Assembly: GCF_014697545.1 (NCBI RefSeq)
Contig: NZ_JACJSA010000009.1
Span: forward strand, 186,001 to 250,000
From: Oscillatoria sp. FACHB-1407
Lineage (GTDB): Bacteria; Cyanobacteriota; Cyanobacteriia; Elainellales; Elainellaceae
DNA: 64,000 nt
Direction: 5' to 3'
The notes below the pieces were generated by a model. The model ran no database searches, was not told where the DNA came from, and saw only the letters and a list, made by a program, of their open reading frames with translations. The position numbers were made by a program, and so were the translations under genes. Positions 1-64,000 of the stretch are shown here, piece after piece. Numbering within the stretch: the stretch's first letter is position 1; the number at the start of each line of letters is the position of its first letter.

Positions 1-2167
1 TGCCTCGTTCCAACACAATGATTTCATCGCAATCGCGAATTGTACTGAGACGGTGCGCCACGATCAGACAGGTGCAGCCCCGTTGCCGCAATTTCAAGTC
101 GATCGCCCTTTCTGCTTCGGTATCCAGGGCACTGGTGGCTTCGTCCATGATGACGATCGAGGGGTGATTAACTAAAGCTCTGGCAAGTTCAAGTCGCTGT
201 CGCTGACCTCCGCTCAGGTTAGTTGCACCTTCCAACAGAGCCGCATCGTAGCCACCCATCATCGCCAAAATCACATCTTCGATCGCCGCATCCTGGCAGG
301 CTCGTCGCAACGCCGCATCCGGCACCGTGGTATCCCATAGCGTCAAGTTATCGCGCACACTTCCAGCAAACAGCAAAATATCCTGCTCCACCACGGCGAT
401 CGAGTTTGTGAGCACCGATCGCGGAATTTGTCGTCTGGGAATGCCATCAAAGTAAATCTCGCCAGACCACGGTTCAAACAGCCCTGCAATTACCTTGGCG
501 AGCGTTGATTTACCGGAGCCGCTACCTCCCACCAGAGCTATCCGCTGTCCCGGTTTGATAGAGAGGTTAAAATTTTCAATCAGCGGGGGTTCCAGTGGAT
601 TGTAGCCGTAGGTAACATCCTTGATCTCAATGTATCCCTTGAGTCGATGGGTAGGGGATGCTGCGTAGAACATCGAGGAAGGCGGCATAACCTCTCCCAC
701 CGTTACATGAGAGATTAGCTGTGAATCAACCTCATTGCTCAACACATCGTCTAACCGTTGCAGATTGCCCTGCAAATCTTGAATGGTGCTACCAAAGCGC
801 ACGAGCCGATTCACGGGCAACAAAAAGCTTTGCGTCAGCATTTGAAATGCTACTAACATTCCAATGCTGAGATTGCCATGAATCACACGCCAACCGCCGA
901 TCGCCAGCAAGGATAGAGCCGTCAGAGCAGACAATAATGCAGGCATGACTCCGAGCACTTTGCTGATCATGCCCAGGTCTTGTTGAGCGTTGATCGCTTT
1001 GGTGTAATATCCTGCCCAGCGCGCAAAGAAATCAGATTCTAATCCAGAGGCTTTTAGCGTTTCCATGCTCTGAAGTCCGGCGATCGCCACCCCCGATACT
1101 TTGCCGTATTCCTGTGCCAGTCTGAGGTTTGCGTCAATGCGCTGGCGCGATACCCACTGGAGAATTAACACATTTAACGCGGCAAAAAACACGACAATCA
1201 GGGTTAATGGAGTGTCGTATTGCAACATGGCGATTGCATAAAAGACCACTAGCACAACACTAATAACAGTTGTCGTTAAGCGACCGGATAACACATCAGC
1301 GATATCGTCGTTGAGGCGTACACGACTGCTAATTTCGCCAGCAAAGCGTTGGGCATAGAAATGCATCGGTAACCGCAAAACATGCCACAGAAAACGACTG
1401 GAGAGGCTGACTGCTAATTTGATTTTGAGACTTCGTAGATAGCGCAGTTGCAGCAGGGTTAACAGTCCTTGTAGGGCGATCGCCAGCAACACACCGACAA
1501 GAATATAGGGCAGCCAATCGAGGCGATCGGCAATTAACACCTGATCGACAAACATTTGCGTAAAAATCGGCAACGCCAGTGTCGGAATGACCAGCAAAAA
1601 TCCGGCAAGGACGCAATAGAGGAGTGCCCCTGTAGACCCTTTCAAACGGCTACTCAAGGCGTTAACGACACTGGGTTTGCTCCCTCCAGGTTGGAAGTCT
1701 GTCCCTGGTTCCATGACCAGCACAACGCCCGTGTAGCCCTCATCAAAGTCCTGATAGGAAACGGTCATAGGACCCGCAGCTGGATTGTTGAGATAGACGC
1801 GATCGCGCCCAAAGCCATCCACCACTAAAAAATGGTTGAAATGCCAGAAGACAACAAAGGGTGGACGAAGCTGTTGTAAGCTGTCCAGGCTTTTCTTAAA
1901 GCCTTTGGCAACCAATCCGTAATTGCGGGCAGCTTTGAGAATATTAGCGGCAGTCACCCCATCACGCGACACGCCACAGGCTTGTCGAAGCTCCGCCAGA
2001 GGGACATATCGACCGTAATAACCCAACATCATGCCCAAACAGGCTGCCCCACACTCCACTGCCTCCATCTGAAGCACGGTTGGAGTCTTGACCCGAACCG
2101 GTTTATGCTCCAGCGATCGCACTTTGGGTTTGCGTTGTCGTGGTTTAAAAGAATTGATCCACATCAT
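1..2167 (-). CDS. NHLM-type C39 peptidase/ABC exporter (3' end beyond window)
   Basis: Bifunctional inner-membrane exporter that removes double-glycine leaders and pumps the mature peptide out. The N-terminal C39 peptidase spans about residues 28-150, with the catalytic Cys39 in MEAVECGAACLGM and His112 in FNHF. The third triad position, normally Asp in a DPA motif, is Asn128 (LNNPAAG). A hydrophobic transmembrane domain follows at about 170-430. The ATPase has Walker A GGSGSGKST, signature LSGGQRQR, Walker B IVIMDEATSALD and switch His IVAHRLST, so only the extreme C-terminus is missing. The start at 2167 overlaps the stop of the HlyD-like gene (ATGA), implying translational coupling. The peptidase resembles exporters of NHLM-type RiPP clusters. 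No RiPP modification enzyme is visible in the window. The likely substrate is the peptide encoded at 4181-4354 (inference). Confidence 0.93.
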   Translation of the reverse strand, partial: MMWINSFKPRQRKPKVRSLEHKPVRVKTPTVLQMEAVECGAACLGMMLGYYGRYVPLAELRQACGVSRDGVTAANILKAARNYGLVAKGFKKSLDSLQQLRPPFVVFWHFNHFLVVDGFGRDRVYLNNPAAGPMTVSYQDFDEGYTGVVLVMEPGTDFQPGGSKPSVVNALSSRLKGSTGALLYCVLAGFLLVIPTLALPIFTQMFVDQVLIADRLDWLPYILVGVLLAIALQGLLTLLQLRYLRSLKIKLAVSLSSRFLWHVLRLPMHFYAQRFAGEISSRVRLNDDIADVLSGRLTTTVISVVLVVFYAIAMLQYDTPLTLIVVFFAALNVLILQWVSRQRIDANLRLAQEYGKVSGVAIAGLQSMETLKASGLESDFFARWAGYYTKAINAQQDLGMISKVLGVMPALLSALTALSLLAIGGWRVIHGNLSIGMLVAFQMLTQSFLLPVNRLVRFGSTIQDLQGNLQRLDDVLSNEVDSQLISHVTVGEVMPPSSMFYAASPTHRLKGYIEIKDVTYGYNPLEPPLIENFNLSIKPGQRIALVGGSGSGKSTLAKVIAGLFEPWSGEIYFDGIPRRQIPRSVLTNSIAVVEQDILLFAGSVRDNLTLWDTTVPDAALRRACQDAAIEDVILAMMGGYDAALLEGATNLSGGQRQRLELARALVNHPSIVIMDEATSALDTEAERAIDLKLRQRGCTCLIVAHRLSTIRDCDEIIVLERG

Positions 2168-2739
2168 CGAGTTGTCTCAAGGAAAGGAAAGGCTAACGTG
2201 ATTGGAGCTTTTCTTGCCAGGGTGATGCGAGCGGTTGCAGTCATGCCGGGAGTCAAATTGAGGGATTGTTGTGTTGCAGAGTCGGAGTCTAACTCCACTA
2301 ACACCTCAATGGCTTCGGGTTGTAAAGCAGTCGGATCAGCACGACGGGCTTCATCAAGCGTCGTCAGCGGAGAGGCAGCAACCATTTTGACGCGACCTGT
2401 TACGCCCTCAGTTTGCTCCACCATTGCATCAGGAATCAGTGTCACTTCCATGCCCGGTTGAATGCGATCGCCCTCGCCTGGTTCAAAGTAGGTCAACCCA
2501 ACCAACTTGTCTGATGTGCTGGTCGGATGCACTAAAATCGCTCGACCCGTCGCCATGATGGAAAGGCGTCCCCACACGCTCCATCCGACGGCTAAACCCA
2601 CCAGCGATGCTAATGCGACTAGCGAAAGCCAACTTCGCGCATTGACCACTTGCATCAACTGGTCTAGCTGTTCTGGTGACGATAACCGTTCGAGCGATTC
2701 TCGTCGAAAAATGCTGGTTTGCGAATCAGAATTCATCAT
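2164..2739 (-). CDS. Minimal HlyD-like membrane-fusion protein of the peptide exporter
   Basis: About 191 residues. One transmembrane helix near the N-terminus (SWLSLVALASLVGLAVGW) is followed directly by the C-terminal beta-barrel part of NHLM-type secretion proteins (VGLTYFEPGEGDRIQPGMEV, then GVTGRVKMV and PGMTATARITL). The lipoyl domain and the long coiled-coil hairpin normally found between these parts are absent, so the protein is about half the usual family length. No frameshift or stop is visible, so it looks like a genuine short form or an old in-frame deletion. ATG at 2739 is chosen over an upstream GTG at 2748. It lies 13 bases after the cyclic-nucleotide-binding gene and overlaps the ABC gene by four bases, so it belongs to the same operon. 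Confidence 0.8.
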   Translation of the reverse strand: MMNSDSQTSIFRRESLERLSSPEQLDQLMQVVNARSWLSLVALASLVGLAVGWSVWGRLSIMATGRAILVHPTSTSDKLVGLTYFEPGEGDRIQPGMEVTLIPDAMVEQTEGVTGRVKMVAASPLTTLDEARRADPTALQPEAIEVLVELDSDSATQQSLNLTPGMTATARITLARKAPITLAFPFLETTR

Positions 2740-2752
2740 GGTTCCCACTCAT

Positions 2753-3835
2753 TCAAGTGATTCCTAGCCGTTTCAACATCCAACTAAATCGAGCGGCTCC
2801 CTGTGAGACGTGGTGCAGCGATTCTAAATTGAGTTCATCGTCATACTCCATGTCCTGATCCATCTGGTCGGGCTTTGGATCAGGCTGTTGCGGACATCCC
2901 AGTAGCTCAATTGCTGTTTGCACCGCCTCTAAAAGCTGAAGTGCGAGAATGCGGTAAAACCGGGACGCAAACCCCATATCCTGTTGTAGTTTCATTATTA
3001 GTTGCGATCGCGGAATCGCCAGCACCAATGACTCTTCAATGGCTCTCACCGAAACGGGTGATGGACTCATCGTCAGAAACGAACTGGTGCCGCTCATCTC
3101 CCCTCTTGAGAGGCGATCAATTACTTTCTGGGAACTCGCAATTTTGTTGACACACTCAAAACACAGGGTCAGCGGATTCACATCCCCTTCGTAAACCGAT
3201 ACGGATAGCAACCCATCCAGAATGATGTACAGCGCATCAAGCGGTCTACCTGCTTGGATCAGCGACGTATTGGGAGCCAGCTTTTGTAACTGACCTGCTG
3301 CGACCAACCAATCCACATCGCTGTCACGCAGTTCGCCAAATACAAACAACGCTTCTTTAACGGGCTGATCCGTCGCGGCTCGCAATTGTGTGGGCATCGT
3401 CAACATTTGTTGCAGTCGTTCTGTCAAAATCAGCGCGATCGCCCGATAAAAGTGAGTGCTGAAGTGACTATCTTGTTGCAACTTTGAGGTCAATCGCTGA
3501 TGTGGAATTGAGAGCACGATCGAATCTTTCACTGCCCTGACAAAAACCCCTGTTGATTGCACATTAAACAGGGATGTCACTCCCACCACTTCCCCTTCCG
3601 AGAAGCGGGTAATCTCTTTTTCGATAGGATGGTCAGACATCGCTGCACCAGCGCAACCTGCGCCCTGTTGCGGTACGCTGACTGTCAATATGCCATCGAG
3701 CAGAAGATGAATGGTGTCTGACTCCGTTTGAGGTTGGAGCAACACAGTTCCGGCGAGAATCTGTTGCTGTTGACCTGCGGTAATGAGCCAATCGATATCT
3801 GTATTACTGAGTTCTTGCAGCAGAATTCCTGCCAT
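2753..3835 (-). CDS. Protein with two cyclic-nucleotide-binding domains, exporter operon
   Basis: About 360 residues with two Crp/cNMP-type beta-roll domains in tandem. Repeat one contains DIDWLITAGQQQQILAGTVL and FSEGEVVGVTSLF. Repeat two contains DVDWLVAAGQLQKLAPNTSL and LSRGEMSGTSSFL. Each domain ends with a matching helix (LVLAIPRSQLIMKLQQD-like). No helix-turn-helix or enzymatic domain is visible, so it is more likely a sensor or regulatory partner of the exporter than a transcription factor. Such proteins are known beside NHLM-type peptide exporters. The reading frame extends upstream to a TTG at 3916. The ATG at 3835, preceded by a GCGGGA stretch, is preferred because it begins the conserved domain directly. 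Whether it binds a nucleotide cannot be told from sequence. Confidence 0.82.
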   Translation of the reverse strand: MAGILLQELSNTDIDWLITAGQQQQILAGTVLLQPQTESDTIHLLLDGILTVSVPQQGAGCAGAAMSDHPIEKEITRFSEGEVVGVTSLFNVQSTGVFVRAVKDSIVLSIPHQRLTSKLQQDSHFSTHFYRAIALILTERLQQMLTMPTQLRAATDQPVKEALFVFGELRDSDVDWLVAAGQLQKLAPNTSLIQAGRPLDALYIILDGLLSVSVYEGDVNPLTLCFECVNKIASSQKVIDRLSRGEMSGTSSFLTMSPSPVSVRAIEESLVLAIPRSQLIMKLQQDMGFASRFYRILALQLLEAVQTAIELLGCPQQPDPKPDQMDQDMEYDDELNLESLHHVSQGAARFSWMLKRLGIT

Positions 3836-4180
3836 AGATTCCCGCCATGGATTGTTGCGACTTGGAGTTACATATAGGAAATAATGTAGGTTGGATAGAG
3901 TTTTAACAAAATCCAACAGAGATGGCGATCGCTACAGTTGTGCTAACCCAGATTTTGCATCTCTGGAAACAATCGCCCGCAAATAAATGGCGTACTACGG
4001 AATCCCGTCCGTAACGCTTCAGGCATTTAAACAAACTAATGAAAAAATAGACTAAAGAAACATAGCAAAGCTGATAAAAAGTGCTAACTCCAGTGAAAAG
4101 AGTCGCGATTTCAGCATTGCTATGTTCGTTTGGTGTGACCCTCAGGTGAGTGTGACCTTCAGGTAAGCTAACTAAAACAC
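3836..4180. other. Gap between precursor peptide and exporter genes
   Basis: A 345-base gap within the otherwise co-directional operon. It holds no convincing gene. Near 4133-4166 there is a short imperfect direct repeat built around GTGACC(C/T)TCAGGT. A long gap after a small precursor gene often contains a partial terminator or processing site that makes precursor mRNA more abundant than exporter mRNA, but I see no clear hairpin with a T-run. Confidence 0.4.
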
Positions 4181-4354
4181 CTATTTAGCGTGTGGGTTGA
4201 TGATGTCACTGGTGTCAACTGTAGGGTTATTGAGGTCACTGGGATTAGAATCTCCAGAAGGAGGACGAACCCCACCAGCGACTGCTTTCAGTTGATCTTC
4301 CGAAAGCTCTTCTTGCTTGACCGAATCCTGTTGGGTTTTATTTTGCTCAGCCAT
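4181..4354 (-). CDS. Double-glycine leader precursor peptide (57 aa)
   Basis: A small gene, 57 codons, ending in TAG. The N-terminal 28 residues are a typical C39-processed leader: acidic, ending in ELSEDQLKAVAGG. Cleavage after GG would release a 29-residue core beginning VRPPSGDSNPSDL and continuing NNPTVDTSDIIN to the C-terminus PHAK. The core has no cysteine and is rich in Ser, Thr, Asp, Asn and Pro. A GAGGA ribosome site lies about 9 bases before the ATG. It is the first gene of the minus-strand run leading into the cyclic-nucleotide-binding protein, HlyD-like adaptor and C39 exporter. The core motif recurs five times in the secreted protein at 13323-13781. It may be a signalling, biofilm or bacteriocin-like peptide. 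No modification enzyme is adjacent, so it is probably unmodified (inference). Confidence 0.85.
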   Translation of the reverse strand: MAEQNKTQQDSVKQEELSEDQLKAVAGGVRPPSGDSNPSDLNNPTVDTSDIINPHAK

Positions 4355-4390
4355 GAGATGTTATCCTCGTGTTACACATTGGGAGATAGG

Positions 4391-4438
4391 ACACTAGTCA
4401 GATCTCAAGCAGATTTGCGCTGATGAATCTACACTAGT
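4391..4438 (-). promoter_or_regulatory. Paired ACACTAGT repeats upstream of precursor peptide
   Basis: ACACTAGT occurs at 4391-4398 and again at 4431-4438, exactly 40 bases apart (about four helical turns), 37-84 bases upstream of the precursor start. The core ACTAGT is self-complementary. The placement suits an operator or activator site for the peptide-export operon. This is inference from position and repetition only. Confidence 0.3.
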
Positions 4439-4832
4439 GAGTTGATACAAGAGCTTTCAAACCGATTTGGTTGTGAACGAATTTCTTGTATATGTTGCAG
4501 TGTAGGAATGTTGTCTTGCTAAAGCCTTAATAGAACATGAGTTTTGACTGAGAAAAAGATGAGTGTTCCCTGAGAAAGAATCCAACAGATGGTGTGATGT
4601 AGATATAGCCGTAAAATTGTTTTGGGAGTGACCAATACAAGAACTGATTATAGCAAAAAATCTTCAGATTTTCTTAATATTTGTTTGGCGAAATTAGAGT
4701 TACGAAGCTAATAAAATACGCCTTTGATAGAGCATTCAGAATGGGTGAAATCAGTTGGCTGGAGTAGCACCATCACTGATAAGAGTCAATTTATAAAGTA
4801 AATCTTAAGGTCTAAAACATTTGATATTGCTT

Positions 4833-4915
4833 GATCCCCCCTTACCCCCCTTTTCAAGGGGGGAACCCAGGCAAGAGACTGAAGTCCCCCTTTTTAAGGG
4901 GGATTTAGGGGGATC
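4833..4915. repeat. C-rich/G-rich inverted repeat element
   Basis: An 83-base element framed by GATCCCCCC at the left and GGGGGATC at the right, with internal complementary blocks TTACCCCCCTTTTCAAGGGG and CCCCCTTTTTAAGGGGG. It can fold as one long hairpin or two local ones. It is the type of GATCCCCC-bounded repeat common in cyanobacterial intergenic DNA. The rest of 4439-5177 holds no convincing gene. Confidence 0.7.
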
Positions 4916-4968
4916 GAGAACTTTGTTTATGAATCAGCTCTAAGAGGTTGAACTTTTGTAGATGAATG

Positions 4969-5041
4969 TATAGCTTTGATTAGAAAGCTTAAGACAAAGG
5001 CAATGGCTCAAACCCTGACGTCTGTCGCTTGAAATGTAGCC
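4969..5041 (-). repeat. Dispersed repeat family B, truncated copy
   Basis: Reverse-strand, partly deleted copy of the approximately 100-base repeat also found at 28379-28474, 31862-31958 and 57544-57639. Shared blocks include TATAGCTTTG, AGAAAGCTTAAG, AAGGCAATGGCTCAAACCCTG and AAATGTAGC. The central GCGAGTCAGGAAGC block is eroded. Confidence 0.6.
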
Positions 5042-5177
5042 TTTACATCAAATTGGCTCAGCTTAACCTGAAGTTTGAGAAAACTGTATTACTTATCAGT
5101 TGATTCTTAGACAGTTCTCATTTACCTCGATAAAAATCACGCCACGATCGCAGTGTTCAATATTTGCACTTGTGGTT

Positions 5178-6608
5178 ATGAATTCATCCTCTCAACCAAC
5201 AGTCATTGTGGGAGGTGGTTTTGTTGGATTATTCACTGCTTTACATCTAGAGCAGCAAAACTATCCCCATCCGATTATTTTGATTGAACCGCGCGATCGC
5301 TTTGTGTTCAAGCCCCTGTTATATGAATTGCTGACAGGCGAAATGCACACAGACCAAATTTGCCCACTGTATACTGAGTTACTTGCAGATCGGTCAATAT
5401 TGTTCGTTCAAGATACGGTTCAGACGATTGATCTACATCACAGCTATGTGCAGTTGTCATCGGGGCAATCCTACCCCTACAGCAAGCTGGTGTTGGCATT
5501 GGGGAGCCGAGCCACCTATTTTAATACGCCTGGAGCATCCGACTATGCTTTCCCACTGACGTCAGATCAGGAAGCGATCGCCCTACGAGATCACTTGAAG
5601 ACTTGCTTGAGACAGGCGAGGCAGACGCCCGATCCTGAGGAACGCCTGCGTCTATTGACCGTCGCGATCGCAGGAGCCGGACCTGCTGGAGTAGAACTTG
5701 CCTGCGCGTTGGCTGACATCTTGCCTGTTTGGTATGACGACATGGGTGGCAATTATGAGGAGTTGCGGATTGTGCTGGTCAATCGCAGTGGTGAGATTCT
5801 CAAAGGCGACATCAACAGCCAGTTGCGGACGACGGCTCAACGTGCTCTCAACCAACGCACGATTCCGGTTGAACTGTTGCTGGATACAGCCGTGACAGAG
5901 ATTCATCCGAATGGGATGAATTATCAACAACATGGAAAGCTTAATTTTCTGCCTGCGGCAACGATCGCCTGGACTGCCGGAACCGAACCGCATCCCCTGC
6001 TCAAAGAATTGCCCGTTGCGCCTGAGCACCGCAATCGTCGGGGGCAACTTCAGGTATCGCCGACGCTGCAATTACCAGGATTCCCAGAGGTATTTGTAGG
6101 AGGTGACAATGCCTATGTGAAGGATGCACCACAACCCGCTACGGCTCAGGTGGCGTATCAGCAAGGCAAGGCGATCGCCCACAATTTACAGGCTCTGGTG
6201 CAGGGACGAATGCTCCATCCGGCTCATGTCACCTTACGGGGCACGTTGATGAAATTGGGCATTGGGGAAGGTGTTGCGAATGTGTTCGATCGCTTTGAAG
6301 TCAAAGGAGAATTGGGTCACTTAATCCGCCAGGGAACGTATCTGGAATTGTTGCCGACCCCTGCCCACAACGCTAAAGCCACAGCTGAATGGTTTGCCGA
6401 TCATCTCCTTCAGCGTCATCAACCCCGCTCTCTCAACCCCAACCATCAACATCACACTCCTTTGATTGCAGGGATCAGTGCGATCGCTGCCAGTATGCTC
6501 TTGACCTTGCCGTTTGCGTGGCGTGCTGCCCAACCCCAACAGTTTCAAACAACGCTGTCGTGGACAGGGCTACCAACGTTGCTCGACAACTTAACCCCAT
6601 CTGATTAG
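5178..6608 (+). CDS. Type II NADH dehydrogenase (NDH-2)
   Basis: About 476 residues. A monotopic flavoprotein that oxidises NAD(P)H and reduces quinone without proton pumping. The N-terminal FAD Rossmann motif is VIVGGGFVGLFTALHL. A second dinucleotide motif, VAIAGAGPAGVELACALADI, binds NAD(P)H. A third conserved region has VFVGGDNAYVKDAPQPATAQ and AYQQGKAIAHNL. A hydrophobic helix near the C-terminus (PLIAGISAIAASMLLTLPFA) probably anchors it. The upstream in-frame TTG at 5100 is rejected in favour of ATG 5178, which directly precedes the FAD fold. It stands alone, followed by repeats. Confidence 0.9.
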   Translation: MNSSSQPTVIVGGGFVGLFTALHLEQQNYPHPIILIEPRDRFVFKPLLYELLTGEMHTDQICPLYTELLADRSILFVQDTVQTIDLHHSYVQLSSGQSYPYSKLVLALGSRATYFNTPGASDYAFPLTSDQEAIALRDHLKTCLRQARQTPDPEERLRLLTVAIAGAGPAGVELACALADILPVWYDDMGGNYEELRIVLVNRSGEILKGDINSQLRTTAQRALNQRTIPVELLLDTAVTEIHPNGMNYQQHGKLNFLPAATIAWTAGTEPHPLLKELPVAPEHRNRRGQLQVSPTLQLPGFPEVFVGGDNAYVKDAPQPATAQVAYQQGKAIAHNLQALVQGRMLHPAHVTLRGTLMKLGIGEGVANVFDRFEVKGELGHLIRQGTYLELLPTPAHNAKATAEWFADHLLQRHQPRSLNPNHQHHTPLIAGISAIAASMLLTLPFAWRAAQPQQFQTTLSWTGLPTLLDNLTPSD

Positions 6609-6609
6609 T

Positions 6610-6709
6610 CAATGGTCAATGGTCAATGGTCAATGGTCAATGGTCAATGGTCAATGGTCAGTGGTCAGTGGTCAATGGTCGATGGTCAATGGTCAATGGT
6701 CGTTAGTTA
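6610..6709. repeat. Heptanucleotide tandem repeat (TCAATGG)n
   Basis: About fourteen units of a 7-base repeat, TCAATGG with variants TCAGTGG and TCGATGG, immediately after the NDH-2 stop. It is a short tandemly repeated repetitive (STRR) tract of the kind known from filamentous cyanobacteria. Confidence 0.9.
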
Positions 6710-6711
6710 AG

Positions 6712-6877
6712 TAACGTGAATTCGGGATAAGGATTTCGGCTGTTAAAACCGCCGCTAGCGGAGCAAAACCGACCGGCGTCGGTTCGTCAAATCCGGCCTT
6801 TTCCAGAGTCCGCGTCGGTGGACTTCGTTTAATAGCCGCGAATTCATTCGCCGGGTTCTTAAACCGAACTGACGTTA
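6712..6877 (+). repeat. MITE-like dispersed repeat family A, copy 1
   Basis: A 166-base element with imperfect terminal inverted repeats: TAACGTGAATTCGGGATAAG at the left, and a right end whose complement begins TAACGTCAGTTCGGTTTAAG. The interior contains GCAAAACCGAC, GTCGGTTCGTCAAATCC and GCGAATTCATTCGCCGGG. Related copies lie at 10685-10838, 43457-43623 and, interrupted, at 57295-57772. It carries no coding capacity, so it would depend on a transposase supplied in trans, if mobile at all. From 6878 to 7026 I see only the DoxX upstream region. Confidence 0.8.
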
Positions 6878-7026
6878 AGTAGGAAAACCTAATTAAACTC
6901 AATCCAGAATTCGGGTTTCGGCTCCGCTCAACCTGCTAGCAGAGAGATTTAGAGCATTGAGCGCAGTCGAAACGCATCTCTCAAATCCCAGATTTCCAGC
7001 TATTTCAGTTTTAGGAGAACATCACC

Positions 7027-7563
7027 ATGAACGCTTTGAACAATCTACTCAACTTCAGAATCTCCCTTAAAAAAGCGATGTTGATTAATCGTATGACAAT
7101 GGGGATCTTCTTCCTGGTGTCGGGCATTGCCAACTATCTCAACTTCAATGTCGAGAATGGGTTTTATCAAACCGTTCTGACTCTCAAACTCCAACTTTGG
7201 GGACCGTTTCCTGCCGGGTGGGAAGGCATTGGACCCTTACCCGCGTTGATTGCCATTCCCTATGCCTGGTTGCTACCGCTCGCAGAAATTGTGTTAGGCA
7301 CCTTATTTGCCCTCGGCTTATGGATTCGCTGGACAGGCTTACTCCTGATCCTGATGACATTTAGTATCATTCTCGCCTTTGGCATCATTCCTGCCGGAAG
7401 TTTATTTCCCAATGCAGCGGAAAGCTTCAACAAAAACATCATGTTTATGACGCTGATTTGGATGTGTATTGCCTACGAAGTCGATACAAAACGAGCACGT
7501 ATGCGCCGCACTGAAGAACGGCTTTATCTCAGTTCGATTGGTGATTCTGGTAATGCCCAATAG
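7027..7563 (+). CDS. DoxX-like membrane protein
   Basis: 178 residues with four hydrophobic segments (starting MTMGIFFLVSGIANYLNF, then PLAEIVLGTLFALGLWI, GLLLILMTFSIILAFGIIPAG and NIMFMTLIWMCIAYE). The pattern matches the DoxX/SURF4-like family, membrane proteins linked to quinone or thiosulfate redox chemistry, though most members have no defined role. The start has a good ribosome site, TTAGGAGAACATCACC before the ATG. It precedes a GMC oxidoreductase and may share a redox context with it, but a 367-base repeat tract separates them. Confidence 0.75.
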   Translation: MNALNNLLNFRISLKKAMLINRMTMGIFFLVSGIANYLNFNVENGFYQTVLTLKLQLWGPFPAGWEGIGPLPALIAIPYAWLLPLAEIVLGTLFALGLWIRWTGLLLILMTFSIILAFGIIPAGSLFPNAAESFNKNIMFMTLIWMCIAYEVDTKRARMRRTEERLYLSSIGDSGNAQ

Positions 7564-7629
7564 CAAAGGGGCTTAGGGAGTGGGGAGTGAGGGAGTAGAG
7601 GGGTGAGGGAGTGAGGTAGTAGATAATGC

Positions 7630-7925
7630 CTCCTTCTTATCCTTCATCCTTTATCTTTCATCTTTCATCTTTCATCTTTCATCCCTCTTCCCTCTTCTCT
7701 CTTCTCTCTTCCCTCTTCTCTCTTCTCTCTTCTCTCTTCTCTCTTCTCTCATCCTTTATCCTTTATCCTTTATCCTTTATCCTTTATCCTTCTCTCTTCT
7801 CTCTTCTCTCATCCTTTATCCTTTATCCTTTATCCTTTATCCTTTATCCTTTCCTCTTCCCTCTTCTCTCATCCTTTATCCTTTATCCTTTATCCTTTCC
7901 TCTTCTCTCTTCTCTCTTCTTTTTT
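7630..7925. repeat. Long simple-repeat tract of TCCTTTA and CTCTTCT heptamers
   Basis: Nearly 300 bases of pyrimidine-only-like DNA alternating blocks of TCCTTTA and TCTCTCT/CTCTTCC units. A long reading frame crosses it but translates to low-complexity SFIL/SLLSS repeats and is not a gene. It ends six bases before the GMC oxidoreductase start, so the 5' leader of that mRNA is a pyrimidine tract. Confidence 0.9.
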
Positions 7926-7930
7926 CCCTT

Positions 7931-9475
7931 ATGTCTACACCACACTACGACGTCATCATCATTGGAACTGGGGCAGGTGGCGGCACCCTGGCTCATCGTC
8001 TCGCACCCAGTGGCAAAAAAATCCTGGTTCTGGAACGGGGAACGTTTCTCCCCCGTGAAAAGGAGAACTGGGACACGGTGCAAGTATTTCAAAAAGACCG
8101 CTATCACACTTCGGATGTCTGGTATGACCGGGATGGTGAACCCATTCATCCGGGGACAGGATATTGGGTGGGCGGCAATACCAAAGTTTATGGGGGTGCT
8201 TTATTTCGTTGGCGCGAGAGGGACTTTGAACAGGTCATTCACACAGGCGGAATTTCACCAGAGTGGCCTCTCAAATACCGCGATTTTGAACCTTATTACA
8301 CTGAAGCCGAAAAGCTATACGACGTGCATGGCAAATCTGGACAAGACCCAACAGAACCCTATCGTAGTGAAGAATATCCCCATCCAGCGATCGCCCATGA
8401 GCCTCGTATTGCTGAGATTCATGATGCACTGCAAGCGAAAGGCTATCATCCCTTTCATCTGCCATTGGCGATTAAATTGAATGAGGCGAATCGCCGCTTA
8501 GGAGCCTGTATTCGCTGCAATACCTGTGATGGGTTTCCCTGTCTGGTTAACGGCAAGGCGGACTCCGACATTAACTGCATTCGTCCCACGGTAGATACCT
8601 CGACCAACGTCACTTTGTTTACAGAGGCAGAAGTGTTGCGCCTGCACACCAGTGTCTCTGGGCGAGAAGTGACCCATGTAGAGGCACGGGTTGCCGGACA
8701 TCGCACGCTCTTCTCGGCAGATATTGTGGTGGTGTCGTGTGGTGCAATTAATTCTGCGGTGTTGCTGTTAAAGTCAGCAAATGATCAGCATCCCTATGGG
8801 CTGGCAAACAGTTCTGATCAGGTGGGACGCAACTTCATGAAACACCAAAATGGGGCGATCGTGGGTGTTGCTCGTAAACTGAATCCTACGTTGTTTCAGA
8901 AGACGATGGGCTTCAATGATTTCTATTGGGGTGAACCTGGATTTGACTATCCGATGGGGCATGTCCAACTCCTCGGCAAGGTTAATAAAGATCTGGTTGC
9001 TCTGGATGCGCCTAAATTTGCTCCGGGAATGGCGTTGGACGAAGTGGCAAAACGTTCCGTGGATTGGTGGCTCACGGCTGAAGATCTACCCGATCCCAAG
9101 AACCGCGTCACGGTGCAAAACAGCACCATTACTCTCGACTACACCGATAACAACATCGCTGCCTTCGATCGCCTCTTATACCGATGGACAGAGGTGTTGC
9201 AATCCATCGACTGCGGCGACCATATCCTGCCCTGTTCCCTCTACTTCCGCAAACGAGTGCCGTTGCAGGGTGTGGCGCACCAGTGTGGCACCTGTCGGTT
9301 TGGTGAAGACCCAACAACCTCGGTGTTGGATCTCAACTGTCGTACCCATGACGTTGATAACTTGTACGTTGTGGATGGTAGTTTCTTCCGCTCTAGCGCA
9401 GCGGTGAACCCAACGTTGACGATTATTGCCAATGCTCTGCGGGTGGGAGATCACCTGCTCGATCGCCTGAAGTAG
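7931..9475 (+). CDS. GMC-family FAD oxidoreductase
   Basis: 514 residues. The N-terminal FAD motif is DVIIIGTGAGGGTLAHRLAP followed by LVLERG. The C-terminal GMC signature region contains HQCGTCRFG, NLYVVDGSFFRSSAAVNPTL and TIIANALRVGDHL. A cysteine-rich stretch, ACIRCNTCDGFPC, lies mid-protein. The family oxidises alcohols or sugars using FAD, and the substrate cannot be assigned. The ATG follows directly after the pyrimidine repeat tract with no recognisable Shine-Dalgarno sequence. The downstream transporter starts four bases after the stop, so the two probably form an operon. Confidence 0.9.
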   Translation: MSTPHYDVIIIGTGAGGGTLAHRLAPSGKKILVLERGTFLPREKENWDTVQVFQKDRYHTSDVWYDRDGEPIHPGTGYWVGGNTKVYGGALFRWRERDFEQVIHTGGISPEWPLKYRDFEPYYTEAEKLYDVHGKSGQDPTEPYRSEEYPHPAIAHEPRIAEIHDALQAKGYHPFHLPLAIKLNEANRRLGACIRCNTCDGFPCLVNGKADSDINCIRPTVDTSTNVTLFTEAEVLRLHTSVSGREVTHVEARVAGHRTLFSADIVVVSCGAINSAVLLLKSANDQHPYGLANSSDQVGRNFMKHQNGAIVGVARKLNPTLFQKTMGFNDFYWGEPGFDYPMGHVQLLGKVNKDLVALDAPKFAPGMALDEVAKRSVDWWLTAEDLPDPKNRVTVQNSTITLDYTDNNIAAFDRLLYRWTEVLQSIDCGDHILPCSLYFRKRVPLQGVAHQCGTCRFGEDPTTSVLDLNCRTHDVDNLYVVDGSFFRSSAAVNPTLTIIANALRVGDHLLDRLK

Positions 9476-9479
9476 CCCT

Positions 9480-10535
9480 ATGAGCGTCATGACGAAACAT
9501 TCTGTGATCTTCGATCGCATTCCCAGTGTTGTTTATCTCTGGACAGCCATTCTGATTTTTGCGGCATCTAACGCAGTAACCCGCAAAGTGACCGAGATTG
9601 GAGCACAGCATTTGATTGATGGGCGTAATCCCATTTCACTATGTAATGTTCTTTTTGTGGGCAATCTTTGTGCATTAGTTGTAATGATTAGTGTGTTTGG
9701 TAGGCAGTGGAATAAACGCACACTGCGGCAATTGTCATACCAGGATTGGCTCAGTTTAGTTGCGATCGCCATGCTTTCTGGGGCACTGGCTCCAGCTTTG
9801 ATTTTCGCGGCACTCGACACAACAAATGTTACGAATGTAGTGCTGATCGGTCGCCTGGAACCTCCCCTCACGCTGATTTTTAGCGTTCTTCTGCTAAAGG
9901 CACGGGTGAATGTCTGGACTGCGTTAGGGTCGCTCGTGTCGCTGGTCGGGGTCACTGTGACTGCTGTAATTGCCAGTAGCGAACACGTCATGATGCCTCT
10001 GATGGGAGGGCTATTTCACGTTGGTCGAGGAGAGTTGATGACCGCGATCGCCGCCTGTGTGTTAGCGATCGCTACGGTGATTAGCAAATCTCGCCTGAAG
10101 CACATTCCTCTGGGCATTTTCAACATCGTGCGGGTGGGTTTGGGAACAGTGGTTTTTTTCGTGTTGGCGAATGTGTTGTACGGGGCACAGCATTTTGTCG
10201 ATGTATTCTCGCCTTTTCTTTGGAAGTGGATGCTGTTGTATGGGTCGGTGATTGTTGTCGCAGGACAGCTTTGCTGGTTTGCCGGATTGCGTCACTCTAC
10301 ACCTGCCATGACGACGTTAGCGAGTTCGTTTAACCCAATAGCGGCGATCGCAATGGCGTATCTGATTTTGGGAGAAATCCCCACAGCAGCCCAATACACG
10401 GGAGCCACGATTATCCTGGCAGGAGTTGTGTTGAGCTTGATTGGCAGCTTACAGGAGATAAAATCCAGGAAGCACGCCGATCCTACGCCCTATGGTCAAC
10501 AAATGGGAATGATTACGGGGTTTAGAGGAGTGTGA
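9480..10535 (+). CDS. EamA/DMT-family transporter
   Basis: 351 residues with about ten hydrophobic helices arranged as two EamA repeats (first around WLSLVAIAMLSGALAPALIFAAL, second ending PIAAIAMAYLILGEIPTAAQ and GATIILAGVVLSLIG). Drug/metabolite transporters of this type export amino acids, metabolites or related small molecules. It is four bases downstream of the GMC oxidoreductase gene, suggesting co-transcription and perhaps handling of its substrate or product. The specificity is unknown. Confidence 0.88.
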   Translation: MSVMTKHSVIFDRIPSVVYLWTAILIFAASNAVTRKVTEIGAQHLIDGRNPISLCNVLFVGNLCALVVMISVFGRQWNKRTLRQLSYQDWLSLVAIAMLSGALAPALIFAALDTTNVTNVVLIGRLEPPLTLIFSVLLLKARVNVWTALGSLVSLVGVTVTAVIASSEHVMMPLMGGLFHVGRGELMTAIAACVLAIATVISKSRLKHIPLGIFNIVRVGLGTVVFFVLANVLYGAQHFVDVFSPFLWKWMLLYGSVIVVAGQLCWFAGLRHSTPAMTTLASSFNPIAAIAMAYLILGEIPTAAQYTGATIILAGVVLSLIGSLQEIKSRKHADPTPYGQQMGMITGFRGV

Positions 10536-10544
10536 GAGAAGAGA

Positions 10545-10622
10545 GAAGAGGGAAAATAAGGATAAAGGATGAAGGATAAAGGATGAAGGATAAAGGATGA
10601 AGGATAAAGGATGAAGGATAGG
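10545..10622. repeat. AT/G-rich tandem repeat (GGATAAAGGATGAA)n
   Basis: Five or more copies of a 14-base unit, GGATAAAGGATGAA, made of related heptamers. It begins ten bases after the EamA stop and is the reverse complement style of the tract at 7630-7925. No coding potential. Confidence 0.85.
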
Positions 10623-10684
10623 AAGGCGCATTGAGGGTATGTTCAGAATTTTGTGTAAAATCCTATCCCGCCTTCGCTCTAACC

Positions 10685-10838
10685 TAACGTGAATTCGGGA
10701 TAAGGATTTCGGCGGTTTTAACCACCGCTATGGGAGCAAAACCGACCTGCGTCGGTTCGTCAAATCCTGCCTTTTCCGGAGTTCGCGTTGGCGGACTTCG
10801 CTCTAATAGCCGCGAATTCATTCGCCGGGCTCCTAAAC
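10685..10838 (+). repeat. MITE-like dispersed repeat family A, copy 2
   Basis: Starts TAACGTGAATTCGGGATAAG and shares with copy 1 the blocks GCAAAACCGAC, GTCGGTTCGTCAAATCC and GCGAATTCATTCGCCGGG. The right terminal repeat is lost at about 10838, only four bases before the 3' end of the histidine-kinase gene, so insertion or decay reaches its stop codon. Confidence 0.78.
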
Positions 10839-10841
10839 TTT

Positions 10842-12971
10842 CTACCTCCGACCTGGCAACCTTACCGTCACGGTTGTACCCACCTCGGCTGATGACTCAA
10901 TGCACAACTCTCCATGATGTGCCTCAACAATACGCTTGACGATCGCCAGTCCTAATCCGTTACCGTTGGTCTTGGTGGTAAAAAAGGGTTTGGTCAGTTT
11001 TACCAGAATATCGGGCGGAATGGGATCACCAGTGTTATGAACTTGAACGACGATTTGGTTCGATTGATCCCTCTGCAAGGACACCGTAATAACGGCTCCG
11101 TCGTCTACAGCCTCGCAAGCGTTGGTCACCAGGTTAATCAACACCTGTTTGAGTTTGTCGCGATCGCCCAAAACAGGGGCAGCAGTAGCGGCAGAGTTAA
11201 ACCGCAGGGGTTTAGTTGAGGCAACAGGCAAATCGCGCAAGGTGTGCAGAGTTTCTGTAATCAAACTGGTTAAGTCTAGTTCGATTTGATTCAGCGTTTG
11301 CGGTTTGGCGTATAGCAAAATCTGATTGAGTAATCGTTGGAGGCGATCGCCCTCATCCAGTGCAAGTGCCAGGTATTCCTGAAAGCGTCCTGACAGTTCC
11401 AATCGTTTGAAGGCCCCAAGCCCCATGACCATTGTCGTCAGGGGATTGCGGACTTCGTGGACGATCATCGAGGCGAGTTCCCCAATTTCTGCGAGACGTT
11501 CCAAGGCTTTGGCGGCTTGCTTGAGAACAGTGATATCTGTAGTTACGCCCAGTAAGCAGGGTTCTCCGTCTAAGTCGATAATGTCAGCAGAAACCAGGGC
11601 TAAAAAGGTGTCCCCGGATTTACGTCGCAGTTCTACTTCAACGTTGGAGACAGTCCCCTGTTCCTGGAGTAACCGAGTAATGGTTGCGCGATCGTCTGTT
11701 TTAACCCAGATGTTGAGATCGAATGCACTCTGACCAATCACTTCCTCGTGCTCGTAGCCTAACATCCGCAGGAAGCTGTCATTTACCTCTAGAAATCGTC
11801 CTTCCTTAATTGTGGTAATCGTGATGCCGCTGGGAGACGACCGAAACGCTTTAGAAAACTTTTCTTGAGATGCTCGAATCACAGCTTCGGCTTGTTGACG
11901 CTCCATCTCAGCCGCTGCCCGTGCCGCAAAAATTTCCAGGATGGCGGTACTGCGAGGAATGTCTGCAAGGGGTTGATCGTCCAAGACGGCTAAGTGTCCC
12001 AACAGTTTACCGGAAGAGTCCCGCAGTGCAACGCCTGCATAACTCTGAGCTTTCATCTCAGGTAGCGAGTCATCTTCAGGAAACAGAAGTTGCAGTTGAT
12101 CCGGATAACATTGACAGGTTTGGCTGTTAATTACCTGTTCGCAGGCAGTACCGTAGACATCGTATTCAAAGTTCTCGATGAACTCGTTTTGATACCAACA
12201 GGCGATCGTGCGGAGACGAGTGGGTGCATTGCTGTCACATTCAGTAATGAAAGCATAATAGACATCGAGAGCTTGCGCGAGAGAACGCACGAGAGAATGA
12301 AAAAAGTCTTTGCGAGTAACGCCTGCCGTTGCTTCAACGATTAACCGGAGTGTTTGTTCTGAACGTTGTCGTTCTAAAACTTCGCGTTCCAGTATTTGAT
12401 TGGTTCGTACCAGGTCAGCCGTTCGTTGTTGGACTCGCGCCTCTAATTCGTTGTACAACCGGGCATTGTCGATGGCGATCGCCGCTTGAGCAGAGAGGAG
12501 TTGAACAATTTCCAAATGGCTATCTGTAAAAGCGTCGGTGACAAATGTATTTTCGAGATAAATAATTCCAGTAAGTTTGTTTTGATTGATTAAAGGAACA
12601 CACAACACTGACCTGGGTCTTACAACAATTGGCTGACGAAACAATCGTTGAGCTTTCGATATATCTCCGAGAATGATATTCTCGTGGGTTTGAGCAACGA
12701 AGTGGATGATATCTACAGAAGCGTGATCAATCGTATCTTTGGGTGTTAGTGGAATCGAATGCAAGACTTCAATGTGGGGAGAATTTGCAGTTCCCTCGGC
12801 TTCAATAAAGAACTGTTCGTCTTTCTCTAAAATTAAATAGCCACGTTCTGCACCTGTATTTTCAATCAGGATATTCATCAACGTAACCAATAGTTGATCC
12901 AGCACAATTTCACGGGACAATGCCTGTGCCGCTTTCATGGCGGTTGTCAGGTTGAGCGCACTGGATGTCAT
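10842..12971 (-). CDS. Hybrid sensor histidine kinase (GAF-GAF-PAS-HisKA-HATPase)
   Basis: 709 residues, cytosolic: no transmembrane segment is seen. Order: a GAF domain at about 20-165 (TGAERGYLILEKD, QAAIAIDNARLY), a coiled coil, a second GAF-like domain at about 210-355, PAS with PAC at about 370-490 (FRSSPSGITITTIKEGRFLEVNDSFL is split here as RSSPSGITI and FLEVNDSFLRMLGY), HisKA with the phosphate-accepting His in SMIVHEVRNPLTTM, and HATPase with NLVTNACEAV and NGLGLAIVKRIVEAHHG. There is no receiver domain, and no response regulator gene is adjacent, so it is an orphan kinase. The ligand is unknown. The last codon abuts a family A repeat. Confidence 0.92.
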   Translation of the reverse strand: MTSSALNLTTAMKAAQALSREIVLDQLLVTLMNILIENTGAERGYLILEKDEQFFIEAEGTANSPHIEVLHSIPLTPKDTIDHASVDIIHFVAQTHENIILGDISKAQRLFRQPIVVRPRSVLCVPLINQNKLTGIIYLENTFVTDAFTDSHLEIVQLLSAQAAIAIDNARLYNELEARVQQRTADLVRTNQILEREVLERQRSEQTLRLIVEATAGVTRKDFFHSLVRSLAQALDVYYAFITECDSNAPTRLRTIACWYQNEFIENFEYDVYGTACEQVINSQTCQCYPDQLQLLFPEDDSLPEMKAQSYAGVALRDSSGKLLGHLAVLDDQPLADIPRSTAILEIFAARAAAEMERQQAEAVIRASQEKFSKAFRSSPSGITITTIKEGRFLEVNDSFLRMLGYEHEEVIGQSAFDLNIWVKTDDRATITRLLQEQGTVSNVEVELRRKSGDTFLALVSADIIDLDGEPCLLGVTTDITVLKQAAKALERLAEIGELASMIVHEVRNPLTTMVMGLGAFKRLELSGRFQEYLALALDEGDRLQRLLNQILLYAKPQTLNQIELDLTSLITETLHTLRDLPVASTKPLRFNSAATAAPVLGDRDKLKQVLINLVTNACEAVDDGAVITVSLQRDQSNQIVVQVHNTGDPIPPDILVKLTKPFFTTKTNGNGLGLAIVKRIVEAHHGELCIESSAEVGTTVTVRLPGRR

Positions 12972-13322
12972 GGGATGATTCTGCCCTTGGATCTAGGTTC
13001 ATCATCTCTGTTCAGCGATAGAGATTGAAGAGAATGTATTGTTTTTTATTATTTTTGCAGTGGTTTCACAGGATCTAATACCAATTCAGTTCAGAAAGGC
13101 TACACCTATAATCCCTTTTCCCTTGCCTACGGTGTATATACATCTCTGTTTTTTCAATGGTAGTGTCTTGCTCACGGCACGAGCAAGATGCTCGCACTAC
13201 CCTAACTTTTAACTGTGACGCAGCACTAGCCCTGGTCAGCTTCCTGACAAAAACTTAAAGTCCCCCAAGGATTGAGGGACAATGGCTGTATGAACTTGCC
13301 AGGAAGGAGTCCTGAAGCTTTA
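12972..13322. other. Intergenic region with repeat family C
   Basis: No gene is recognised. It contains a repeat-family C copy at 13166-13230, with the internal hairpin TCTTGCTCACGGCACGAGCA, shared with 26446-26507. Near 13259-13283 there is a C-rich/G-rich imperfect inverted repeat (TCCCCCAAGGATTGAGGGA) that could act as terminator for the secreted repeat gene reading leftwards into it. Confidence 0.5.
13166..13230 (+). repeat. Dispersed repeat family C, copy 1
   Basis: 65-base sequence shared with 26446-26507: a GCTCACGGC.CGAGCAAGATG hairpin block, CTCGCACTACCCTAA, then AACTGTGACG.AGCACTAGC. No coding capacity. Confidence 0.65.
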
Positions 13323-13781
13323 CTACCCGATGATTTGGGAGGTATCCACAGTGCGGTTGCCCAGGTCAGAAGGATTGGAGTCACCGGAGGGAGGCTTCGC
13401 TGCAATGATTTGGGAGGTATCCACAGTGCGGTTGCCCAGGTCAGAAGGATTGGAGTCACCGGAGGGAGGCTTTGCCGCAATGATTTGAGAGGTATCCACG
13501 GTGCGGTTGCCCAGGTCGGAAGGATTGGAGTCACCGGAGGGGGGCTTTGCCGCAATGATTTGAGAGGTATCCACGGTGCGGTTGCCCAGGTCGGAAGGAT
13601 TGGAATCACCGGAGGGGGGCTTTGCCGCAATGATTTGAGAGGTATCCACGGTGCGGTTGCCCGAATCAGAAGGATTGGAATCACCGGAGGGAGGCTTTGC
13701 TGCCACAGTAATTGAAGCGATGGGAGCCAGGGTAACTCCCAGTACTAAAGCAGTCAATCCAGCAAACATTAAGCGTTTCAT
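13323..13781 (-). CDS. Secreted tandem-repeat protein carrying five copies of the peptide motif
   Basis: 152 residues. The ATG at 13781 has a strong AAGGAG ribosome site seven bases upstream and is preferred over an upstream in-frame start. The first 26 residues form a Sec signal peptide: MKRL, a hydrophobic core (FAGLTALVLGVTLAP), then ASITVAA. After it come five contiguous 25-residue units, each reading AAKPPSGDSNPSDLGN followed by RTVDTSQII; the first unit has Ser for Leu. The unit matches the core of the double-glycine peptide at 4181-4354 at about 19 of 23 positions. Each unit boundary reads IIAAK, similar to the signal-peptide end TVAAK, so processing could release identical peptides (inference). 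No cysteine and no known domain. Function unknown; I suggest a multi-copy peptide precursor or matrix protein. Confidence 0.85.
   Translation of the reverse strand: MKRLMFAGLTALVLGVTLAPIASITVAAKPPSGDSNPSDSGNRTVDTSQIIAAKPPSGDSNPSDLGNRTVDTSQIIAAKPPSGDSNPSDLGNRTVDTSQIIAAKPPSGDSNPSDLGNRTVDTSQIIAAKPPSGDSNPSDLGNRTVDTSQIIG
13329..13703 (-). repeat. Five 75-bp direct repeats inside the secreted protein gene
   Basis: Five head-to-tail 75-base units (13329-13403, 13404-13478, 13479-13553, 13554-13628, 13629-13703) that differ at only a few, mostly synonymous, positions. Because 75 is a multiple of three, all reading frames stay open on both strands, producing spurious overlapping ORFs. The signal peptide, ribosome site and match to the 4181-4354 peptide identify the true frame. 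Confidence 0.95.
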
Positions 13782-13958
13782 TAGTGTTCTCCTTGAGAGC
13801 ATGTTTCAGGTGAAGTTTGAAATTCATCCTTCGTTTGTCATGCTTTTATACTGCACTGCTAGTCTGAAGACGCTTTGAAGGTTAGCTGAAAACTTGCTGA
13901 ATGTTGTCTGTGCAATCCTAAAGGTTGCCTGTGAAGTCTGAGAATATAGCGATCGCCA

Positions 13959-15956
13959 TTAGCGGGAACTGGTTGCCAACCAGGCTCGCAGTACCTCTGC
14001 GACTGTCCATGCCTGAGCAATACATCCCCGTGGGGTAAATGGGACATCGCCATCAAAGATTTCGCTCAGGCTCCCTAAGCCATGATCAACTAAATGGTTT
14101 GCCATCGGTTCTAAAAACTGGCGTGCCTGTTCTGGATTGCCATATACCCGCAGATGCGCCAGGGCAAAGGAGCCGAGCAACCATCCCCAGACGGTTCCCT
14201 GGTGATATACACTGTCGCGTTGGGAGGAGTTGCCGCCATAATGCCCCTGATACTGGGGGTCGTTGGGAGCCAGCGATCGCAACCCATGAGAGGTCAACAG
14301 CGATCGCCCACACACATCCACGACTGATTTTTGTTGAGTCGCTGTTAAGGGACTTTCGGGGAGGGATACGGCAAAGATCTGGTTCGGACGCAGGGAGGCA
14401 TCACTGCCCTCTGGGGTATCTAACACGTCGTAGCAGTAGCCCAGTTCACCGTTCCAGAAGCGGTCGAACTTGGCGAGTGTGCGGTTAGCGAGGGCTTCAT
14501 ACTCCTGGTGAGGTTTGCCAATGTGACGGGCAAACTTTGCCATCGTTCGCAGAGCGTTGTACCACAGGGCATTAATTTCAATCGGTTTACCTATGCGGGG
14601 AGTGATGACGCGATCGCCTACTCTGGCATCCATCCAGGTCAATTGCACGCCTGCTTCTCCGGCATAGAGTAACCCGTCGCTGGAGTCGAGATGAATGTTG
14701 TAGCGAGTGCCCCGACAATGCCAGTGAATGATCTCAGCGAGCACGGGGAAGAGTTCACGCAGGAGATCGTCATCTTCTGTGGCAGCGTAGTAGAGCCGAA
14801 CCGCTTCAAAGTACCAGAGGGTAGCATCCACCGTGTTGTATTCGGGCGTTTCCCCAACGTCGGGAAAGCGGTTAGGCAACATCCCCTGATCGACGTAACG
14901 GGCGAAGGTACGCAGGATCGATCGCGCCACCTCTGGACGACCTGTACTCAGGGTTAGCCCCGGCAAGCTGATCATCGTGTCTCGTCCCCAATCGCCAAAC
15001 CAGTGATAGCCTGCGATGATGGTCTTTCCGCCCGGATCATCTGTAGAAGGACGATCCACAATAAACTGGTCTGCCGCTAAAACCAACCGCTTAATCCACC
15101 CAGGGGTGCTCTTTCCATTCACCCGTCCATCGGTCGAACGGTTGACATCCCAAAAGCCGATTAGCTTCTGTTCATAGGCTCGACGCATCTGATAAGCCAA
15201 ATCTCCATCCAGATTGGGGTGTGCTTCTGTACTGGCAACTAGGGTCAGCGATTCCCCTGCATTCAAGGTCGCCGCAAACGTGGCAATGTGGAGGTGATCT
15301 TCGCGATCGCTCAAACCCCGATAGCGTTCGACAGGTAAATCAAAGTTTTGATACCACGTATGGGTGGATGATACCTGCGCCGTTTGGGACAACAAATAGA
15401 GCGGTGCTGCTCCCTCATACGCCAGGACTCGAACGCCCCGATCGACATTTGCAACATTCATCTGCCAGCCATTGGCTTGCGTGCTGCCGTGATAGTCTCT
15501 GTAATTCACCAACGCTTTGATGGTTAACGTGAACGGTTGAGTCGCTCGTCGCAGGGTGTATTGCACATAGGTGGTGTTGGCTCCCTGCTGCATCCACACA
15601 CGCTTTTCCAGCAGCGCATCCCCCAGGGTGAATTGCCAGACGGGAGTGGTTCCTTCCTGATAAAACTGCTCAATCTGCTGATACCCCTGTGGGTTGACCG
15701 TTCCATCTGCCCAACGGTTAGCAAACAGAGGATCGGTTTGTTCATCATAGAATGCTGTTTCCTCTAACTTGGTGAGCATCAATGTGCGCCCTAGGGGAGG
15801 GTGCAAAGCGGCGACGAGCAACCCGTGATAACGACGGGTCAACAGACCTGCGACGGTGCCCGATGCATATCCGCCAATGCCATTTGTCACAATCCATTCG
15901 CGGGTGGCTGCAACCTCCCCATTGCCACAGATTTCGCGCCCAAATTGAATGCCCAT
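13959..15956 (-). CDS. Glycogen debranching enzyme / amylo-alpha-1,6-glucosidase family
   Basis: 665 residues. The N-terminal debrancher domain contains REWIVTNGIGGYASGTVAG and RRYHGLLVAALHPP. The C-terminal (alpha/alpha)6 barrel contains ADQFIVDR, IIAGYHWFGDWGRDTMISLP with conserved acidic residues, GMLPNRFPD and a late block with YHQGTVWGWLLGSFALAH. The family hydrolyses alpha-1,6 branch linkages in glycogen or similar glucans in the cytosol. There is no signal peptide. It stands alone between repeats. With the GH63-like enzyme at 18312-21089 it forms a small polysaccharide-related pair on the same strand, separated by the RAYT locus. Confidence 0.92.
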   Translation of the reverse strand: MGIQFGREICGNGEVAATREWIVTNGIGGYASGTVAGLLTRRYHGLLVAALHPPLGRTLMLTKLEETAFYDEQTDPLFANRWADGTVNPQGYQQIEQFYQEGTTPVWQFTLGDALLEKRVWMQQGANTTYVQYTLRRATQPFTLTIKALVNYRDYHGSTQANGWQMNVANVDRGVRVLAYEGAAPLYLLSQTAQVSSTHTWYQNFDLPVERYRGLSDREDHLHIATFAATLNAGESLTLVASTEAHPNLDGDLAYQMRRAYEQKLIGFWDVNRSTDGRVNGKSTPGWIKRLVLAADQFIVDRPSTDDPGGKTIIAGYHWFGDWGRDTMISLPGLTLSTGRPEVARSILRTFARYVDQGMLPNRFPDVGETPEYNTVDATLWYFEAVRLYYAATEDDDLLRELFPVLAEIIHWHCRGTRYNIHLDSSDGLLYAGEAGVQLTWMDARVGDRVITPRIGKPIEINALWYNALRTMAKFARHIGKPHQEYEALANRTLAKFDRFWNGELGYCYDVLDTPEGSDASLRPNQIFAVSLPESPLTATQQKSVVDVCGRSLLTSHGLRSLAPNDPQYQGHYGGNSSQRDSVYHQGTVWGWLLGSFALAHLRVYGNPEQARQFLEPMANHLVDHGLGSLSEIFDGDVPFTPRGCIAQAWTVAEVLRAWLATSSR

Positions 15957-16046
15957 GGATTACAGATTTCCTGGAAAGACTGCCAGCAGTATCGCGGTTA
16001 AAGCCTAGAAGATTGTGAGAATCGAATGAGGAGTTGCTGAATAGAA

Positions 16047-16112
16047 GGGAGTGGGGAGTGGGGAGTGGGGAATGGGGAGTGGGGTGTAGGGTGTGAGGGT
16101 GTGAGGGTGTGG
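16047..16112. repeat. G-rich simple repeat (GGGGAGT / GGTGTGA)
   Basis: Tandem GTGGGGAGT units pass into GGGTGTGAGGGTGTGA units. The tract is low-complexity, purine-rich on the plus strand, and typical of the simple repeats scattered through this window. Confidence 0.8.
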
Positions 16113-16235
16113 AGAGTCCTCGTGACGAGGCTCCGCCTTGTCATGCCTATGTAACGGCTCTGCCGTTTGTTTGGAATGAGGTGGAGCTTCACCTGGGCAT
16201 CTCCAGGTCAAACCAGGAGACGAGGAAACTCTTGT

Positions 16236-16263
16236 GTAAGGGCGTTTCACGAAACGCCCCTAC
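16236..16263. repeat. GTAGGGGCG-type hairpin repeat
   Basis: Near-perfect palindrome: GTAAGGGCGTTTC, then ACGAAACGCCCCTAC. Similar hairpins occur at 37959-37986, 47771-47798, 57366-57393 and 57816-57881. It is a short dispersed palindromic family without coding capacity. Confidence 0.7.
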
Positions 16264-16401
16264 CGTACTCGCTGCCATCGTTGAGGGTAGGGGTACAAAA
16301 ACTCGTACCAATGTGAATTGAAAAGGTGACGAACGCTTGTACGGGTTTGGCACTGCCAAACCCCTCCATAACTCTTTAAATTGGTATCATTTGCCCTGAA
16401 A

Positions 16402-16590
16402 AAGAACTCCTACGCCACAAACGAGAAGTGCTTCCTTAAAAATGAGAAGTATTTTGTAACGAATGAGAACTCCTACGCTACAAATGAGAACTCCTACGCC
16501 ACGAATGAGAAGTGTTTCCTTACGAATGAGAACTCCTACGTTACAAACGAGAACTCCTACGCTACAAATGAGTTCTCATTCGTGACGAAG
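16402..16590. repeat. 21-bp minisatellite, nine units
   Basis: Nine 21-base units of the form GAGAACTCCTACGCTACAAA plus T, alternating with a variant GAGAAGTGTTTCCTTACGAA plus T. The last unit turns into GAGTTCTCATTCGTGACGAA, which is the reverse complement of the unit start, so the array ends in a fold-back. A frame through it would read repeats of NSYATNE and KCFLTNE, but it lacks a credible start and ribosome site, so I treat the array as non-coding. The remaining 15957-16737 holds only other repeats. Confidence 0.8.
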
Positions 16591-16737
16591 CAGTTGATTT
16601 CAGGTCTGTGTCTCAGAAAAACTACGGAGTAACTAGAGGAAATCACGATCGCCCCTTTACTTTTCCTTAATTTTTCTGAGGAAGATTATTCAATGAGTTG
16701 ACTAGAGTAGACCTGTCTTTCACAGAGAGCAGAACAT

Positions 16738-17112
16738 ATGGCACGTCAAAAACGGTCATCTACGGTATTAGAAAAAGCAGAGCGTCGGGCAGCAGGGATG
16801 AAGTCCCTGGGGATCGAGCTAGATTTTGGCAATTCGCGATCGCTACCTCTCTATCTAGAAGCGATCGAGCAGATGCGAGAGAAGCAAGATCTGTATAACC
16901 AGCTTTTAGCAACGGTTGACTCAACGTATGGTGAGATGTTGGAGTTTGAGAAGACGTTGGCTGATTTGACCGATCACATGCTGTTGGATATTGCCTCTAA
17001 GTTTGGTCGCAATAGCCGTGAATATGAGGCAGCAGGTGGCGTGCGGAAGAGTGAGCGGGTACGTCGCAGTAATCGCGGTAAGGCGAAAGCGGGAACTGAG
17101 GTAGCTTCATAA
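16738..17112 (+). CDS. Conserved-looking hypothetical protein, 124 aa
   Basis: A soluble, charged, mainly helical protein (SLPLYLEAIEQMREKQDLYN, then EMLEFEKTLADLTDHMLLDI) with a basic C-terminal tail (KSERVRRSNRGKAKAG). The ATG follows a GAGAGC stretch. Regular codon use and a clean N-terminus suggest a real gene. I do not recognise the family. Its 3' side is immediately followed by REP hairpins of the RAYT locus. The basic tail could bind nucleic acid, but this is speculation. Confidence 0.6.
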   Translation: MARQKRSSTVLEKAERRAAGMKSLGIELDFGNSRSLPLYLEAIEQMREKQDLYNQLLATVDSTYGEMLEFEKTLADLTDHMLLDIASKFGRNSREYEAAGGVRKSERVRRSNRGKAKAGTEVAS

Positions 17113-17132
17113 CCAAATTGATGAACGCGATC

Positions 17133-17377
17133 GGGTGTGGCATTCAGATGAGAGGAGTTACAAATATCCAGAAATAATTTACCGAATGCCGCACCCCAAC
17201 CATCCAATTTATCTACTTCAACGTACGGGCGCGGCATTGGATCACCATTCATCGAATCCCACCGAAAACTCCAAGTCCAATGCCACACCCAACCCCAACC
17301 GATCGCCCGAACCGGGTGTGGCATTCGGACAAAGGCGATCGCATTTCATCCCAAAATCTGTGCCGAATGCCGCACCC
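17133..17377. repeat. Three REP hairpins upstream of the RAYT gene
   Basis: Three units of about 64 bases at 17133-17196, 17227-17290 and 17314-17377. Each is bounded by GGGTGTGGCATT(C/G) or GGGCGCGGCATTGG at the left and by (C/G)AATGCC(G/A)CACCC at the right, forming long-stem hairpins with variable loops. They belong to the same family as the copies inside and after the transposase gene. Confidence 0.88.
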
Positions 17378-17399
17378 CAACTATCTTACAAATGAACTT

Positions 17400-18173
17400 A
17401 TGAAATATAACCCCGACAAACATCATCGGCGATCGATTCGATTGAAAGGGTACGATTACACTTCGCCTGGTGCCTATTTCATTACCCTTTGTGTGCATCA
17501 ACGGGAATGTTTGTTTGGGGAGGTTGTGAATGGCGAAATGCAATTAAATGAATGGGGAAAATTGGTTGATGCCTATTGGCAGCGTTTACCTTCCCATTTT
17601 GCAAACCTCGAATTAGATGTATTTGTGGTCATGCCCAACCATTTTCATGGGATTTTGGTTTTAACCCAACCACCCGGTAGGGGTGCGGCATTGGATCACC
17701 ATTCATCGAATTCCACCGAAAACTCCAAGTCCAATGCCACACCCAACCCCAACCGATCGCCCCAAATCATCCCGCCCAACCGTAGGGGTGCGGCATTGGA
17801 TCACCATTCATCGAATTCCACCGAAAACTCCAAGTCCAATGCCACACCCAACCCCAACCGATCGCCCGAACCGGGTGTGGCATTCGGGCGAAGAGAATTG
17901 CAAATACCCAAAAATAATTTACCGAATGCCGCACCCCAACCACCCCGATTAATGAAGGGATCGGTAGGAGCGATTCTTCTTAATTTCAAATCGATTACAA
18001 CCCGACGGATTAATCAAATGCGTCGGGTGAGGGGTGTTCCCCTATGGCAACGCGACTATCACGATCGCATTATTCGTGATGAAGAAGCTTTGACTTACGT
18101 TCGCCGCTACATTCACAACAACCCACGATTGTGGGAAGCAGATCAATTGCACCCCGACAACCCTTACAATTAG
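17400..18173 (+). CDS. REP-associated tyrosine transposase (RAYT) with REPs inside
   Basis: 257 residues from ATG 17400. Y1 HUH transposase related to IS200/IS605 TnpA, acting on single-stranded REP hairpins. The N-terminus has RRSIRLKGYDYTSPGAYFIT, and the metal-binding HUH motif is in VVMPNHFHGILV. The catalytic tyrosine region is EALTYVRRYIHNNPRLWEAD. Between the two, roughly residues 93-180, lies a low-complexity linker (repeats of AALDHHSSNSTENSKSNATP) that is the translation of three REP hairpins inserted in frame. The conserved core on both sides is intact, so the protein could still be active. Further REPs flank the gene. Confidence 0.9.
   Translation: MKYNPDKHHRRSIRLKGYDYTSPGAYFITLCVHQRECLFGEVVNGEMQLNEWGKLVDAYWQRLPSHFANLELDVFVVMPNHFHGILVLTQPPGRGAALDHHSSNSTENSKSNATPNPNRSPQIIPPNRRGAALDHHSSNSTENSKSNATPNPNRSPEPGVAFGRRELQIPKNNLPNAAPQPPRLMKGSVGAILLNFKSITTRRINQMRRVRGVPLWQRDYHDRIIRDEEALTYVRRYIHNNPRLWEADQLHPDNPYN
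17681..17936. repeat. Three REP hairpins within the RAYT coding sequence
   Basis: Units at 17681-17744, 17786-17849 and 17873-17936. The first two are nearly identical to each other and to the upstream unit at 17227-17290. The third matches the unit at 17133-17196, including its AAATAATTTACCGAATGCCG arm. All three keep the transposase frame open. Confidence 0.9.
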
Positions 18174-18190
18174 CTCCCAACCTCATGTAC

Positions 18191-18255
18191 GAGTGCGGCA
18201 TTCGGCAGAGGGTTCTGAAATAATGGCAAGGGCTTTTGACCGAATGCCACGCCCC
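18191..18255. repeat. REP hairpin downstream of the RAYT gene
   Basis: Bounded by GAGTGCGGCATTCGG and CCGAATGCCACGCCCC with a different loop. Seventh member of the local REP family, placed 17 bases after the transposase stop. Confidence 0.8.
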
Positions 18256-18311
18256 TACACCAGGAATTACACCTTAATAAATTCGCGGTCCTAAGGGGAG
18301 GTTGGGAGGGG

Positions 18312-21089
18312 TCAAATAGAGACCATTGGGTTAAATTCCAACGCTTCCTCCAGATGCAGGTCAGGGTCTTTGTCCTGCCCTTCGTAGTCGCCCCATTGTT
18401 GAATCAGCTTTGCCACTAACCCCGTCCATCCGGTTTGATGGCTGGCTCCGATACCTGCCCCGTTATCCCCATGAAAGTATTCATAGAACAGGATCAGGTC
18501 ATGCCAGTGGGGGTCTTGCTGAAACTCAGTCGTGCCACCATACACAGGACGATGACCCGACTCATCCTTCATAAAAATCCGAATCAGACGTTTCGAGAGA
18601 TCACTGGCAACCTCCCACAAATTCATCCAGTTGCCCGACCCGGTGGGACACTCCACCTTAAAGTCATCCCCCAGGTAATAGTGAAACTTTTGCAGCGACT
18701 CAATCAGCAGATAATTCACAGGCATCCAGATGGGACCGCGCCAATTGGAGTTACCGCCAAACAAACCTGTACTCGATTCGGCAGGTTCATAATCGACGCG
18801 ATATTCCATGTCCTGTGCGTGAAAGCGGTAGGGATGGTCGGCGTGATATTTAGAGACAGACCGAATGCCGTAGTCGCTGAGAAACTCGTTTTCATCCAGC
18901 ATCTTTTCCAGAATGCGGCGCAGCTTTTCCCGATAGGCGATCGCTAACAGTCGTCTGGCTCCCACACCTTCCTTTTCCATACAGGCGACATTGCCGCGCA
19001 GGTCAGGACGGTTTTGAATAAACCATTCCACTCGCTTTTTGAAGCCCGGTAATCGCTCTAGCGTCTCTGGCTCCAGTGTTTCCACCGCAAACAGGGGAAT
19101 CAAGCCCACCATCGATCGCACCTTGAGCCGCACCTGTTGACCATTCGGCAGGTGTAGTACGTCGTAATAGAAACCATCGTCGTCATCCCACAAGGCGGTT
19201 TCTGATTCGCCGATCTTGTTCATCGCATCGGCGATGTAAAGGAAGTGTTCAAAAAACTTGGTGGCAATGTCTTCGTAGACCGGATTCTCCCTGGCTAACT
19301 CCAGCGCAATGGTGAGCAGGTTGAGGCAATACATCCCCATCCAACTGGTGCCATCCGATTGCTCCAGATAACCCCCCGTAGGTAGCTCTGCACTGCGATC
19401 GAACACGCCCACGTTATCCATGCCCAGAAAGCCCCCCTCAAAGATGTTGCGACCGTTGCGGTCTTTGCGGTTCACCCACCAGGTAAAGTTGAGCAGCAGT
19501 TTTTGAAAGACTCGCTCTAGAAATTGGCGATCGCTCCTGCCATACATCTTCTGCTCAATCTTGTAGACTCGCCAGGTTGCCCACGCATGGACGGGAGGAT
19601 TGACATCGCTAAATGCCCACTCATAGGCGGGAATCTGCCCGTTGGGATGCATGTACCATTCGCGGGTCATCAGGTCGAGTTGACGCTTGGCAAAGTCGGG
19701 GTCGATCATCGCCAGAGGAATCGTATGAAAGGCGAGATCCCACGCGGCAAACCAGGGATATTCCCACTTGTCGCACATGGAGAGAATGTCTTCATTGTGC
19801 AGATGAACCCACTCGCGATTGCGCCCCTGTTTGCGTCCAGGCGGTGGCGGAGGACACGCCGGATCACCCTTCAGCCATTCATCTACTACGTAATAGAAGT
19901 ACTGCTTATTCCACAGCATTCCGGCAAACGCCTGTCGCTGAATATTGCGGCGATCGACACACAAACAATCGGGCATAATGCGCTCATAAAACTCGTCGGC
20001 TTCCTGTCGTCGCTGTTGCAAGATGGTGTCAAATGCTTCGCCAAAGACGGCTTGAGCGGAGCCATTGAGCGATGAGCCGGGATGGGATGAACCCGGATGG
20101 GACGTACTCTGACGCAACCGCAATTGAATCGTTTGAGTTTCGCCTGCACCGATTGTGAGAGTGTAATAAGCGGCAGCTTTAGTGCCTACTTGTGCCGGAT
20201 TAACAGCATCCGTTTGACCCTGCACCACATAATTGTTAATGCCATCTTTGACATAAGGAGAGGCATTCTCAACCCCAAAAATGCGTTGAAAATTTGTTTC
20301 GTTTTCAGTGAATAAGAGAGGGATGGATGGTTCACCGTTTGTTGTGTTGCAATACAGGTGAAACTGTCCCAATTGTGGATGGAGTGCTTCAACAACACCA
20401 ACTGATGTGTTGGATTGTACTGCTCTCAGCACAGGTTTTTCAGAATGATTCCACGTCCACGTATTGCGAAACCAGAGAGTAGGTAGGAGATGAATCGGTT
20501 TAGCCTCATCCCCTCGATTGGTGATACTGATTTGAATCAAAATATCGTCAGTGGTGGCTTTGGCATATTCCACTAACACATCAAAGTAGCGGTTATCGTC
20601 AAATACCCCCGTATTGATCAACTCAAACTCCGGGTCACGCCGACCGCGTCGCTGGTTTTCTTCCACTAACCGAGCATAGGGAAACTCGGCTTGTGGATAT
20701 TTGTAGAGCATCTTCATGTAGGAGTGGGTCGGCGTGCTGTCAAGGTAGAAGTAGTATTCCTTCACGTCTTCACCATGGTTGCCCTGATTCCCGGTTAAGC
20801 CAAAAAAGCGTTCCTTGAGGATGGGATCAACACCATTCCACAGGGCGATCGCAAAACACAAGCGTTGATGATTGTCGGAAATACCCGCAATACCATCTTC
20901 GCCCCAGCGATAGGCTCGCGATCGCGCCTGATCGTGAGGAAAATAATCCCAGGCTGTCCCGTCGGGGCTATAGTCTTCGCGCACCGTACCCCATTGGCGA
21001 TCGCTCAGATACGGTCCCCATCTGCGCCAGTGTGCCTGTCGGGTGCGGGTTGCGTCGAGCCGTTGTTCTTCTGTCGTGGTAGGTGTCAT
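18312..21089 (-). CDS. GH63-like glucosidase (mannosylglycerate/oligosaccharide glucosidase type)
   Basis: 925 residues, cytosolic. The N-terminus has [20 protein letters not shown] and WRWGEDG-like [20 protein letters not shown]. The catalytic (alpha/alpha)6 barrel includes [60 protein letters not shown] and, near the C-terminus, [19 protein letters not shown]. These blocks match the GH63/MGH1-like glucosidases of bacteria, which act on alpha-glucosides. The exact substrate is not known. Length and motifs are complete. It is read in the same direction as the debrancher at 13959-15956. Confidence 0.9.
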
Positions 21090-21485
21090 GATGCAATGTT
21101 CTCCTCGATTAAACCCAGCTTAAACATGAATCCTATGTTTGGAGTATGCAACCTGATTCCTATTGCGGTCTGAAAACCTGCTGAGAATTTGATGAGCGGT
21201 TGTGGGATGTAATGTTTTTGTTGGATGCAGGATCAGGAAAAGCTCCGTACGGATCAGTTAGCCGCTAAGTTACGAAAAGAATTGCTCTACCTTACGGCAG
21301 AAGTTGGGGAGCAACGGTGAAGTGATCTCATCGGGTGAAAACAGGGTGGCGATCGCCCATAGATCCCCTCTAAACGTTAGTTACCTGACTTTTTATTTGT
21401 TCTCAGGGAAGCGTTAGAACCTATTCAGGTCATTCTCAGGGAAGCCCTGCATTGTAAAAGCAACATGCAGCAATGGAGAACCCCA
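21090..21485. other. Intergenic region, possible small ORF remnant
   Basis: About 395 bases. A 31-codon frame at 21225-21320 on the plus strand starts MQDQEKLRTDQLAAKLRKEL and has the look of the charged C-terminal helix of a longer protein. It has no ribosome site, so it is more likely a gene remnant than a gene. Nothing else is recognised. Confidence 0.3.
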
Positions 21486-22286
21486 ATGAGGCTTGACGGA
21501 AGAGTGGCTCTGGTGACGGGTAGTAGCCAGGGGATTGGACAGGGAATTGTGTTGCGTCTGGCTCAAGAAGGCGCAAACGTGGTGATTAACTACCGCTCAC
21601 ATCCCGAAGGTGCAGAAGAAACCCTGGCAAAGGTCGAGGCGATCGGTGGCAAATGTTTTATGGCGCAGTGTCCCAGTTCCAGCCAGGGATACACAGTGAA
21701 AGCGGATTTGGGGAGTGTACCTGAAATTCGTCAACTCATCGCTGAAAGCATTCAACACTTTGGCAAGCTCGACATTTTGGTAAATAATGCTGGAATCGAG
21801 AAACACGCTGCCTTTTGGGATGTCACTGAAGATGATTATGACGCCGTTATGAATGTCAACCTGAAAGGGGTCTTCTTTGCTACGCAAGCGTTTGTGCAGC
21901 ATTTAATCGAGACGAAACGCACCGGGAAGATTATCAATATTAGTTCTGTCCACGAAGAACTACCGTTTCCCAACTTCACGGCTTACTGTGCCAGCAAAGG
22001 TGGGATGAAGATGATGACGCGCAACTTGGCGATCGAGTTGGGGGCTTTAGGCATCACGATCAACAACGTGGCTCCAGGGGCGATCGAGACTCCGATTAAT
22101 ACCAAGTTGTTGAATGATCCTGAGAAACTCGGTGCGCTGCTCAAAAACATTCCCTTGGGGCGGTTAGGTCAACCGGGAGATGTGGCGTCGCTGGTGGCAT
22201 TCCTGGCATCGTCGGATGCGGATTACGTTACAGGCAGCACTTTCTTTGTTGATGGGGGGTTGCTCTGGAATTATCAGGAGCAATAG
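21486..22286 (+). CDS. SDR-family oxidoreductase, glucose 1-dehydrogenase-like
   Basis: 266 residues. NAD(P)-dependent Rossmann dehydrogenase: cofactor motif ALVTGSSQGIGQGIVLRLAQ, NNAG in LDILVNNAGIEKHA, catalytic Ser in INISSVHE and Tyr-Lys in TAYCASKGGMKM. The C-terminus ends ASSDADYVTGSTFFVDGG. An extra segment of about ten residues (CPSSSQGYTV) sits before the conserved KADLG. The ATG at 21486 has GGAG nine bases upstream and is preferred over ATG 21465. It is probably the first gene of a four-gene run with the FMN reductase, aquaporin and VOC protein. The physiological substrate is uncertain. Confidence 0.9.
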   Translation: MRLDGRVALVTGSSQGIGQGIVLRLAQEGANVVINYRSHPEGAEETLAKVEAIGGKCFMAQCPSSSQGYTVKADLGSVPEIRQLIAESIQHFGKLDILVNNAGIEKHAAFWDVTEDDYDAVMNVNLKGVFFATQAFVQHLIETKRTGKIINISSVHEELPFPNFTAYCASKGGMKMMTRNLAIELGALGITINNVAPGAIETPINTKLLNDPEKLGALLKNIPLGRLGQPGDVASLVAFLASSDADYVTGSTFFVDGGLLWNYQEQ

Positions 22287-22429
22287 CCCATTGAATGTTA
22301 GATTGTTGAATTTTGATTTTGGATTGCAAGGGATTTGAACATTCATTTCTGAAATTGGTGTTAAGCCAGAATCCTATATTCAAAATCCAAACCTAACCTG
22401 CATGTGTTACCCATCAAGAGAGCCAAGCC

Positions 22430-22993
22430 ATGCAAAGTTCGCCTTTATTCATTCCTGTGATTCTCGGCACACCGCGTCAGGGTCGTCAGAGTGAGTTTGT
22501 TGCCAAGTTTCTTGTAGAACAGGTTGGCAAACAGGACGGGGTTGAAACGGAGTTGATTGATATTCGGACGTTGCCAATTGCCACGAACGACGAGGGAGAG
22601 GGCATCAAAGATCCGGGGTTTTCGGCTCAGATGGAGCGAGCCGATGGGCTGATCATTGTAGCTCCGGAATATAACCACGGTTATCCCGGTATGCTCAAGC
22701 ATGTTCTCGATACATGTTTGAAGGAATATATCCACAAAGCGGTGGGGATTTGTGGGGTGTCGGCGGGTCCCTTCGGTGGAACGAGGGTGATTCAAAATAT
22801 GCTGCCCGTCATGCGTGAATTGGGACTTGTCACCATCTTCTATGACCTCAACTTCAGCAATGTCCAAACTTTGTTTGATGAGTCGGGCAAGTTGCTCGAT
22901 CCAGATACCCAAATTCGACGGAGCGATCGCTTCATGCAGGAGTTGATCTGGATGTCTACGGTATTGCGCTATGGACGACAGGAGATGAAATGA
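22430..22993 (+). CDS. NADPH-dependent FMN reductase family protein
   Basis: 187 residues, flavodoxin-like fold. Phosphate-loop region VILGTPRQGRQSEFVAKFL, then ADGLIIVAPEYNHGYPGMLK (the SPEYN-type block) and GVSAGPFGGTRVIQNMLPVM, all typical of NADPH-dependent FMN/azo/quinone reductases. The stop overlaps the start of the aquaporin-like gene by four bases (ATGA), indicating translational coupling. It probably supplies redox detoxification alongside the SDR enzyme. Confidence 0.92.
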   Translation: MQSSPLFIPVILGTPRQGRQSEFVAKFLVEQVGKQDGVETELIDIRTLPIATNDEGEGIKDPGFSAQMERADGLIIVAPEYNHGYPGMLKHVLDTCLKEYIHKAVGICGVSAGPFGGTRVIQNMLPVMRELGLVTIFYDLNFSNVQTLFDESGKLLDPDTQIRRSDRFMQELIWMSTVLRYGRQEMK

Positions 22994-23820
22994 TTCATAC
23001 TCTCCGCAAACACTATCTCGAATATTTGATGGAAGCAGCGGGATTAGGCATTTTTATGGTGTCTGCCAGTGTTGCCACTGTGTTGTTAGAACACCCAGCT
23101 TCACCACTTCGGCAATGGATCAATGATCCAACGCTGCGACGATTTGTGATTGGAGTCGCGATGGGACTGACCGCGATCGCCATCATCTATTCTCCTTGGG
23201 GAAAACAATCCGGTGCCCACATCAATCCGGCGGTGACGTTCACTTTCTTTCGACTCAAGAAGATCAAAGCGGTCGATGCAGCGTTCTACATCATTGCGCA
23301 ATTTATGGGCGGGTGGTTGGGAGTGTTGCTGGCAGCAGGTATTTTGAGAGGAGCGATCGCCCATCCCAGTGTGAATTACGTTGTCACGATCCCCGGAGCG
23401 AGTGGGGTGGCGGTAGCGTTCGTGGCTGAACTTATAATTTCTTTTGGGCTGATGATGACGGTGTTAATTGTCTCAAATACGCCGAAACTTTCCCGATTTA
23501 CAGGACTCTTTGCAGGGGTGCTGGTGGCAACCTACATCACCCTTGAGGCTCCTCTGTCGGGGATGAGTATGAACCCTGCCCGGACGCTTGCTTCAGCACT
23601 ACCTGCCTCCGTCTGGACAGCCCTCTGGATTTATTTCGTTGCACCACTCACCGGAATGTTATGTGCGTCTGAATTATACGTGCGAGTGAATGGTAGAAGT
23701 GCTGTTCGTTGTGCCAAATTACATCACGATAACCATAAGCGATGCATTTTTAATTGCAATTATCGACAACAGCCGAGAGGCGATCGCGACTCATTATTGA
23801 GTGACAAATTACCGCTATGA
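22990..23820 (+). CDS. MIP-family aquaporin / glycerol-type channel
   Basis: 276 residues with about six membrane helices. Both half-helix NPA signatures are present: SGAHINPAVTFTF and GMSMNPARTLASAL. The C-terminal tail after ELYVRVNG is hydrophilic and unusual in composition (KLHHDNHKRCIFNCNYRQQ), with several His and Cys. The gene overlaps the FMN reductase before it and the VOC protein after it, each by an ATGA. It may conduct water, glycerol or another small uncharged solute handled by the operon. Confidence 0.92.
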   Translation: MIHTLRKHYLEYLMEAAGLGIFMVSASVATVLLEHPASPLRQWINDPTLRRFVIGVAMGLTAIAIIYSPWGKQSGAHINPAVTFTFFRLKKIKAVDAAFYIIAQFMGGWLGVLLAAGILRGAIAHPSVNYVVTIPGASGVAVAFVAELIISFGLMMTVLIVSNTPKLSRFTGLFAGVLVATYITLEAPLSGMSMNPARTLASALPASVWTALWIYFVAPLTGMLCASELYVRVNGRSAVRCAKLHHDNHKRCIFNCNYRQQPRGDRDSLLSDKLPL

Positions 23821-24938
23821 AAACTCCGTTCTTTAAGCTACTTCAGCGATCTCTGTTGTCGCTTAGCGTTGCTGTAACGCTCGTCAGTACTTCCTCCTGG
23901 GGGGCGATCGCTTCAGTTCCTCAAGCTCCCGACAGTATTGCTGCTGAGTCGCGCCATTATACTCTGGGTACTAATGTTGTCGCTCAAGCACTGCCGCAAG
24001 TCAGAGTTCAAACGGTGGCAAGTGTGGGCATGACTGTCTCAGATATGGAGCGTGCCCTGGCATTTTACACGCAGGTCTTACCCTTTCGGGAAATCTCTGA
24101 TGTGGAAGTGTGGGGCAGTGAGTATGAGCGGCTTCAAGGGGTGTTTGGCGTACGGATGCGAGTCGTGCGGCTTCAGTTGGGTAACGAAGTGATTGAGTTA
24201 ACCGACTACCTCACACCCGAAGGCAGACCCATTCCAGCAGATTCTCGCAGTAACGATCGCTGGTTTCAACACATGGCGATCGTGGTTAGCGATATGGATG
24301 AAGCCTATCAGGTGTTGCGTCGTCACAATGTGCAGCATGTTTCTACTGCGCCTCAACGCCTTCCCGACTACATTCCTGCTGCCGCAGGGATTGAAGCATT
24401 TTATTTTCGTGATCCCGATGGACATAATTTAGAAATCATTTATTACCCGCCCGGTAAGGGTGATCCCAGATGGCAACAGCCCACGGATCAGCTATTTCTT
24501 GGTATTGACCATACAGCGATCGCTGTCTCTAACACAGATACTAGTCTTGCCTTTTATCGCGATGTGTTGGGGTTAGAGGTGGCAGGTGAAAGTGAAAACT
24601 ACGGGACTGAGCAGGAACATCTCAACAATGTCTTTGGGGCGCGTCTGCGTATTAGTGGCTTAAGAGCACCTAATGGCATGGGCATTGAGTTCTTGGAATA
24701 CGTGACTCCGCGTGATGGGCGATCGCTTCCGATGGATACTCGTGCGAACGATTTAGTGCACTGGCAAACAACATTAGTGGTAGAGAATGCAGACATAGCT
24801 GCACAACGTTTAAGGGAACGGGGATATACGTTTGTATCTTCTGATGTGATTGAAATGCAAGATGATCAATTGAACTTTCAAAGAGGATTTTTAGTGCGCG
24901 ATCCAGATGGTCATGTAATGCGAATTATCGAGCGATAG
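23817..24938 (+). CDS. Secreted double-VOC (glyoxalase-fold) protein
   Basis: 373 residues. An N-terminal signal peptide (LLQRSLLSLSVAVTLVSTSS, ending around WGAIAS) directs it to the periplasm or outside. Two vicinal-oxygen-chelate domains follow: about 65-210 (GMTVSDMERALAFYTQVLPF ... DPDGHNLEIIYYPPGKG) and about 225-370 (IDHTAIAVSNTDTSLAFYRD ... DPDGHVMRIIE). His and Glu positions suited to metal binding are present. The family includes glyoxalases and extradiol dioxygenases, and the reaction here is not assignable. Last gene of the four-gene operon. Confidence 0.88.
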   Translation: MKTPFFKLLQRSLLSLSVAVTLVSTSSWGAIASVPQAPDSIAAESRHYTLGTNVVAQALPQVRVQTVASVGMTVSDMERALAFYTQVLPFREISDVEVWGSEYERLQGVFGVRMRVVRLQLGNEVIELTDYLTPEGRPIPADSRSNDRWFQHMAIVVSDMDEAYQVLRRHNVQHVSTAPQRLPDYIPAAAGIEAFYFRDPDGHNLEIIYYPPGKGDPRWQQPTDQLFLGIDHTAIAVSNTDTSLAFYRDVLGLEVAGESENYGTEQEHLNNVFGARLRISGLRAPNGMGIEFLEYVTPRDGRSLPMDTRANDLVHWQTTLVVENADIAAQRLRERGYTFVSSDVIEMQDDQLNFQRGFLVRDPDGHVMRIIER

Positions 24939-24968
24939 GCTATCCCGCCGCATTAGAATTTCAACTTA

Positions 24969-25232
24969 TTAGAATTTCGTGACACTGGAAGAGTGGCTCA
25001 TGCGGCGACGATAGCTATATTGACCATACACATTTACCAGATACGGCATGGTATAGGTTAATGCAACCGAAATCCAACGCTCCTGGTTCATTTCGCCTCG
25101 CATGAAAGCAGGGCCGTGATTAATCAAAAACAGCAAAGAACCAACAAACACAGCGGTTTTTAAACCTGTGGGAATGAACTCTGCATCAAACAAGCTAAGA
25201 ACAAAACCTTTAATGTGATTCATCTGTTGCAT
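24969..25232 (-). CDS. nrtS: NrtS-type nitrate/nitrite transporter subunit
   Basis: 87 residues with two hydrophobic helices (KTAVFVGSLLFLINHGPAFM and WISVALTYTMPYLVNVYGQY). Length and the NHGPA and MPYLVNVYG blocks match the small NrtS membrane proteins reported to take part in nitrate or nitrite transport in marine cyanobacteria and other bacteria. It faces the VOC operon convergently. No nitrate-assimilation gene is adjacent. Confidence 0.75.
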   Translation of the reverse strand: MQQMNHIKGFVLSLFDAEFIPTGLKTAVFVGSLLFLINHGPAFMRGEMNQERWISVALTYTMPYLVNVYGQYSYRRRMSHSSSVTKF

Positions 25233-25395
25233 AGTTCGTTGTCAAAGAGGCATTGCGGATCTAATCTATGATTTTCGTGCGGGCGGTGCGCGAACCACCC
25301 CTCCCACCGGAACTGTTGCACAGAAATCATAGTCACATTCAGCAATGCCGTCAAAGATGTGGGATATCCAATCTTAAAACTGGGTTGTGTTCGCT

Positions 25396-25884
25396 TCAAA
25401 AGAATTTGTCTAAGGCTGTGACGCGATTGACTTCATAGCAAATCGCTTGATGCGACATGCGAACTTCGAGACCCGCATAGATTACACCAGCTAACAACAG
25501 GCAGGTTCCCACTAAAAACAGCAGCAGTGCCAGGGTGGCAACTAGACTCAAACTTGAGGCGACTGATAGGGCGATCGCAAACATACTCACCAGGAAAACG
25601 GCGATCGCACTGTAAATCAATAACACGGCTCGTTGGATCAGCCGATGACGGTGTTTGAGGAGTGGAATTTGACGGTCGATTTCCTGGAGACGCTCCAGCG
25701 AAAAAGCATCATTCATCTTGCCCGTGTGGAGCAGCTGTAAACGTTCGGTTGCCAGCGATCGGATGCGCTGTCCCACATAGATAAACCGTCCTAAAATGCC
25801 CCCTTGCGTGATAGCACACGCTGTTATCAAAACCACTGGAGCAATAATGAGTTGAATCGTTTGGGCAACATCGGTTGCGCTCAT
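25396..25884 (-). CDS. DUF2721-type membrane protein
   Basis: 162 residues: an N-terminal helix (IQLIIAPVVLITACAITQGG), a charged helical segment (RFIYVGQRIRSLATERLQLL), two more helices (LIYSAIAVFLVSMFAIALSV and LVATLALLLFLVGTCLLLAG) and a short tail. This layout matches the DUF2721 family, which has no known function. It stands alone. Confidence 0.75.
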   Translation of the reverse strand: MSATDVAQTIQLIIAPVVLITACAITQGGILGRFIYVGQRIRSLATERLQLLHTGKMNDAFSLERLQEIDRQIPLLKHRHRLIQRAVLLIYSAIAVFLVSMFAIALSVASSLSLVATLALLLFLVGTCLLLAGVIYAGLEVRMSHQAICYEVNRVTALDKFF

Positions 25885-26677
25885 ACATCGAGAATTGAAA
25901 TAGACGTAACGGCGATCGCTTGCAAGCTAACTTTAAGTGTGAGGTTAATGGGGAACCGAGTACATGAATTTTTCCTGAGATTTCTCCTCAAAATGGCTAA
26001 GAATTGAGAATTAGATAGGTTCAACCCATGTGCGGCTTTTTCTGAAACTTCCACCCGTCCTAATCCTCACCCTAGCCCTCTCCCACAGGAGCTACCGTGT
26101 ACACACAAATCTTCTGATTTAGCCTGTGCTGGGTTTGATCCTCCCTAACCCTCCTTAACAAGGAGGGGATCAGAGTGTACACACAATTCCTCGTAGCCCC
26201 CTACGTTCCCCAAAATTGGAAGAATTTGAGCCTTTGTCAAAAAGGGTTGACCTGATCAGAAGCACCCGTACTTGGAACCGATGCGAAGCGCGCTTTTGGG
26301 TGAACTGAAACACCTTCTGCTAGGGGGTTTGGGGGAGGCAGTGGCGTCCCCCAATCGGGGGTTTGGGGGAGAATCCCCCAATGCCTGCTTTTCAAACATC
26401 TAAATCAACCTAGCACAACGTCACACCTTATTTTTAGGATTGTCAGTCTCGCTCACGGCGCGAGCAAGATGTTCGCACTACCCTAATAACTGTGACGTAG
26501 CACTAGCACCTGATTTGGAAAGAAGCGGAGATGTGTGTACAGTAGCCCACAGGAGAGGGAACGGGAACTGCTGGAAGCCCTTCTCCTGCGGGAAAAGGAT
26601 TGGGATGAGGGCAAATGAGGTACTCATCCTTCTCTCTTCATTCTTCGTTCTTCGTTCTTCATTCTTCATGCTTTCCC
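25885..26677. other. Large repeat-rich intergenic region
   Basis: Nearly 800 bases without a supported gene. It contains a family C repeat (26446-26507), a CCTCCTTAACAAGGAGG hairpin near 26150, GGGGGTTTGGGGGAG tandem blocks around 26325-26375, and a TTCATTCTTCG simple repeat at 26636-26670. The phrase GTGTACACACA occurs twice (26097-26107 and 26175-26185), flanking about 70 bases. Confidence 0.6.
26446..26507 (+). repeat. Dispersed repeat family C, copy 2
   Basis: Shares GCTCACGGC.CGAGCAAGATG, CGCACTACCCTAA and AACTGTGACG.AGCACTAGC with 13166-13230. Confidence 0.65.
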
Positions 26678-28246
26678 CTACGAGCCGCTTCCCAAAATCA
26701 GCAACCCAATCATCGTGCCGCTATTCCACAAACTGTGGAGCAACATCGGGGAGAGCAGACTGCGCGATCGCGTATAAACGACACCCAGGACGCAACCCAG
26801 CACCGCGAGAGGAACAACTTCGGAGAGACTGAGGTGGGCGATCGCAAAGATGACACTACTAATGGCGATCGCTCCTGGAACGGAGACGTATCGCGTTAGA
26901 GAAGGCAGCAGGAAGCCACGAAACAGGGTTTCCTCAAAGAGTGGGGCAGCGATCGCAGCGGTAAAGAAAAAGATGCCCAGCGAGAGGGGGTCAGCTTCCT
27001 CCAAAATAATTTTCAACAGGGGGTTACTGCCGCCCTGCCCCTGCCAGATTTGTTGATTGACCAGAGACACCAGAATCATCAGCGGCAGAGCAACCAGATA
27101 GCCGCCGAAGCCCCAGAGAAACCAGTTGCTTTGCCCCTGCAATCGGAACCAGTGGGCTGGTAAGGGAAAGAACGGCTTCACAGAAACATAGAGGATGAAC
27201 AAAGCAATACCCGCCATCAGCAGGTAATAGGTCAACGCCGAAAAGGCTTGTAGTCGGCTCGCTGTCAGTGGGGCTTGTCCAGCAGTTTGCAAAAGCCGAG
27301 GTAGTCCTGTCACCACGAATCTGACCAAAAACGGCACAATGAATTGACCGACAAAGAAGAAACCGACGACTAACACTTGCAGGATGGTTTCCCAATCCCA
27401 CGGGGTCTCCCACCGGGTATCTTCATTTTTGCTGAGTAATGCCTGCTTGCCTTTCAAAACCCGTTGTGCAATCAGAAAAATCAAGAGTGCAGCCCCAATC
27501 AAGCTGCCCACTAAAGGCAGTGTGTTTCCCAGAACTAGCTTAAATAGAGTTTGCTGAGCGATCTCCTGTTCAGCCGTTTGCAGGTCGGCAAGCGCATCGG
27601 GTCGCTGTTGTAATTGATAGAGCCGACGCAACGCCACATAGCGAAACCAGCCATCCAGGTTTTTTTGCAGTTGTGCTTCGGCGTCGGGCAAGAGGCGAGG
27701 CGGAGTAGACCATAAGCCAGCGAGGGTATTTGCTGTCTCGGTGAGAGGACTGCTGCGAGAGGGGTTGGCGATCGCTGACCAGGTTTGCAGGGCTGCTGCT
27801 GTTTGGTCGGTTTGAGTCTGCAACAGACCAATGCGGAGGTCGAGTTGTGTGAGGAGTTCTTGCTGTTGGTTGAGTGTGGTTTGCAGTGTTGTGACCGTTG
27901 GGTCAGGTTGGGGAGTATCGGAGTCCGCCAATGCTTGATTGAGGCGATCGCTCAGGCGAGATAGGTCAGTTTCGGCTGATCTCCGTAGCTCCTGATATTC
28001 CTCTAATGCGGTCTTAACGGGTTCTTCGCCTAACAAAGCTCTGCGGGTGTCAGCGTTAAACCCAAGTTCATTATCGTCAGGCACTTCTGTAACATGCAAC
28101 AGCAAGTCAGTTTGATACAGTTCCAGACGGCTGCTGATCTGCTGTTCTCCAAAGCTGCCCAATAAGGCAAAACCAACGTAGATGACCACCAAAATTGCCA
28201 GCGCACCCAAAATAAATTGCTTTGGTTTGAACGGTACTGAGGTCAT
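26678..28246 (-). CDS. CPBP-family intramembrane metalloprotease
   Basis: 522 residues. The C-terminal half is a CPBP (Rce1/Abi-type) membrane protease with the motifs PLFEETLFRGFLLPSL (EExxxR), VIFAIAHLSLSEV and LLHSLWNSG. An N-terminal transmembrane helix (FILGALAILVVIYVGFALLG) is followed by a long helical extracytoplasmic region (about 40-200) rich in Leu, Gln and Thr. The substrate is unknown. Cyanobacterial homologues with this layout are widespread. It stands alone on the minus strand and is divergent from the phosphatase gene. Confidence 0.9.
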   Translation of the reverse strand: MTSVPFKPKQFILGALAILVVIYVGFALLGSFGEQQISSRLELYQTDLLLHVTEVPDDNELGFNADTRRALLGEEPVKTALEEYQELRRSAETDLSRLSDRLNQALADSDTPQPDPTVTTLQTTLNQQQELLTQLDLRIGLLQTQTDQTAAALQTWSAIANPSRSSPLTETANTLAGLWSTPPRLLPDAEAQLQKNLDGWFRYVALRRLYQLQQRPDALADLQTAEQEIAQQTLFKLVLGNTLPLVGSLIGAALLIFLIAQRVLKGKQALLSKNEDTRWETPWDWETILQVLVVGFFFVGQFIVPFLVRFVVTGLPRLLQTAGQAPLTASRLQAFSALTYYLLMAGIALFILYVSVKPFFPLPAHWFRLQGQSNWFLWGFGGYLVALPLMILVSLVNQQIWQGQGGSNPLLKIILEEADPLSLGIFFFTAAIAAPLFEETLFRGFLLPSLTRYVSVPGAIAISSVIFAIAHLSLSEVVPLAVLGCVLGVVYTRSRSLLSPMLLHSLWNSGTMIGLLILGSGS

Positions 28247-28378
28247 CCTTGTTTCCTAATTGGTTTCTTAAATGATGTTGTTGATGACTTAGTGTATTAC
28301 GTTCACGCAGTGTCTTGACCGTACTATCGAATGAGATCGGTATTTCCCCTATTTCAACCGTCTTACTCGGTAGAAGAG

Positions 28379-28474
28379 TAGCTACATTCGATGGGACAGA
28401 AGCGAGTCAGGAAGCTTTCCCAGCATCAGAGTTTGAGCCATTGCCTCTGCCTTCAGCTTTCTGACCAAAGCTAT
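28379..28474 (+). repeat. Dispersed repeat family B, copy 1
   Basis: About 96 bases: TAGCTACATTCGATGG, AGCGAGTCAGGAAGCTTTCC, CAGCATC, GTTTGAGCCATTGCCT and AGCTTTCTGACCAAAGCTAT. The ends TAGCT and AGCTA are complementary, and the AAGCTTT / AAAGCTT blocks suggest a folded RNA or DNA form. It lies just upstream of the phosphatase start. Confidence 0.7.
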
Positions 28475-28503
28475 ATCAGGGAGGAGTACGAATCCGGGGT
28501 AAA

Positions 28504-29898
28504 ATGCATCTGTTCAGATGTTCGTCGAATTTGGAGGACAAAGCCCTGACTACCCGTGTTATTTTGGTGCGCCACGGCATCAGCAGCTACAACGTTCAAA
28601 AGAGAGTTCAGGGTCACTGCGACGAGTCTACCTTGACAGAGGAAGGGCGGGATGCAGCTCGTAGCGTGGGTTCTGCATTGCAGGGCTTAGCCTTTGATGC
28701 GGCGTACAGTAGCCCTCTCAAGCGAGCACGAGAAACGGCTGAGTTGATCCTGTCAACCACGAATATCACCGTTTCACAAGGGCTGACGCTGACAGACAAC
28801 CTCAAAGAAATTAATCTGGCATCCTGGGAAGGACTGACCTTTGATGAGGTTAAGGCGCAGTACCCAGCTGAATATCAGGCATGGCGCGATCGCCCCCACG
28901 AGCTCCAGATTGACCTCACCACGCCAGAGGGAACGGTACCCTTTTTCCCAGTAGTGGAGTTGTTTGAGCAAGCCAAGCAATTTTGGCGGGAGACGTTACC
29001 AAAGCACCCAGGGCAAACCATTTTAGTCGTGGCGCACAGTGGTATCAACCGGGCTCTGATCTGTAGTGCAGTAGGTCTGGGTGCCGATCGCCACCATGCG
29101 TTCTATCAGTCGAACTGTGGCATTAGCGTGCTCAACTTCTCTGGCGAACTGGGGCAACCTGTCCAGCTAGAGTCGGTTAACCTGACCTCTCACATGGGCT
29201 TGCCCATTCCAAGACTCAAGTCCGACCAGCGAGGCGTTCGGCTGTTGCTGGTGCGTCACGGTGAGACGGAATGGAACCGCCAGAAGAAGTTTCAGGGACA
29301 GATCGACGTGCCCCTCAACGATCAGGGGCGGGTGCAGTCGGGGCAGGCAGCAGCGTTTTTGCGAGATATCCCCATCGATCGCGCAGTCAGCAGCCCGATG
29401 TTGCGCCCCAAGGAAACGGCGGAGATTATTTTGGAGAAGCATCCCAATATCAAGCTGGAACTGGACGATCGCCTCTGTGAGATTGGTCACGGCTTGTGGG
29501 AAGGCAAGCTAGAAGAAGAGATTCGCGCTCTATATCCAGTTGAGTTAGAGCAGTGGCAGCGATCGCCAGAAACCGTGCAGATGCCAGAGGGAGAAAACCT
29601 GCAACAAGTGTGGGATCGGGCGATTGCTGCCTGGAATGACATTGTGCAAACAAGCCGCACTGAGGGCGATCGCGTGCCGACGGTGCTGGTGGTGGCTCAC
29701 GATGCGATTAACAAAGCGATTCTCTGTTATGTGGCAGGGCTGGGTCCCGAATCCTTCTGGTCATTCAAACAGGGGAATGGAGCCGTCACCGTGATTGATT
29801 ACGCCGCCGATCCCGAAACCCCACCGATGATCCAGGCACTCAACATCACCACTCACCTGGGCGGAGTCCTCGATCGCACCGCCGCAGGAGCACTATAG
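28504..29898 (+). CDS. Double histidine-phosphatase (phosphoglycerate-mutase-fold) protein
   Basis: 464 residues with two complete histidine-phosphatase domains. Domain one has VILVRHGISSYNVQKRVQGH, AYSSPLKRARETAELI and VAHSGINRALI. Domain two has LLVRHGETEWNRQKKFQGQI, VSSPMLRPKETAEIIL and VVAHDAINKAILCYV. In domain one the usual RHGxT/S signature reads RHGIS, and in both the second-His motif is intact. Cyanobacterial tandem members are annotated as phosphoglycerate mutase, phosphoserine phosphatase or sugar-phosphate phosphatase. I cannot choose between these from sequence. Confidence 0.88.
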   Translation: MHLFRCSSNLEDKALTTRVILVRHGISSYNVQKRVQGHCDESTLTEEGRDAARSVGSALQGLAFDAAYSSPLKRARETAELILSTTNITVSQGLTLTDNLKEINLASWEGLTFDEVKAQYPAEYQAWRDRPHELQIDLTTPEGTVPFFPVVELFEQAKQFWRETLPKHPGQTILVVAHSGINRALICSAVGLGADRHHAFYQSNCGISVLNFSGELGQPVQLESVNLTSHMGLPIPRLKSDQRGVRLLLVRHGETEWNRQKKFQGQIDVPLNDQGRVQSGQAAAFLRDIPIDRAVSSPMLRPKETAEIILEKHPNIKLELDDRLCEIGHGLWEGKLEEEIRALYPVELEQWQRSPETVQMPEGENLQQVWDRAIAAWNDIVQTSRTEGDRVPTVLVVAHDAINKAILCYVAGLGPESFWSFKQGNGAVTVIDYAADPETPPMIQALNITTHLGGVLDRTAAGAL

Positions 29899-29986
29899 GG
29901 AAAGGCTGAAGGATGAAGGATGAAACCGGACTCTTCCCTGCTCTTATCCTTTATCCTTTATCGTTTATCCTTCGTTTTTCAGTCCT

Positions 29987-31255
29987 ATGTCCAGCGAACT
30001 GATCCGACAAGTACGAGTCCTCGATCCCGCTTCAAATAGCGATCGCGTTGCGGATGTGCTGATCGTAGACGGCATCATTGAAGCCATTGAGGGACACATC
30101 GCTGATGCGCCAGAAGGGACACAGGAGTATGATTCCCCCGGTCTGGTGCTGGGTTCGGGTCTGGTGGATTTGTACAGCCACTCCGGAGAGCCGGGGTTTG
30201 AGTCGCGTGAGACACTGCTTTCCCTACTGCGATCGGCAGCAGCAGGCGGATTCACTCGGATTGCCATTCTACCCAACACCAATCCGGCGATCGACCAGCC
30301 TTCTATGGTGGAATGGATGCGATCGCAACTGAAGGGGATGCCCCATGCTTCAACGCAACTCTATTACTGGGGAGCACTGACCCTGGGGCTTGAGGGTAAG
30401 CAGATGACGGAGTTAACCGAACTGGCAGCCGAAGTCGTGGGGTTTGCTGATGGGCGACCGCTGCCCTCTGGGATGCTGCTGCCCCGCTTGCTGGAGTATG
30501 CTCAACCCCTTCATAAACCGATCGCTTTGTGGGGATGCAACGCCGATTTAAATGCGGGTGGAGCCGTGCGCGAGGGACTGGAGGCTCTGCGACTGGGGCT
30601 ACCAGGGATACCTGCAATCGCTGAAACAACGGCGATCGCCTCAATTTTGGAATGTGTGGAGGCATTGAGAACTCCGGTTCACCTGATGCGCGTCTCCACG
30701 GCTCGTGGTGTGGAGTTGATCCGCACGGCAAAAGCACGAGGCTTGCCCATTACCGCCAGCACCACCTGGATGCATCTCCTGCTCGACATCACGGCTGTTG
30801 CAAGTTATGACCCCAGCCTGCATCTCGATCCGCCATTGGGTAACCCGGAAGACCGTCAGGCTTTAGTGCAGGGGTTGCGGGAAGGTGTGCTCGATGCGAT
30901 CGCGGTTGACCACACTCCCTACACCTATGAGGAGAAAACCGTTGCCTTTGCCGAGTCACCCCCAGGGGCGATCGGGTTAGAGTTAGCATTGCCTTTGCTC
31001 TGGGAAACCTTCGTCAGTTCACAGCAGTGGTCAGCCCTGGAGTTGTGGCAATATCTCAGCACTCGTCCGGCACAGTGTTTGGGGCAATCCCCTGCGATCG
31101 TTCAACCCGGTAAGGCGGCGGAGTTGGCTCTGTTTGACCCCACTCTTTCCTGGGAGGTTACTCCCCAATCGTTAAAGTCCTACTCAACAAACACACCCTG
31201 GTTGGGGCAATCTATTACAGGACGGGTGATTCAAACCTGGGGAGGGCAGGTTTGA
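29987..31255 (+). CDS. Dihydroorotase-like amidohydrolase lacking metal ligands
   Basis: 422 residues with the overall layout of type I dihydroorotase, the third step of pyrimidine synthesis. Conserved landmarks are altered. The HxH of the usual DxHxHLREPG reads LVDLYSHSGEPG, the HHLLL site reads TTWMHLLLD, and the DHAPH site reads AVDHTPYTYEEK. The region that normally supplies the next His reads IALWGCNAD. Several zinc-binding residues are therefore missing, and the protein is probably a non-catalytic homologue, as known for pseudo-dihydroorotases that support aspartate transcarbamoylase. Similar forms seem usual in cyanobacteria. No pyrB is adjacent. Confidence 0.85.
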   Translation: MSSELIRQVRVLDPASNSDRVADVLIVDGIIEAIEGHIADAPEGTQEYDSPGLVLGSGLVDLYSHSGEPGFESRETLLSLLRSAAAGGFTRIAILPNTNPAIDQPSMVEWMRSQLKGMPHASTQLYYWGALTLGLEGKQMTELTELAAEVVGFADGRPLPSGMLLPRLLEYAQPLHKPIALWGCNADLNAGGAVREGLEALRLGLPGIPAIAETTAIASILECVEALRTPVHLMRVSTARGVELIRTAKARGLPITASTTWMHLLLDITAVASYDPSLHLDPPLGNPEDRQALVQGLREGVLDAIAVDHTPYTYEEKTVAFAESPPGAIGLELALPLLWETFVSSQQWSALELWQYLSTRPAQCLGQSPAIVQPGKAAELALFDPTLSWEVTPQSLKSYSTNTPWLGQSITGRVIQTWGGQV

Positions 31256-31323
31256 TATAAAAATCTTGAAAGCTTACGGGCACTCCTGGTCAGAAGATCC
31301 AGCAATTTTCGTAAAGAGGATGT

Positions 31324-31329
31324 TATAAT
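31324..31329 (+). promoter_or_regulatory. -10 box of the tRNA-His promoter
   Basis: A consensus TATAAT lies 13-18 bases before the mature tRNA start. No good -35 hexamer is seen at the expected spacing. Confidence 0.55.
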
Positions 31330-31342
31330 GAATAACGCGATG

Positions 31343-31415
31343 GCGAGTGTAGCCAAGAGGTTAAGGCAGCGGATTGTGGTTCCGCCATTCGTGGGTTCGA
31401 GTCCCATCATTCGCC
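31343..31415 (+). tRNA. tRNA-His (GTG anticodon)
   Basis: Cloverleaf with acceptor GCGAGTG pairing with CATTCGC, D-arm TAGCCAAGAGGTTAAGGCA, anticodon loop TTGTGGT with GTG, and T-arm GTGGGTTCGAGTCCCAT. The genomic G at 31342 and the C at 31415 supply the G-1:C73 pair characteristic of tRNA-His. CCA is not encoded. Confidence 0.95.
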
Positions 31416-31557
31416 CTTGTTTCAGACTAGTTAAATCATTAGATCGGGTGAACCGGGAGGACGAAGAGCTTGAATGTCTTATCTGGGTATCTTAAGCATA
31501 TCGGTATAAGCTAACTCAGATATGTATTCAGCCTCTCTCTTTCCAACGCCCCTTACC

Positions 31558-31734
31558 ATGGACTCATCCGAAAGCGATCTTGACCAGCTCATTCAAGAAA
31601 TTCGTCAAGCCATTAGTTCTGATCCATCCATCCTGGAAGTGGTGCGATCGCTACAACAAAAGCACCGCCAAGAGCATGGAGTCGATCCTGTGTGGGATGA
31701 GTTGCTGGCTAAGTTAGATGACTACATGAGTTAG
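31558..31734 (+). CDS. Small acidic hypothetical protein, 58 aa
   Basis: Starts at ATG 31558 (MDSSESDLDQLIQEIRQAIS) within a longer open frame. Short, acidic, helical, with no membrane segment. It ends WDELLAKLDDYMS. I do not recognise the family. It lies downstream of tRNA-His, and a family B repeat follows. Confidence 0.5.
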   Translation: MDSSESDLDQLIQEIRQAISSDPSILEVVRSLQQKHRQEHGVDPVWDELLAKLDDYMS

Positions 31735-31861
31735 TCACCGATACAAACAGATATTTCTCATACGTCCCCGCTATATTGTGGGATGACTTTCAAATGCTGA
31801 AACTGAGTAGTCTGAGCATTACTGAGTCCAGCCTACAAAGACACGCCATTTGAAGTTTCTA

Positions 31862-31958
31862 TAGCCATATCCGATGGGGTGGAGGCGAGTCAGGAAGCCT
31901 TCCCAGCATCAGGGTTTGACCCATTGCCTTTGTCCTAAGCTTTCTGACCAAAGCCATA
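31862..31958 (+). repeat. Dispersed repeat family B, copy 2
   Basis: Shares GGCGAGTCAGGAAGC, CTTCCCAGCATCAGGGTTTG, CCATTGCCTTT and AAGCTTTCTGACCAAAGC with the other copies. Confidence 0.7.
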
Positions 31959-31980
31959 CCACAACCGCGTCAATTTAAGG

Positions 31981-33216
31981 TTAGGGTGACAAATCCAGCG
32001 AGAGGATTAGGTCAGTATTTTCGTCAATTTGCAGCGAATTGAGAGTTACCTCAGTCGGAGCTCTGCCCGGAGACGGATTTGAACGGGTTGACACAAGTTG
32101 AGGTTTCGCCGCAATGGCACGGGCGATCGCCCGAAGTCGCCGTTCCTGATCATGGGTGATGGAGTAGATATTGTTGCCCAAACCGGGTGCGTTCCACCGT
32201 CCTGAATCGGGATCAAGGTAAGAGCGAGTTCTCGCCCACAACACTGCATCGGTTCCCTGTAACCCCATTTCGCGAGCTTGATGTAGGCGATCGATATAAC
32301 CGCCTCGGCTTAACGCTGCTCTGGGAGACTGATTAGCCAGATCAATGCCGTTCAACTCCTCCTCTAAGGTTAGCTGCAATCCCTTACTGGCAGCTGCCTG
32401 GCGCAATTCCATCGCTTGATTGCGAAGTCGCCGTAGCTGACGCTGATCGGCTTCCTCTGGGGACTTGGCTCCATGCTGATAGGAAAATGTTCCCAAGTTC
32501 CACACACCGTTGCCGGGGTCAACGTGTCCTCGATAGGCAGGAGTTTTCCCCCCGTCGGGAGTTCGAGTGCCCTCTGCGCTGCCAACTGCTCTGGCTACGA
32601 GAGACTGAGTGCCACCGTAAAACAACCCATCCAACTCAGCAAAATCTTGTAATGAGGCAGATAACCCAGGGGATGCTGGAGGATTTACAGTCGCTTGTGC
32701 AGCCGTGGGAATCTGTTCTTGCTCAAAACTGAGGATGCCATCAGAGTTGGAGCGGTTTGCTCTGGTTTGCGGTGCTGCTTGGGGCGTTGCTTGGGGCGTT
32801 GCTTGGGGCGTTGCTTGGGGCGATCGCACCGCTCTCGGTTGGGTTGTTGCGCTGGGTTGGGGGGCGGGGGCAACCTGAGCGACCTGTGGGTTGGCAGTTG
32901 GACGGGTAGCCGGGGCAACAATCTCCGGTGGCGGGGGTAGTTTGGCAGTGTCGGCGGGTTTGCTTTCAGACCCCAACGGTGCGGCGGGTGCCTCTACCGG
33001 AATCGCCAGCGGCATAACCTGGGTTTCGTCGGTGGCTGCGATGCCATCGGTGGGTTTGGGGGCAGATGAACCAGCGGCATCTACCTTTTCAGGAGCAGCA
33101 TCAGGCGCAAGCGAAAAATCTAGTCCAATCGAGGAGGCATCGGTTGCTGTTGCAGCGGGGGCAAGTCCTAGTGCGATCGCCACCATACCGATCGCCGCAA
33201 AACAATGTTTTTTCAT
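31981..33216 (-). CDS. Secreted protein, low-complexity middle and unknown C-terminal domain
   Basis: 411 residues. Signal peptide (KKHCFAAIGMVAIALGLAPA, cleavage near ATA). Residues about 30-190 are Pro/Ala/Gln-rich with tandem TPQA units (DNA repeat around 32780-32820). The C-terminal approximately 200 residues form a compact domain with LVARAVGSAEGTRTPDGG, YRGHVDPGNGVWNLGTFSYQ and LQGTDAVLWARTRSYLDPDS. The early Glu and the Gly/Asn/Trp-rich segment resemble lysozyme-like folds in style, but I cannot support a glycosidase call. It is the last gene of a four-gene minus-strand cluster. Confidence 0.75.
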   Translation of the reverse strand: MKKHCFAAIGMVAIALGLAPAATATDASSIGLDFSLAPDAAPEKVDAAGSSAPKPTDGIAATDETQVMPLAIPVEAPAAPLGSESKPADTAKLPPPPEIVAPATRPTANPQVAQVAPAPQPSATTQPRAVRSPQATPQATPQATPQAAPQTRANRSNSDGILSFEQEQIPTAAQATVNPPASPGLSASLQDFAELDGLFYGGTQSLVARAVGSAEGTRTPDGGKTPAYRGHVDPGNGVWNLGTFSYQHGAKSPEEADQRQLRRLRNQAMELRQAAASKGLQLTLEEELNGIDLANQSPRAALSRGGYIDRLHQAREMGLQGTDAVLWARTRSYLDPDSGRWNAPGLGNNIYSITHDQERRLRAIARAIAAKPQLVSTRSNPSPGRAPTEVTLNSLQIDENTDLILSLDLSP

Positions 33217-33282
33217 AACCGGAAACGCAACAATTAAGCTGAAATGAACTGGGGAATGCGTGAGCTTGACCGTACACCCTGA

Positions 33283-33696
33283 TCAACGTTGAAAGACAAA
33301 CGAGTATCCTGCGTATTCATTGCCCTCATAGAGCACTACAAACCAGGTTTGTGGGTCAAAGGCGAGGGGATAGGCTTCTCGTTCGGCGGTGACTCCCGCC
33401 CGAATTTCGACATTGGGCAGGAGGCAATACGGCTCACTGACGATCGCCCGAATGGCTTCCTTTGTGTCTCGCTCTGGTACGTTCAACAACCGGGCTAATT
33501 CATCCCGTGATAGTACGGATTGAGATTGCACCACTTCCTGACAAACATTGCTGGGAGCCGCAGGCTTAAACAATGTCCGTACATCTGCCAGTACCCCCAC
33601 GAGAACCAGCATGGTTCCACCGGCTAGCAGATACTTCACATTCGGTGGGCTTTTAGGCTGAGGTTTCTGGGGTTTACGCTTCATCTTCCTGTTCAT
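33283..33696 (-). CDS. Membrane-anchored hypothetical protein, 137 aa
   Basis: A basic N-terminus (MNRKMKRKPQKPQPKSPPN), one membrane helix (LLAGGTMLVLVGVLADV) and an extracytoplasmic domain with CQEVVQSQSVLSRDELARLL and a second Cys in EPYCLLPN, possibly a disulfide pair. The start overlaps the preceding 32-codon gene by 23 bases, and a GGAGG lies about 9 bases before the ATG. Family not recognised. Confidence 0.65.
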   Translation of the reverse strand: MNRKMKRKPQKPQPKSPPNVKYLLAGGTMLVLVGVLADVRTLFKPAAPSNVCQEVVQSQSVLSRDELARLLNVPERDTKEAIRAIVSEPYCLLPNVEIRAGVTAEREAYPLAFDPQTWFVVLYEGNEYAGYSFVFQR

Positions 33697-33772
33697 CTGC
33701 CTGTCCTCCCAGGGCTAGTACAAAACAAGACAACACGATCATGAGCCAGACGGCTCCCATCACAATGCTCAT
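33674..33772 (-). CDS. 32-aa single-helix membrane microprotein
   Basis: One hydrophobic helix (MSIVMGAVWLMIVLSCFVLA) and an acidic tail (QADEQEDEA). The start ATG overlaps the stop of the 117-aa gene (ATGA), and GGGAGGAAAGCT directly before it is a strong ribosome site located inside the upstream gene. Its own end overlaps the next gene. The tight coupling on both sides argues it is translated. Function unknown; perhaps a small subunit or regulator of the adjacent membrane proteins. Confidence 0.6.
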   Translation of the reverse strand: MSIVMGAVWLMIVLSCFVLALGGQADEQEDEA

Positions 33773-34122
33773 AGCTTTCCTCCCAGCAGCAATCCAATCA
33801 TGACCAGAATCAACCGATAGCCCAGGACTAAACTCAACTGCGGCATGAGGGTCGATAAGCCAACCGCGATCGCCGCTGGAGTAACAATGCCAATCAGGAC
33901 AGGTATCCAAAAATCGGTTGAGCTTGCCAGGAGCCAATCCATCACAATCCGGACGGCAGCAGAAGCTGCAATCCAGGCGATCGCCTCTGCTAACGCTGAG
34001 GTGAATTCGGTTGGAGGTTGGAGCCATTTTTGTAGGGCTACCCCATCCCGATTGCGAGAAATTGAGCGATGATGGATCGAGTGAAGACGATAGTCGTCGA
34101 GGGGGCGTTGTCGGATTTGCAT
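33769..34122 (-). CDS. Hypothetical membrane protein, 117 aa
   Basis: N-terminal soluble basic stretch, then three hydrophobic segments (ALAEAIAWIAASAAVRIVMD, FWIPVLIGIVTPAAIAVGLS and LGYRLILVMIGLLLGGKL). First gene of a coupled series with the 32-aa microprotein, the 137-aa anchored protein and the 411-aa secreted protein. The small-size, membrane/secreted composition recalls phage lysis or cell-envelope modules, but no member has a recognisable family. Confidence 0.6.
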   Translation of the reverse strand: MQIRQRPLDDYRLHSIHHRSISRNRDGVALQKWLQPPTEFTSALAEAIAWIAASAAVRIVMDWLLASSTDFWIPVLIGIVTPAAIAVGLSTLMPQLSLVLGYRLILVMIGLLLGGKL

Positions 34123-34231
34123 TCGCAGTTACTCCTGAGATTTCACGGGGGCTTAATGAATGCTTGATGCTTGCTGAAGCGATATTGATACAGTATTTAT
34201 AGTACATCCGTATTTATATGGTACAAGTGTA

Positions 34232-34459
34232 CTATATCTCTTCTGATAGGTGATCGCAAATTTTTTGAATTTCATTACAAGTTGGATAGAGCCATAGCTC
34301 ATCTGTCTTGAACTCCGCGTTAGACAGAGGGTGAGGCATGGCTTCCACTCCTCCTAACCCAGTGCTTCGCCTCTGTGCCCCATCCTGCTGAACGGCGAAG
34401 GCTACAAACTCAATGCAACGTGATAATTTGACAGGAGCAGGTTTAAGAGTTTGAATCAT
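34232..34459 (-). CDS. Doubtful ORF, 75 aa
   Basis: The C-terminal half (SNAEFKTDELWLYPTCNEIQ) looks protein-like, and the middle does not. There is no clear ribosome site, and the start is five bases from the divergent permease start. It may be a gene remnant. The adjacent 34200-34235 contains an AT-rich stretch with GTAC repeats. Confidence 0.2.
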   Translation of the reverse strand: MIQTLKPAPVKLSRCIEFVAFAVQQDGAQRRSTGLGGVEAMPHPLSNAEFKTDELWLYPTCNEIQKICDHLSEEI

Positions 34460-34464
34460 CCACC

Positions 34465-35391
34465 ATGTCAGATGCCAGCCCAATTTATCCCCAAACCTCT
34501 ATGCGTTGGATCAAACTACGCCAACGTCTGACTCCCTACTTATTTCTGCTACCTGCGCTGGTGGTGCTGTCACTGACAGTCTTTTACCCTGCCCTCCAAG
34601 CCTTCTACCTCAGCTTTACTCGCTACGAATTTGATCTGACCCAACCTCCCATATGGGTTGGCTCTGAGAATCTCCAAACGTTGCTCAAGGACGAGATTTT
34701 TTGGAAGACCCTGATCAACACACTCATCTACCTGGTTGGAGTCGTGCCGATTTTGGTGACGGTGCCCTTAGGGTTAGCGATTCTGGTGAATCGGGTACTG
34801 CCTGGGATGCACTGGTTTCGAGCGGCGTACTATACCCCCGTGGTGATCTCAATGGTGGTTGCTGGCATTGCGTGGCGATGGTTATATTCCGAAACGGGGT
34901 TGCTCAATCAACTGCTGCGAGCATTAAACCTGTCGGAGGAGGGTATCCCCTGGTTGACCAGCCCAAAATTTGCACTATTCAGCGTCATGGCAGTCACCAT
35001 TTGGAAGGGATTGGGCTATTACATGGTGATTTATTTAGCAGGGTTGCAATCGATTCCGGCAGATCTTTACGAAGCAGCGGCGATCGACGGTTCCGATGGT
35101 TGGCAAAAACATTGGGATATTACCATTCCTCTCATGCGACCCTATTTGTTTTTGGTTGCTGTGATTTCAGCGATTTCAGCGACCAAAGTGTTTGAAGAAG
35201 TCTACATCATGACCCAGGGTGGCCCGCGTAACAGCTCTAAAACGATTGTGTATTACGTTTATGAGAAAGCTTTTCAGGATTTGGAGATGAGCTATGCCTG
35301 TGCGGTGGGATTGGTGCTGTTTTTGCTGATTCTCAGCCTGTCAGTGGTGCGGTTGATGCTCAATCGCCAGTCTACGCCTGTCAGTTTGTAG
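34465..35391 (+). CDS. Sugar-type ABC transporter permease (MalF/UgpA family)
   Basis: 308 residues with six membrane helices. Helix one is YLFLLPALVVLSLTVFYPAL. The EAA loop reads YEAAAIDGSDGWQKHWDITI followed by PLMRPYL, which contacts the ATPase. It is the first-permease type of CUT1 carbohydrate importers. No solute-binding protein, second permease or ATPase is nearby, so its partners must be encoded elsewhere, a common arrangement in cyanobacteria. Confidence 0.92.
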   Translation: MSDASPIYPQTSMRWIKLRQRLTPYLFLLPALVVLSLTVFYPALQAFYLSFTRYEFDLTQPPIWVGSENLQTLLKDEIFWKTLINTLIYLVGVVPILVTVPLGLAILVNRVLPGMHWFRAAYYTPVVISMVVAGIAWRWLYSETGLLNQLLRALNLSEEGIPWLTSPKFALFSVMAVTIWKGLGYYMVIYLAGLQSIPADLYEAAAIDGSDGWQKHWDITIPLMRPYLFLVAVISAISATKVFEEVYIMTQGGPRNSSKTIVYYVYEKAFQDLEMSYACAVGLVLFLLILSLSVVRLMLNRQSTPVSL

Positions 35392-35464
35392 TCGATTTTT
35401 GTCGATAATGGATAAGCTCCACTCTGACCACAATCCACTCTGACAAATATTTGACAAACATCTG

Positions 35465-36790
35465 ATGACTCCAGGGCAAGAAAACGTTGAAGCCACTTTG
35501 AATCGCTTTGCTCACTTTGGGGTGGAGTTGGGCTTAGAGCGGATTGAGCAATTGCTGAATAATCTGGGCAACCCCCATCAGCAGATTCCCGTTCTGCATG
35601 TAGCAGGAAGTAATGGTAAAGGCTCCGTCTGTGCCTATTTGTCGGCAGTGTTAACTCATGCTGGATATCGCGTTGGGCGTTACACCTCACCCCATTTAAT
35701 TGATTGGTGCGAGCGCATTTGTATTAACGAGCAACCGATCGCCCCTACTGATTTAAGTCAACTCCTGCAACGGGTAATAGCTGCTATTGAAGCCGATCGC
35801 CCCTCGCCGACTCAATTTGAGGTGATTACTGCTGCTGCCTGGCTGTATTTTGCAGAGTGCCAGGTGGATATCGCCGTGATTGAAGTGGGTTTAGGTGGGC
35901 GGTTGGATGCGACTAACGTCTGCGATCGCCCCCTTGCCAGCATCATTACCTCCCTCAGCCGAGAACATTGGCAGCGACTGGGACCAACCCTGGCAGATAT
36001 CGCCCGCGAAAAAGCTGGGATTCTTAAACCAAAATGTCCGGCGATTTTAGCGGATTTTCCTCCGGATGCAGAGGCTGTGGTGCGGCAACGGGCGACCGAC
36101 TTGGATTGTCCGACCTATTGGATGGAACCGTCTCGCGACCTGGGAGATAGCTGGGCAGAATACACCGGAGCAGGGGTGACTCCTCCGGGTCAGTCATTTT
36201 CCTATCCGTTGAAATATCTCTTGCCCTTGCCCGGTGCTCACCAGTTAGCGAACTCGGCTCTAGCCATCACAGCCCTGCAACTCCTGCAATCCCAGGGATG
36301 GGCGATCGACTCAACCACGATCGCTGAAGGTATCGCAAAAACGCGGTGGTTTGCCCGCTTGCAGTGGACTACCTGGCAGGGGCGATCGCTCCTAATTGAC
36401 GGAGCCCATAACCCAGCGGGGGCGATTGCGTTGCGGCACTACGTCGATCACAGTGATAAGGTGCGATCGCCAATTCAGTGGGTGATGGGAATGCTGGACA
36501 ACAAAGATCACGCCGATGTATTGCAGGCATTGCTGCGTCCGGGCGATCGTCTCTATTTGGTGCCTGTGCCCGACCATGCTTCTGCGGATCTGGACATGCT
36601 GACGGCATTAGCCCTGAAGATTTGTCCCGATCTGGTGGAATGTCGCTCCTGTACGACGGTGCTACAAGGGTTACAAGCTGCATTTCAAGCCAGTGAGGCT
36701 GAATCCACAAAAGGAACAACGGTTTTGTGTGGTTCGTTGTACCTCATTGGGGATTTTTTCCGTACGATTCAACCTCCGGCAAACGCTTAA
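35465..36790 (+). CDS. folC: Folylpolyglutamate synthase / dihydrofolate synthase
   Basis: 441 residues. Mur-ligase fold enzyme joining glutamate to dihydropteroate or folate using ATP. P-loop HVAGSNGKGSVCAYL, second conserved block EVGLGGRLDATNV, and central ATP site LLIDGAHNPAGAIALRHYVD. Length and domain order match the family. It lies 73 bases after the ABC permease and ends one base before the HxlR gene on the opposite strand. Confidence 0.95.
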   Translation: MTPGQENVEATLNRFAHFGVELGLERIEQLLNNLGNPHQQIPVLHVAGSNGKGSVCAYLSAVLTHAGYRVGRYTSPHLIDWCERICINEQPIAPTDLSQLLQRVIAAIEADRPSPTQFEVITAAAWLYFAECQVDIAVIEVGLGGRLDATNVCDRPLASIITSLSREHWQRLGPTLADIAREKAGILKPKCPAILADFPPDAEAVVRQRATDLDCPTYWMEPSRDLGDSWAEYTGAGVTPPGQSFSYPLKYLLPLPGAHQLANSALAITALQLLQSQGWAIDSTTIAEGIAKTRWFARLQWTTWQGRSLLIDGAHNPAGAIALRHYVDHSDKVRSPIQWVMGMLDNKDHADVLQALLRPGDRLYLVPVPDHASADLDMLTALALKICPDLVECRSCTTVLQGLQAAFQASEAESTKGTTVLCGSLYLIGDFFRTIQPPANA

Positions 36791-36791
36791 T

Positions 36792-37154
36792 TTAAGAAGC
36801 GTCTTCACGGCGGCGCAGTTGAGGGGAATTAGCGTACCAGCGTTGGGCAAGACTATTTAACTGATCCAAGATGCCAACAAGCTCTAAACCGCGATCGGTC
36901 AAACCATAGGTGACCTGTGGCGGTACGGTCGGCTCATAGTGCCGATAGAGAATGCCCTCCTGCTCCAGCATTCGTAGACGCTCAGTCAACACTTTTGTAG
37001 AAATTCCGTCAATTTGTCGGCGCAATGCGCCAAAGCGGGTAGCTCCATGCGTGGATAACACCCAGAGAAGATACATCGTCCAGGGTCCTGATAAAACTCC
37101 CATGAGAATGCCGACTGGGCAGGGCTGTAACTGAGAGGGGGCACGAGATGACAT
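36792..37154 (-). CDS. HxlR-family transcriptional regulator
   Basis: 120 residues, winged helix. Starts CPVGILMGVLSGPWTMYLLW and has RFGALRRQIDGISTKVLTER (recognition region) and EGILYRHYEPTVPPQVTYGL. HxlR proteins usually respond to electrophiles or quinones and control adjacent oxidoreductases. It is divergent from the flavodoxin-fold gene at 37274, sharing a 119-base intergenic region with paired repeats, so it probably controls that gene and itself. Confidence 0.92.
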   Translation of the reverse strand: MSSRAPSQLQPCPVGILMGVLSGPWTMYLLWVLSTHGATRFGALRRQIDGISTKVLTERLRMLEQEGILYRHYEPTVPPQVTYGLTDRGLELVGILDQLNSLAQRWYANSPQLRRREDAS

Positions 37155-37177
37155 GGCTGGAGACTGGATAGCGACTG

Positions 37178-37223
37178 GTAGTTACTTTAAAGTTCCTACT
37201 TCCCTTTCGTAAGTAGTTACTTT
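37178..37223. promoter_or_regulatory. Paired GTAGTTACTTT repeats between hxlR-type and flavodoxin genes
   Basis: The 11-mer GTAGTTACTTT occurs at 37178-37188 and 37213-37223, 35 bases apart, in the divergent promoter region. Each is extended by weaker AGTAACT-like complementarity. It is a likely operator for the adjacent HxlR regulator (inference). Confidence 0.5.
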
Positions 37224-37273
37224 TAGTATCTATTGTAGGCAACGATGTACAACTCAAGTAGAGGTTTCTTTCT

Positions 37274-37879
37274 ATGGTGGCGATCGCGATTGTCTATTTT
37301 TCCGGTTCAGGACACACTCACCTCATGGCAGAAGCTGTAGCGGCGGGAGCCAGCAGCGTGGCAGATAGCACCGTTGAACTGTTGCGAATCACAGGCGAGC
37401 AGATCGTTAGTGGTCGCTGGCAAGACAATGCCATCCTGGAAAAGTTGAGTCGGGCGGATGCCATTGTGTTCGGTACTCCGACTTACATGGGAGGCGTTGC
37501 GGCTCAATTTAAGGCGTTTGTTGATGCTACCAGTTCTGTCTGGTTTAACCAGCAGTGGAAGAATAAGATTGCAGGTGGATTTACCCACTCCAGTTCGCTC
37601 AGTGGCGATAAGCAAAGCACGTTGCTGTATCTCTCAGTTCATGCCGCTCAACACAGCATGATTTGGGTTGGAGTTGGCGATCTCCCCAGCAATTATCTGG
37701 GTAAGACCGATGGCTTAAATCGGTTAGGTTCTTTCTTGGGGGTGATGGGTCATAGCCCATTGGATATGAGCGGTGCCCCTGCTGAACTTGATCCCGGCGA
37801 TCGCCTCACGGCTGAAGTCTACGGAAAACGCATTGTGGAAGCAACCCATCGCTGGGCAAAACAGTTAGTCGCTGCTTAA
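37274..37879 (+). CDS. Flavodoxin-fold NAD(P)H:quinone oxidoreductase (WrbA-like)
   Basis: 201 residues. N-terminal FMN phosphate loop IVYFSGSGHTHLMAEAVAAG, then ADAIVFGTPTYMGGVAAQFK and GGFTHSSSLSGDKQ. These match the WrbA/flavodoxin-like reductases that transfer two electrons to quinones. It is divergent from the HxlR regulator, suggesting induction by quinone or electrophile stress. It is followed by a strong palindromic terminator. Confidence 0.9.
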   Translation: MVAIAIVYFSGSGHTHLMAEAVAAGASSVADSTVELLRITGEQIVSGRWQDNAILEKLSRADAIVFGTPTYMGGVAAQFKAFVDATSSVWFNQQWKNKIAGGFTHSSSLSGDKQSTLLYLSVHAAQHSMIWVGVGDLPSNYLGKTDGLNRLGSFLGVMGHSPLDMSGAPAELDPGDRLTAEVYGKRIVEATHRWAKQLVAA

Positions 37880-37893
37880 AGGAATTACAACAA

Positions 37894-37925
37894 AAAGGCT
37901 AAGTTTCTTAAGAAACTTAGCCTTT
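37894..37925. terminator. Perfect 32-bp palindrome, bidirectional terminator
   Basis: AAAGGCTAAGTTTCTT followed by its exact complement AAGAAACTTAGCCTTT, 15 bases after the flavodoxin stop. It is flanked by A- and T-rich ends, so it can end transcripts from both directions, including the minus-strand ABC genes' antisense side. Confidence 0.85.
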
Positions 37926-37958
37926 ATCAATTTGAGCAATAGCAGTTATACATCAATC

Positions 37959-37986
37959 GTAGGGGCGGACCGCGATCCGCCCTTAC
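37959..37986. repeat. GTAGGGGCG-type hairpin repeat
   Basis: GTAGGGGCGGACCG then CGATCCGCCCTTAC. Near-perfect 28-base palindrome downstream of the DevA-like gene. Confidence 0.7.
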
Positions 37987-38012
37987 CAGTTTTGTGGCGC
38001 AAATCTACACTC

Positions 38013-38765
38013 TTATTGCAATTGACCATCTTCGAGGTGGGTGACGCGATCGGCGACGTCAATGATCCGGGGATCATGAGTCACCATCAACACGGTGTGT
38101 CCACCTTCTTTTGCCAAACGGCGCAACAAGTCGATAACAGCGTGACCACTTTGGGAGTCGAGAGCCGCCGTTGGTTCGTCTGCCATGATCAGAGAAGGGC
38201 TGCCTGCTAGAGCACGGGCGATCGCTACCCGTTGCTTTTGTCCGCCAGACAACTCAGAAGGCAAGTTCTTTGCTTTGTCGGCTAAACCGACTTGCTCCAG
38301 CAGATTTGCCGCTTCAAGGTGAGCGACGCGATCGCGCATCCCCTTCATCGTCAGGGCAACTTCTACGTTCTCAATGGCAGTCAACGCTGGAAAGAGGTTA
38401 AATCCTTGAAAGATAAACCCAATATTTTGCAAGCGAAACTTAGCAAGTTGGGCACGAGACATATGGGTGATTTCTTGCCCTAACAGTCGAACACTGCCAG
38501 CGGTGGGGGTTAAGATGCCTCCCAGAATGGAGAGCAGAGTAGTTTTGCCTGATCCCGAAGGACCCATCAAAAGCTGAATGTCGCCACTATTAACCTCAAG
38601 GTTAATGTCACTCAACGCTTGAAACTTCTGGTTTCCAGACTGAAACACCATCTCCACATGCTTTGCCACAATTGCTCTACTCTTGGTCGCAGCCCGATCG
38701 AAAGCAGATTTGGCATGATTGGTAATTTTATGGGACTCTGTCAAACGGATTTTAGAGGCAGTCAT
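38013..38765 (-). CDS. ABC exporter ATPase, DevA/LolD/MacB type
   Basis: 250 residues from ATG 38765. An upstream TTG at 38801 is possible. Walker A LLMGPSGSGKTTLLSILGG, Q-loop IGFIFQGFNLFPALT, signature LSGGQKQRVAIARALAG, Walker B LIMADEPTAALD and switch MVTHDPRII. This type energises MacB-like permeases, as in the heterocyst glycolipid exporter DevBCA. A DevC-like permease is 393 bases upstream on the same strand. The DevB membrane-fusion partner is not visible. Confidence 0.92.
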   Translation of the reverse strand: MTASKIRLTESHKITNHAKSAFDRAATKSRAIVAKHVEMVFQSGNQKFQALSDINLEVNSGDIQLLMGPSGSGKTTLLSILGGILTPTAGSVRLLGQEITHMSRAQLAKFRLQNIGFIFQGFNLFPALTAIENVEVALTMKGMRDRVAHLEAANLLEQVGLADKAKNLPSELSGGQKQRVAIARALAGSPSLIMADEPTAALDSQSGHAVIDLLRRLAKEGGHTVLMVTHDPRIIDVADRVTHLEDGQLQ

Positions 38766-39158
38766 ACATTTAGGTTGAGTAGGATGCAGGCTTCTAGACA
38801 AGTAGAAAGCAACGAATTCAGTGTGGAGGCAACGACGCGAAAATTGGCAGATCTGGGTTTGTCAATTAGAAGCTAAAGGGTAAAAGTCACCATCTTTTTA
38901 AGTTAAGTGAAAAGAGTCAAGGATGCCTTCATCCATGTGGTTAGCCTGATTAGGTGACTTTACATTACTTTAGGTACATATCCTAAAAGTGCCCCACTTG
39001 CAAACAGCCCTAACTTTCTTGACGTACGATTCAGCATTTAGATTCACGGTTGAAGTTTGAAAATTCGGATTAAAATCTGCCATTAAATTTATTATCAGTG
39101 TAGTCAGAGGGTGATACATGACTCCGTAATGATCTACACGAAATTCTCACAACTCGGT
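38766..39158. other. Gap between DevC-like and DevA-like genes
   Basis: About 390 bases with no gene recognised. AT-rich and without an obvious repeat. The size suggests that the ATPase gene may have its own promoter. Confidence 0.4.
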
Positions 39159-40397
39159 TTACACCTTGAACACAATTGCGGGATCAACGTGGGTGACTTT
39201 CTGAATCGCAAACAAAGCTGACCCAACACACATAATGACCGTGATCCCCAAGACCCCTGCTGCTGTGACTGGAGTAATGAGGATCATGATGCCTTGAGTA
39301 GCAAATGTCCATGCGCCTAACGCCAAACACAGTCCCATGCTCGGAGCGTAGCCCAGGACTGCCATCCACAACGCCTGTTCGATAATGACGCGATAAATCA
39401 GCCAATCAGACGCGCCCATGGCTTTGAGCGTGCCAAATTCTTTTAAATGGTCAGATACAGATGAATAGAGAATTTGCCCGACGATAACCATGCCGACGAT
39501 CACACCGACCGTTGCCCCCAACCCTAAAACAAATCCTAATCCTGTGCGTTGTTGCCAATAATCGCGAGTTTGGCTAGATATTTCTGCCTTTGTGTAGGCA
39601 CGAGTTCCAGGGAGGGCTTCCTCCAGACGTTGCTTCAATAATTCTAAATCCTGTCCTGATGCTGCTTGAACGAGGACATAGGTAATCGTGTCACTGGCGG
39701 TGAGGGGTGCAGGTCGGGCGGGCGGAGTGCTTGACTGCGATCGCTGATAGACGTTAGTGCATTGCAGGTTGCCCGACACCAGACGACAACTAGTGGTCGA
39801 TGTTAATCCAGATGTGACGTAGGCGTTGGCACTCTCGAGCGAGGTAAAGAGAAATGGACTAGAGGCGATCGACTGAGTCTCTTGAGTCAAGCCAATCAAT
39901 CGAGCGGGTAGCGAACCGATGCTAGCCTCTTCTCCAAGTTGTCCCAAATCAAGGGAGTCCAAATTGGACTCATCTAAAATAAAGCTGTAGGGTTCTTGCA
40001 AATCGCTCCAGTTGCCACTGACCAATTCACCCGGTATGAATAGTTGACCATTGGGGCTAAACCCAATTAGGCGGACAGGAGAAATTTCACCGTTGTCGCT
40101 GCGCCACGTCGCGCCTCTGATGCTTAACGCTTCTGCCCGGACGACACCATCAACCTCCTGAGCCTGAGCCACCATTCCCGCAGGCAATGGTAAGGTCAAT
40201 TCTAGATAGACCATTTCGCTAGCCGCTACCCAAATGTCAGCCTGTGAGTTGTCGATGACTGAGGTCGTAGATCGACTAAACCCACTGAGAATTCCGGTTT
40301 GAATCGTGACCAGACTAACGGCAAACATGATCCCCGCTTGAGCGACCAAAAAACGGGGAATGTCTTCAAATAAATTTTTGCGGGCGATCGAAGCCAT
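39159..40397 (-). CDS. MacB/DevC-type ABC exporter permease
   Basis: About 412 residues from ATG 40397, with an alternative GTG at 40424. An N-terminal helix (RFLVAQAGIMFAVSLVTIQT) is followed by a large extracytoplasmic domain (about 50-285), then three C-terminal helices (GFVLGLGATVGVIVGMVIVG, LWMAVLGYAPSMGLCLALGA and a last GVLGITVIMCVGSALFAIQK). The FtsX signature SVSDHLKEFGTLKAMGASDW is present. The topology matches the DevC family of envelope exporters. It pairs with the ATPase at 38013. A Cys pair (SCRLVSGNLQCTNV) sits in the periplasmic domain. Confidence 0.9.
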   Translation of the reverse strand: MASIARKNLFEDIPRFLVAQAGIMFAVSLVTIQTGILSGFSRSTTSVIDNSQADIWVAASEMVYLELTLPLPAGMVAQAQEVDGVVRAEALSIRGATWRSDNGEISPVRLIGFSPNGQLFIPGELVSGNWSDLQEPYSFILDESNLDSLDLGQLGEEASIGSLPARLIGLTQETQSIASSPFLFTSLESANAYVTSGLTSTTSCRLVSGNLQCTNVYQRSQSSTPPARPAPLTASDTITYVLVQAASGQDLELLKQRLEEALPGTRAYTKAEISSQTRDYWQQRTGLGFVLGLGATVGVIVGMVIVGQILYSSVSDHLKEFGTLKAMGASDWLIYRVIIEQALWMAVLGYAPSMGLCLALGAWTFATQGIMILITPVTAAGVLGITVIMCVGSALFAIQKVTHVDPAIVFKV

Positions 40398-41282
40398 GAA
40401 GGAGTTGAGTAACGCCAGAACCACTAAATTTCAACATTGGTGTCAATCCTGGCGATCAACGTTAGCGTTGAACGGATCGAACCGGGCAATGCTGAAACGA
40501 CATTAAAGTTCTCAAAACTTAAAGCGGTCTATTTCAAGCCTACCTGGTCTTGGAATTTAAGATGGCATCCTTGTGACAGTCTGCGAGATTGCCCTAATGA
40601 ACCGAACCTAAAAACAGTTAGGGTCTAGTAGTTCTTACTAGACCCCGATAGGTAATTGAGTTAACTTAATCAAACCAATGAGTCGAACTTGAACAGTGAA
40701 GTGAAATGAAACAAATTACAACTAGGGTTGACTTGAACTCACAGCATCCTGCTTTACTTGTAAGCATCCCAACCTCTTTAGGAGATTATGAAGCTTTGGT
40801 AGTGCCTACAAACCCTAAACTTTAATTCGGTTTAGATTGGCGAGGCGAATATCTACCAGTAAATGATGAACGTTACAGAGTAACTAGGTGCCGCGACTGG
40901 CTCAGAGCGGGAGGCACAGGCTCGATACCAGGTGGTTTTGGTTGACCCTTTCTTCTTGGGTTGTGCCTTGATATTTAAAGTAGCATCCTCTCCAGTTGTA
41001 AGCTAGGTCACTTTACCAAAATTCATTTTGCGCTACGTCCGATAACATTCTGGTTAGATCGAGCAACACTCCAGGTTGGATCTGGTGTGGCAATGAACAG
41101 GGTTTGTTGATTGAGGAGAAGCCCACACCTCCTGATTTCAAACAATTGACAGTTCTATCTTGTCCTCAAAAATCAGACAAGGGAAACAATCAAAATCTTC
41201 CCCTCGATCGCTCTGATGAGGGGAAGACAAGAGAAAGGGCATTTCAGTAAAGTCTGTTTCTGGCAGACCCTAGCAGAAATTG
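40398..41282. other. Intergenic region without recognised gene
   Basis: About 880 bases. It contains a perfect hairpin at 40621-40645. A region around 40890-40940 has modest inverted complementarity (GTGCCGCGAC, GGGAGGCAC). Open frames present are short and lack ribosome sites. An unannotated small RNA is possible but unsupported. Confidence 0.4.
40621..40645. terminator. Hairpin, 10-bp perfect stem
   Basis: GGGTCTAGTA, loop GTTCT, then TACTAGACCC. No T-run follows on either strand, so it may be a terminator or a structured RNA element. Confidence 0.45.
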
Positions 41283-42092
41283 TTATTGCCCTGGGTTAAC
41301 CAGAATGTAACGATTGCTGGACGAAGTCCCATTGCCCTGGGTTTGGTTGCCCTGAGTCTGGTTAGCCTGGTTTGGCGTGTTCTGAGGCTGCTGAGTAGTG
41401 CCCTGGCGTTGAGTGTTGCCCTGGGGTTGAGTCGTCCCTTGAGGTTGAGTATTGCCCTGAGGTTGGGAGAATGTTTGGGATGGAGCACCCTGCGTTGGCT
41501 GAGTAGTTTGGGTTTGAGGTTGAACGGTTTGTCCCTGCGTTTGGTTTGGTACAGGTTGAGTCACCGGAACCTGATTAGTGGTACCGGATTGTGTGGTTGT
41601 ACCTGTCTGTGGCGTTGTAACGGTTGGAACTTGAGTTGAGGGCACTACTTCCTGAGTCTGTTCAATGACTGGCGGTTGGACGTCCAGTTGAGGGCTAGTG
41701 GCGGGAAGTGGGCTTTGAGGGATAGGAGCGACAATCGTGGGACCAACCTGATTTGACTGAGGACGGTGATTGGCAATAAACAGGGCAGCAAGGATAGCAC
41801 TTGCCAAAGAAGCAAAAACGATGCCGAGGAGCATTCCTCGTGCCGCGTTTTCGTTATCCCGGTGTTTCAGGTCTTCTTCAACGTAATGTTCGTGAGCTTT
41901 GCCATGGACGTACCCATCTTTGTAAGCTGATTCGACTTGGGATTCGGGTTGTCCGTTAGCCACTCGTGGGGTTTGATTGACAAGGCTTTTGTTGTAGACC
42001 TGGTATTGATCAGCGCGAGGCACTCGATCTGTACTAGAGACACGAGTGAGAGGACGCTCCGAAGAAGGTCGGCGATCGCGTATATTAGTCAT
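41283..42092 (-). CDS. Single-helix membrane protein with Gln/Thr/Pro-rich tail
   Basis: 269 residues. A cytoplasmic N-terminus of about 95 residues (with YKDGYVHGKAHEHYVEEDLK), one helix (MLLGIVFASLASAILAALFI) and an extracytoplasmic low-complexity tail dominated by QPQGTTQ and QTQGN repeats. The tail looks like a spacer or wall-spanning segment. No enzymatic domain and no recognised family. The DNA of the tail is itself repetitive (41395-41475). Confidence 0.7.
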   Translation of the reverse strand: MTNIRDRRPSSERPLTRVSSTDRVPRADQYQVYNKSLVNQTPRVANGQPESQVESAYKDGYVHGKAHEHYVEEDLKHRDNENAARGMLLGIVFASLASAILAALFIANHRPQSNQVGPTIVAPIPQSPLPATSPQLDVQPPVIEQTQEVVPSTQVPTVTTPQTGTTTQSGTTNQVPVTQPVPNQTQGQTVQPQTQTTQPTQGAPSQTFSQPQGNTQPQGTTQPQGNTQRQGTTQQPQNTPNQANQTQGNQTQGNGTSSSNRYILVNPGQ

Positions 42093-42654
42093 TTTTCACC
42101 AACAGAACTCAATAAAGGAAGTTAAAAAAACAGACTAAAAAAGTTTTGAATTACAAGCTGAAAAGTAAAACAAAGCTAGTGGTATAACAACCGTCAGGAC
42201 AATTGATGTAGATGATATAGGGGTTACACTTCCAATCAGGAGTTCCACCCCTATACCCTGTTGGATCAGCTATACGACTGCCATAACACCAATCAAGGAT
42301 CGCGAATACATAAAGTGCAGTTTTCCAGATAGGGACACGGCACGCCGCGTCCCTACAGAGATTCTGGTTTCACAAGTTATTTAATTCACAATCCTGAGTA
42401 GGTACCCTATCTTGAGTAATTGCTGCCTAAAAATCAGCCTGCAATTAGCTCACTTCAACGGCAACGTATTTAATTGGATTATGGATTGGATTATGGTGTT
42501 CGATCGTTATTAGATCACAGTAACGATTGAACCTATCAGTCATGGTCTATCTATAGGGAGGATTGAGGGTTTACCTTTAGGTGGAAGTGTGCCAGTGCTC
42601 TTGAGGAGTGGAGTACTTGACAAACTGCTTTCCCACGTTTGACGTTCCTGGGGG
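42093..42654. other. Intergenic region with one palindrome
   Basis: About 560 bases without a supported gene. It contains the palindrome AGGGACACGGCA / CGCCGCGTCCCT at 42331-42354, a short duplication of ATGGATTGGATT near 42479-42495, and an element with GTTCCACCCCTATACCC similar to one at 57690. Confidence 0.45.
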
Positions 42655-43374
42655 TTAACGCAACAAAGCACTCCACGTTGCGTTACCAACCACCCCATCG
42701 GGTGTCAGGTTATATCGACGTTGAGCCGCTTTAACGGCATTTTGGGTGGCAGGTCCAAACACCCCATCGACCTCTCCATCAAACATACCGAGGGTTCGGA
42801 GACGTTGTTGTAACCGGGCAACGGCTGGTCCTCGCATCCCAAGTCTCAGCGTGGGCAGGTTAACAGCTTCAGAGGCAGGGTTAGCTGCAACGGTGGGGTT
42901 GCTTGGTGTAGCGACAGCGGGGCGAGAGTTGGTTGGGGTGGGTTGGGTTGTGGCAGGACCACCAGCAGCAGCGGCTGTAGTGGTTGTTGCGGAGGGGAGG
43001 AGGCGGTTCCAGGTATTGCTGCCAACAATGCCATCGGCAGTGAGTCCGGCAGCTTGCTGAAAGGCGATGACAGCGGTAGCGGTGCTGTCTTGAAAGTTTC
43101 CATCCACCGTGCCTTGATAGAATCCAAGCAACTTGAGCAGGGCTTGTAGTTCAGTGACGGTAGCCCCCTGGCTACCAAGACGCAACGTCGGGCGAGCAGT
43201 TGCCGCAGGGGTGGGTGAAGGGCTGACCTGGGCTTGAGCCATGGTTGGTAGCGTGACAGGCAGGGAGAAGGCACTGAGACCCATCAGCGTTAAAGCTAAC
43301 CCCTGATTGATGTAGGGTTGTGTCCAACGGCTGAGGAAGGGTGTCCGGTTTATGCCTACCCGATCGCGATTCAT
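42655..43374 (-). CDS. Secreted protein with two peptidoglycan-binding domains
   Basis: 239 residues. A hydrophobic N-terminal segment (GLALTLMGLSAFSLPVTLPT) serves as signal peptide. Two PG_binding_1 three-helix repeats follow: LRLGSQGATVTELQALLKLL ... ADGIVGSNTWNRLL, and LRLGMRGPAVARLQQRLRTL ... PDGVVGNATWSALL, joined by a Thr/Pro/Ala-rich linker. No catalytic domain, so it probably anchors to the cell wall. Stands alone. Confidence 0.9.
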   Translation of the reverse strand: MNRDRVGINRTPFLSRWTQPYINQGLALTLMGLSAFSLPVTLPTMAQAQVSPSPTPAATARPTLRLGSQGATVTELQALLKLLGFYQGTVDGNFQDSTATAVIAFQQAAGLTADGIVGSNTWNRLLPSATTTTAAAAGGPATTQPTPTNSRPAVATPSNPTVAANPASEAVNLPTLRLGMRGPAVARLQQRLRTLGMFDGEVDGVFGPATQNAVKAAQRRYNLTPDGVVGNATWSALLR

Positions 43375-43456
43375 AGCCCTGAATTCTCCGTCAAAGATGA
43401 GCTACAACAAGTAAAATCGTTCCGAGTTTATCTTAAATCTGCAATCTGGTCTAATT

Positions 43457-43623
43457 TAACGTCAGTTTGATTTAAGAGTCCGGCGAATGAATTCGCGGCT
43501 ACTGAAGCGAAGCCCGCCGACGCGGACTCCGGACCATGCAGGATTTGACGAATCGATGCAGGTCGATTTTGCTCCGATAGCGGTGGTTTTAACCGCCGAA
43601 ATCCTGATCCCGAATTCACGTTA
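43457..43623 (-). repeat. MITE-like dispersed repeat family A, copy 3
   Basis: A 167-base copy in reverse orientation. On the minus strand it starts TAACGTGAATTCGGGATCAG, and its plus-strand left end reads TAACGTCAGTTTGATTTAAG, giving imperfect terminal inverted repeats like copy 1. The interior keeps GGCGAATGAATTCGCGG and TTTTGCTCCGATAGCGG. Confidence 0.82.
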
Positions 43624-43664
43624 ATTTAGAGTAGCTCGCACCCACAAAACGTCCCATCAATACC

Positions 43665-43732
43665 ACGAGTCATTCACTTACGAGTCATTCACTTACGAGT
43701 CATTCACTTACGAGTCATTCACTACGAGTCAT
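43665..43732 (+). repeat. 15-bp direct repeats abutting a start codon
   Basis: Three perfect copies of ACGAGTCATTCACTT, one of ACGAGTCATTCACT and a partial ACGAGTCAT, ending three bases before the ATG at 43735. They occupy the place of the ribosome site and 5' leader, so copy number may affect expression. Confidence 0.85.
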
Positions 43733-43734
43733 CA

Positions 43735-44796
43735 ATGCACTATTCCCTTCAAAGTCGATTCCAAGGTGCCCTGTTGGGGGCTGCACTGGGTGAAGTGTTG
43801 GGGTTTCAATGTCAGACTCACCGACAACAAAAACCAGCACTGGGTTGGCAACGGTTGGAGCAGTGGGGCTGGCAACCGTTGGAAATCATGCCGTCGTGGA
43901 GCTATGGACGAACGATCGCCAATGGCACTCGGCAGTTAATTGAACGCCAGCAATGGAATGTCGAGGGTAGTCCTGGACAGGCAAGTTTGACCGTCAACGG
44001 GGGGGTGATGGAGAATGCTGGCAGTTCATGGGAGCAAGGAATAACCCAAAGCCCTCCTGCTAGCCTGGTTGTCCTGTTACCGATCGCCCTTTACTTTCAC
44101 GATGATCTGCCCCAACTGCGCTATCAACTGCAACAAGCGATCGCCGTTTGGCATCCCAACTCCAAAAGCGATGAGTTGCTCTGGATGGCACTAACGGTTG
44201 CTTATGCGATCGCTCTGGCCTTACACCATCAACCCCAACCTCATCAGTTCAACTCTGCCCTGATGGCGGATCTGATTGATGATTTGGAGTTGGCTCAACA
44301 GCAGCCGCAGTGGGCACAAACGCTAACTCATGTGGCGGATTGGGTCGTGCAGGGACGGGGGGTGCGATCGCTTGTCTCAAGCCTGTCGCAGGAATCTATC
44401 CCATCAACAGCAATGGGGGTGGCGATCGCTCTGGGAACTGTGCTCAACACGCCAAACGACTTTCGGCTATCGGTGTTACGGGCGGCTCGCCTATACTCCC
44501 ATTCCCGCTGGATCTGTACGCTGGTGGGGGCACTCTCCGGCGCATACAACGGCATGGCGGGCTTACCCCTGGCGTGGCGGAGTGCGTTGCACCGACATCC
44601 ATCACAAACCTCCGCGTTAGAAGCCCTATGGGATGTTGCCTCTGAAACGGTACTCATGCAACTGGCAGATCAACTCCTGGCTGCCTGGGCGGGGGTTTAT
44701 CAGATTTCTGCTGCCTCGGCTGAGTCACCGGACGCTGTGCAAAGCCCTATTCACCAGCGAGCGATCGCGGCTCCGGGTGTGATTCGCCCTCGGTAG
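43735..44796 (+). CDS. ADP-ribosylglycohydrolase-family protein, divergent
   Basis: 353 residues, all-helical. The N-terminus FQGALLGAALGEVLGFQC corresponds to the family's GALxGxAxGDxxG motif, with Glu in place of the usual Asp. Later landmarks (GALSGAYNGMAGLPLAWRSA) match the GAxxGAxxGxxxIP block in weakened form. The second metal-binding acidic cluster typical of active enzymes is not evident. It may be a catalytically altered homologue. A repeat array replaces the ribosome site. No known partner is adjacent. Confidence 0.75.
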   Translation: MHYSLQSRFQGALLGAALGEVLGFQCQTHRQQKPALGWQRLEQWGWQPLEIMPSWSYGRTIANGTRQLIERQQWNVEGSPGQASLTVNGGVMENAGSSWEQGITQSPPASLVVLLPIALYFHDDLPQLRYQLQQAIAVWHPNSKSDELLWMALTVAYAIALALHHQPQPHQFNSALMADLIDDLELAQQQPQWAQTLTHVADWVVQGRGVRSLVSSLSQESIPSTAMGVAIALGTVLNTPNDFRLSVLRAARLYSHSRWICTLVGALSGAYNGMAGLPLAWRSALHRHPSQTSALEALWDVASETVLMQLADQLLAAWAGVYQISAASAESPDAVQSPIHQRAIAAPGVIRPR

Positions 44797-45069
44797 GTTC
44801 CAACACATCCTTACCACTGGGCTTAGATATACTATTGATCACTGACTCAAATTCTTAATGGGTGCCTGTGATCTTCAAACGGTAAGTTGTTTTCGACCCC
44901 AGTCTGCGCTTTGGTTCGTTTAGCGTTGGTGCAGCTACTCCCTTAAAACCAAGCCCTCCTTGGAGGATTGAGCAGAGAACCACGTAGGGGTCATTAAAAC
45001 TGGTCTTGAGTGGTGTTAGAGATTTGTGATTGATTCCTTGCCAGCACGACTGTTGTCCTTGGTGAATTA

Positions 45070-47595
45070 ATGAAATCTTTCCGACTGTTGACGCAGCAGA
45101 TTAGTCAGTGGAAGCAAACCAATCTGCTTTCTGTTTCCCAAAAACGCCTCCATCACCTATTTCAGTCTGCTATCACGTATGCCAAGCGTCATAGCAGCCC
45201 TCACGAACCCATGCCGTCGTTGTTGGGGGTCAAGCCCAACCATTTTGCTAGAGCTGTTTTGGCTAAAAACGTATCTCGTCGTAAACAGTCTGCACCACCT
45301 CCACCCCCTCGTCCGCTCATTTTGGGGTTGGCGATCGTTTCTTTGACGAGTGCGATTGGCTATCGATTTTATAACGAACCCCAGTTGGCGGTGGACACGA
45401 TCGCTCCACAAACCCTGAGAGCACCTGATTCTGCCAGGGTCGAGGACACGGAAACCACAAAAGCCAATCAGCAGGAGGCTCGATTGGGTTCTGCTCCAGT
45501 GTTGATGATTGACCAGGCGATCAACCAGGAGATTTATGACGACCTGCAACGATTGGTAGAAGAAGCAAAAACTCTGCGATCGCAGGTGGGGCAGTTTCCC
45601 TTTGTGGAAACCTCGATCCTATCGACCTCGACACAAATCTATCTGCGTCAAGCCCCTGATCAAGAGTGGCAAAGTGCGATCGCCGCTGCTCAAAGCAATG
45701 CCCCGGTGGGGTTGCCGCCTACGAATGATACCGATGGTATAGTCAACTCCTCTCGACAGGTGGCGATCGTCGAATTGCAAAACTATCGCCGCACCAACCC
45801 TCCCGAAGATTTTGTTGCCCTCAGACAGGTTGTGTCTCGTGCTCGGCAACGTTATGCGACTGCCGTAGCGAAGTTCTCCGCTCCAGAAGCCTCTAACCAT
45901 TTCTACGATGCCAGCCTTTTAAACCTGACTGATGCGGAATGGAATGAGACGGTTGCGGCTGTGCGTCGTGGTCTAGAGCGCATGTTGTGGCAGGGCATTG
46001 CTCCTGGGGCGTCTGACGAGTTGCTACAAAATGCCATTCGGGTGCAGTTAGCGGATTCGACCCCGGCAGTTGGTTCAGCGTTGGCAAACCGGATGTTGCG
46101 GGCTGTCGTGCAAGCAAATCTCGTGCCCGATGTCGAAAAAACCCGTCTGCGCGCAGAGCAAGCTGCCCGTGATGTGGAGCCTGTGATTGTTGAAATTCGG
46201 CGGGGCGAAGTCATCGTCGAGCAAGGTGAAATGATCACCCAGTCCAATTTCGTGTTGCTCGACTACTTCAATATGAGCCAGCGCGGCATTAACTGGCTGG
46301 GACTCGTTGGCTTTGGAGCTTTGGTTGCGGGTGGAGTGCTGGTGTTTGTGGCGATCGAGCGACGGTTTCACCCCGGCTTGCGACGACGAGATCATGGGCT
46401 GATCTGGTTGCTGGTGCTGACGGCTCCGATGATTGTGGCATTGGAGATTCCCACGACAAGCCTGCCGTTAGTTGGGTTGTTAGTCGGCAGTTTCTATGGT
46501 TCGGTGTTGGGGGTTGCAGTTGTTGGGCTCTTGGGCATTGCGCTACCCATTGGCATGGATATTGGTGCTCGTCAGTTAATTGCCAGTGCGATCGCCGGAT
46601 TGTTGGGGGCAGCGATGGCAGGACGGTTGCGATCGCGGGAAGAACTTGCCATGTTGGGCGGTGCAGTGGGCTTAACCCAGGGGGTCGTCTATCTCATTTT
46701 GAGTCTCATCTTTAGCGTTGCTCCCAGCCCTGTCTGGTATGCGGTGCTTACAGCCGCTGCCCTCCAGGGATTGCTGGGGGTCGCGTGCAGCATCGTTGCT
46801 CTGGGACTCAGCCCCTATCTGGAAAACCTATTCGACCTGATTACCCCAATTCGCCTGGCAGAATTGTCTAATCCCAATCGTCCTTTGCTAAAACGGCTCG
46901 CCTCCGAAGCCCCAGGCACCTTTCAACACACATTGTTTGTAGCGAGTTTGGCAGAGGCAGCAGCGCGGGCATTGGGTTGTAACGTTGAACTGGTCAGGGC
47001 TGGAACGCTGTATCACGACATCGGCAAGATGCACGATGCGATGGGATTCATCGAGAACCAGATGGGCAAACCCAACAAGCATGACGCTATTAACAACCCC
47101 TGGAAGAGTTGCAACATTATCAAAAAACACGTCAGCGAAGGTCTGGTGATGGCGAAAAAATATCGCCTTCCCGGAGCTATCCAGGCCTTTATTCCCGAAC
47201 ACCAGGGCACAATGTTGATCGCCTACTTCTATCACGAGGCACAACAACGGGCAAAAGAGAATCCTAAAGTGACGGTGCAAGAAAGTGAATTTCGCTACGA
47301 CGGTCCCATTCCACAATCGCGTGAAACGGGCATTGTCATGCTGGCAGATTCCTGTGAGGCGGCGTTGCGATCGCTCAAGGATGCAACTCCCGAAGAGGCT
47401 CTAGCGATGGTTAACCGCATCATGCGGGCACGCTGGCAAGACAATCAATTGGTCGATTCTGGGTTGACCCGTGCGGAGTTGAGTCGGATCGCCCAAATTT
47501 TTGTGCGGGTGTGGCAACAATTTAACCATCAACGCATTGCCTATCCCAAGCTAACGCCTAGCCCTGCCTCACAACCCTCGACATCGCCTAAATAA
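45070..47595 (+). CDS. 7TM-HD family phosphodiesterase (PgpH-like)
   Basis: 841 residues. An N-terminal helix (LILGLAIVSLTSAIGYRFY), a large 7TMR-HDED extracytoplasmic region (about 110-390), a block of seven membrane helices (about 405-610) and a cytosolic HD domain with TFQHTLFVASLAEAAARALG, AGTLYHDIGKMHDAMGFIEN (HD motif), HVSEGLVMAKKYRLP and MLADSCEAALRSL. PgpH-type enzymes hydrolyse cyclic di-AMP. The domain order is complete. Stands alone. Confidence 0.93.
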   Translation: MKSFRLLTQQISQWKQTNLLSVSQKRLHHLFQSAITYAKRHSSPHEPMPSLLGVKPNHFARAVLAKNVSRRKQSAPPPPPRPLILGLAIVSLTSAIGYRFYNEPQLAVDTIAPQTLRAPDSARVEDTETTKANQQEARLGSAPVLMIDQAINQEIYDDLQRLVEEAKTLRSQVGQFPFVETSILSTSTQIYLRQAPDQEWQSAIAAAQSNAPVGLPPTNDTDGIVNSSRQVAIVELQNYRRTNPPEDFVALRQVVSRARQRYATAVAKFSAPEASNHFYDASLLNLTDAEWNETVAAVRRGLERMLWQGIAPGASDELLQNAIRVQLADSTPAVGSALANRMLRAVVQANLVPDVEKTRLRAEQAARDVEPVIVEIRRGEVIVEQGEMITQSNFVLLDYFNMSQRGINWLGLVGFGALVAGGVLVFVAIERRFHPGLRRRDHGLIWLLVLTAPMIVALEIPTTSLPLVGLLVGSFYGSVLGVAVVGLLGIALPIGMDIGARQLIASAIAGLLGAAMAGRLRSREELAMLGGAVGLTQGVVYLILSLIFSVAPSPVWYAVLTAAALQGLLGVACSIVALGLSPYLENLFDLITPIRLAELSNPNRPLLKRLASEAPGTFQHTLFVASLAEAAARALGCNVELVRAGTLYHDIGKMHDAMGFIENQMGKPNKHDAINNPWKSCNIIKKHVSEGLVMAKKYRLPGAIQAFIPEHQGTMLIAYFYHEAQQRAKENPKVTVQESEFRYDGPIPQSRETGIVMLADSCEAALRSLKDATPEEALAMVNRIMRARWQDNQLVDSGLTRAELSRIAQIFVRVWQQFNHQRIAYPKLTPSPASQPSTSPK

Positions 47596-47770
47596 CGTCA
47601 ATGAGCAGAAGGTGTTTCGATTTACTCAAAGGCGCACTTCGTACCTTCCGTCTAGGGCACTACCCATGAATCTTCTCTAGAGTTCGTTGATTGCAACAGC
47701 AACTCGTGGTACGGTTTTGGCATTCATAATTTCTCTAAGGAATAGGAATTCAATAACTTTGACACCTTTT

Positions 47771-47798
47771 GTAGGGGCGAACGGTCGTTTGCCCCTAC
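47771..47798. repeat. GTAGGGGCG-type hairpin repeat
   Basis: GTAGGGGCGAACGG, then TCGTTTGCCCCTAC. It lies 10 bases upstream of the small ORF at 47809. Confidence 0.7.
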
Positions 47799-47808
47799 TG
47801 GGGAATCA

Positions 47809-48006
47809 ATGTCTGATTTTAATCCCCGATCCTCAGAAATTACTGAGCCGAACTTGTTTGCGTTGACTCCTACATTAAATGCAGATTTTGGATTGAGTGC
47901 AGATTTAAGCCAATCTTGTGATGCCTTAGATGCTCACTTAATCGACCTGGGTTGCCTCTACGAACTTGAGCGTTTTTTGAAATACAGCAGGTTGTTCTCA
48001 AGCTAA
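47809..48006 (+). CDS. Small hypothetical protein, 65 aa
   Basis: An acidic N-terminus with Asp, Leu and Ser-rich segments (FALTPTLNADFGLSADLSQS) and a short C-terminal helix with two Cys flanking. No ribosome site of note, because a palindromic repeat occupies the leader. It may be a small gene leading the TpsA cluster or a chance frame. Confidence 0.35.
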   Translation: MSDFNPRSSEITEPNLFALTPTLNADFGLSADLSQSCDALDAHLIDLGCLYELERFLKYSRLFSS

Positions 48007-48137
48007 TTTCTCAACTCAGGTATAGTCGTAAGATCAGGGTTTTGAGACCCAATTGGCAGGGCGATCGCCTTCAGTAACGCTGTCAGTTGGGTATCCAATG
48101 CAAGTCAACCAACGGGCATCAGTGAGCGTTTTTCCTT

Positions 48138-51100
48138 ATGAAACAGCCTCAACGGATATGTCTCTGGCAACAGAGCATGATGGGCGTATTGGCAGTGGCT
48201 GGAGTGGTAATCAGTTGGGGAGACTATGCCCTGGCTCAAGTCACTTTAGATGGCAGTTTGGGAGCCACAACCCCCCTGACCGCACCCGACTACAGAATTC
48301 CTCAAGCGGTAGGACGAACAGCGGGAGCCAATCTCTTTCACAGTTTTAGGCAGTTTAATATCGGGTCTGGGCAGTCTGTTGTTTTTGAAAGCGATGCCAC
48401 GATTCGCAACATTCTGGCACGAGTGACAGGCGGGCAATCCAGCATTGAGGGGTTACTCCGCACTGACAGCCGAACTGCCAATCTATTCCTAATGAATCCC
48501 AATGGCATTATTTTCGGTCGGGGGGCGCGGCTTGAGGTGGGCGGTTCATTTGTTGCCACGACCGCAAATGAAATTTGGTTTGGCAATCAGGGTCAGTTTA
48601 GTGCGCTGCCTGCTCCTGGGGAAGATCTATCGCTGTTGACCATTGATCCATCAGCATTGCGGTTTAACCAGGTGGCGGGTCAGGCGATCGCCCCAATTGT
48701 TACCAGCACCGATTCCGGAAGAATCAATTTATCAGTCCCCAATGGTCAGAGTTTGCTGCTGATTGCAGGCAATCTTTCCTTTAACCGAGCCACGTTGGAG
48801 TCGCAAGGGGGGCGCATTGAATTGGGAGCCTTGGCACAAGCGGCAACAGTTGGGTTGCAACCCGGTGGGGTGGGTAGTCCGATTCGACAGCAGTTTCCCG
48901 ATGATGTGGCACGAGCCAACGTTAGTTTGAGAAATTCAACGGTGAATGTGCAGGGGAGCGATCGCGGTGACATAGCGATCTACGCGAATCAGGTCGAATT
49001 ACTTAATGCCAGCACATTGCAAGCAGGCATTAGAAACAATCAGGGAACCCCGACGAGCCGAGCAGGAAATATTGTGATTGACGCAACAGGCGAGGTTTTG
49101 CTGAGTGTTCCGAGAGACAATCCCAATGGGCCGGGTCGAGGTCAAGTCAACCAAATCCTGAATCAACTGGGCAGAACGGCTCTTGGTCGCAGTGGTGACA
49201 TTATTGTGACGGCTGAGAGGCTGACGCTCTTTGGCATGTCTTCTCAAATCCGGACAATTACCTCCAGTGAAAACGCTAGATGTGTTGCTGTCTCTTGTGA
49301 TGCAGGCGACATCATTATCGATGTGGAGCATCTGAATTTTGATAACCCCAGCTCAACTACAGGTGGAGGGTCGGGTTTATTAGCCGGATCGCAAGGTCTG
49401 GGAAATGGGGGCGATATAGAGGTGACAGTCCGAGGAAGTGCCTTTTTGGGCAATCGCGGTCGGATTCAGAGCGATGTCGAGTCGAACGAGGATGACACCT
49501 CTGGCATTGGCTGGAGAGCCGGAAGCATTGCCATCACGACCGGACGTTTGGAGGTCAGTTTAGGTCGGATTAGTTCCAATGTCTCCGATCGAGGGGCTGC
49601 CAACAATATCAGCGTCGTTGCAGACACGATCAATCTCAATCGCTCCGGTCGAATCAGCAACAATATTTCTAGTCCGGATGATCCAACTCGAATTACGAGT
49701 CCGGGCGGAAACGTGTCGATTCAGGGGCGATCGCTCTCGTTAACCGAAGGGGGATTCATCGAAGCCAACACCAACGCCGCAGGGGATGGGGGAAATATCA
49801 TACTCCGGTTTTCTGAAGACGTGACCCTGGCTGGACTGGATGTGAGGACTCAATTTAGAACGCGGATTTCGGCAGCTGCGTTGGAGAGGGCAACGGGACG
49901 CGGTGGCAGGATTGAAATCAACGCTAGAAATCTCAGTATTGCGGATGGGGCTGCCATTACCGCTCGAACGGAGGGCGTGTCAGCCGGGGGCAATATTACA
50001 GTTGAGGCTCAACAGGTGGCTTTAACGAGTGGTGGGCAAATCTTAACAACCACGCTGGGTAGTGGAGATGCTGGAAACATTACGCTGAACGTTTCTGGTC
50101 GAGTATCGATGTCAGGAAGAGATCCACTGTTTGCCGAAAAAATCCGGGAAGCCCTGGATCGGCTGGAGCGAGGAATTATTTCATCGGTTGACCTTGTGGC
50201 TGTGACAGATGGCGATACGAGTGGTTTGTTTGCCCGTACGACCAGAGGCAGTGGAGATGCAGGGAATATCGAGGTGCGGGCTGACAGCGTACAACTTGAA
50301 AATGGAGCCCAAATTGCTGCATCGGCAGTTGCACTCGCCTCTACGGTTTCCACAACGGGGGCAGGTGGAAATATCAACCTTGTAGCAGATCGGGTTCAAT
50401 TGCGGACAGGGGGCGAAATTACGGTGGGCAGTGAGGGAACTGGGCGAGCCGGAAACCTGGCGATCGCTGCTCCGGTGATTCTCCTAGATAGCGGTGGCCA
50501 AATTACTGCCACAACGACCTCTAGCAGTGGGGGAAATATTGCCCTCAACAACGTCACGACATTGCAGCTAAACAATAGCCGCATCTCGGCTTCTACGGAA
50601 ACGGGTGAGGCAGGTAGCCTGACGATTAACGCACGCGATCGCGTTTACCTCAGGGGTAACGGCGGATTACTGGTTGAAGCCACCAATGGCGGCGACGCTG
50701 GGGATCTCAGCATCAGAACGAACCAACTGATCGTCGAAAATGGCGCACAAGTGGCGGTAGATAGCAGCGGGTCAGGGGCGGCTGGAACCTTGCGGGTCAC
50801 CGCCAATGATGTTCTGCTTAACAACCGCGCTGCCCTACTGGCAGAGACGCAAAATGGCACGGGAGGCAGTATTCGACTGCGAATCGCCAATTCCCTGCGG
50901 CTCAACCGAAATAGCCGGATTTCGGCGTCTACTGTGAATGGGGTTGGAGGCGATCTGACGCTCAATACCCCTTCTGTAAGAGCCAATACCCTGATTGAAC
51001 CCACGAACCTGGTGCAGATCAGGAATGGCAGTCGGTTGTCGGCGATCGCCAGGGGTACGGGCAATGCAGGGGGAATCGCTCTCAACGCTCGGCGGTTAGT

Positions 51101-52217
51101 CATCGACAATCGAGCGGGCGATCGAAGTGACACCGGAATTCTCGCATCCTCTATTTCTGGCGTGGGTGGCGACATCACCCTGCGGGGGTTAGACGAGCTA
51201 GCCCTGACCAACAGCCGCGTCTCTGCTTCGACGCAAACGGGACGTGCGGGGAGCTTGACGATTGATGCGGCTAACACCGTTCAACTCAGGGGAAATGGAG
51301 GGCTATCGGTTGCTGCATCAGGGAGTAACGGTGTTGCCGGAAATTTACGGGTGCGGACTGGACGGTTGAGAGTTGCAAATGGGGCACGAGTGACAGTCAG
51401 CAGTCCCCAAGGGCAAGCTGGCAACCTCACCATTGCAGCGGAACAAATTCGGCTTGACCAAGGCACGATGGCTGCTGAGACTGGAGCCGCAGGAGCCAAC
51501 CAGGCCAACATTCAACTGCGAGGATTAGATCTGCTGGTCTTGCGAAACAGTAGCCAGATTTCGGCTCGTGCCTTGAACGATAGTAATGGAGGTAACGTTG
51601 AGATTGAGGCGGCTGGTGGATATGTTGTTGCCGTGCCCAACGAAAACAGCAACATCATTGCCAATGCAGAAGGGAACGGGAATGGCGGCAACATCAACAT
51701 CACGACCCAAAGCATTCTGGGGCTGATTCAAACCGATTCGGCTTCGATAGAACCGCTCAGTAACCCCATTAGTGAAATCAACGTCAGTTCTCGGTTTGGT
51801 CTGGATGGCAACATTGTGATTACCACACCTGGGATCGAGCCGGGACAAGGGCTGTTGGAGTTGCCTGAAGATGTGACAGATGCCTCCCGCTTGATAGCTC
51901 AGGGCTGTGCGGCAGGCAGTCCGATCGCGGATGCCGAGAGTGAGTTTGTGGTTACTGGGCGAGGTGGTGTGCCCCTGCGTCCAGAGCAACCGTTGCAGCG
52001 AGAGGCAGTGATTGCCGATTGGGTGAGTTTGTCGGACGGAGAGAGGCGATCGCCCCCACTCAATTCCCATAGTTCACCTGAGTCACCACCTACAGAGATT
52101 ACGGAAGCGCAAGGATGGGCGATCGCCCCAGATGGACAAGTTGTGTTAATCACCCAGGCTGCAACCGTAACTCCTGCCTCATCGGGTTTACCGGAGGGGC
52201 AGTGTCCTGCTTTGTAG
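48138..52217 (+). CDS. TpsA: filamentous-haemagglutinin-type secreted adhesin
   Basis: 1359 residues. A signal peptide (MMGVLAVAGVVISWGDYALA) precedes the TPS secretion domain (about 30-270) with LFHSFRQFNIGSGQSVVFES, ANLFLMNPNGIIFGRGARLE and VGGSFVATTANEI. The remainder is an extended beta-helix of degenerate repeats rich in GDAGNI, GGxITV and LxNGAQI. The C-terminal approximately 100 residues are different, with IAQGCAAGSP and APDGQVVLITQAATV. It is probably exported across the outer membrane by the TpsB protein encoded 191 bases downstream. The role is likely surface adhesion or matrix. Confidence 0.93.
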   Translation: MKQPQRICLWQQSMMGVLAVAGVVISWGDYALAQVTLDGSLGATTPLTAPDYRIPQAVGRTAGANLFHSFRQFNIGSGQSVVFESDATIRNILARVTGGQSSIEGLLRTDSRTANLFLMNPNGIIFGRGARLEVGGSFVATTANEIWFGNQGQFSALPAPGEDLSLLTIDPSALRFNQVAGQAIAPIVTSTDSGRINLSVPNGQSLLLIAGNLSFNRATLESQGGRIELGALAQAATVGLQPGGVGSPIRQQFPDDVARANVSLRNSTVNVQGSDRGDIAIYANQVELLNASTLQAGIRNNQGTPTSRAGNIVIDATGEVLLSVPRDNPNGPGRGQVNQILNQLGRTALGRSGDIIVTAERLTLFGMSSQIRTITSSENARCVAVSCDAGDIIIDVEHLNFDNPSSTTGGGSGLLAGSQGLGNGGDIEVTVRGSAFLGNRGRIQSDVESNEDDTSGIGWRAGSIAITTGRLEVSLGRISSNVSDRGAANNISVVADTINLNRSGRISNNISSPDDPTRITSPGGNVSIQGRSLSLTEGGFIEANTNAAGDGGNIILRFSEDVTLAGLDVRTQFRTRISAAALERATGRGGRIEINARNLSIADGAAITARTEGVSAGGNITVEAQQVALTSGGQILTTTLGSGDAGNITLNVSGRVSMSGRDPLFAEKIREALDRLERGIISSVDLVAVTDGDTSGLFARTTRGSGDAGNIEVRADSVQLENGAQIAASAVALASTVSTTGAGGNINLVADRVQLRTGGEITVGSEGTGRAGNLAIAAPVILLDSGGQITATTTSSSGGNIALNNVTTLQLNNSRISASTETGEAGSLTINARDRVYLRGNGGLLVEATNGGDAGDLSIRTNQLIVENGAQVAVDSSGSGAAGTLRVTANDVLLNNRAALLAETQNGTGGSIRLRIANSLRLNRNSRISASTVNGVGGDLTLNTPSVRANTLIEPTNLVQIRNGSRLSAIARGTGNAGGIALNARRLVIDNRAGDRSDTGILASSISGVGGDITLRGLDELALTNSRVSASTQTGRAGSLTIDAANTVQLRGNGGLSVAASGSNGVAGNLRVRTGRLRVANGARVTVSSPQGQAGNLTIAAEQIRLDQGTMAAETGAAGANQANIQLRGLDLLVLRNSSQISARALNDSNGGNVEIEAAGGYVVAVPNENSNIIANAEGNGNGGNINITTQSILGLIQTDSASIEPLSNPISEINVSSRFGLDGNIVITTPGIEPGQGLLELPEDVTDASRLIAQGCAAGSPIADAESEFVVTGRGGVPLRPEQPLQREAVIADWVSLSDGERRSPPLNSHSSPESPPTEITEAQGWAIAPDGQVVLITQAATVTPASSGLPEGQCPAL

Positions 52218-52408
52218 ATTTCCGACAGACGATCGGCTCGATTGCCATAGCAACCCAAAAAAATGGAACACTTGTGCGCCATTTCAAATTTTCTTGGCGA
52301 ATTGTGTTACTTTTTGCGTAAATTCTCGTAGCGATTCTGTCTCCTCTGTTAAACCGTTGGAGGCAGTTGAACCGTAAAAGTGTTTTATTCCCACCCCTTG
52401 CCCGTGTG

Positions 52409-54145
52409 ATGAGTTTCAAAAAAAGTGCCCCCTCCTGCTTGATCTCGTCATTGCTGACCCTGGCAGCTTTGACCCATTTCACGTCCGATCCTGTTCGGGC
52501 GCAAACGTCTCCTAATCTTATTCCCCGCGATGCTCAACCTCCTTCATTAGACCGACCTCCAGAAGTGGAACCGCTCCCGGTTTTGCCACCCCCAGAGGAA
52601 TTGTTGCCGACTCCGGCTCAACCTCCAACGACTCCAGAAACCCCTTCTGGTGAGGTGCCTGCGACGATCAACGTAACAGGCTATGTCGTCCAGGGCAGCA
52701 CCGTTTTCACGGCAGAAGACTTTGAGCGAGTAACTCGTGATTATGTAGGGCAGGTTTCCTTTGCCCAGTTGCTCCAGGCGCGATCGGCGGTAACGCAACT
52801 CTACACGGAGAATGGCTATGTCACCTCTGGAGCGTTTATCCCTCCACAAACGCTGACGGGTGGCGTGGTGACCATTCAGGTGATTGAGGGCACGGTTGAA
52901 GAGATCAATATTACTGGGAATCGTCGCCTCGACCCCGACTATGTGCGCGATCGCCTGGAAATTGCGGCGGAAGCCCCACTCAATGTCGATCGCCTATTGG
53001 AAGGGTTGCAACTCCTGCAACTTGATCCGCTGATTCAAAACCTGTCTGCGGATTTAGAGGCAGGAGCGCGCCCCGGAACGAGCGTGTTGCAAGTGCGAGT
53101 CACCGAGGCGGATACGGTGAGCGGCGAGATTTCGCTGGATAATGGGCGATCGCCCAGCGTCGGCACCTTTCGGCGACAGGTGCAGTTTACTCAGGCAAAC
53201 CTGCTGGGTCAGGGAGATGGCTTAAGCGTCGGTTACACCAATACCGATGGCAGCAATGGGTTTGATGGCAGTTACACTTACCCCATTAATGCCCGAAATG
53301 GCACCCTACGACTTAGCGCAGGGACGACCTCCAGTGAAGTGATTGAACCTCCTTTTGACGAACTAGAAATCGAAGCTGAGTCTCGCTATCTGGAACTCAC
53401 GTTTCGACAACCGTTGATGCAATCTCCAACGGAGGAGTTTGCGATCGGTCTGACGGCATCCCGGCAAGAGAGCCAGACCGAGTTGGGCATTGATGATATT
53501 GGGCCGTTTCCCCTGTCACCCGGAGCCGATGAAGAGGGACGTACCCGGATTACCGCTTTGCGCTTCTTCCAGGAGTGGACACAGCGCAGCAGTCGGCAAG
53601 TCTTAGCGGCGCGATCGCAATTCAGCCTGGGGTTAGATCTGCTGGATTCAACAGTGAACAACGGTGCCCCGGATAGTCGGTTTTTGTCTTGGCGTGGACA
53701 AGGGCAGTGGGTGCGCCTGTTGGCACCCGAAACACTCCTGCTTGTGCGAGCGGATGTCCAATTGACGGGTGACGAACTGGTTCCTTTAGAACAGTTTGGC
53801 TTGGGCGGACAGGAGAGCGTCCGGGGTTATCGCCAGGATGCGCTCTTGACCGACAACGGCATTCTGGCATCAGCGGAGCTTCGCATTCCAGTGCTACGAG
53901 TACCAGAGTGGCAAGGCATTTTGCAGGTGGTTCCCTTTATCGATGCAGGCACCGCCTGGAACAATTCTGCTGACGATCCCGCCACCGATACCCTTTTGGG
54001 CATAGGAGTCGGGCTGCTGTGGCGACAAGGAGATAATCTCACTGCCCGTCTGGATTGGGGCATCCCACTGGTGGATTTAGACTCTAGTGGGCGCACCTGG
54101 CAGGAAGATGGCATCTACTTTTCGATCTCCTATTCTCCATTCTGA
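52409..54145 (+). CDS. TpsB: ShlB/FhaC-type outer-membrane transporter
   Basis: About 578 residues from ATG 52409. An earlier TTG at 52367 is possible. Signal peptide SCLISSLLTLAALTHFTSDP, a Pro-rich spacer (LPVLPPPEELLPTPAQPPTT), POTRA-type domains (about 80-215: FTAEDFERVTRDYVGQVSF and VIEGTVEEINITGNRRLDPD) and a 16-strand barrel. The barrel has the conserved LGGQESVRGYRQDALLTDNG and ends WQEDGIYFSISYSPF, with a terminal aromatic. It translocates TpsA (48138-52217). Confidence 0.93.
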   Translation: MSFKKSAPSCLISSLLTLAALTHFTSDPVRAQTSPNLIPRDAQPPSLDRPPEVEPLPVLPPPEELLPTPAQPPTTPETPSGEVPATINVTGYVVQGSTVFTAEDFERVTRDYVGQVSFAQLLQARSAVTQLYTENGYVTSGAFIPPQTLTGGVVTIQVIEGTVEEINITGNRRLDPDYVRDRLEIAAEAPLNVDRLLEGLQLLQLDPLIQNLSADLEAGARPGTSVLQVRVTEADTVSGEISLDNGRSPSVGTFRRQVQFTQANLLGQGDGLSVGYTNTDGSNGFDGSYTYPINARNGTLRLSAGTTSSEVIEPPFDELEIEAESRYLELTFRQPLMQSPTEEFAIGLTASRQESQTELGIDDIGPFPLSPGADEEGRTRITALRFFQEWTQRSSRQVLAARSQFSLGLDLLDSTVNNGAPDSRFLSWRGQGQWVRLLAPETLLLVRADVQLTGDELVPLEQFGLGGQESVRGYRQDALLTDNGILASAELRIPVLRVPEWQGILQVVPFIDAGTAWNNSADDPATDTLLGIGVGLLWRQGDNLTARLDWGIPLVDLDSSGRTWQEDGIYFSISYSPF

Positions 54146-54221
54146 GAGTGGGGAGTAGAGAGTGGGGAGTAAGGAGTAAAACTTGTTAGCAATCCAGCAT
54201 GCATTAATCCATGACTCCATC

Positions 54222-54485
54222 ACTCAACTCTCAGCACCCTTGACCCCTGACTCCCAACCATTGACGATTGACGATTGACCCCTGACTCCCAACCCTTGAC
54301 CCCTGACTCCCAACCATTGACCATTGACGATTGACCCCTGACTCCCAACCCTTGACCCTTGACCCCTGACTCCCAACCATTGACGATTGACGATTAACGA
54401 TTGACGATTGACCCCTGACTCCCAACCATTGACGATTGACGATTGACGATTGACGATTGACGATTGACCCCTGACCATTGACCCG
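54222..54485. repeat. Simple repeat tract (TTGACGA and CCCCTGACTCCCAA)
   Basis: Alternating TTGACGA heptamers and 14-base CCCCTGACTCCCAACC blocks over 260 bases between TpsB and CHAT genes. Open frames across it are meaningless. It is the same class as the tract at 6610-6709. Confidence 0.9.
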
Positions 54486-54520
54486 GTATCTGTGCGATCG
54501 CCAGCAGATAAAAGGAAACC

Positions 54521-57286
54521 ATGATTAAACATCGCAAAAATCAGAAGTTTGTCGCTCGGTTCGCCTCAACCCTGATGCAACGACTGCGAATCAGGCACTT
54601 TCTGCCGTCCTCATGGTTTCGTCGTTCTTTCCTACGCCCGATTCACACTTCCGTTTTTCTCTTCCTCTTTGCCCTACTGGCTGTTGTTGGGGTTACTGCG
54701 CTTCCGGTGACTGCGACGCAGAGTAACCCGGCAACGGAACCTACAACTGCCCCCTCAGGCATCGTGGCGCAAGTCCAACCCTCTGCGGCGGATTTAGAAG
54801 CACGGGGACGGCAGTTATACGAAGCGGGGCAGTTTCAACAGGCTGCAACCGTTCTTCAGCAAGCGGTAGAGCTTTATCGGCAACAGGGTGATGTACTGCG
54901 AGAGGCGATCGCCCTTAGCAACCTGACCCTGTCCTATCAGCAACTAGGAGCCTGGACGGAGGCAAACCAGGCGATCGCTACCAGTCTTGACCGCTTGAAT
55001 GGGGCAACGGCGGAACCGGATCAACCGCTTGTGTTGGCACAGGTGTTAGACATTCAGGGCAGTTTGCAACTGGCACAGGGACAGTCGGAACAGGCACTCG
55101 CCACCTGGGAGCAAGCGGCTGAGCGATATGCTCAGGTAGGTGACTCGGTGGGAGTAGCTCAAAGTACGTTAAACCAGGCGCAGGCGTTACAGGCGTTGGG
55201 CTTGTATCGACGCGCGATCGCGACGCTTGGAGGGCTGGTGCAGTCCCTGGAGAGTCAACCCGATTCACTGACGAAGGTGGCAACGCTACGGAGTTTGGGC
55301 GATGCGCTGCGCGTGGCAGGTGATTTGGAGCAATCGCGCACGGTTTTGCAGCGCAGCCTGACGATCGCTCAACAGTTGCAGCTAACCGAGGCGATCGCCG
55401 AAACCTATTTGAGCCTGGGTAATACGGCACGAGCGCAGGCAGCAGACTATGTGGTCAAACGTCAAAATGAAGAGGCTCAAGCTGATTTCGCCAGTGCGCT
55501 GGAGTTTTATCAACAGGCATCCACTGCCAACTCGATCGCAACCCAGACCCAAAGTCAACTCAATCAATTGAGTTTGCTAATTGAACGACAGCAGTGGTCA
55601 GATGCGCGTGCTCTGGCACCCATCGTACAGCGTCAACTGAACCGTCTCTTGCCAAGCCGCACTGCCATCTATGCCCGCATCAACTTTTCTCAGAGCTTGA
55701 TTAAACTGGCGAATCAAGATACAGGCTCCTCCAGGGATTCAGAATTGATGACGCAAGCAGGACAACAGTTAGCGATCGCCAGTCAGCAGGCAACCAACCT
55801 CCGGGATGAACGGGCGGAAGCGTATGCTTTGGGCAGTTTGGGCGGTTTGTATGAGCAGACCCGGCAATGGGCGATCGCGCAGGAGTTGACCCAAAAAGCT
55901 CTCTTGCTTTCTCAAGCCAGCAATGCCTCTGATATTGCCTATCTCTGGCAGTGGCAGTTGGGGCGATTGCTCAAAGCACAGGACGATCGAGCAGGGGCGA
56001 TCGCCGCTTACACGCAGGCGGTGAATACGTTACAAACCCTGCGAAGTGATCTGGTAGCTATCAATCGCGATGTGCAATTCTCATTCCGGGAGGGGGTTGA
56101 GCCAGTCTATCGGCAACTGGTCGATCTGCTCCTCAAAGGAAATAACGATGCGAAGGCGAATCAGGATGATTTAACCCAGGCTCGCTCCACGCTGGAACTG
56201 TTGCAAATTGCTGAGTTAGACAACTTCTTCCGGGAAGCGTGCCTCGACGCACAATTTCAGCTTGACCAGGTGGTGGATCAAGCCAATCTGCCCTCGGCTA
56301 TCATTTACCCCATCATTCTGCCCGATCGCCTGGAGGTGATTGTCAAATTGCCTCAGCAGCAGGACTTGCAACACTACACTACTGAGGTTCCTCAAACCCA
56401 GGTCGAACGCACCCTCGATACGCTGCGCCAACAACTCACGGCTCCCTACAGTTTCCGCACCCTACAGGGCACCGCACAACAGGTGTATAACTGGTTGATT
56501 CGCCCGATGGAGAGCACCTTGCAGGAGAGTCAGGTCAATACCCTCGTATTTGTGCTGGATGGGGTACTGCGTAACATTCCCATGGCAGCTTTGTTTGATG
56601 GACAGCAATATTTAGTGCAGAAATATGGCATTGCGTTGGCTCCAGGGTTGCAACTCTTTACTCCTCGACCCCTCCCCCCAGAACAGTTACAAGTTTTAGT
56701 GGCGGGATTAAGCGAGTCGCGCTTTGGCTTCTCACCCTTAAATTACGTTGAGACGGAGGTCGAACAAATCCAGACTGAGATTCCCAGTCAGGTGTTGTTT
56801 AACCAGACCTTTACAGCCAACTCGTTTCAAAATGCGATTAATGCCTCTCCCTTCCCGGTGGTACATATTGCTACTCACGGGCAATTTAGCTCTAATGCAG
56901 ACCAGACGTTCATTCTGGCGTGGGATAAGCCTATTAACGTGAACGAACTTAACAGCCTGTTACGTGCTACGGGAACCAATCGACCCGAAGCGATCGAACT
57001 TCTGGTGTTAAGTGCCTGTCAGACGGCAACGGGCGATCGCCGTGCTGCTCTAGGATTAGCCGGAGTGGCGGTTCGAGCGGGAGCACGGAGCACCCTCGCC
57101 TCGCTCTGGAGCCTGGATGATGAATCGGGTGCTGCCTTTATGAGTGAGTTTTATAAACAACTCACCAGTGGTAACATCACCCGCGCCGAGGCAGTCCGTC
57201 AAGCACAGCTTTCGTTGCTGACTAGTAGTCAGTTCCGCCATCCCCGATATTGGGCACCCTATGTCCTCCTGGGAAATTGGCTGTGA
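54521..57286 (+). CDS. Secreted TPR-CHAT protein (caspase-like protease fold)
   Basis: 921 residues. After a basic start, a hydrophobic segment (VFLFLFALLAVVGVTALPVT) serves as signal or anchor. TPR repeats cover about 90-520 (starting AADLEARGRQLYEAGQFQQA). The C-terminal CHAT domain (about 610-921) contains VVHIATHGQFSSNADQTFIL (catalytic His) and LLVLSACQTATGDRRAALGL (catalytic Cys), then GVAVRAGARSTLASLWSLDD. Both catalytic residues are present. It follows TpsA and TpsB in the same direction, an association common in filamentous cyanobacteria, suggesting it processes or senses the adhesin (inference). Confidence 0.92.
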   Translation: MIKHRKNQKFVARFASTLMQRLRIRHFLPSSWFRRSFLRPIHTSVFLFLFALLAVVGVTALPVTATQSNPATEPTTAPSGIVAQVQPSAADLEARGRQLYEAGQFQQAATVLQQAVELYRQQGDVLREAIALSNLTLSYQQLGAWTEANQAIATSLDRLNGATAEPDQPLVLAQVLDIQGSLQLAQGQSEQALATWEQAAERYAQVGDSVGVAQSTLNQAQALQALGLYRRAIATLGGLVQSLESQPDSLTKVATLRSLGDALRVAGDLEQSRTVLQRSLTIAQQLQLTEAIAETYLSLGNTARAQAADYVVKRQNEEAQADFASALEFYQQASTANSIATQTQSQLNQLSLLIERQQWSDARALAPIVQRQLNRLLPSRTAIYARINFSQSLIKLANQDTGSSRDSELMTQAGQQLAIASQQATNLRDERAEAYALGSLGGLYEQTRQWAIAQELTQKALLLSQASNASDIAYLWQWQLGRLLKAQDDRAGAIAAYTQAVNTLQTLRSDLVAINRDVQFSFREGVEPVYRQLVDLLLKGNNDAKANQDDLTQARSTLELLQIAELDNFFREACLDAQFQLDQVVDQANLPSAIIYPIILPDRLEVIVKLPQQQDLQHYTTEVPQTQVERTLDTLRQQLTAPYSFRTLQGTAQQVYNWLIRPMESTLQESQVNTLVFVLDGVLRNIPMAALFDGQQYLVQKYGIALAPGLQLFTPRPLPPEQLQVLVAGLSESRFGFSPLNYVETEVEQIQTEIPSQVLFNQTFTANSFQNAINASPFPVVHIATHGQFSSNADQTFILAWDKPINVNELNSLLRATGTNRPEAIELLVLSACQTATGDRRAALGLAGVAVRAGARSTLASLWSLDDESGAAFMSEFYKQLTSGNITRAEAVRQAQLSLLTSSQFRHPRYWAPYVLLGNWL

Positions 57287-57294
57287 GGTTGAAT

Positions 57295-57772
57295 TAACGT
57301 CAATTCGGGTTAAGCACCTGGCGAATGAATTCGCGGTGGTGTTGCTGATCCAATCTATGAATTTCGTAGGCGCGTTTCGCGAAACGCCCGTATAGCGGTG
57401 TCAGTTTTTGAGAATCATATCCCCATTCAGCAACGCCTTCGCAGCTATGAGAGCGAAGCCTGCTGACGTGGGCTCCGGAAGATGCAGGATTCGACGAACC
57501 GACGCAGGTCGGTTTTGCTCCTATAGCAGTGATTTTATAGCCGTAGCTACATTTGATGGAGCGGAGGCGAGTCAGGAAGCTTTTCCAGCATCCGCTTGAG
57601 CCATTGCCTTTACCTTAAGCTTTCTGACCAAAACTATAGCCCTACGCATATGCATTAGGACATAAGGGGGTGTGGGGGCTGCGCCCCCAGCCAGGGGTTC
57701 CACCCCTGCACCCCGTCTTAACCTTAGTGAGTACTGCTATATATAACCGCCAAAATCCTAATCTCGAACTGT
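57295..57772. repeat. Composite: family A copy 4 interrupted by other repeats
   Basis: The element begins TAACGTCAATTCGGGTTAAG and GGCGAATGAATTCGCGG, then is interrupted by about 100 bases with a GTTGCTGA / TCAGCAAC boundary and a GTAGG hairpin (57366-57393). It resumes with GAGAGCGAAGCC, GATTCGACGAACCGACGCAG and TTTTGCTCCTATAGCAG. A family B copy (57544-57639) and a further GC-rich hairpin element (about 57665-57720) follow before the last family A piece, AACCGCCAAAATCCTAATC. It shows layered insertion over time. No gene is recognised in 57287-57930. Confidence 0.7.
57544..57639 (+). repeat. Dispersed repeat family B, copy 3
   Basis: Contains TAGCTACATTTGATGG, GGCGAGTCAGGAAGC, TTGAGCCATTGCCTTTACC and AAGCTTTCTGACCAAA. 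Inserted within the family A composite. Confidence 0.7.
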
Positions 57773-57815
57773 GGTGTTCTTATACCAGATCAAATGGTGA
57801 TCAAGACAGATGTCG

Positions 57816-57881
57816 GTAGGGGCAGGTTTTGTAGATAAACTCTTGGGTTTGCCGTTAGCAAACCGCTAAACCCGCCCCTAC
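57816..57881. repeat. Long GTAGGGGC-bounded hairpin
   Basis: 66 bases with arms GTAGGGGCAGG / CGCCCCTAC at the outside, plus an inner stem GGGTTTGCCGTTAGCAAACC. It lies downstream of the ccmO stop and may act as terminator of the ccm operon. Confidence 0.55.
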
Positions 57882-57930
57882 GAGCGTCCGCATTTGCAGT
57901 GGAAACCATTTAAAGCGGTATTACTTCAGA

Positions 57931-58743
57931 TTACTCAACCGTCTCATTGGGAGATTTCTGAATCTCGCGTAAATCAGGCAATTCGATTAAGTCTGCCTTT
58001 TCGGCTTGTTTTGTTTCTTCGTGAGCAACCAACTCTTTCTGCGTTTCCTTGATGGTGAGTGGCAACTGCAATGGGGTGAGTTGTTCGATCCAGCAGCTAG
58101 CCAGCGGCAACGAGAGTTCCAGATCGTCCAGTGGTCGAGGGATCACGATAATGCCATGAAGTTCGCCAATGCGTTCTGCTTCGTGCATCCCAGCCTCGAT
58201 CGCCACGGCGACATCGGAGACACGACCCCGGATAATGGCAGTACACAGACCATCCCCAATCATTTCATAGGCAGCCAGGTTAACATCGGCTGCTTTGAGC
58301 ATGGCATCAGCCGCCCCAACCATTGCCGGAAAGCCGCGTGTTTCTAACAGCCCGATCGCCTGATTGCTGAGTTTACTAAATCCCTGTTGTTGAACGATCT
58401 CAGCCATGCGGCTACTGATCGGTAAGACAACCTCTAAGTTAGGCATGGGGCGCGGAATGATGGTGTGGGAAACCAACTGCCCAAACTGTTCAGCCGTTTC
58501 TGCGCCCACCTGAACAGCAATGCGGACATCTGCAATGTTGCCTCGTACAACCGCTGTACAATGTCCGCTTCCCGTTTTTTCAAACCCAATTAACGTCACC
58601 CCCGACGCTTTGAGCATGGTGTCCGCCGTACCGACGATCGCCGGAAAACTTTGTGTAGACACCATGCCAATCGCAGTACCACTGAGGCTATGCGATCGCC
58701 CTTCTCCTGAATTTTGCCGAGTTGTGGTCTGGTTAGGTTCCAT
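57931..58743 (-). CDS. ccmO: Carboxysome shell protein CcmO (tandem BMC domains)
   Basis: 270 residues. Two BMC (Pf00936-type) domains in tandem: about 22-115 (AIGMVSTQSFPAIVGTADTM and TAVVRGNIADVRIAVQVG) and about 128-215 (AIGLLETRGFPAMVGAADAM and TAIIRGRVSDVAVAIEAG). They form pseudohexameric trimers in the carboxysome facets or edges. A charged C-terminal tail (QKELVAHEETKQAEKADLIE) is extra. Here ccmO remains in the main ccm operon, the last of six co-directional genes, 18 bases after ccmN. Confidence 0.95.
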   Translation of the reverse strand: MEPNQTTTRQNSGEGRSHSLSGTAIGMVSTQSFPAIVGTADTMLKASGVTLIGFEKTGSGHCTAVVRGNIADVRIAVQVGAETAEQFGQLVSHTIIPRPMPNLEVVLPISSRMAEIVQQQGFSKLSNQAIGLLETRGFPAMVGAADAMLKAADVNLAAYEMIGDGLCTAIIRGRVSDVAVAIEAGMHEAERIGELHGIIVIPRPLDDLELSLPLASCWIEQLTPLQLPLTIKETQKELVAHEETKQAEKADLIELPDLREIQKSPNETVE

Positions 58744-58761
58744 GAGGCTCTCCGTTTCCCA

Positions 58762-59433
58762 TCACTCTGGTGCTTGATTCAATGCAGAAGTCGTCTGGTT
58801 CAACGGCTGATTCAGAGATTGCCGATGGGGAAAAAGAGATGCCATCAATGTGTTGAAAGCGTCTAATCCATAAACCGTAGGCTTGGCAGCTGTATCGGGC
58901 TGGGTTGGTTGCGACTGTGCCCCATTAGGCTCAGACGAGTCCACTGGTTCCCCTTCCGGTTCCACGAGGTCAGATGATGTTTCTTCCAAAGAGCTATGCT
59001 CATTCGAGTTACCTTCATCCAAGCTGGCTACTGCCAACTCAGATTCAGATTCACTCGACTCAGATTCACTCGACGGCAGCTGTCGGCTGCGATCGCCCAT
59101 GAGCGTCTCCGGAGGAATCACCTGTCCCGATTCGACACAACCATTCAAAATGGTGGTCATTGACCCAATACAGGCATTTGCTCCAATCTTACCACTGCCG
59201 ACTAGCAGCACACCACTGCCCAGACAGGCATTGACCTCGATCGTCAAATCCCCTTCGTAGGCATGCAAAATGGAACCCGCCCCAATGGAGACTCCCGCCG
59301 CAATCATCAGACGGGCGCCTGGATCAGCCTGAAGCAGCACACCAGGGGCGATCGCTGCGCTCGGATGAACGGTCACATCTCCCCGAATCGAGAAGTGTAG
59401 CTCGCTCATCAATTGCGGTTGCGGCAATAGCAT
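58762..59433 (-). CDS. ccmN: Carboxysome assembly protein CcmN
   Basis: 223 residues. An N-terminal left-handed beta-helix (hexapeptide repeats: GDVTVHPSAAIAPGVLLQAD, IEVNACLGSGVLLVGSGKIG), a Ser/Glu-rich linker (DNA tandem TCAGATTCACTCGA near 59040-59075) and a C-terminal amphipathic encapsulation peptide (VYGLDAFNTLMASLFPHRQ) that binds shell CcmK proteins. CcmN bridges CcmM to the shell during beta-carboxysome assembly. The start MLLPQPQL matches the family; an internal ATG at 59409 is possible. Confidence 0.95.
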   Translation of the reverse strand: MLLPQPQLMSELHFSIRGDVTVHPSAAIAPGVLLQADPGARLMIAAGVSIGAGSILHAYEGDLTIEVNACLGSGVLLVGSGKIGANACIGSMTTILNGCVESGQVIPPETLMGDRSRQLPSSESESSESESELAVASLDEGNSNEHSSLEETSSDLVEPEGEPVDSSEPNGAQSQPTQPDTAAKPTVYGLDAFNTLMASLFPHRQSLNQPLNQTTSALNQAPE

Positions 59434-59466
59434 TGCTCGGAGTTAGCGATGGGGGTACCCCAATAT

Positions 59467-60450
59467 CTACGGACGTTGAACAATGACCTCGCTCACGCGG
59501 CGTTTTGATTTTGTATCAATGCCAATGAGCCGGACATATTCGCCTTTGTGATCCGCCATGCAAGATTCCAAAGCGGCAAATACATCTGAGTCGCGCGTGC
59601 TATTGATTGCACCGCAACTTGTCCAGGAACTAGTCTGGAACCGTCGATTATCTGCGTGTTCCATGCCAATGCGATAACCCTGGCTCAACAATTGGCGAAC
59701 TTGAGATACCACCTCTGGGCTCAATCGAGCATTGCCAGAGGAAGCCACAGGGCTGGACTGAGCATTAGAGCTATAGCTGCTGCTTGTGCTGCTGGGGGAA
59801 CTGCTCGGTTCTGCAATGACCCGTCCGTTAGGACGTTGAACGATCATTTCTCCCACCCGTCGCTTGGATTTGGTGTCAATGCCAAATACGCGCACATATT
59901 CGCCTGCGTGCTCCGCCATACACCGCTCTAGAGCGGCGATCGCATCAGAGTCACGGCTAGAGGTGATAGGCGGGCAACTCTGCCAAGAACTGGTTTGGAA
60001 ACGGCGTGCATCCGCGTGTTCCATGCCAATGCGATAGCCCTGCGCGAGGAACTGACGGATCTGAGCCGCAACATCACCGTTAGCTTGTCCGCCACCAGAA
60101 GAGTGACTGGAGCTAGATTTGACGCTGGGAGAGGTATAAGTGGATGGAGAAGGCGACTTCCCGTTCGATGAGTTACCACCGGGTCGTTGCACAATCAACT
60201 CTGAGACGCGCCGCTTCGACTTGGTGTCAATCCCAAACAAACGAACATACTCACCGCTGTGCTCGTTCAGACAAGCTTCTAATGCATTGAGTACTTCGGA
60301 GTCACGGGTCGAGGCGATCGGAGTGCAGCTCTTCCACGAACTGGTTTGAAACCGTCGTGCGTCGGCATGCTCCGTCCCAATTCGATATCCGCTAGCAAGC
60401 AGTTGACGTACCTGTTGAACGACTTCTGAATCTAAATGTGAGTTTTGCAT
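59467..60450 (-). promoter_or_regulatory. Candidate internal translation start for short CcmM (M35-like)
   Basis: An in-frame ATG at 60450, codon 235, sits just before SSUL1 ([18 protein letters not shown]), with AGGA about nine bases upstream. Translation from it would give a 327-residue protein with only the three SSUL domains, about the size of the short CcmM isoform known from other beta-cyanobacteria. Confidence 0.5.
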
Positions 60451-61152
60451 TTGATTGGCATCCTGGCTATAACGATCGGAACTAGAGGTTTCATTAGCAT
60501 TGCCCGTCTTACGAGTGGCAGATGGAGAAGAGACAACCTGCTCAGTGGGCTGATAGCCCCGTAACCTATCGGTTGCACCAGCCAATTGACTGGCGAATTT
60601 AAGATCGACGGACTGAACGTCGGGCAGGCGATCGGCTTGCTGCTGCGTTGTAATGACGGAACCGGAAGGCACAAACTTGCCAGGTGGAATCTCCACATCC
60701 TGAATCAGCACATGCATCATCACAATGCTTCCTTGACCCACCCGCGCATTAAAAACGGTGGAGCGAAAGCCAATAAAACAGTTGTCGCCAATGTAAGCCG
60801 GACCATGAATCAAAGCCATATGGGTGATTGATACACTGTCCCCAATCCATACGGAATAGGGTTTTTGATCATCTCCCAAAACACGACCTTGCTCTAAGCC
60901 GTGAATCACAGCCCCATCTTGGATACTGCTGCCATCGCCAACATAAAACGGACCGCCCTGGTCATCCTGCACAAAACTTCCAGGGGCAATAGATACATTC
61001 GCACCTACATGAACATTTCCCTGAAGAACGGTCCCATGGGAGACTTTCCCAGAGGCATCTGCAGGGGGTTGTGTATAGGCGGAGTCATTTGCTTTCGGCT
61101 GCACTGAACTCCTCAATTGGGTCGGTGGAGCAGCCGAGCCACGGACTACCAT
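59467..61152 (-). CDS. ccmM: Carboxysome scaffold CcmM (gamma-CA-like plus three SSUL domains)
   Basis: 561 residues. A gamma-carbonic-anhydrase-like beta-helix domain at about 35-190 includes [12 protein letters not shown] and [20 protein letters not shown], supplying three candidate zinc His. Three Rubisco-small-subunit-like (SSUL) repeats follow at about 240-325, 358-440 and 475-561. Each has [19 protein letters not shown], a Cys pair (SSWKSC ... ALEAC, repeated) and [15 protein letters not shown]. The SSUL repeats condense Rubisco, and the Cys pairs are the known redox-sensitive positions. I see no Cys pair just after the anhydrase domain. An internal start may give the short form (see 59467-60450). 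Confidence 0.96.
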
Positions 61153-61206
61153 AAATTTGTTTCTCCTGGCTGGACATGCGATATGGCAACCTCAAACCAT
61201 ATCGCC

Positions 61207-61509
61207 TTAGCGATCTTGATCCCGCTTTCGGTAGAGGAGGTGATTATCGAAACTGACCGTATCGATAATGCCAATTACGAGGGCATCAAGAGGACGACTT
61301 TCACCACCGGGGGTTTGGCGAGCAGCACTACCTCGGCTCACCAATACCCACTCGTCAATCCCTGCCCCGACCGTATCAGCAGCAACCTCATATTCTGGTA
61401 GAGGTTGTCCCTCCTCATTGAGCAGTTGTACCAACAGGAACTTAACCCCTCTGAGGGTTGGTTCCTTTTGGGTACTGACTACTGTGCCGCATACTCTGGC
61501 AATTTGCAT
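61207..61509 (-). CDS. ccmL: Carboxysome vertex protein CcmL
   Basis: 100 residues, EutN/CcmL family, forming pentamers that cap the icosahedral vertices. Starts MQIARVCGTVVSTQKEPTLR and contains LVQLLNEEGQPLPEYEVAAD and VGAGIDEWVLVSRGSAAR. It lies six bases after ccmK1 and 54 bases before ccmM in the operon. Confidence 0.97.
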   Translation of the reverse strand: MQIARVCGTVVSTQKEPTLRGVKFLLVQLLNEEGQPLPEYEVAADTVGAGIDEWVLVSRGSAARQTPGGESRPLDALVIGIIDTVSFDNHLLYRKRDQDR

Positions 61510-61515
61510 CAGATC

Positions 61516-61857
61516 TTAGGAGCGGCTAATCGGGCGGATACCACTGACGCTCTCGCGGAACGCTTCAACGGCTTCGGTGTAACGAATAGGGAGAACATAC
61601 TCCAGGTTTTCGTGGGGGCGAGCGATGATGTGGGTTGACAACACCTGTCCACCATTGACTCGCTTCACGTTTTCAATCCCTGCGGCAACAGACGCTTGCA
61701 CTTCAGAGACATCGCCCCGAACGATGACAGTAACGCGACCGCTACCAATCTTTTCATATCCAACGAGGGTAACGCGAGCTGCCTTAACCATCGCGTCTGC
61801 TGCTTCTACAACAGCAGGGAAACCTAGCGTTTCTACCATTCCAACTGCAATTGCCAT
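61516..61857 (-). CDS. ccmK1: Carboxysome shell hexamer protein CcmK1
   Basis: 113 residues from ATG 61857, which has GGGAGA about eight bases upstream, chosen over an upstream in-frame start at 61875. Single BMC domain: [40 protein letters not shown], pore-facing GSGRVT and [16 protein letters not shown]. The extended C-terminus ([15 protein letters not shown]) distinguishes it from the neighbouring shorter CcmK2. Forms the facets of the shell. Confidence 0.95.
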
Positions 61858-61910
61858 TTGAGTTCTCCCTTCCAATATCGATAAACAGTTTTGACAATCA
61901 AATCAGCATT

Positions 61911-61930
61911 GGTTTAGCACTCGCTAAACC
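61911..61930. promoter_or_regulatory. Perfect hairpin between ccmK2 and ccmK1
   Basis: GGTTTAGC, loop ACTC, GCTAAACC. It sits in the 115-base gap between the two shell genes. With no T-run it is more likely an mRNA stability or processing element than a full terminator, and could raise CcmK2 over downstream products. Confidence 0.6.
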
Positions 61931-61972
61931 GTTACTCTTAAACCGTCACCCTAACCCAGACTGGGTGAGTGA

Positions 61973-62281
61973 CTACGAACGGAACTGCTCTACCGCTTCC
62001 GTATAGCGGATGGGTAGAACAAACTCCAAGTTTTCATGGGGGCGGGCAATGATATGTGTAGACAACACTTCACCACCGTTGACCCGCTTCACGTTTTCAA
62101 TGCCTGCTGCGACAGACGCCTGTACTTCAGATACATCACCGCGCACAATAACTGTGACGCGACCACTACCAATCTTTTCGTATCCCACAAGGGTGACACG
62201 GGCAGCCTTAACCATGGCATCCGCTGCCTCAACCACGGCAGGAAAGCCGCGAGTTTCAATCATTCCAACAGCAATTGGCAT
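61973..62281 (-). CDS. ccmK2: Carboxysome shell hexamer protein CcmK2
   Basis: 102 residues, single BMC domain, first gene of the ccm operon. [20 protein letters not shown], then the same core as CcmK1 up to [20 protein letters not shown], ending RS. It is the major facet protein. ATG 62281 is preceded by AGGAGA nine to ten bases upstream. The approximately 93% identical core with CcmK1 indicates a recent or gene-converted duplication. Confidence 0.96.
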
Positions 62282-63208
62282 TTCTCTATCTCCTGCAAGA
62301 GATCCTGACTATGCGAAAAACTTTGCCTGAAAATTTCGACGGGAAACGTCAATTATTAATCTTCAGAAAAGCACCTTAGAATTCCCATGTTAAGAATACA
62401 GGTGGCGCGATCGCTTTGGCAACATAAACCGAGGTGATTGTTTCTAATAACAAGCATAACTCCAAACTATACCTGTGTCTCAGGTAATTACATCAATTAT
62501 CAAATTTCTAGTAAAAATGCTTCCCTTAATTAGATGGAATAAATATCAATTCAACGCACAAAGTAAGGGCATTGTTTTAACATTATGATTGCCTTGAAAC
62601 TCACCAATGCCAAGGCTCACCGTCATTCTAAAGATAGCTTTGCGAAGCCCAATATGCGAGAGTAATCAATCCTTAATCAACAGCGCGGAACTTTAATATA
62701 TGTGTTTTGAGATGTAATTAATCAATGAGAAATGCTGCTTAGATATCCTATAAAAGACGTTTGCCAGGAGCAGCATTGAGAATAAAGATAATTTTAAATC
62801 ATACCACTGATAAGTAAGAGTTTATAACTTCCATTTTCTCTCAACATTAAGTTAGTCTCCTCAACATTTAGCCAGCTATTTTAGGCAGAGTTGTCAACTT
62901 GCAATAAAACAAATCATTCACTGATGAGTTGACATTATTTATCAGATAAGAAAACTTAAGATGAGTTACAACTCTATACAATGCATAAAAGTATGTAAAT
63001 GGGCTACGATGACTTAACTCTAGGTTGGCTGTAAGATAAGAATCACTTGCAGGTCCGTTAGGGGTATTTAATCAAATCGTTGTTACCACATTGGAGTGAC
63101 CCGTTTAGGTCTCACTCCGTTTAGAGCAGGTTGAAAGCTGTTTCACCGCTCTTTTGATGTTTTGATTTGGAAAACACTATAAGGAAACTTTTTTAGGATA
63201 AAGCCGCG
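62282..63208. promoter_or_regulatory. Divergent control region between ccm operon and ndhF3
   Basis: About 930 bases, AT-rich, no supported gene. It must hold promoters for both the carboxysome operon and ndhF3, which respond to inorganic carbon in cyanobacteria (usually via LysR regulators CcmR/CmpR). A hairpin, GGAGTGACC / GGTCTCACTCC, lies at 63093-63118. I cannot place LysR T-N11-A sites with confidence. Confidence 0.5.
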
Positions 63209-64000
63209 ATGACTCAGTTCCTGCTTCAGTCGAGCTGGTGGGTGCCTGCGTATGGGTTGCTAGGTGCCGTTTTAACATTGCCATGGTCAACAGGGGTTGT
63301 TCGCCGTACAGGTCCCAGACCAGCTGCATATTTCAACCTGTTGATGACCGTTCTGGCACTCGTTCACAGTGTGATGATTCTGTACAGTGTTTGGAATGAA
63401 CCTGCTCAGAAGTTGTTGGTTCCCTGGTTCAGTGTCAAAGGCTATCTCAATCTCTCGTTTGCGCTGGAGTTGTCTCGACTGAGTATGGGCGCGGCGGTGT
63501 TGATCACAGGGCTGAGTTTGTTGGCGCAGGTGTTTGCGCTGGGGTACCTGGAGAAGGATTGGGCACTGGCGCGGTTTTATGCGCTGATGGGCTTTTTTGA
63601 AGCTGCGATGAGTGGGTTGGCGTTGAGCGACTCGTTGTTTCTCAGTTATGCCTTATTGGAGATGCTAACCCTCTCTACTTATTTATTAGTCGGTTTTTGG
63701 TATGCCCAACCACTGGTGGTGACGGCTGCACGAGATGCTTTTCTAACTAAGCGGGTTGGCGACTTATTGCTATTGATGGGTGTGGTTGCGCTGTCGAGCA
63801 TGACAGGGAGCCTCAATTTTTCAGATCTGGCAGAGTGGTCAGAGGTGGTGCAGTTAGCCCCGATGACCGCTACTTTGTTGGGGTTGGCTTTAATTTCGGG
63901 TCCCATTGGTAAGTGTGCTCAGTTTCCGTTGAACCTCTGGTTGGATGAGGCGATGGAAGGACCGAATCCAGCCTCTATTTTGAGAAATTCGGTGGTTGTT
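63209..64000 (+). CDS. ndhF3: NDH-1 subunit NdhF3-type, CO2-uptake complex (3' end beyond window)
   Basis: First 264 residues of a proton-pumping NADH dehydrogenase subunit 5 (NdhF) paralogue. MTQFLLQSSWWVPAYGLLGA, then multiple membrane helices, LGYLEKDWALARFYALMGFF, LVVTAARDAFLTKRVGDLLL and ISGPIGKCAQFPLNLWLDEA, the last being the conserved proton-channel region. The N-terminus and ccm adjacency match NdhF3/NdhF4 of the NDH-1MS CO2-hydrating complexes rather than respiratory NdhF1. Start ATG 63209 has AGGA about ten bases upstream. F3 rather than F4 is inferred from context. Confidence 0.85.
   Translation, partial: MTQFLLQSSWWVPAYGLLGAVLTLPWSTGVVRRTGPRPAAYFNLLMTVLALVHSVMILYSVWNEPAQKLLVPWFSVKGYLNLSFALELSRLSMGAAVLITGLSLLAQVFALGYLEKDWALARFYALMGFFEAAMSGLALSDSLFLSYALLEMLTLSTYLLVGFWYAQPLVVTAARDAFLTKRVGDLLLLMGVVALSSMTGSLNFSDLAEWSEVVQLAPMTATLLGLALISGPIGKCAQFPLNLWLDEAMEGPNPASILRNSVVV

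Follow-up and report, generated by a model that had tools for sequence, protein, structure and literature searches.

A peptide core shared by double-glycine and Sec-secreted precursors in Oscillatoria sp. FACHB-1407 and its relatives suggests a matched system, perhaps for signaling or self-recognition

In the genome of Oscillatoria sp. FACHB-1407, one peptide core (PPSGD) is encoded both in a double-glycine (GG) precursor that heads an ABC export cassette and in tandem precursors with a Sec signal peptide. Sister genomes repeat this pattern with an unrelated core (RFE), and wherever both formats were present, they carried the same one. Very few cyanobacterial GG peptides have a known role, and we found no description of a single core in ABC-exported and Sec-exported precursors, here seen for two unrelated cores. 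Together, the data suggest an undescribed matched peptide system, perhaps for signaling or self-recognition.

The window analyzed is a stretch of 64,000 nucleotides (contig NZ_JACJSA010000009.1, positions 186,001 to 250,000), and all coordinates are counted from its first letter. The original prediction, made from these letters alone, was that one motif occurs in two secretion formats, and it was borne out: both open reading frames lie exactly where it had placed them, and a genome search with two Sec units recovered the GG core at an E value of 1.3e-6, plus four further genes. The features of the two genes are as follows.

4181..4354, minus strand: GG precursor, 57 aa
4271-4354, minus strand: GG leader, residues 1-28, ending in LKAVAGG
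4184-4270, minus strand: GG core, residues 29-57 (29 residues), conserved among relatives
13323..13781, minus strand: Sec-type tandem precursor, 152 aa, five core units
13698..13781, minus strand: predicted Sec signal peptide, 28 aa, read directly from the sequence, with a putative cleavage site at VAA/K
13623..13697, minus strand: core unit 1 (PPSGDSNPSDSGNRTVDTSQII)
13548..13622, minus strand: core unit 2
13473..13547, minus strand: core unit 3
13398..13472, minus strand: core unit 4
13326..13397, minus strand: core unit 5

The GG precursor consists of the leader MAEQNKTQQDSVKQEELSEDQLKAVAGG followed by the core VRPPSGDSNPSDLNNPTVDTSDIINPHAK, and the Sec protein consists of MKRLMFAGLTALVLGVTLAPIASITVAA followed by five units of the form KPPSGDSNPSD(S/L)GNRTVDTSQII(AA/G). 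The five units had been described as 25 residues long, which is right for the first four, the last one having 24. Likewise, the claimed agreement of GG core and Sec unit at 19/23 positions (from R/K to II) is exact for the units with L and falls to 18 in unit 1, which has S instead. The residue two positions before PP was A, G, or S in nearly all units of both formats, which would suit a common trimming step without being proof of one. No promoter motif common to the GG and Sec genes was found beyond shuffled controls. A calcium loop (dockerin or EF-hand) was considered for GDSNPSDLGNRTVD and rejected, given that the spacing deviates by one position and that Pfam gave no match.

The source genome contains six core-bearing genes, two GG and four Sec, with 17 units in all. 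The GG genes are on contigs 9 and 11 (C9 and C11), each heading its own cassette. Of the Sec genes, three are tandem (contigs 9, 2, and 14), and one, on contig 27, has a single copy of the core; those on contigs 2 and 14 are almost the same, even in their upstream regions. Neither this set of six genes nor the second motif of the sister genomes is visible from the window alone.

The PPSGD core is under purifying selection, as had been anticipated from its codons. Between GG core and Sec unit, pS was 0.85 and pN was 0.18, and pooling of 11 genes gave a pS of 0.77 and a pN of 0.20, that is, a pN/pS ratio of 0.26 and not the value near 1 that the original prediction had named as contrary evidence. 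Along similar lines, units 2 to 5 of the C9 array differed by six synonymous codon changes and zero nonsynonymous ones. The C9 GG core was closest in protein to the other GG gene (pN of 0.07) and closest at synonymous sites to the contig 2 Sec gene (pS of 0.44), which hints at possible movement of cores from one format to the other.

The GG precursor is the first of five same-strand genes, followed by a two-CAP_ED protein, a short HlyD, a C39 ABC exporter, and a second ABC subunit.

2753..3835, minus strand: two-CAP_ED protein (cyc_nuc_ocin), first cassette gene after the precursor; TIGR03896, 264 bits (cutoff, 161)
2164..2748, minus strand: short NHLM-type HlyD that lacks the lipoyl/coiled-coil region; TIGR03794, 85.5 bits (below the cutoff of 156.2)
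1..2167, minus strand, running on left of the window: C39 peptidase ABC exporter (ABC1); TIGR03796, 1084 bits (cutoff, 853), and PF03412, 119.7 bits
outside the window, after ABC1: second ABC subunit (ABC2); TIGR03797, 985 bits (cutoff, 709)

The C39 exporter invoked in the original prediction is the cassette's own gene, and no modification enzyme was seen in the cassette. All PPSGD GG genes (3/3) head this cassette type. In the second cassette of the source genome (C11), TIGR03896 scored 253.5 bits, again over the cutoff of 161, and both cassettes exceeded the cutoff for TIGR03796 (1084 and 1129 bits). The HlyD proteins are not of the full-length NHLM type (85.5 and 146.8 bits versus 156.2). 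In an alignment with full-length relatives from other cassettes, the short form, of about 195 residues, keeps the N terminus and the barrel and lacks the middle; the stretches matched in the TIGR03794 model were the N terminus (1 to 56) in C9 and positions 288 to 419 in the C11 homologue. Every cassette of this clade that was examined has the short form. The lipoyl/coiled-coil hairpin of HlyD is the part that normally meets TolC. With this hairpin missing, the GG route may end in the periplasm, where the Sec form also arrives, and the short HlyD would mean that both routes probably deliver there first.

The layout corresponds to the group V clusters of Wang, Fewer, and Sivonen 2011 (PMC3140520). 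It has in common with the group V/NHLM three-gene export cassette (TIGR03794, TIGR03796, and TIGR03797) a two-CAP_ED protein, HlyD, C39 ABC, a peptidase-free second ABC, and a GG precursor. Unlike that cassette, it has an HlyD without the lipoyl/coiled-coil part and no modification enzyme that we could see, its core has a second source in Sec tandem genes at other loci of the genome, and precursors of its RFE variant each contain two leader-core modules. The nearest parallel had been sought in EbfG1-4 and PteB of Synechococcus elongatus, with which the system shares small GG proteins and C39 ABC export in a cyanobacterium. The likeness is a loose one, since the cassette here is of the two-CAP_ED/second-ABC type and the EbfG proteins are larger (ca. 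9 to 10 kDa), with mature parts that have no reported homologues; in the portion of that publication available to us, a Sec tandem counterpart was not found (PMC4997328).

As had been supposed, the motif is absent from the families and literature searched. The core is covered by no Pfam, NCBIfam, or PHROGs family, and the leader models identify a generic GG leader only: cyan_ocin_like (19 bits), CCRG-2 (18 bits), and bacteriocin_sig (13.6 bits) were all below their NCBIfam cutoffs. The precursor scored 19 bits against a cutoff of 32 for the CTB family bacteriocin (NF038167), mostly in the leader region, and 12.3 and 13.1 bits against cutoffs of 50.9 and 32.3 for the NHLP and Nif11 leader families. 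The Sec tandem protein has no credible domain in Pfam, NCBIfam, or PHROGs; none of its Pfam matches (DUF6634, Molybdopterin_N, and others) includes a passing stretch, and they resemble artifacts of the repeats.

The consensus core PPSGDxNPSDxxNxTVDTSxII occurs in intact genes of five more genomes of the same family, so the presence of the motif in other genomes, set beforehand as a check, was confirmed. G028 has a GG gene and a tandem Sec gene, G019 and G009 have tandem Sec genes, G005 and G020 have single Sec genes, and G016 retains one decayed PPSGD unit. A pattern scan of 84,980 species genomes, from which the window's own or near-identical records were possibly excluded, gave nothing beyond these PPSGD relatives, and among a sample of 386 genomes of the phylum, the core was found in the window's own genome only. 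Viral contigs, PDB sequences, and PHROGs contained no relatives. The single plasmid match, weak and from Cereibacter (28% identity), is not a relative. The phylum-wide searches are samples, and several of the relatives are incomplete metagenome assemblies.

In G028, the tandem Sec gene is located upstream of genes for a small secreted protein, a membrane kinase, and an OmpR-type regulator. The same slot in the orthologous kinase loci of G017, G023, G005, and G016 holds tandem Sec proteins with a different repeat, LNxRFxxxRxxxLNx, and such RFE tandem Sec genes are present in 13/36 genomes of the family. Eight orthologous cassettes (G001, G006, G007, G010, G016, G026, G032, and G033) have a precursor with an unrelated 15-residue RFE core, LNxRFxxxRxxxLNK, arranged as two leader-core modules, each with its own GG site. 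An HMM built from the Sec RFE units alone recovered 8/8 of these GG-RFE precursors among 14,625 open reading frames at E values of 3.5e-16 to 4.3e-8, the next match being at 0.49; thus, the two-format pattern is repeated with an unrelated peptide. The same cassette in G263, from another family, is headed by a GG precursor whose core, RRxNLDK, is related, and no Sec counterpart was found in the part of that genome read (0.59 of 4.9 Mb). The Sec RFE profile had no match in the phylum search, a weak result given that the set was without a positive control genome. The PPSGD and RFE cores have no residues in common and no evident common shape: the former is rich in Pro, Gly, and Asp, and the latter is charged and probably helical. 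The small secreted protein neighboring the Sec gene gave a pLDDT of 52 in a model from a single sequence.

Co-occurrence of GG and Sec genes, also proposed as a check, was found in seven genomes, and the motif of the two formats matched in 7/7 (2 PPSGD and 5 RFE; 1/21 by random dealing). Both genomes in which the GG genes are of the PPSGD type also have PPSGD Sec genes, and RFE genes were not found in them. Among the eight genomes with RFE GG genes, Sec genes of the RFE type were present in 5/8 and an intact PPSGD gene in 0/8; with the query used, none of the former was seen in G001, G026, and G032. In five genomes, the GG RFE units had their closest counterparts among the Sec units of the same genome (p = 1/120), a similarity that gene conversion, rather than a shared partner, could explain. 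In a midpoint-rooted tree of the two-CAP_ED protein, the three PPSGD cassettes formed one clade (99/95) inside the RFE clade (97/98), and this nesting suggests a single swap of the motif, from RFE to PPSGD. G005 and G009 each carry PPSGD as well as RFE Sec genes, and their cassettes yielded neither a PPSGD nor an RFE GG gene.

We tentatively favor, at somewhat less than an even chance, a motif-matched two-format system whose peptides act as a pheromone-like signal or a self-recognition ligand. In such a system, the core would be made as a GG precursor that is trimmed and exported by the neighboring C39 exporter and also as a Sec-secreted polyprotein with one to several tandem cores, presumably secreted and cleaved into single peptides. 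Lineages differ in their core (PPSGD or RFE, which are unrelated), within a lineage both formats carry the same one, and the most likely reason for the matching would be one envelope partner, a putative receptor, that reads the core sequence. That two unrelated cores take the same positions argues for a role in which the sequence is recognized rather than one that depends on shape or metal ligands, hence the preference for a signal or self-recognition ligand; the lack of common residues or shape likewise speaks against one shared chemical or structural function. The GG leader, the C39 exporter, and the signal peptide are consistent with a secreted, processed peptide. It is possible, although on the doubtful side, that PPSGD and RFE are interchangeable, pherotype-like types of a peptide signal or self-recognition ligand in cyanobacteria, each made in both formats within one cell and exchanged jointly between lineages on account of one envelope receptor that reads both. 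No dedicated receptor gene consistently adjoins either format. Kinase neighbors occur and are not specific, the membrane kinase ortholog being paired with PPSGD, RFE, or neither, and GAF and PAS domains, but no periplasmic sensor domain, were found in the kinase adjoining the window's Sec gene. Counting against the signal or self-recognition reading, most relatives have their Sec genes near genes for metal or stress functions, three of the GG-RFE genomes gave no Sec-RFE match with the query used, and gene conversion is an alternative source of similarity. The gene pattern predicts the precise sequences of the mature peptides, the partner genes that match them, and the peptide to which each genome should respond, making the function of cyanobacterial GG peptides directly testable with synthetic peptides of 25 to 30 residues and 15 residues.

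PatS, PatX, and HetN, morphogens of heterocyst-forming cyanobacteria, carry an RGSGR-like motif in differently delivered precursors. The system described here resembles them in placing one motif in precursors delivered differently; their motif, however, is unrelated, is in single copy, and is without a C39 cassette. Yeast alpha-factor is made as a tandem peptide precursor. As in alpha-factor and the multicore microviridins (PMC5934393), there are several peptide copies per precursor, but here the precursor is a bacterial Sec protein without known modification enzymes and is paired with a single-copy GG form.

An unlikely alternative is that the GG peptide is an antagonistic bacteriocin and the Sec tandem a periplasmic multicopy mimic that occupies the target or uptake protein and so protects the producer. 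The cassette is of a type annotated as bacteriocin export, a decoy would also be matched in motif within genomes, and Sec-only genomes would represent orphan immunity. Nevertheless, the PPSGD core is short, hydrophilic, and acidic, without Cys or a membrane-active pattern. There are more Sec than GG copies, and neither a classical immunity gene nor, in some GG-RFE genomes, a Sec copy was seen.

We consider it similarly improbable that the Sec products are small periplasmic accessory proteins of the envelope or metal-stress response, induced by metal/redox two-component systems like CopM or CusF, with the GG form as a secreted version. The case is built on gene neighborhoods: the Sec gene lies 180 to 240 bp upstream of a same-strand CusB-type adaptor in G005, G009, and G020, it is between an RppB-type kinase and a CueO-like oxidase in G019, and in G028 it precedes the kinase and OmpR-type regulator. 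CopM of Synechocystis, encoded in copMRS, is likewise a small secreted protein whose gene is close to those of a two-component system, and the same control extends to a metal RND pump; however, it is a DUF305 protein rich in Met and His (23 and 8 residues, respectively), without such repeats and without a GG form (PMC4335983). In G000, G005, and G020, the core contains neither Cys nor Met, and its conserved motif contains no His, so that the soft metal ligands of a CopM/CusF-like copper protein are lacking there; no Pfam domain, DUF305 included, was reported for the mature Sec protein beyond the repeat artifacts. Moreover, at 12/16 CusB loci of the family, the source genome's own included, there was no such gene within the flanks read, 0/4 Sec copies in the source genome adjoin a metal efflux gene, and the same slot holds two unrelated cores.

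That the repeated peptides build or modulate an extracellular matrix, like EbfG1-4, seems less probable still. GG proteins are needed for S. elongatus biofilm (PMC4997328), and the Sec form is repetitive, but the tandem protein is predicted to be unfolded (pLDDT of 37, from a shallow alignment of four sequences), one structural role for both the PPSGD and RFE cores is unlikely, and the EbfG proteins differ in size and mature parts as described above. Finally, although the motif is short and the protein repetitive, chance or low-complexity similarity between the formats has a negligible probability and was refuted by the relatives' matches, the codon comparison, and the RFE profile search, given E values of 1e-6 to 1e-17, saturated synonymous sites with few replacements, and the recurrence of the pattern with a second motif.

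The HlyD protein of the cassette clade (cassettes of a GG precursor, a two-CAP_ED protein, HlyD, a C39 ABC exporter and a second ABC protein) lacks the lipoyl and coiled-coil part, measuring ca. 200 versus ca. 420 amino acids. This short form was found across cassettes with either of the two unrelated core motifs, PPSGD and RFE, as well as in some others. The RFE GG precursors (L178-L184 and L186) carried two or three core units each, with a separate GG leader ahead of each of the first two, so the C39 peptidase would need to make internal cuts in the precursor. In G263, a genome of another cyanobacterial family, a GG precursor with RRxNLDK cores lies divergent from the same cassette (L206/L225).

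An uncharacterized family of small secreted proteins, with the pattern NLARNGYF..GIPS..TAEDLVQAAI..RLSP, was present in 16 of the 36 family genomes, frequently in multiple copies, and adjoined kinase genes as well as tandem peptide genes of either motif class.

Window 2164-2748; L024:6052-6663: short HlyD
L022:4099-4428; L025:2562-2858; L032:14174-14530; loci L088-L117: small secreted family
ca. -200, upstream of 4354 (window GG gene); ca. -178, upstream of the GG gene of the relative G028 (L030): 18-base stretch, TTCTCAGTCAAAAC...
L104; L114; L024:4100-4315: dispersed repeat coding MFDCGRSLGRGVSRNALTESCAAKPIQIG

The 18-base stretch is common to the upstream regions of orthologous GG genes in two genera. 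The coding repeat is dispersed in the window's genome, close to several genes of the peptide system; a dispersed intergenic repeat (ACGTGAATTCGGGATAAGGATTTCGG...) has two copies in the window (6720-6880 and 10680-10840). Contig G016:C84 holds a degenerate PPSGD unit, KSPACDLNPQDRSNPTVDSSQVIG (L031:4419-4562), together with two RFE Sec genes. At 57931-61152, the window contains ORFs with the appearance of carboxysome genes: those for CcmM, for CcmN and for a shell protein of two domains.
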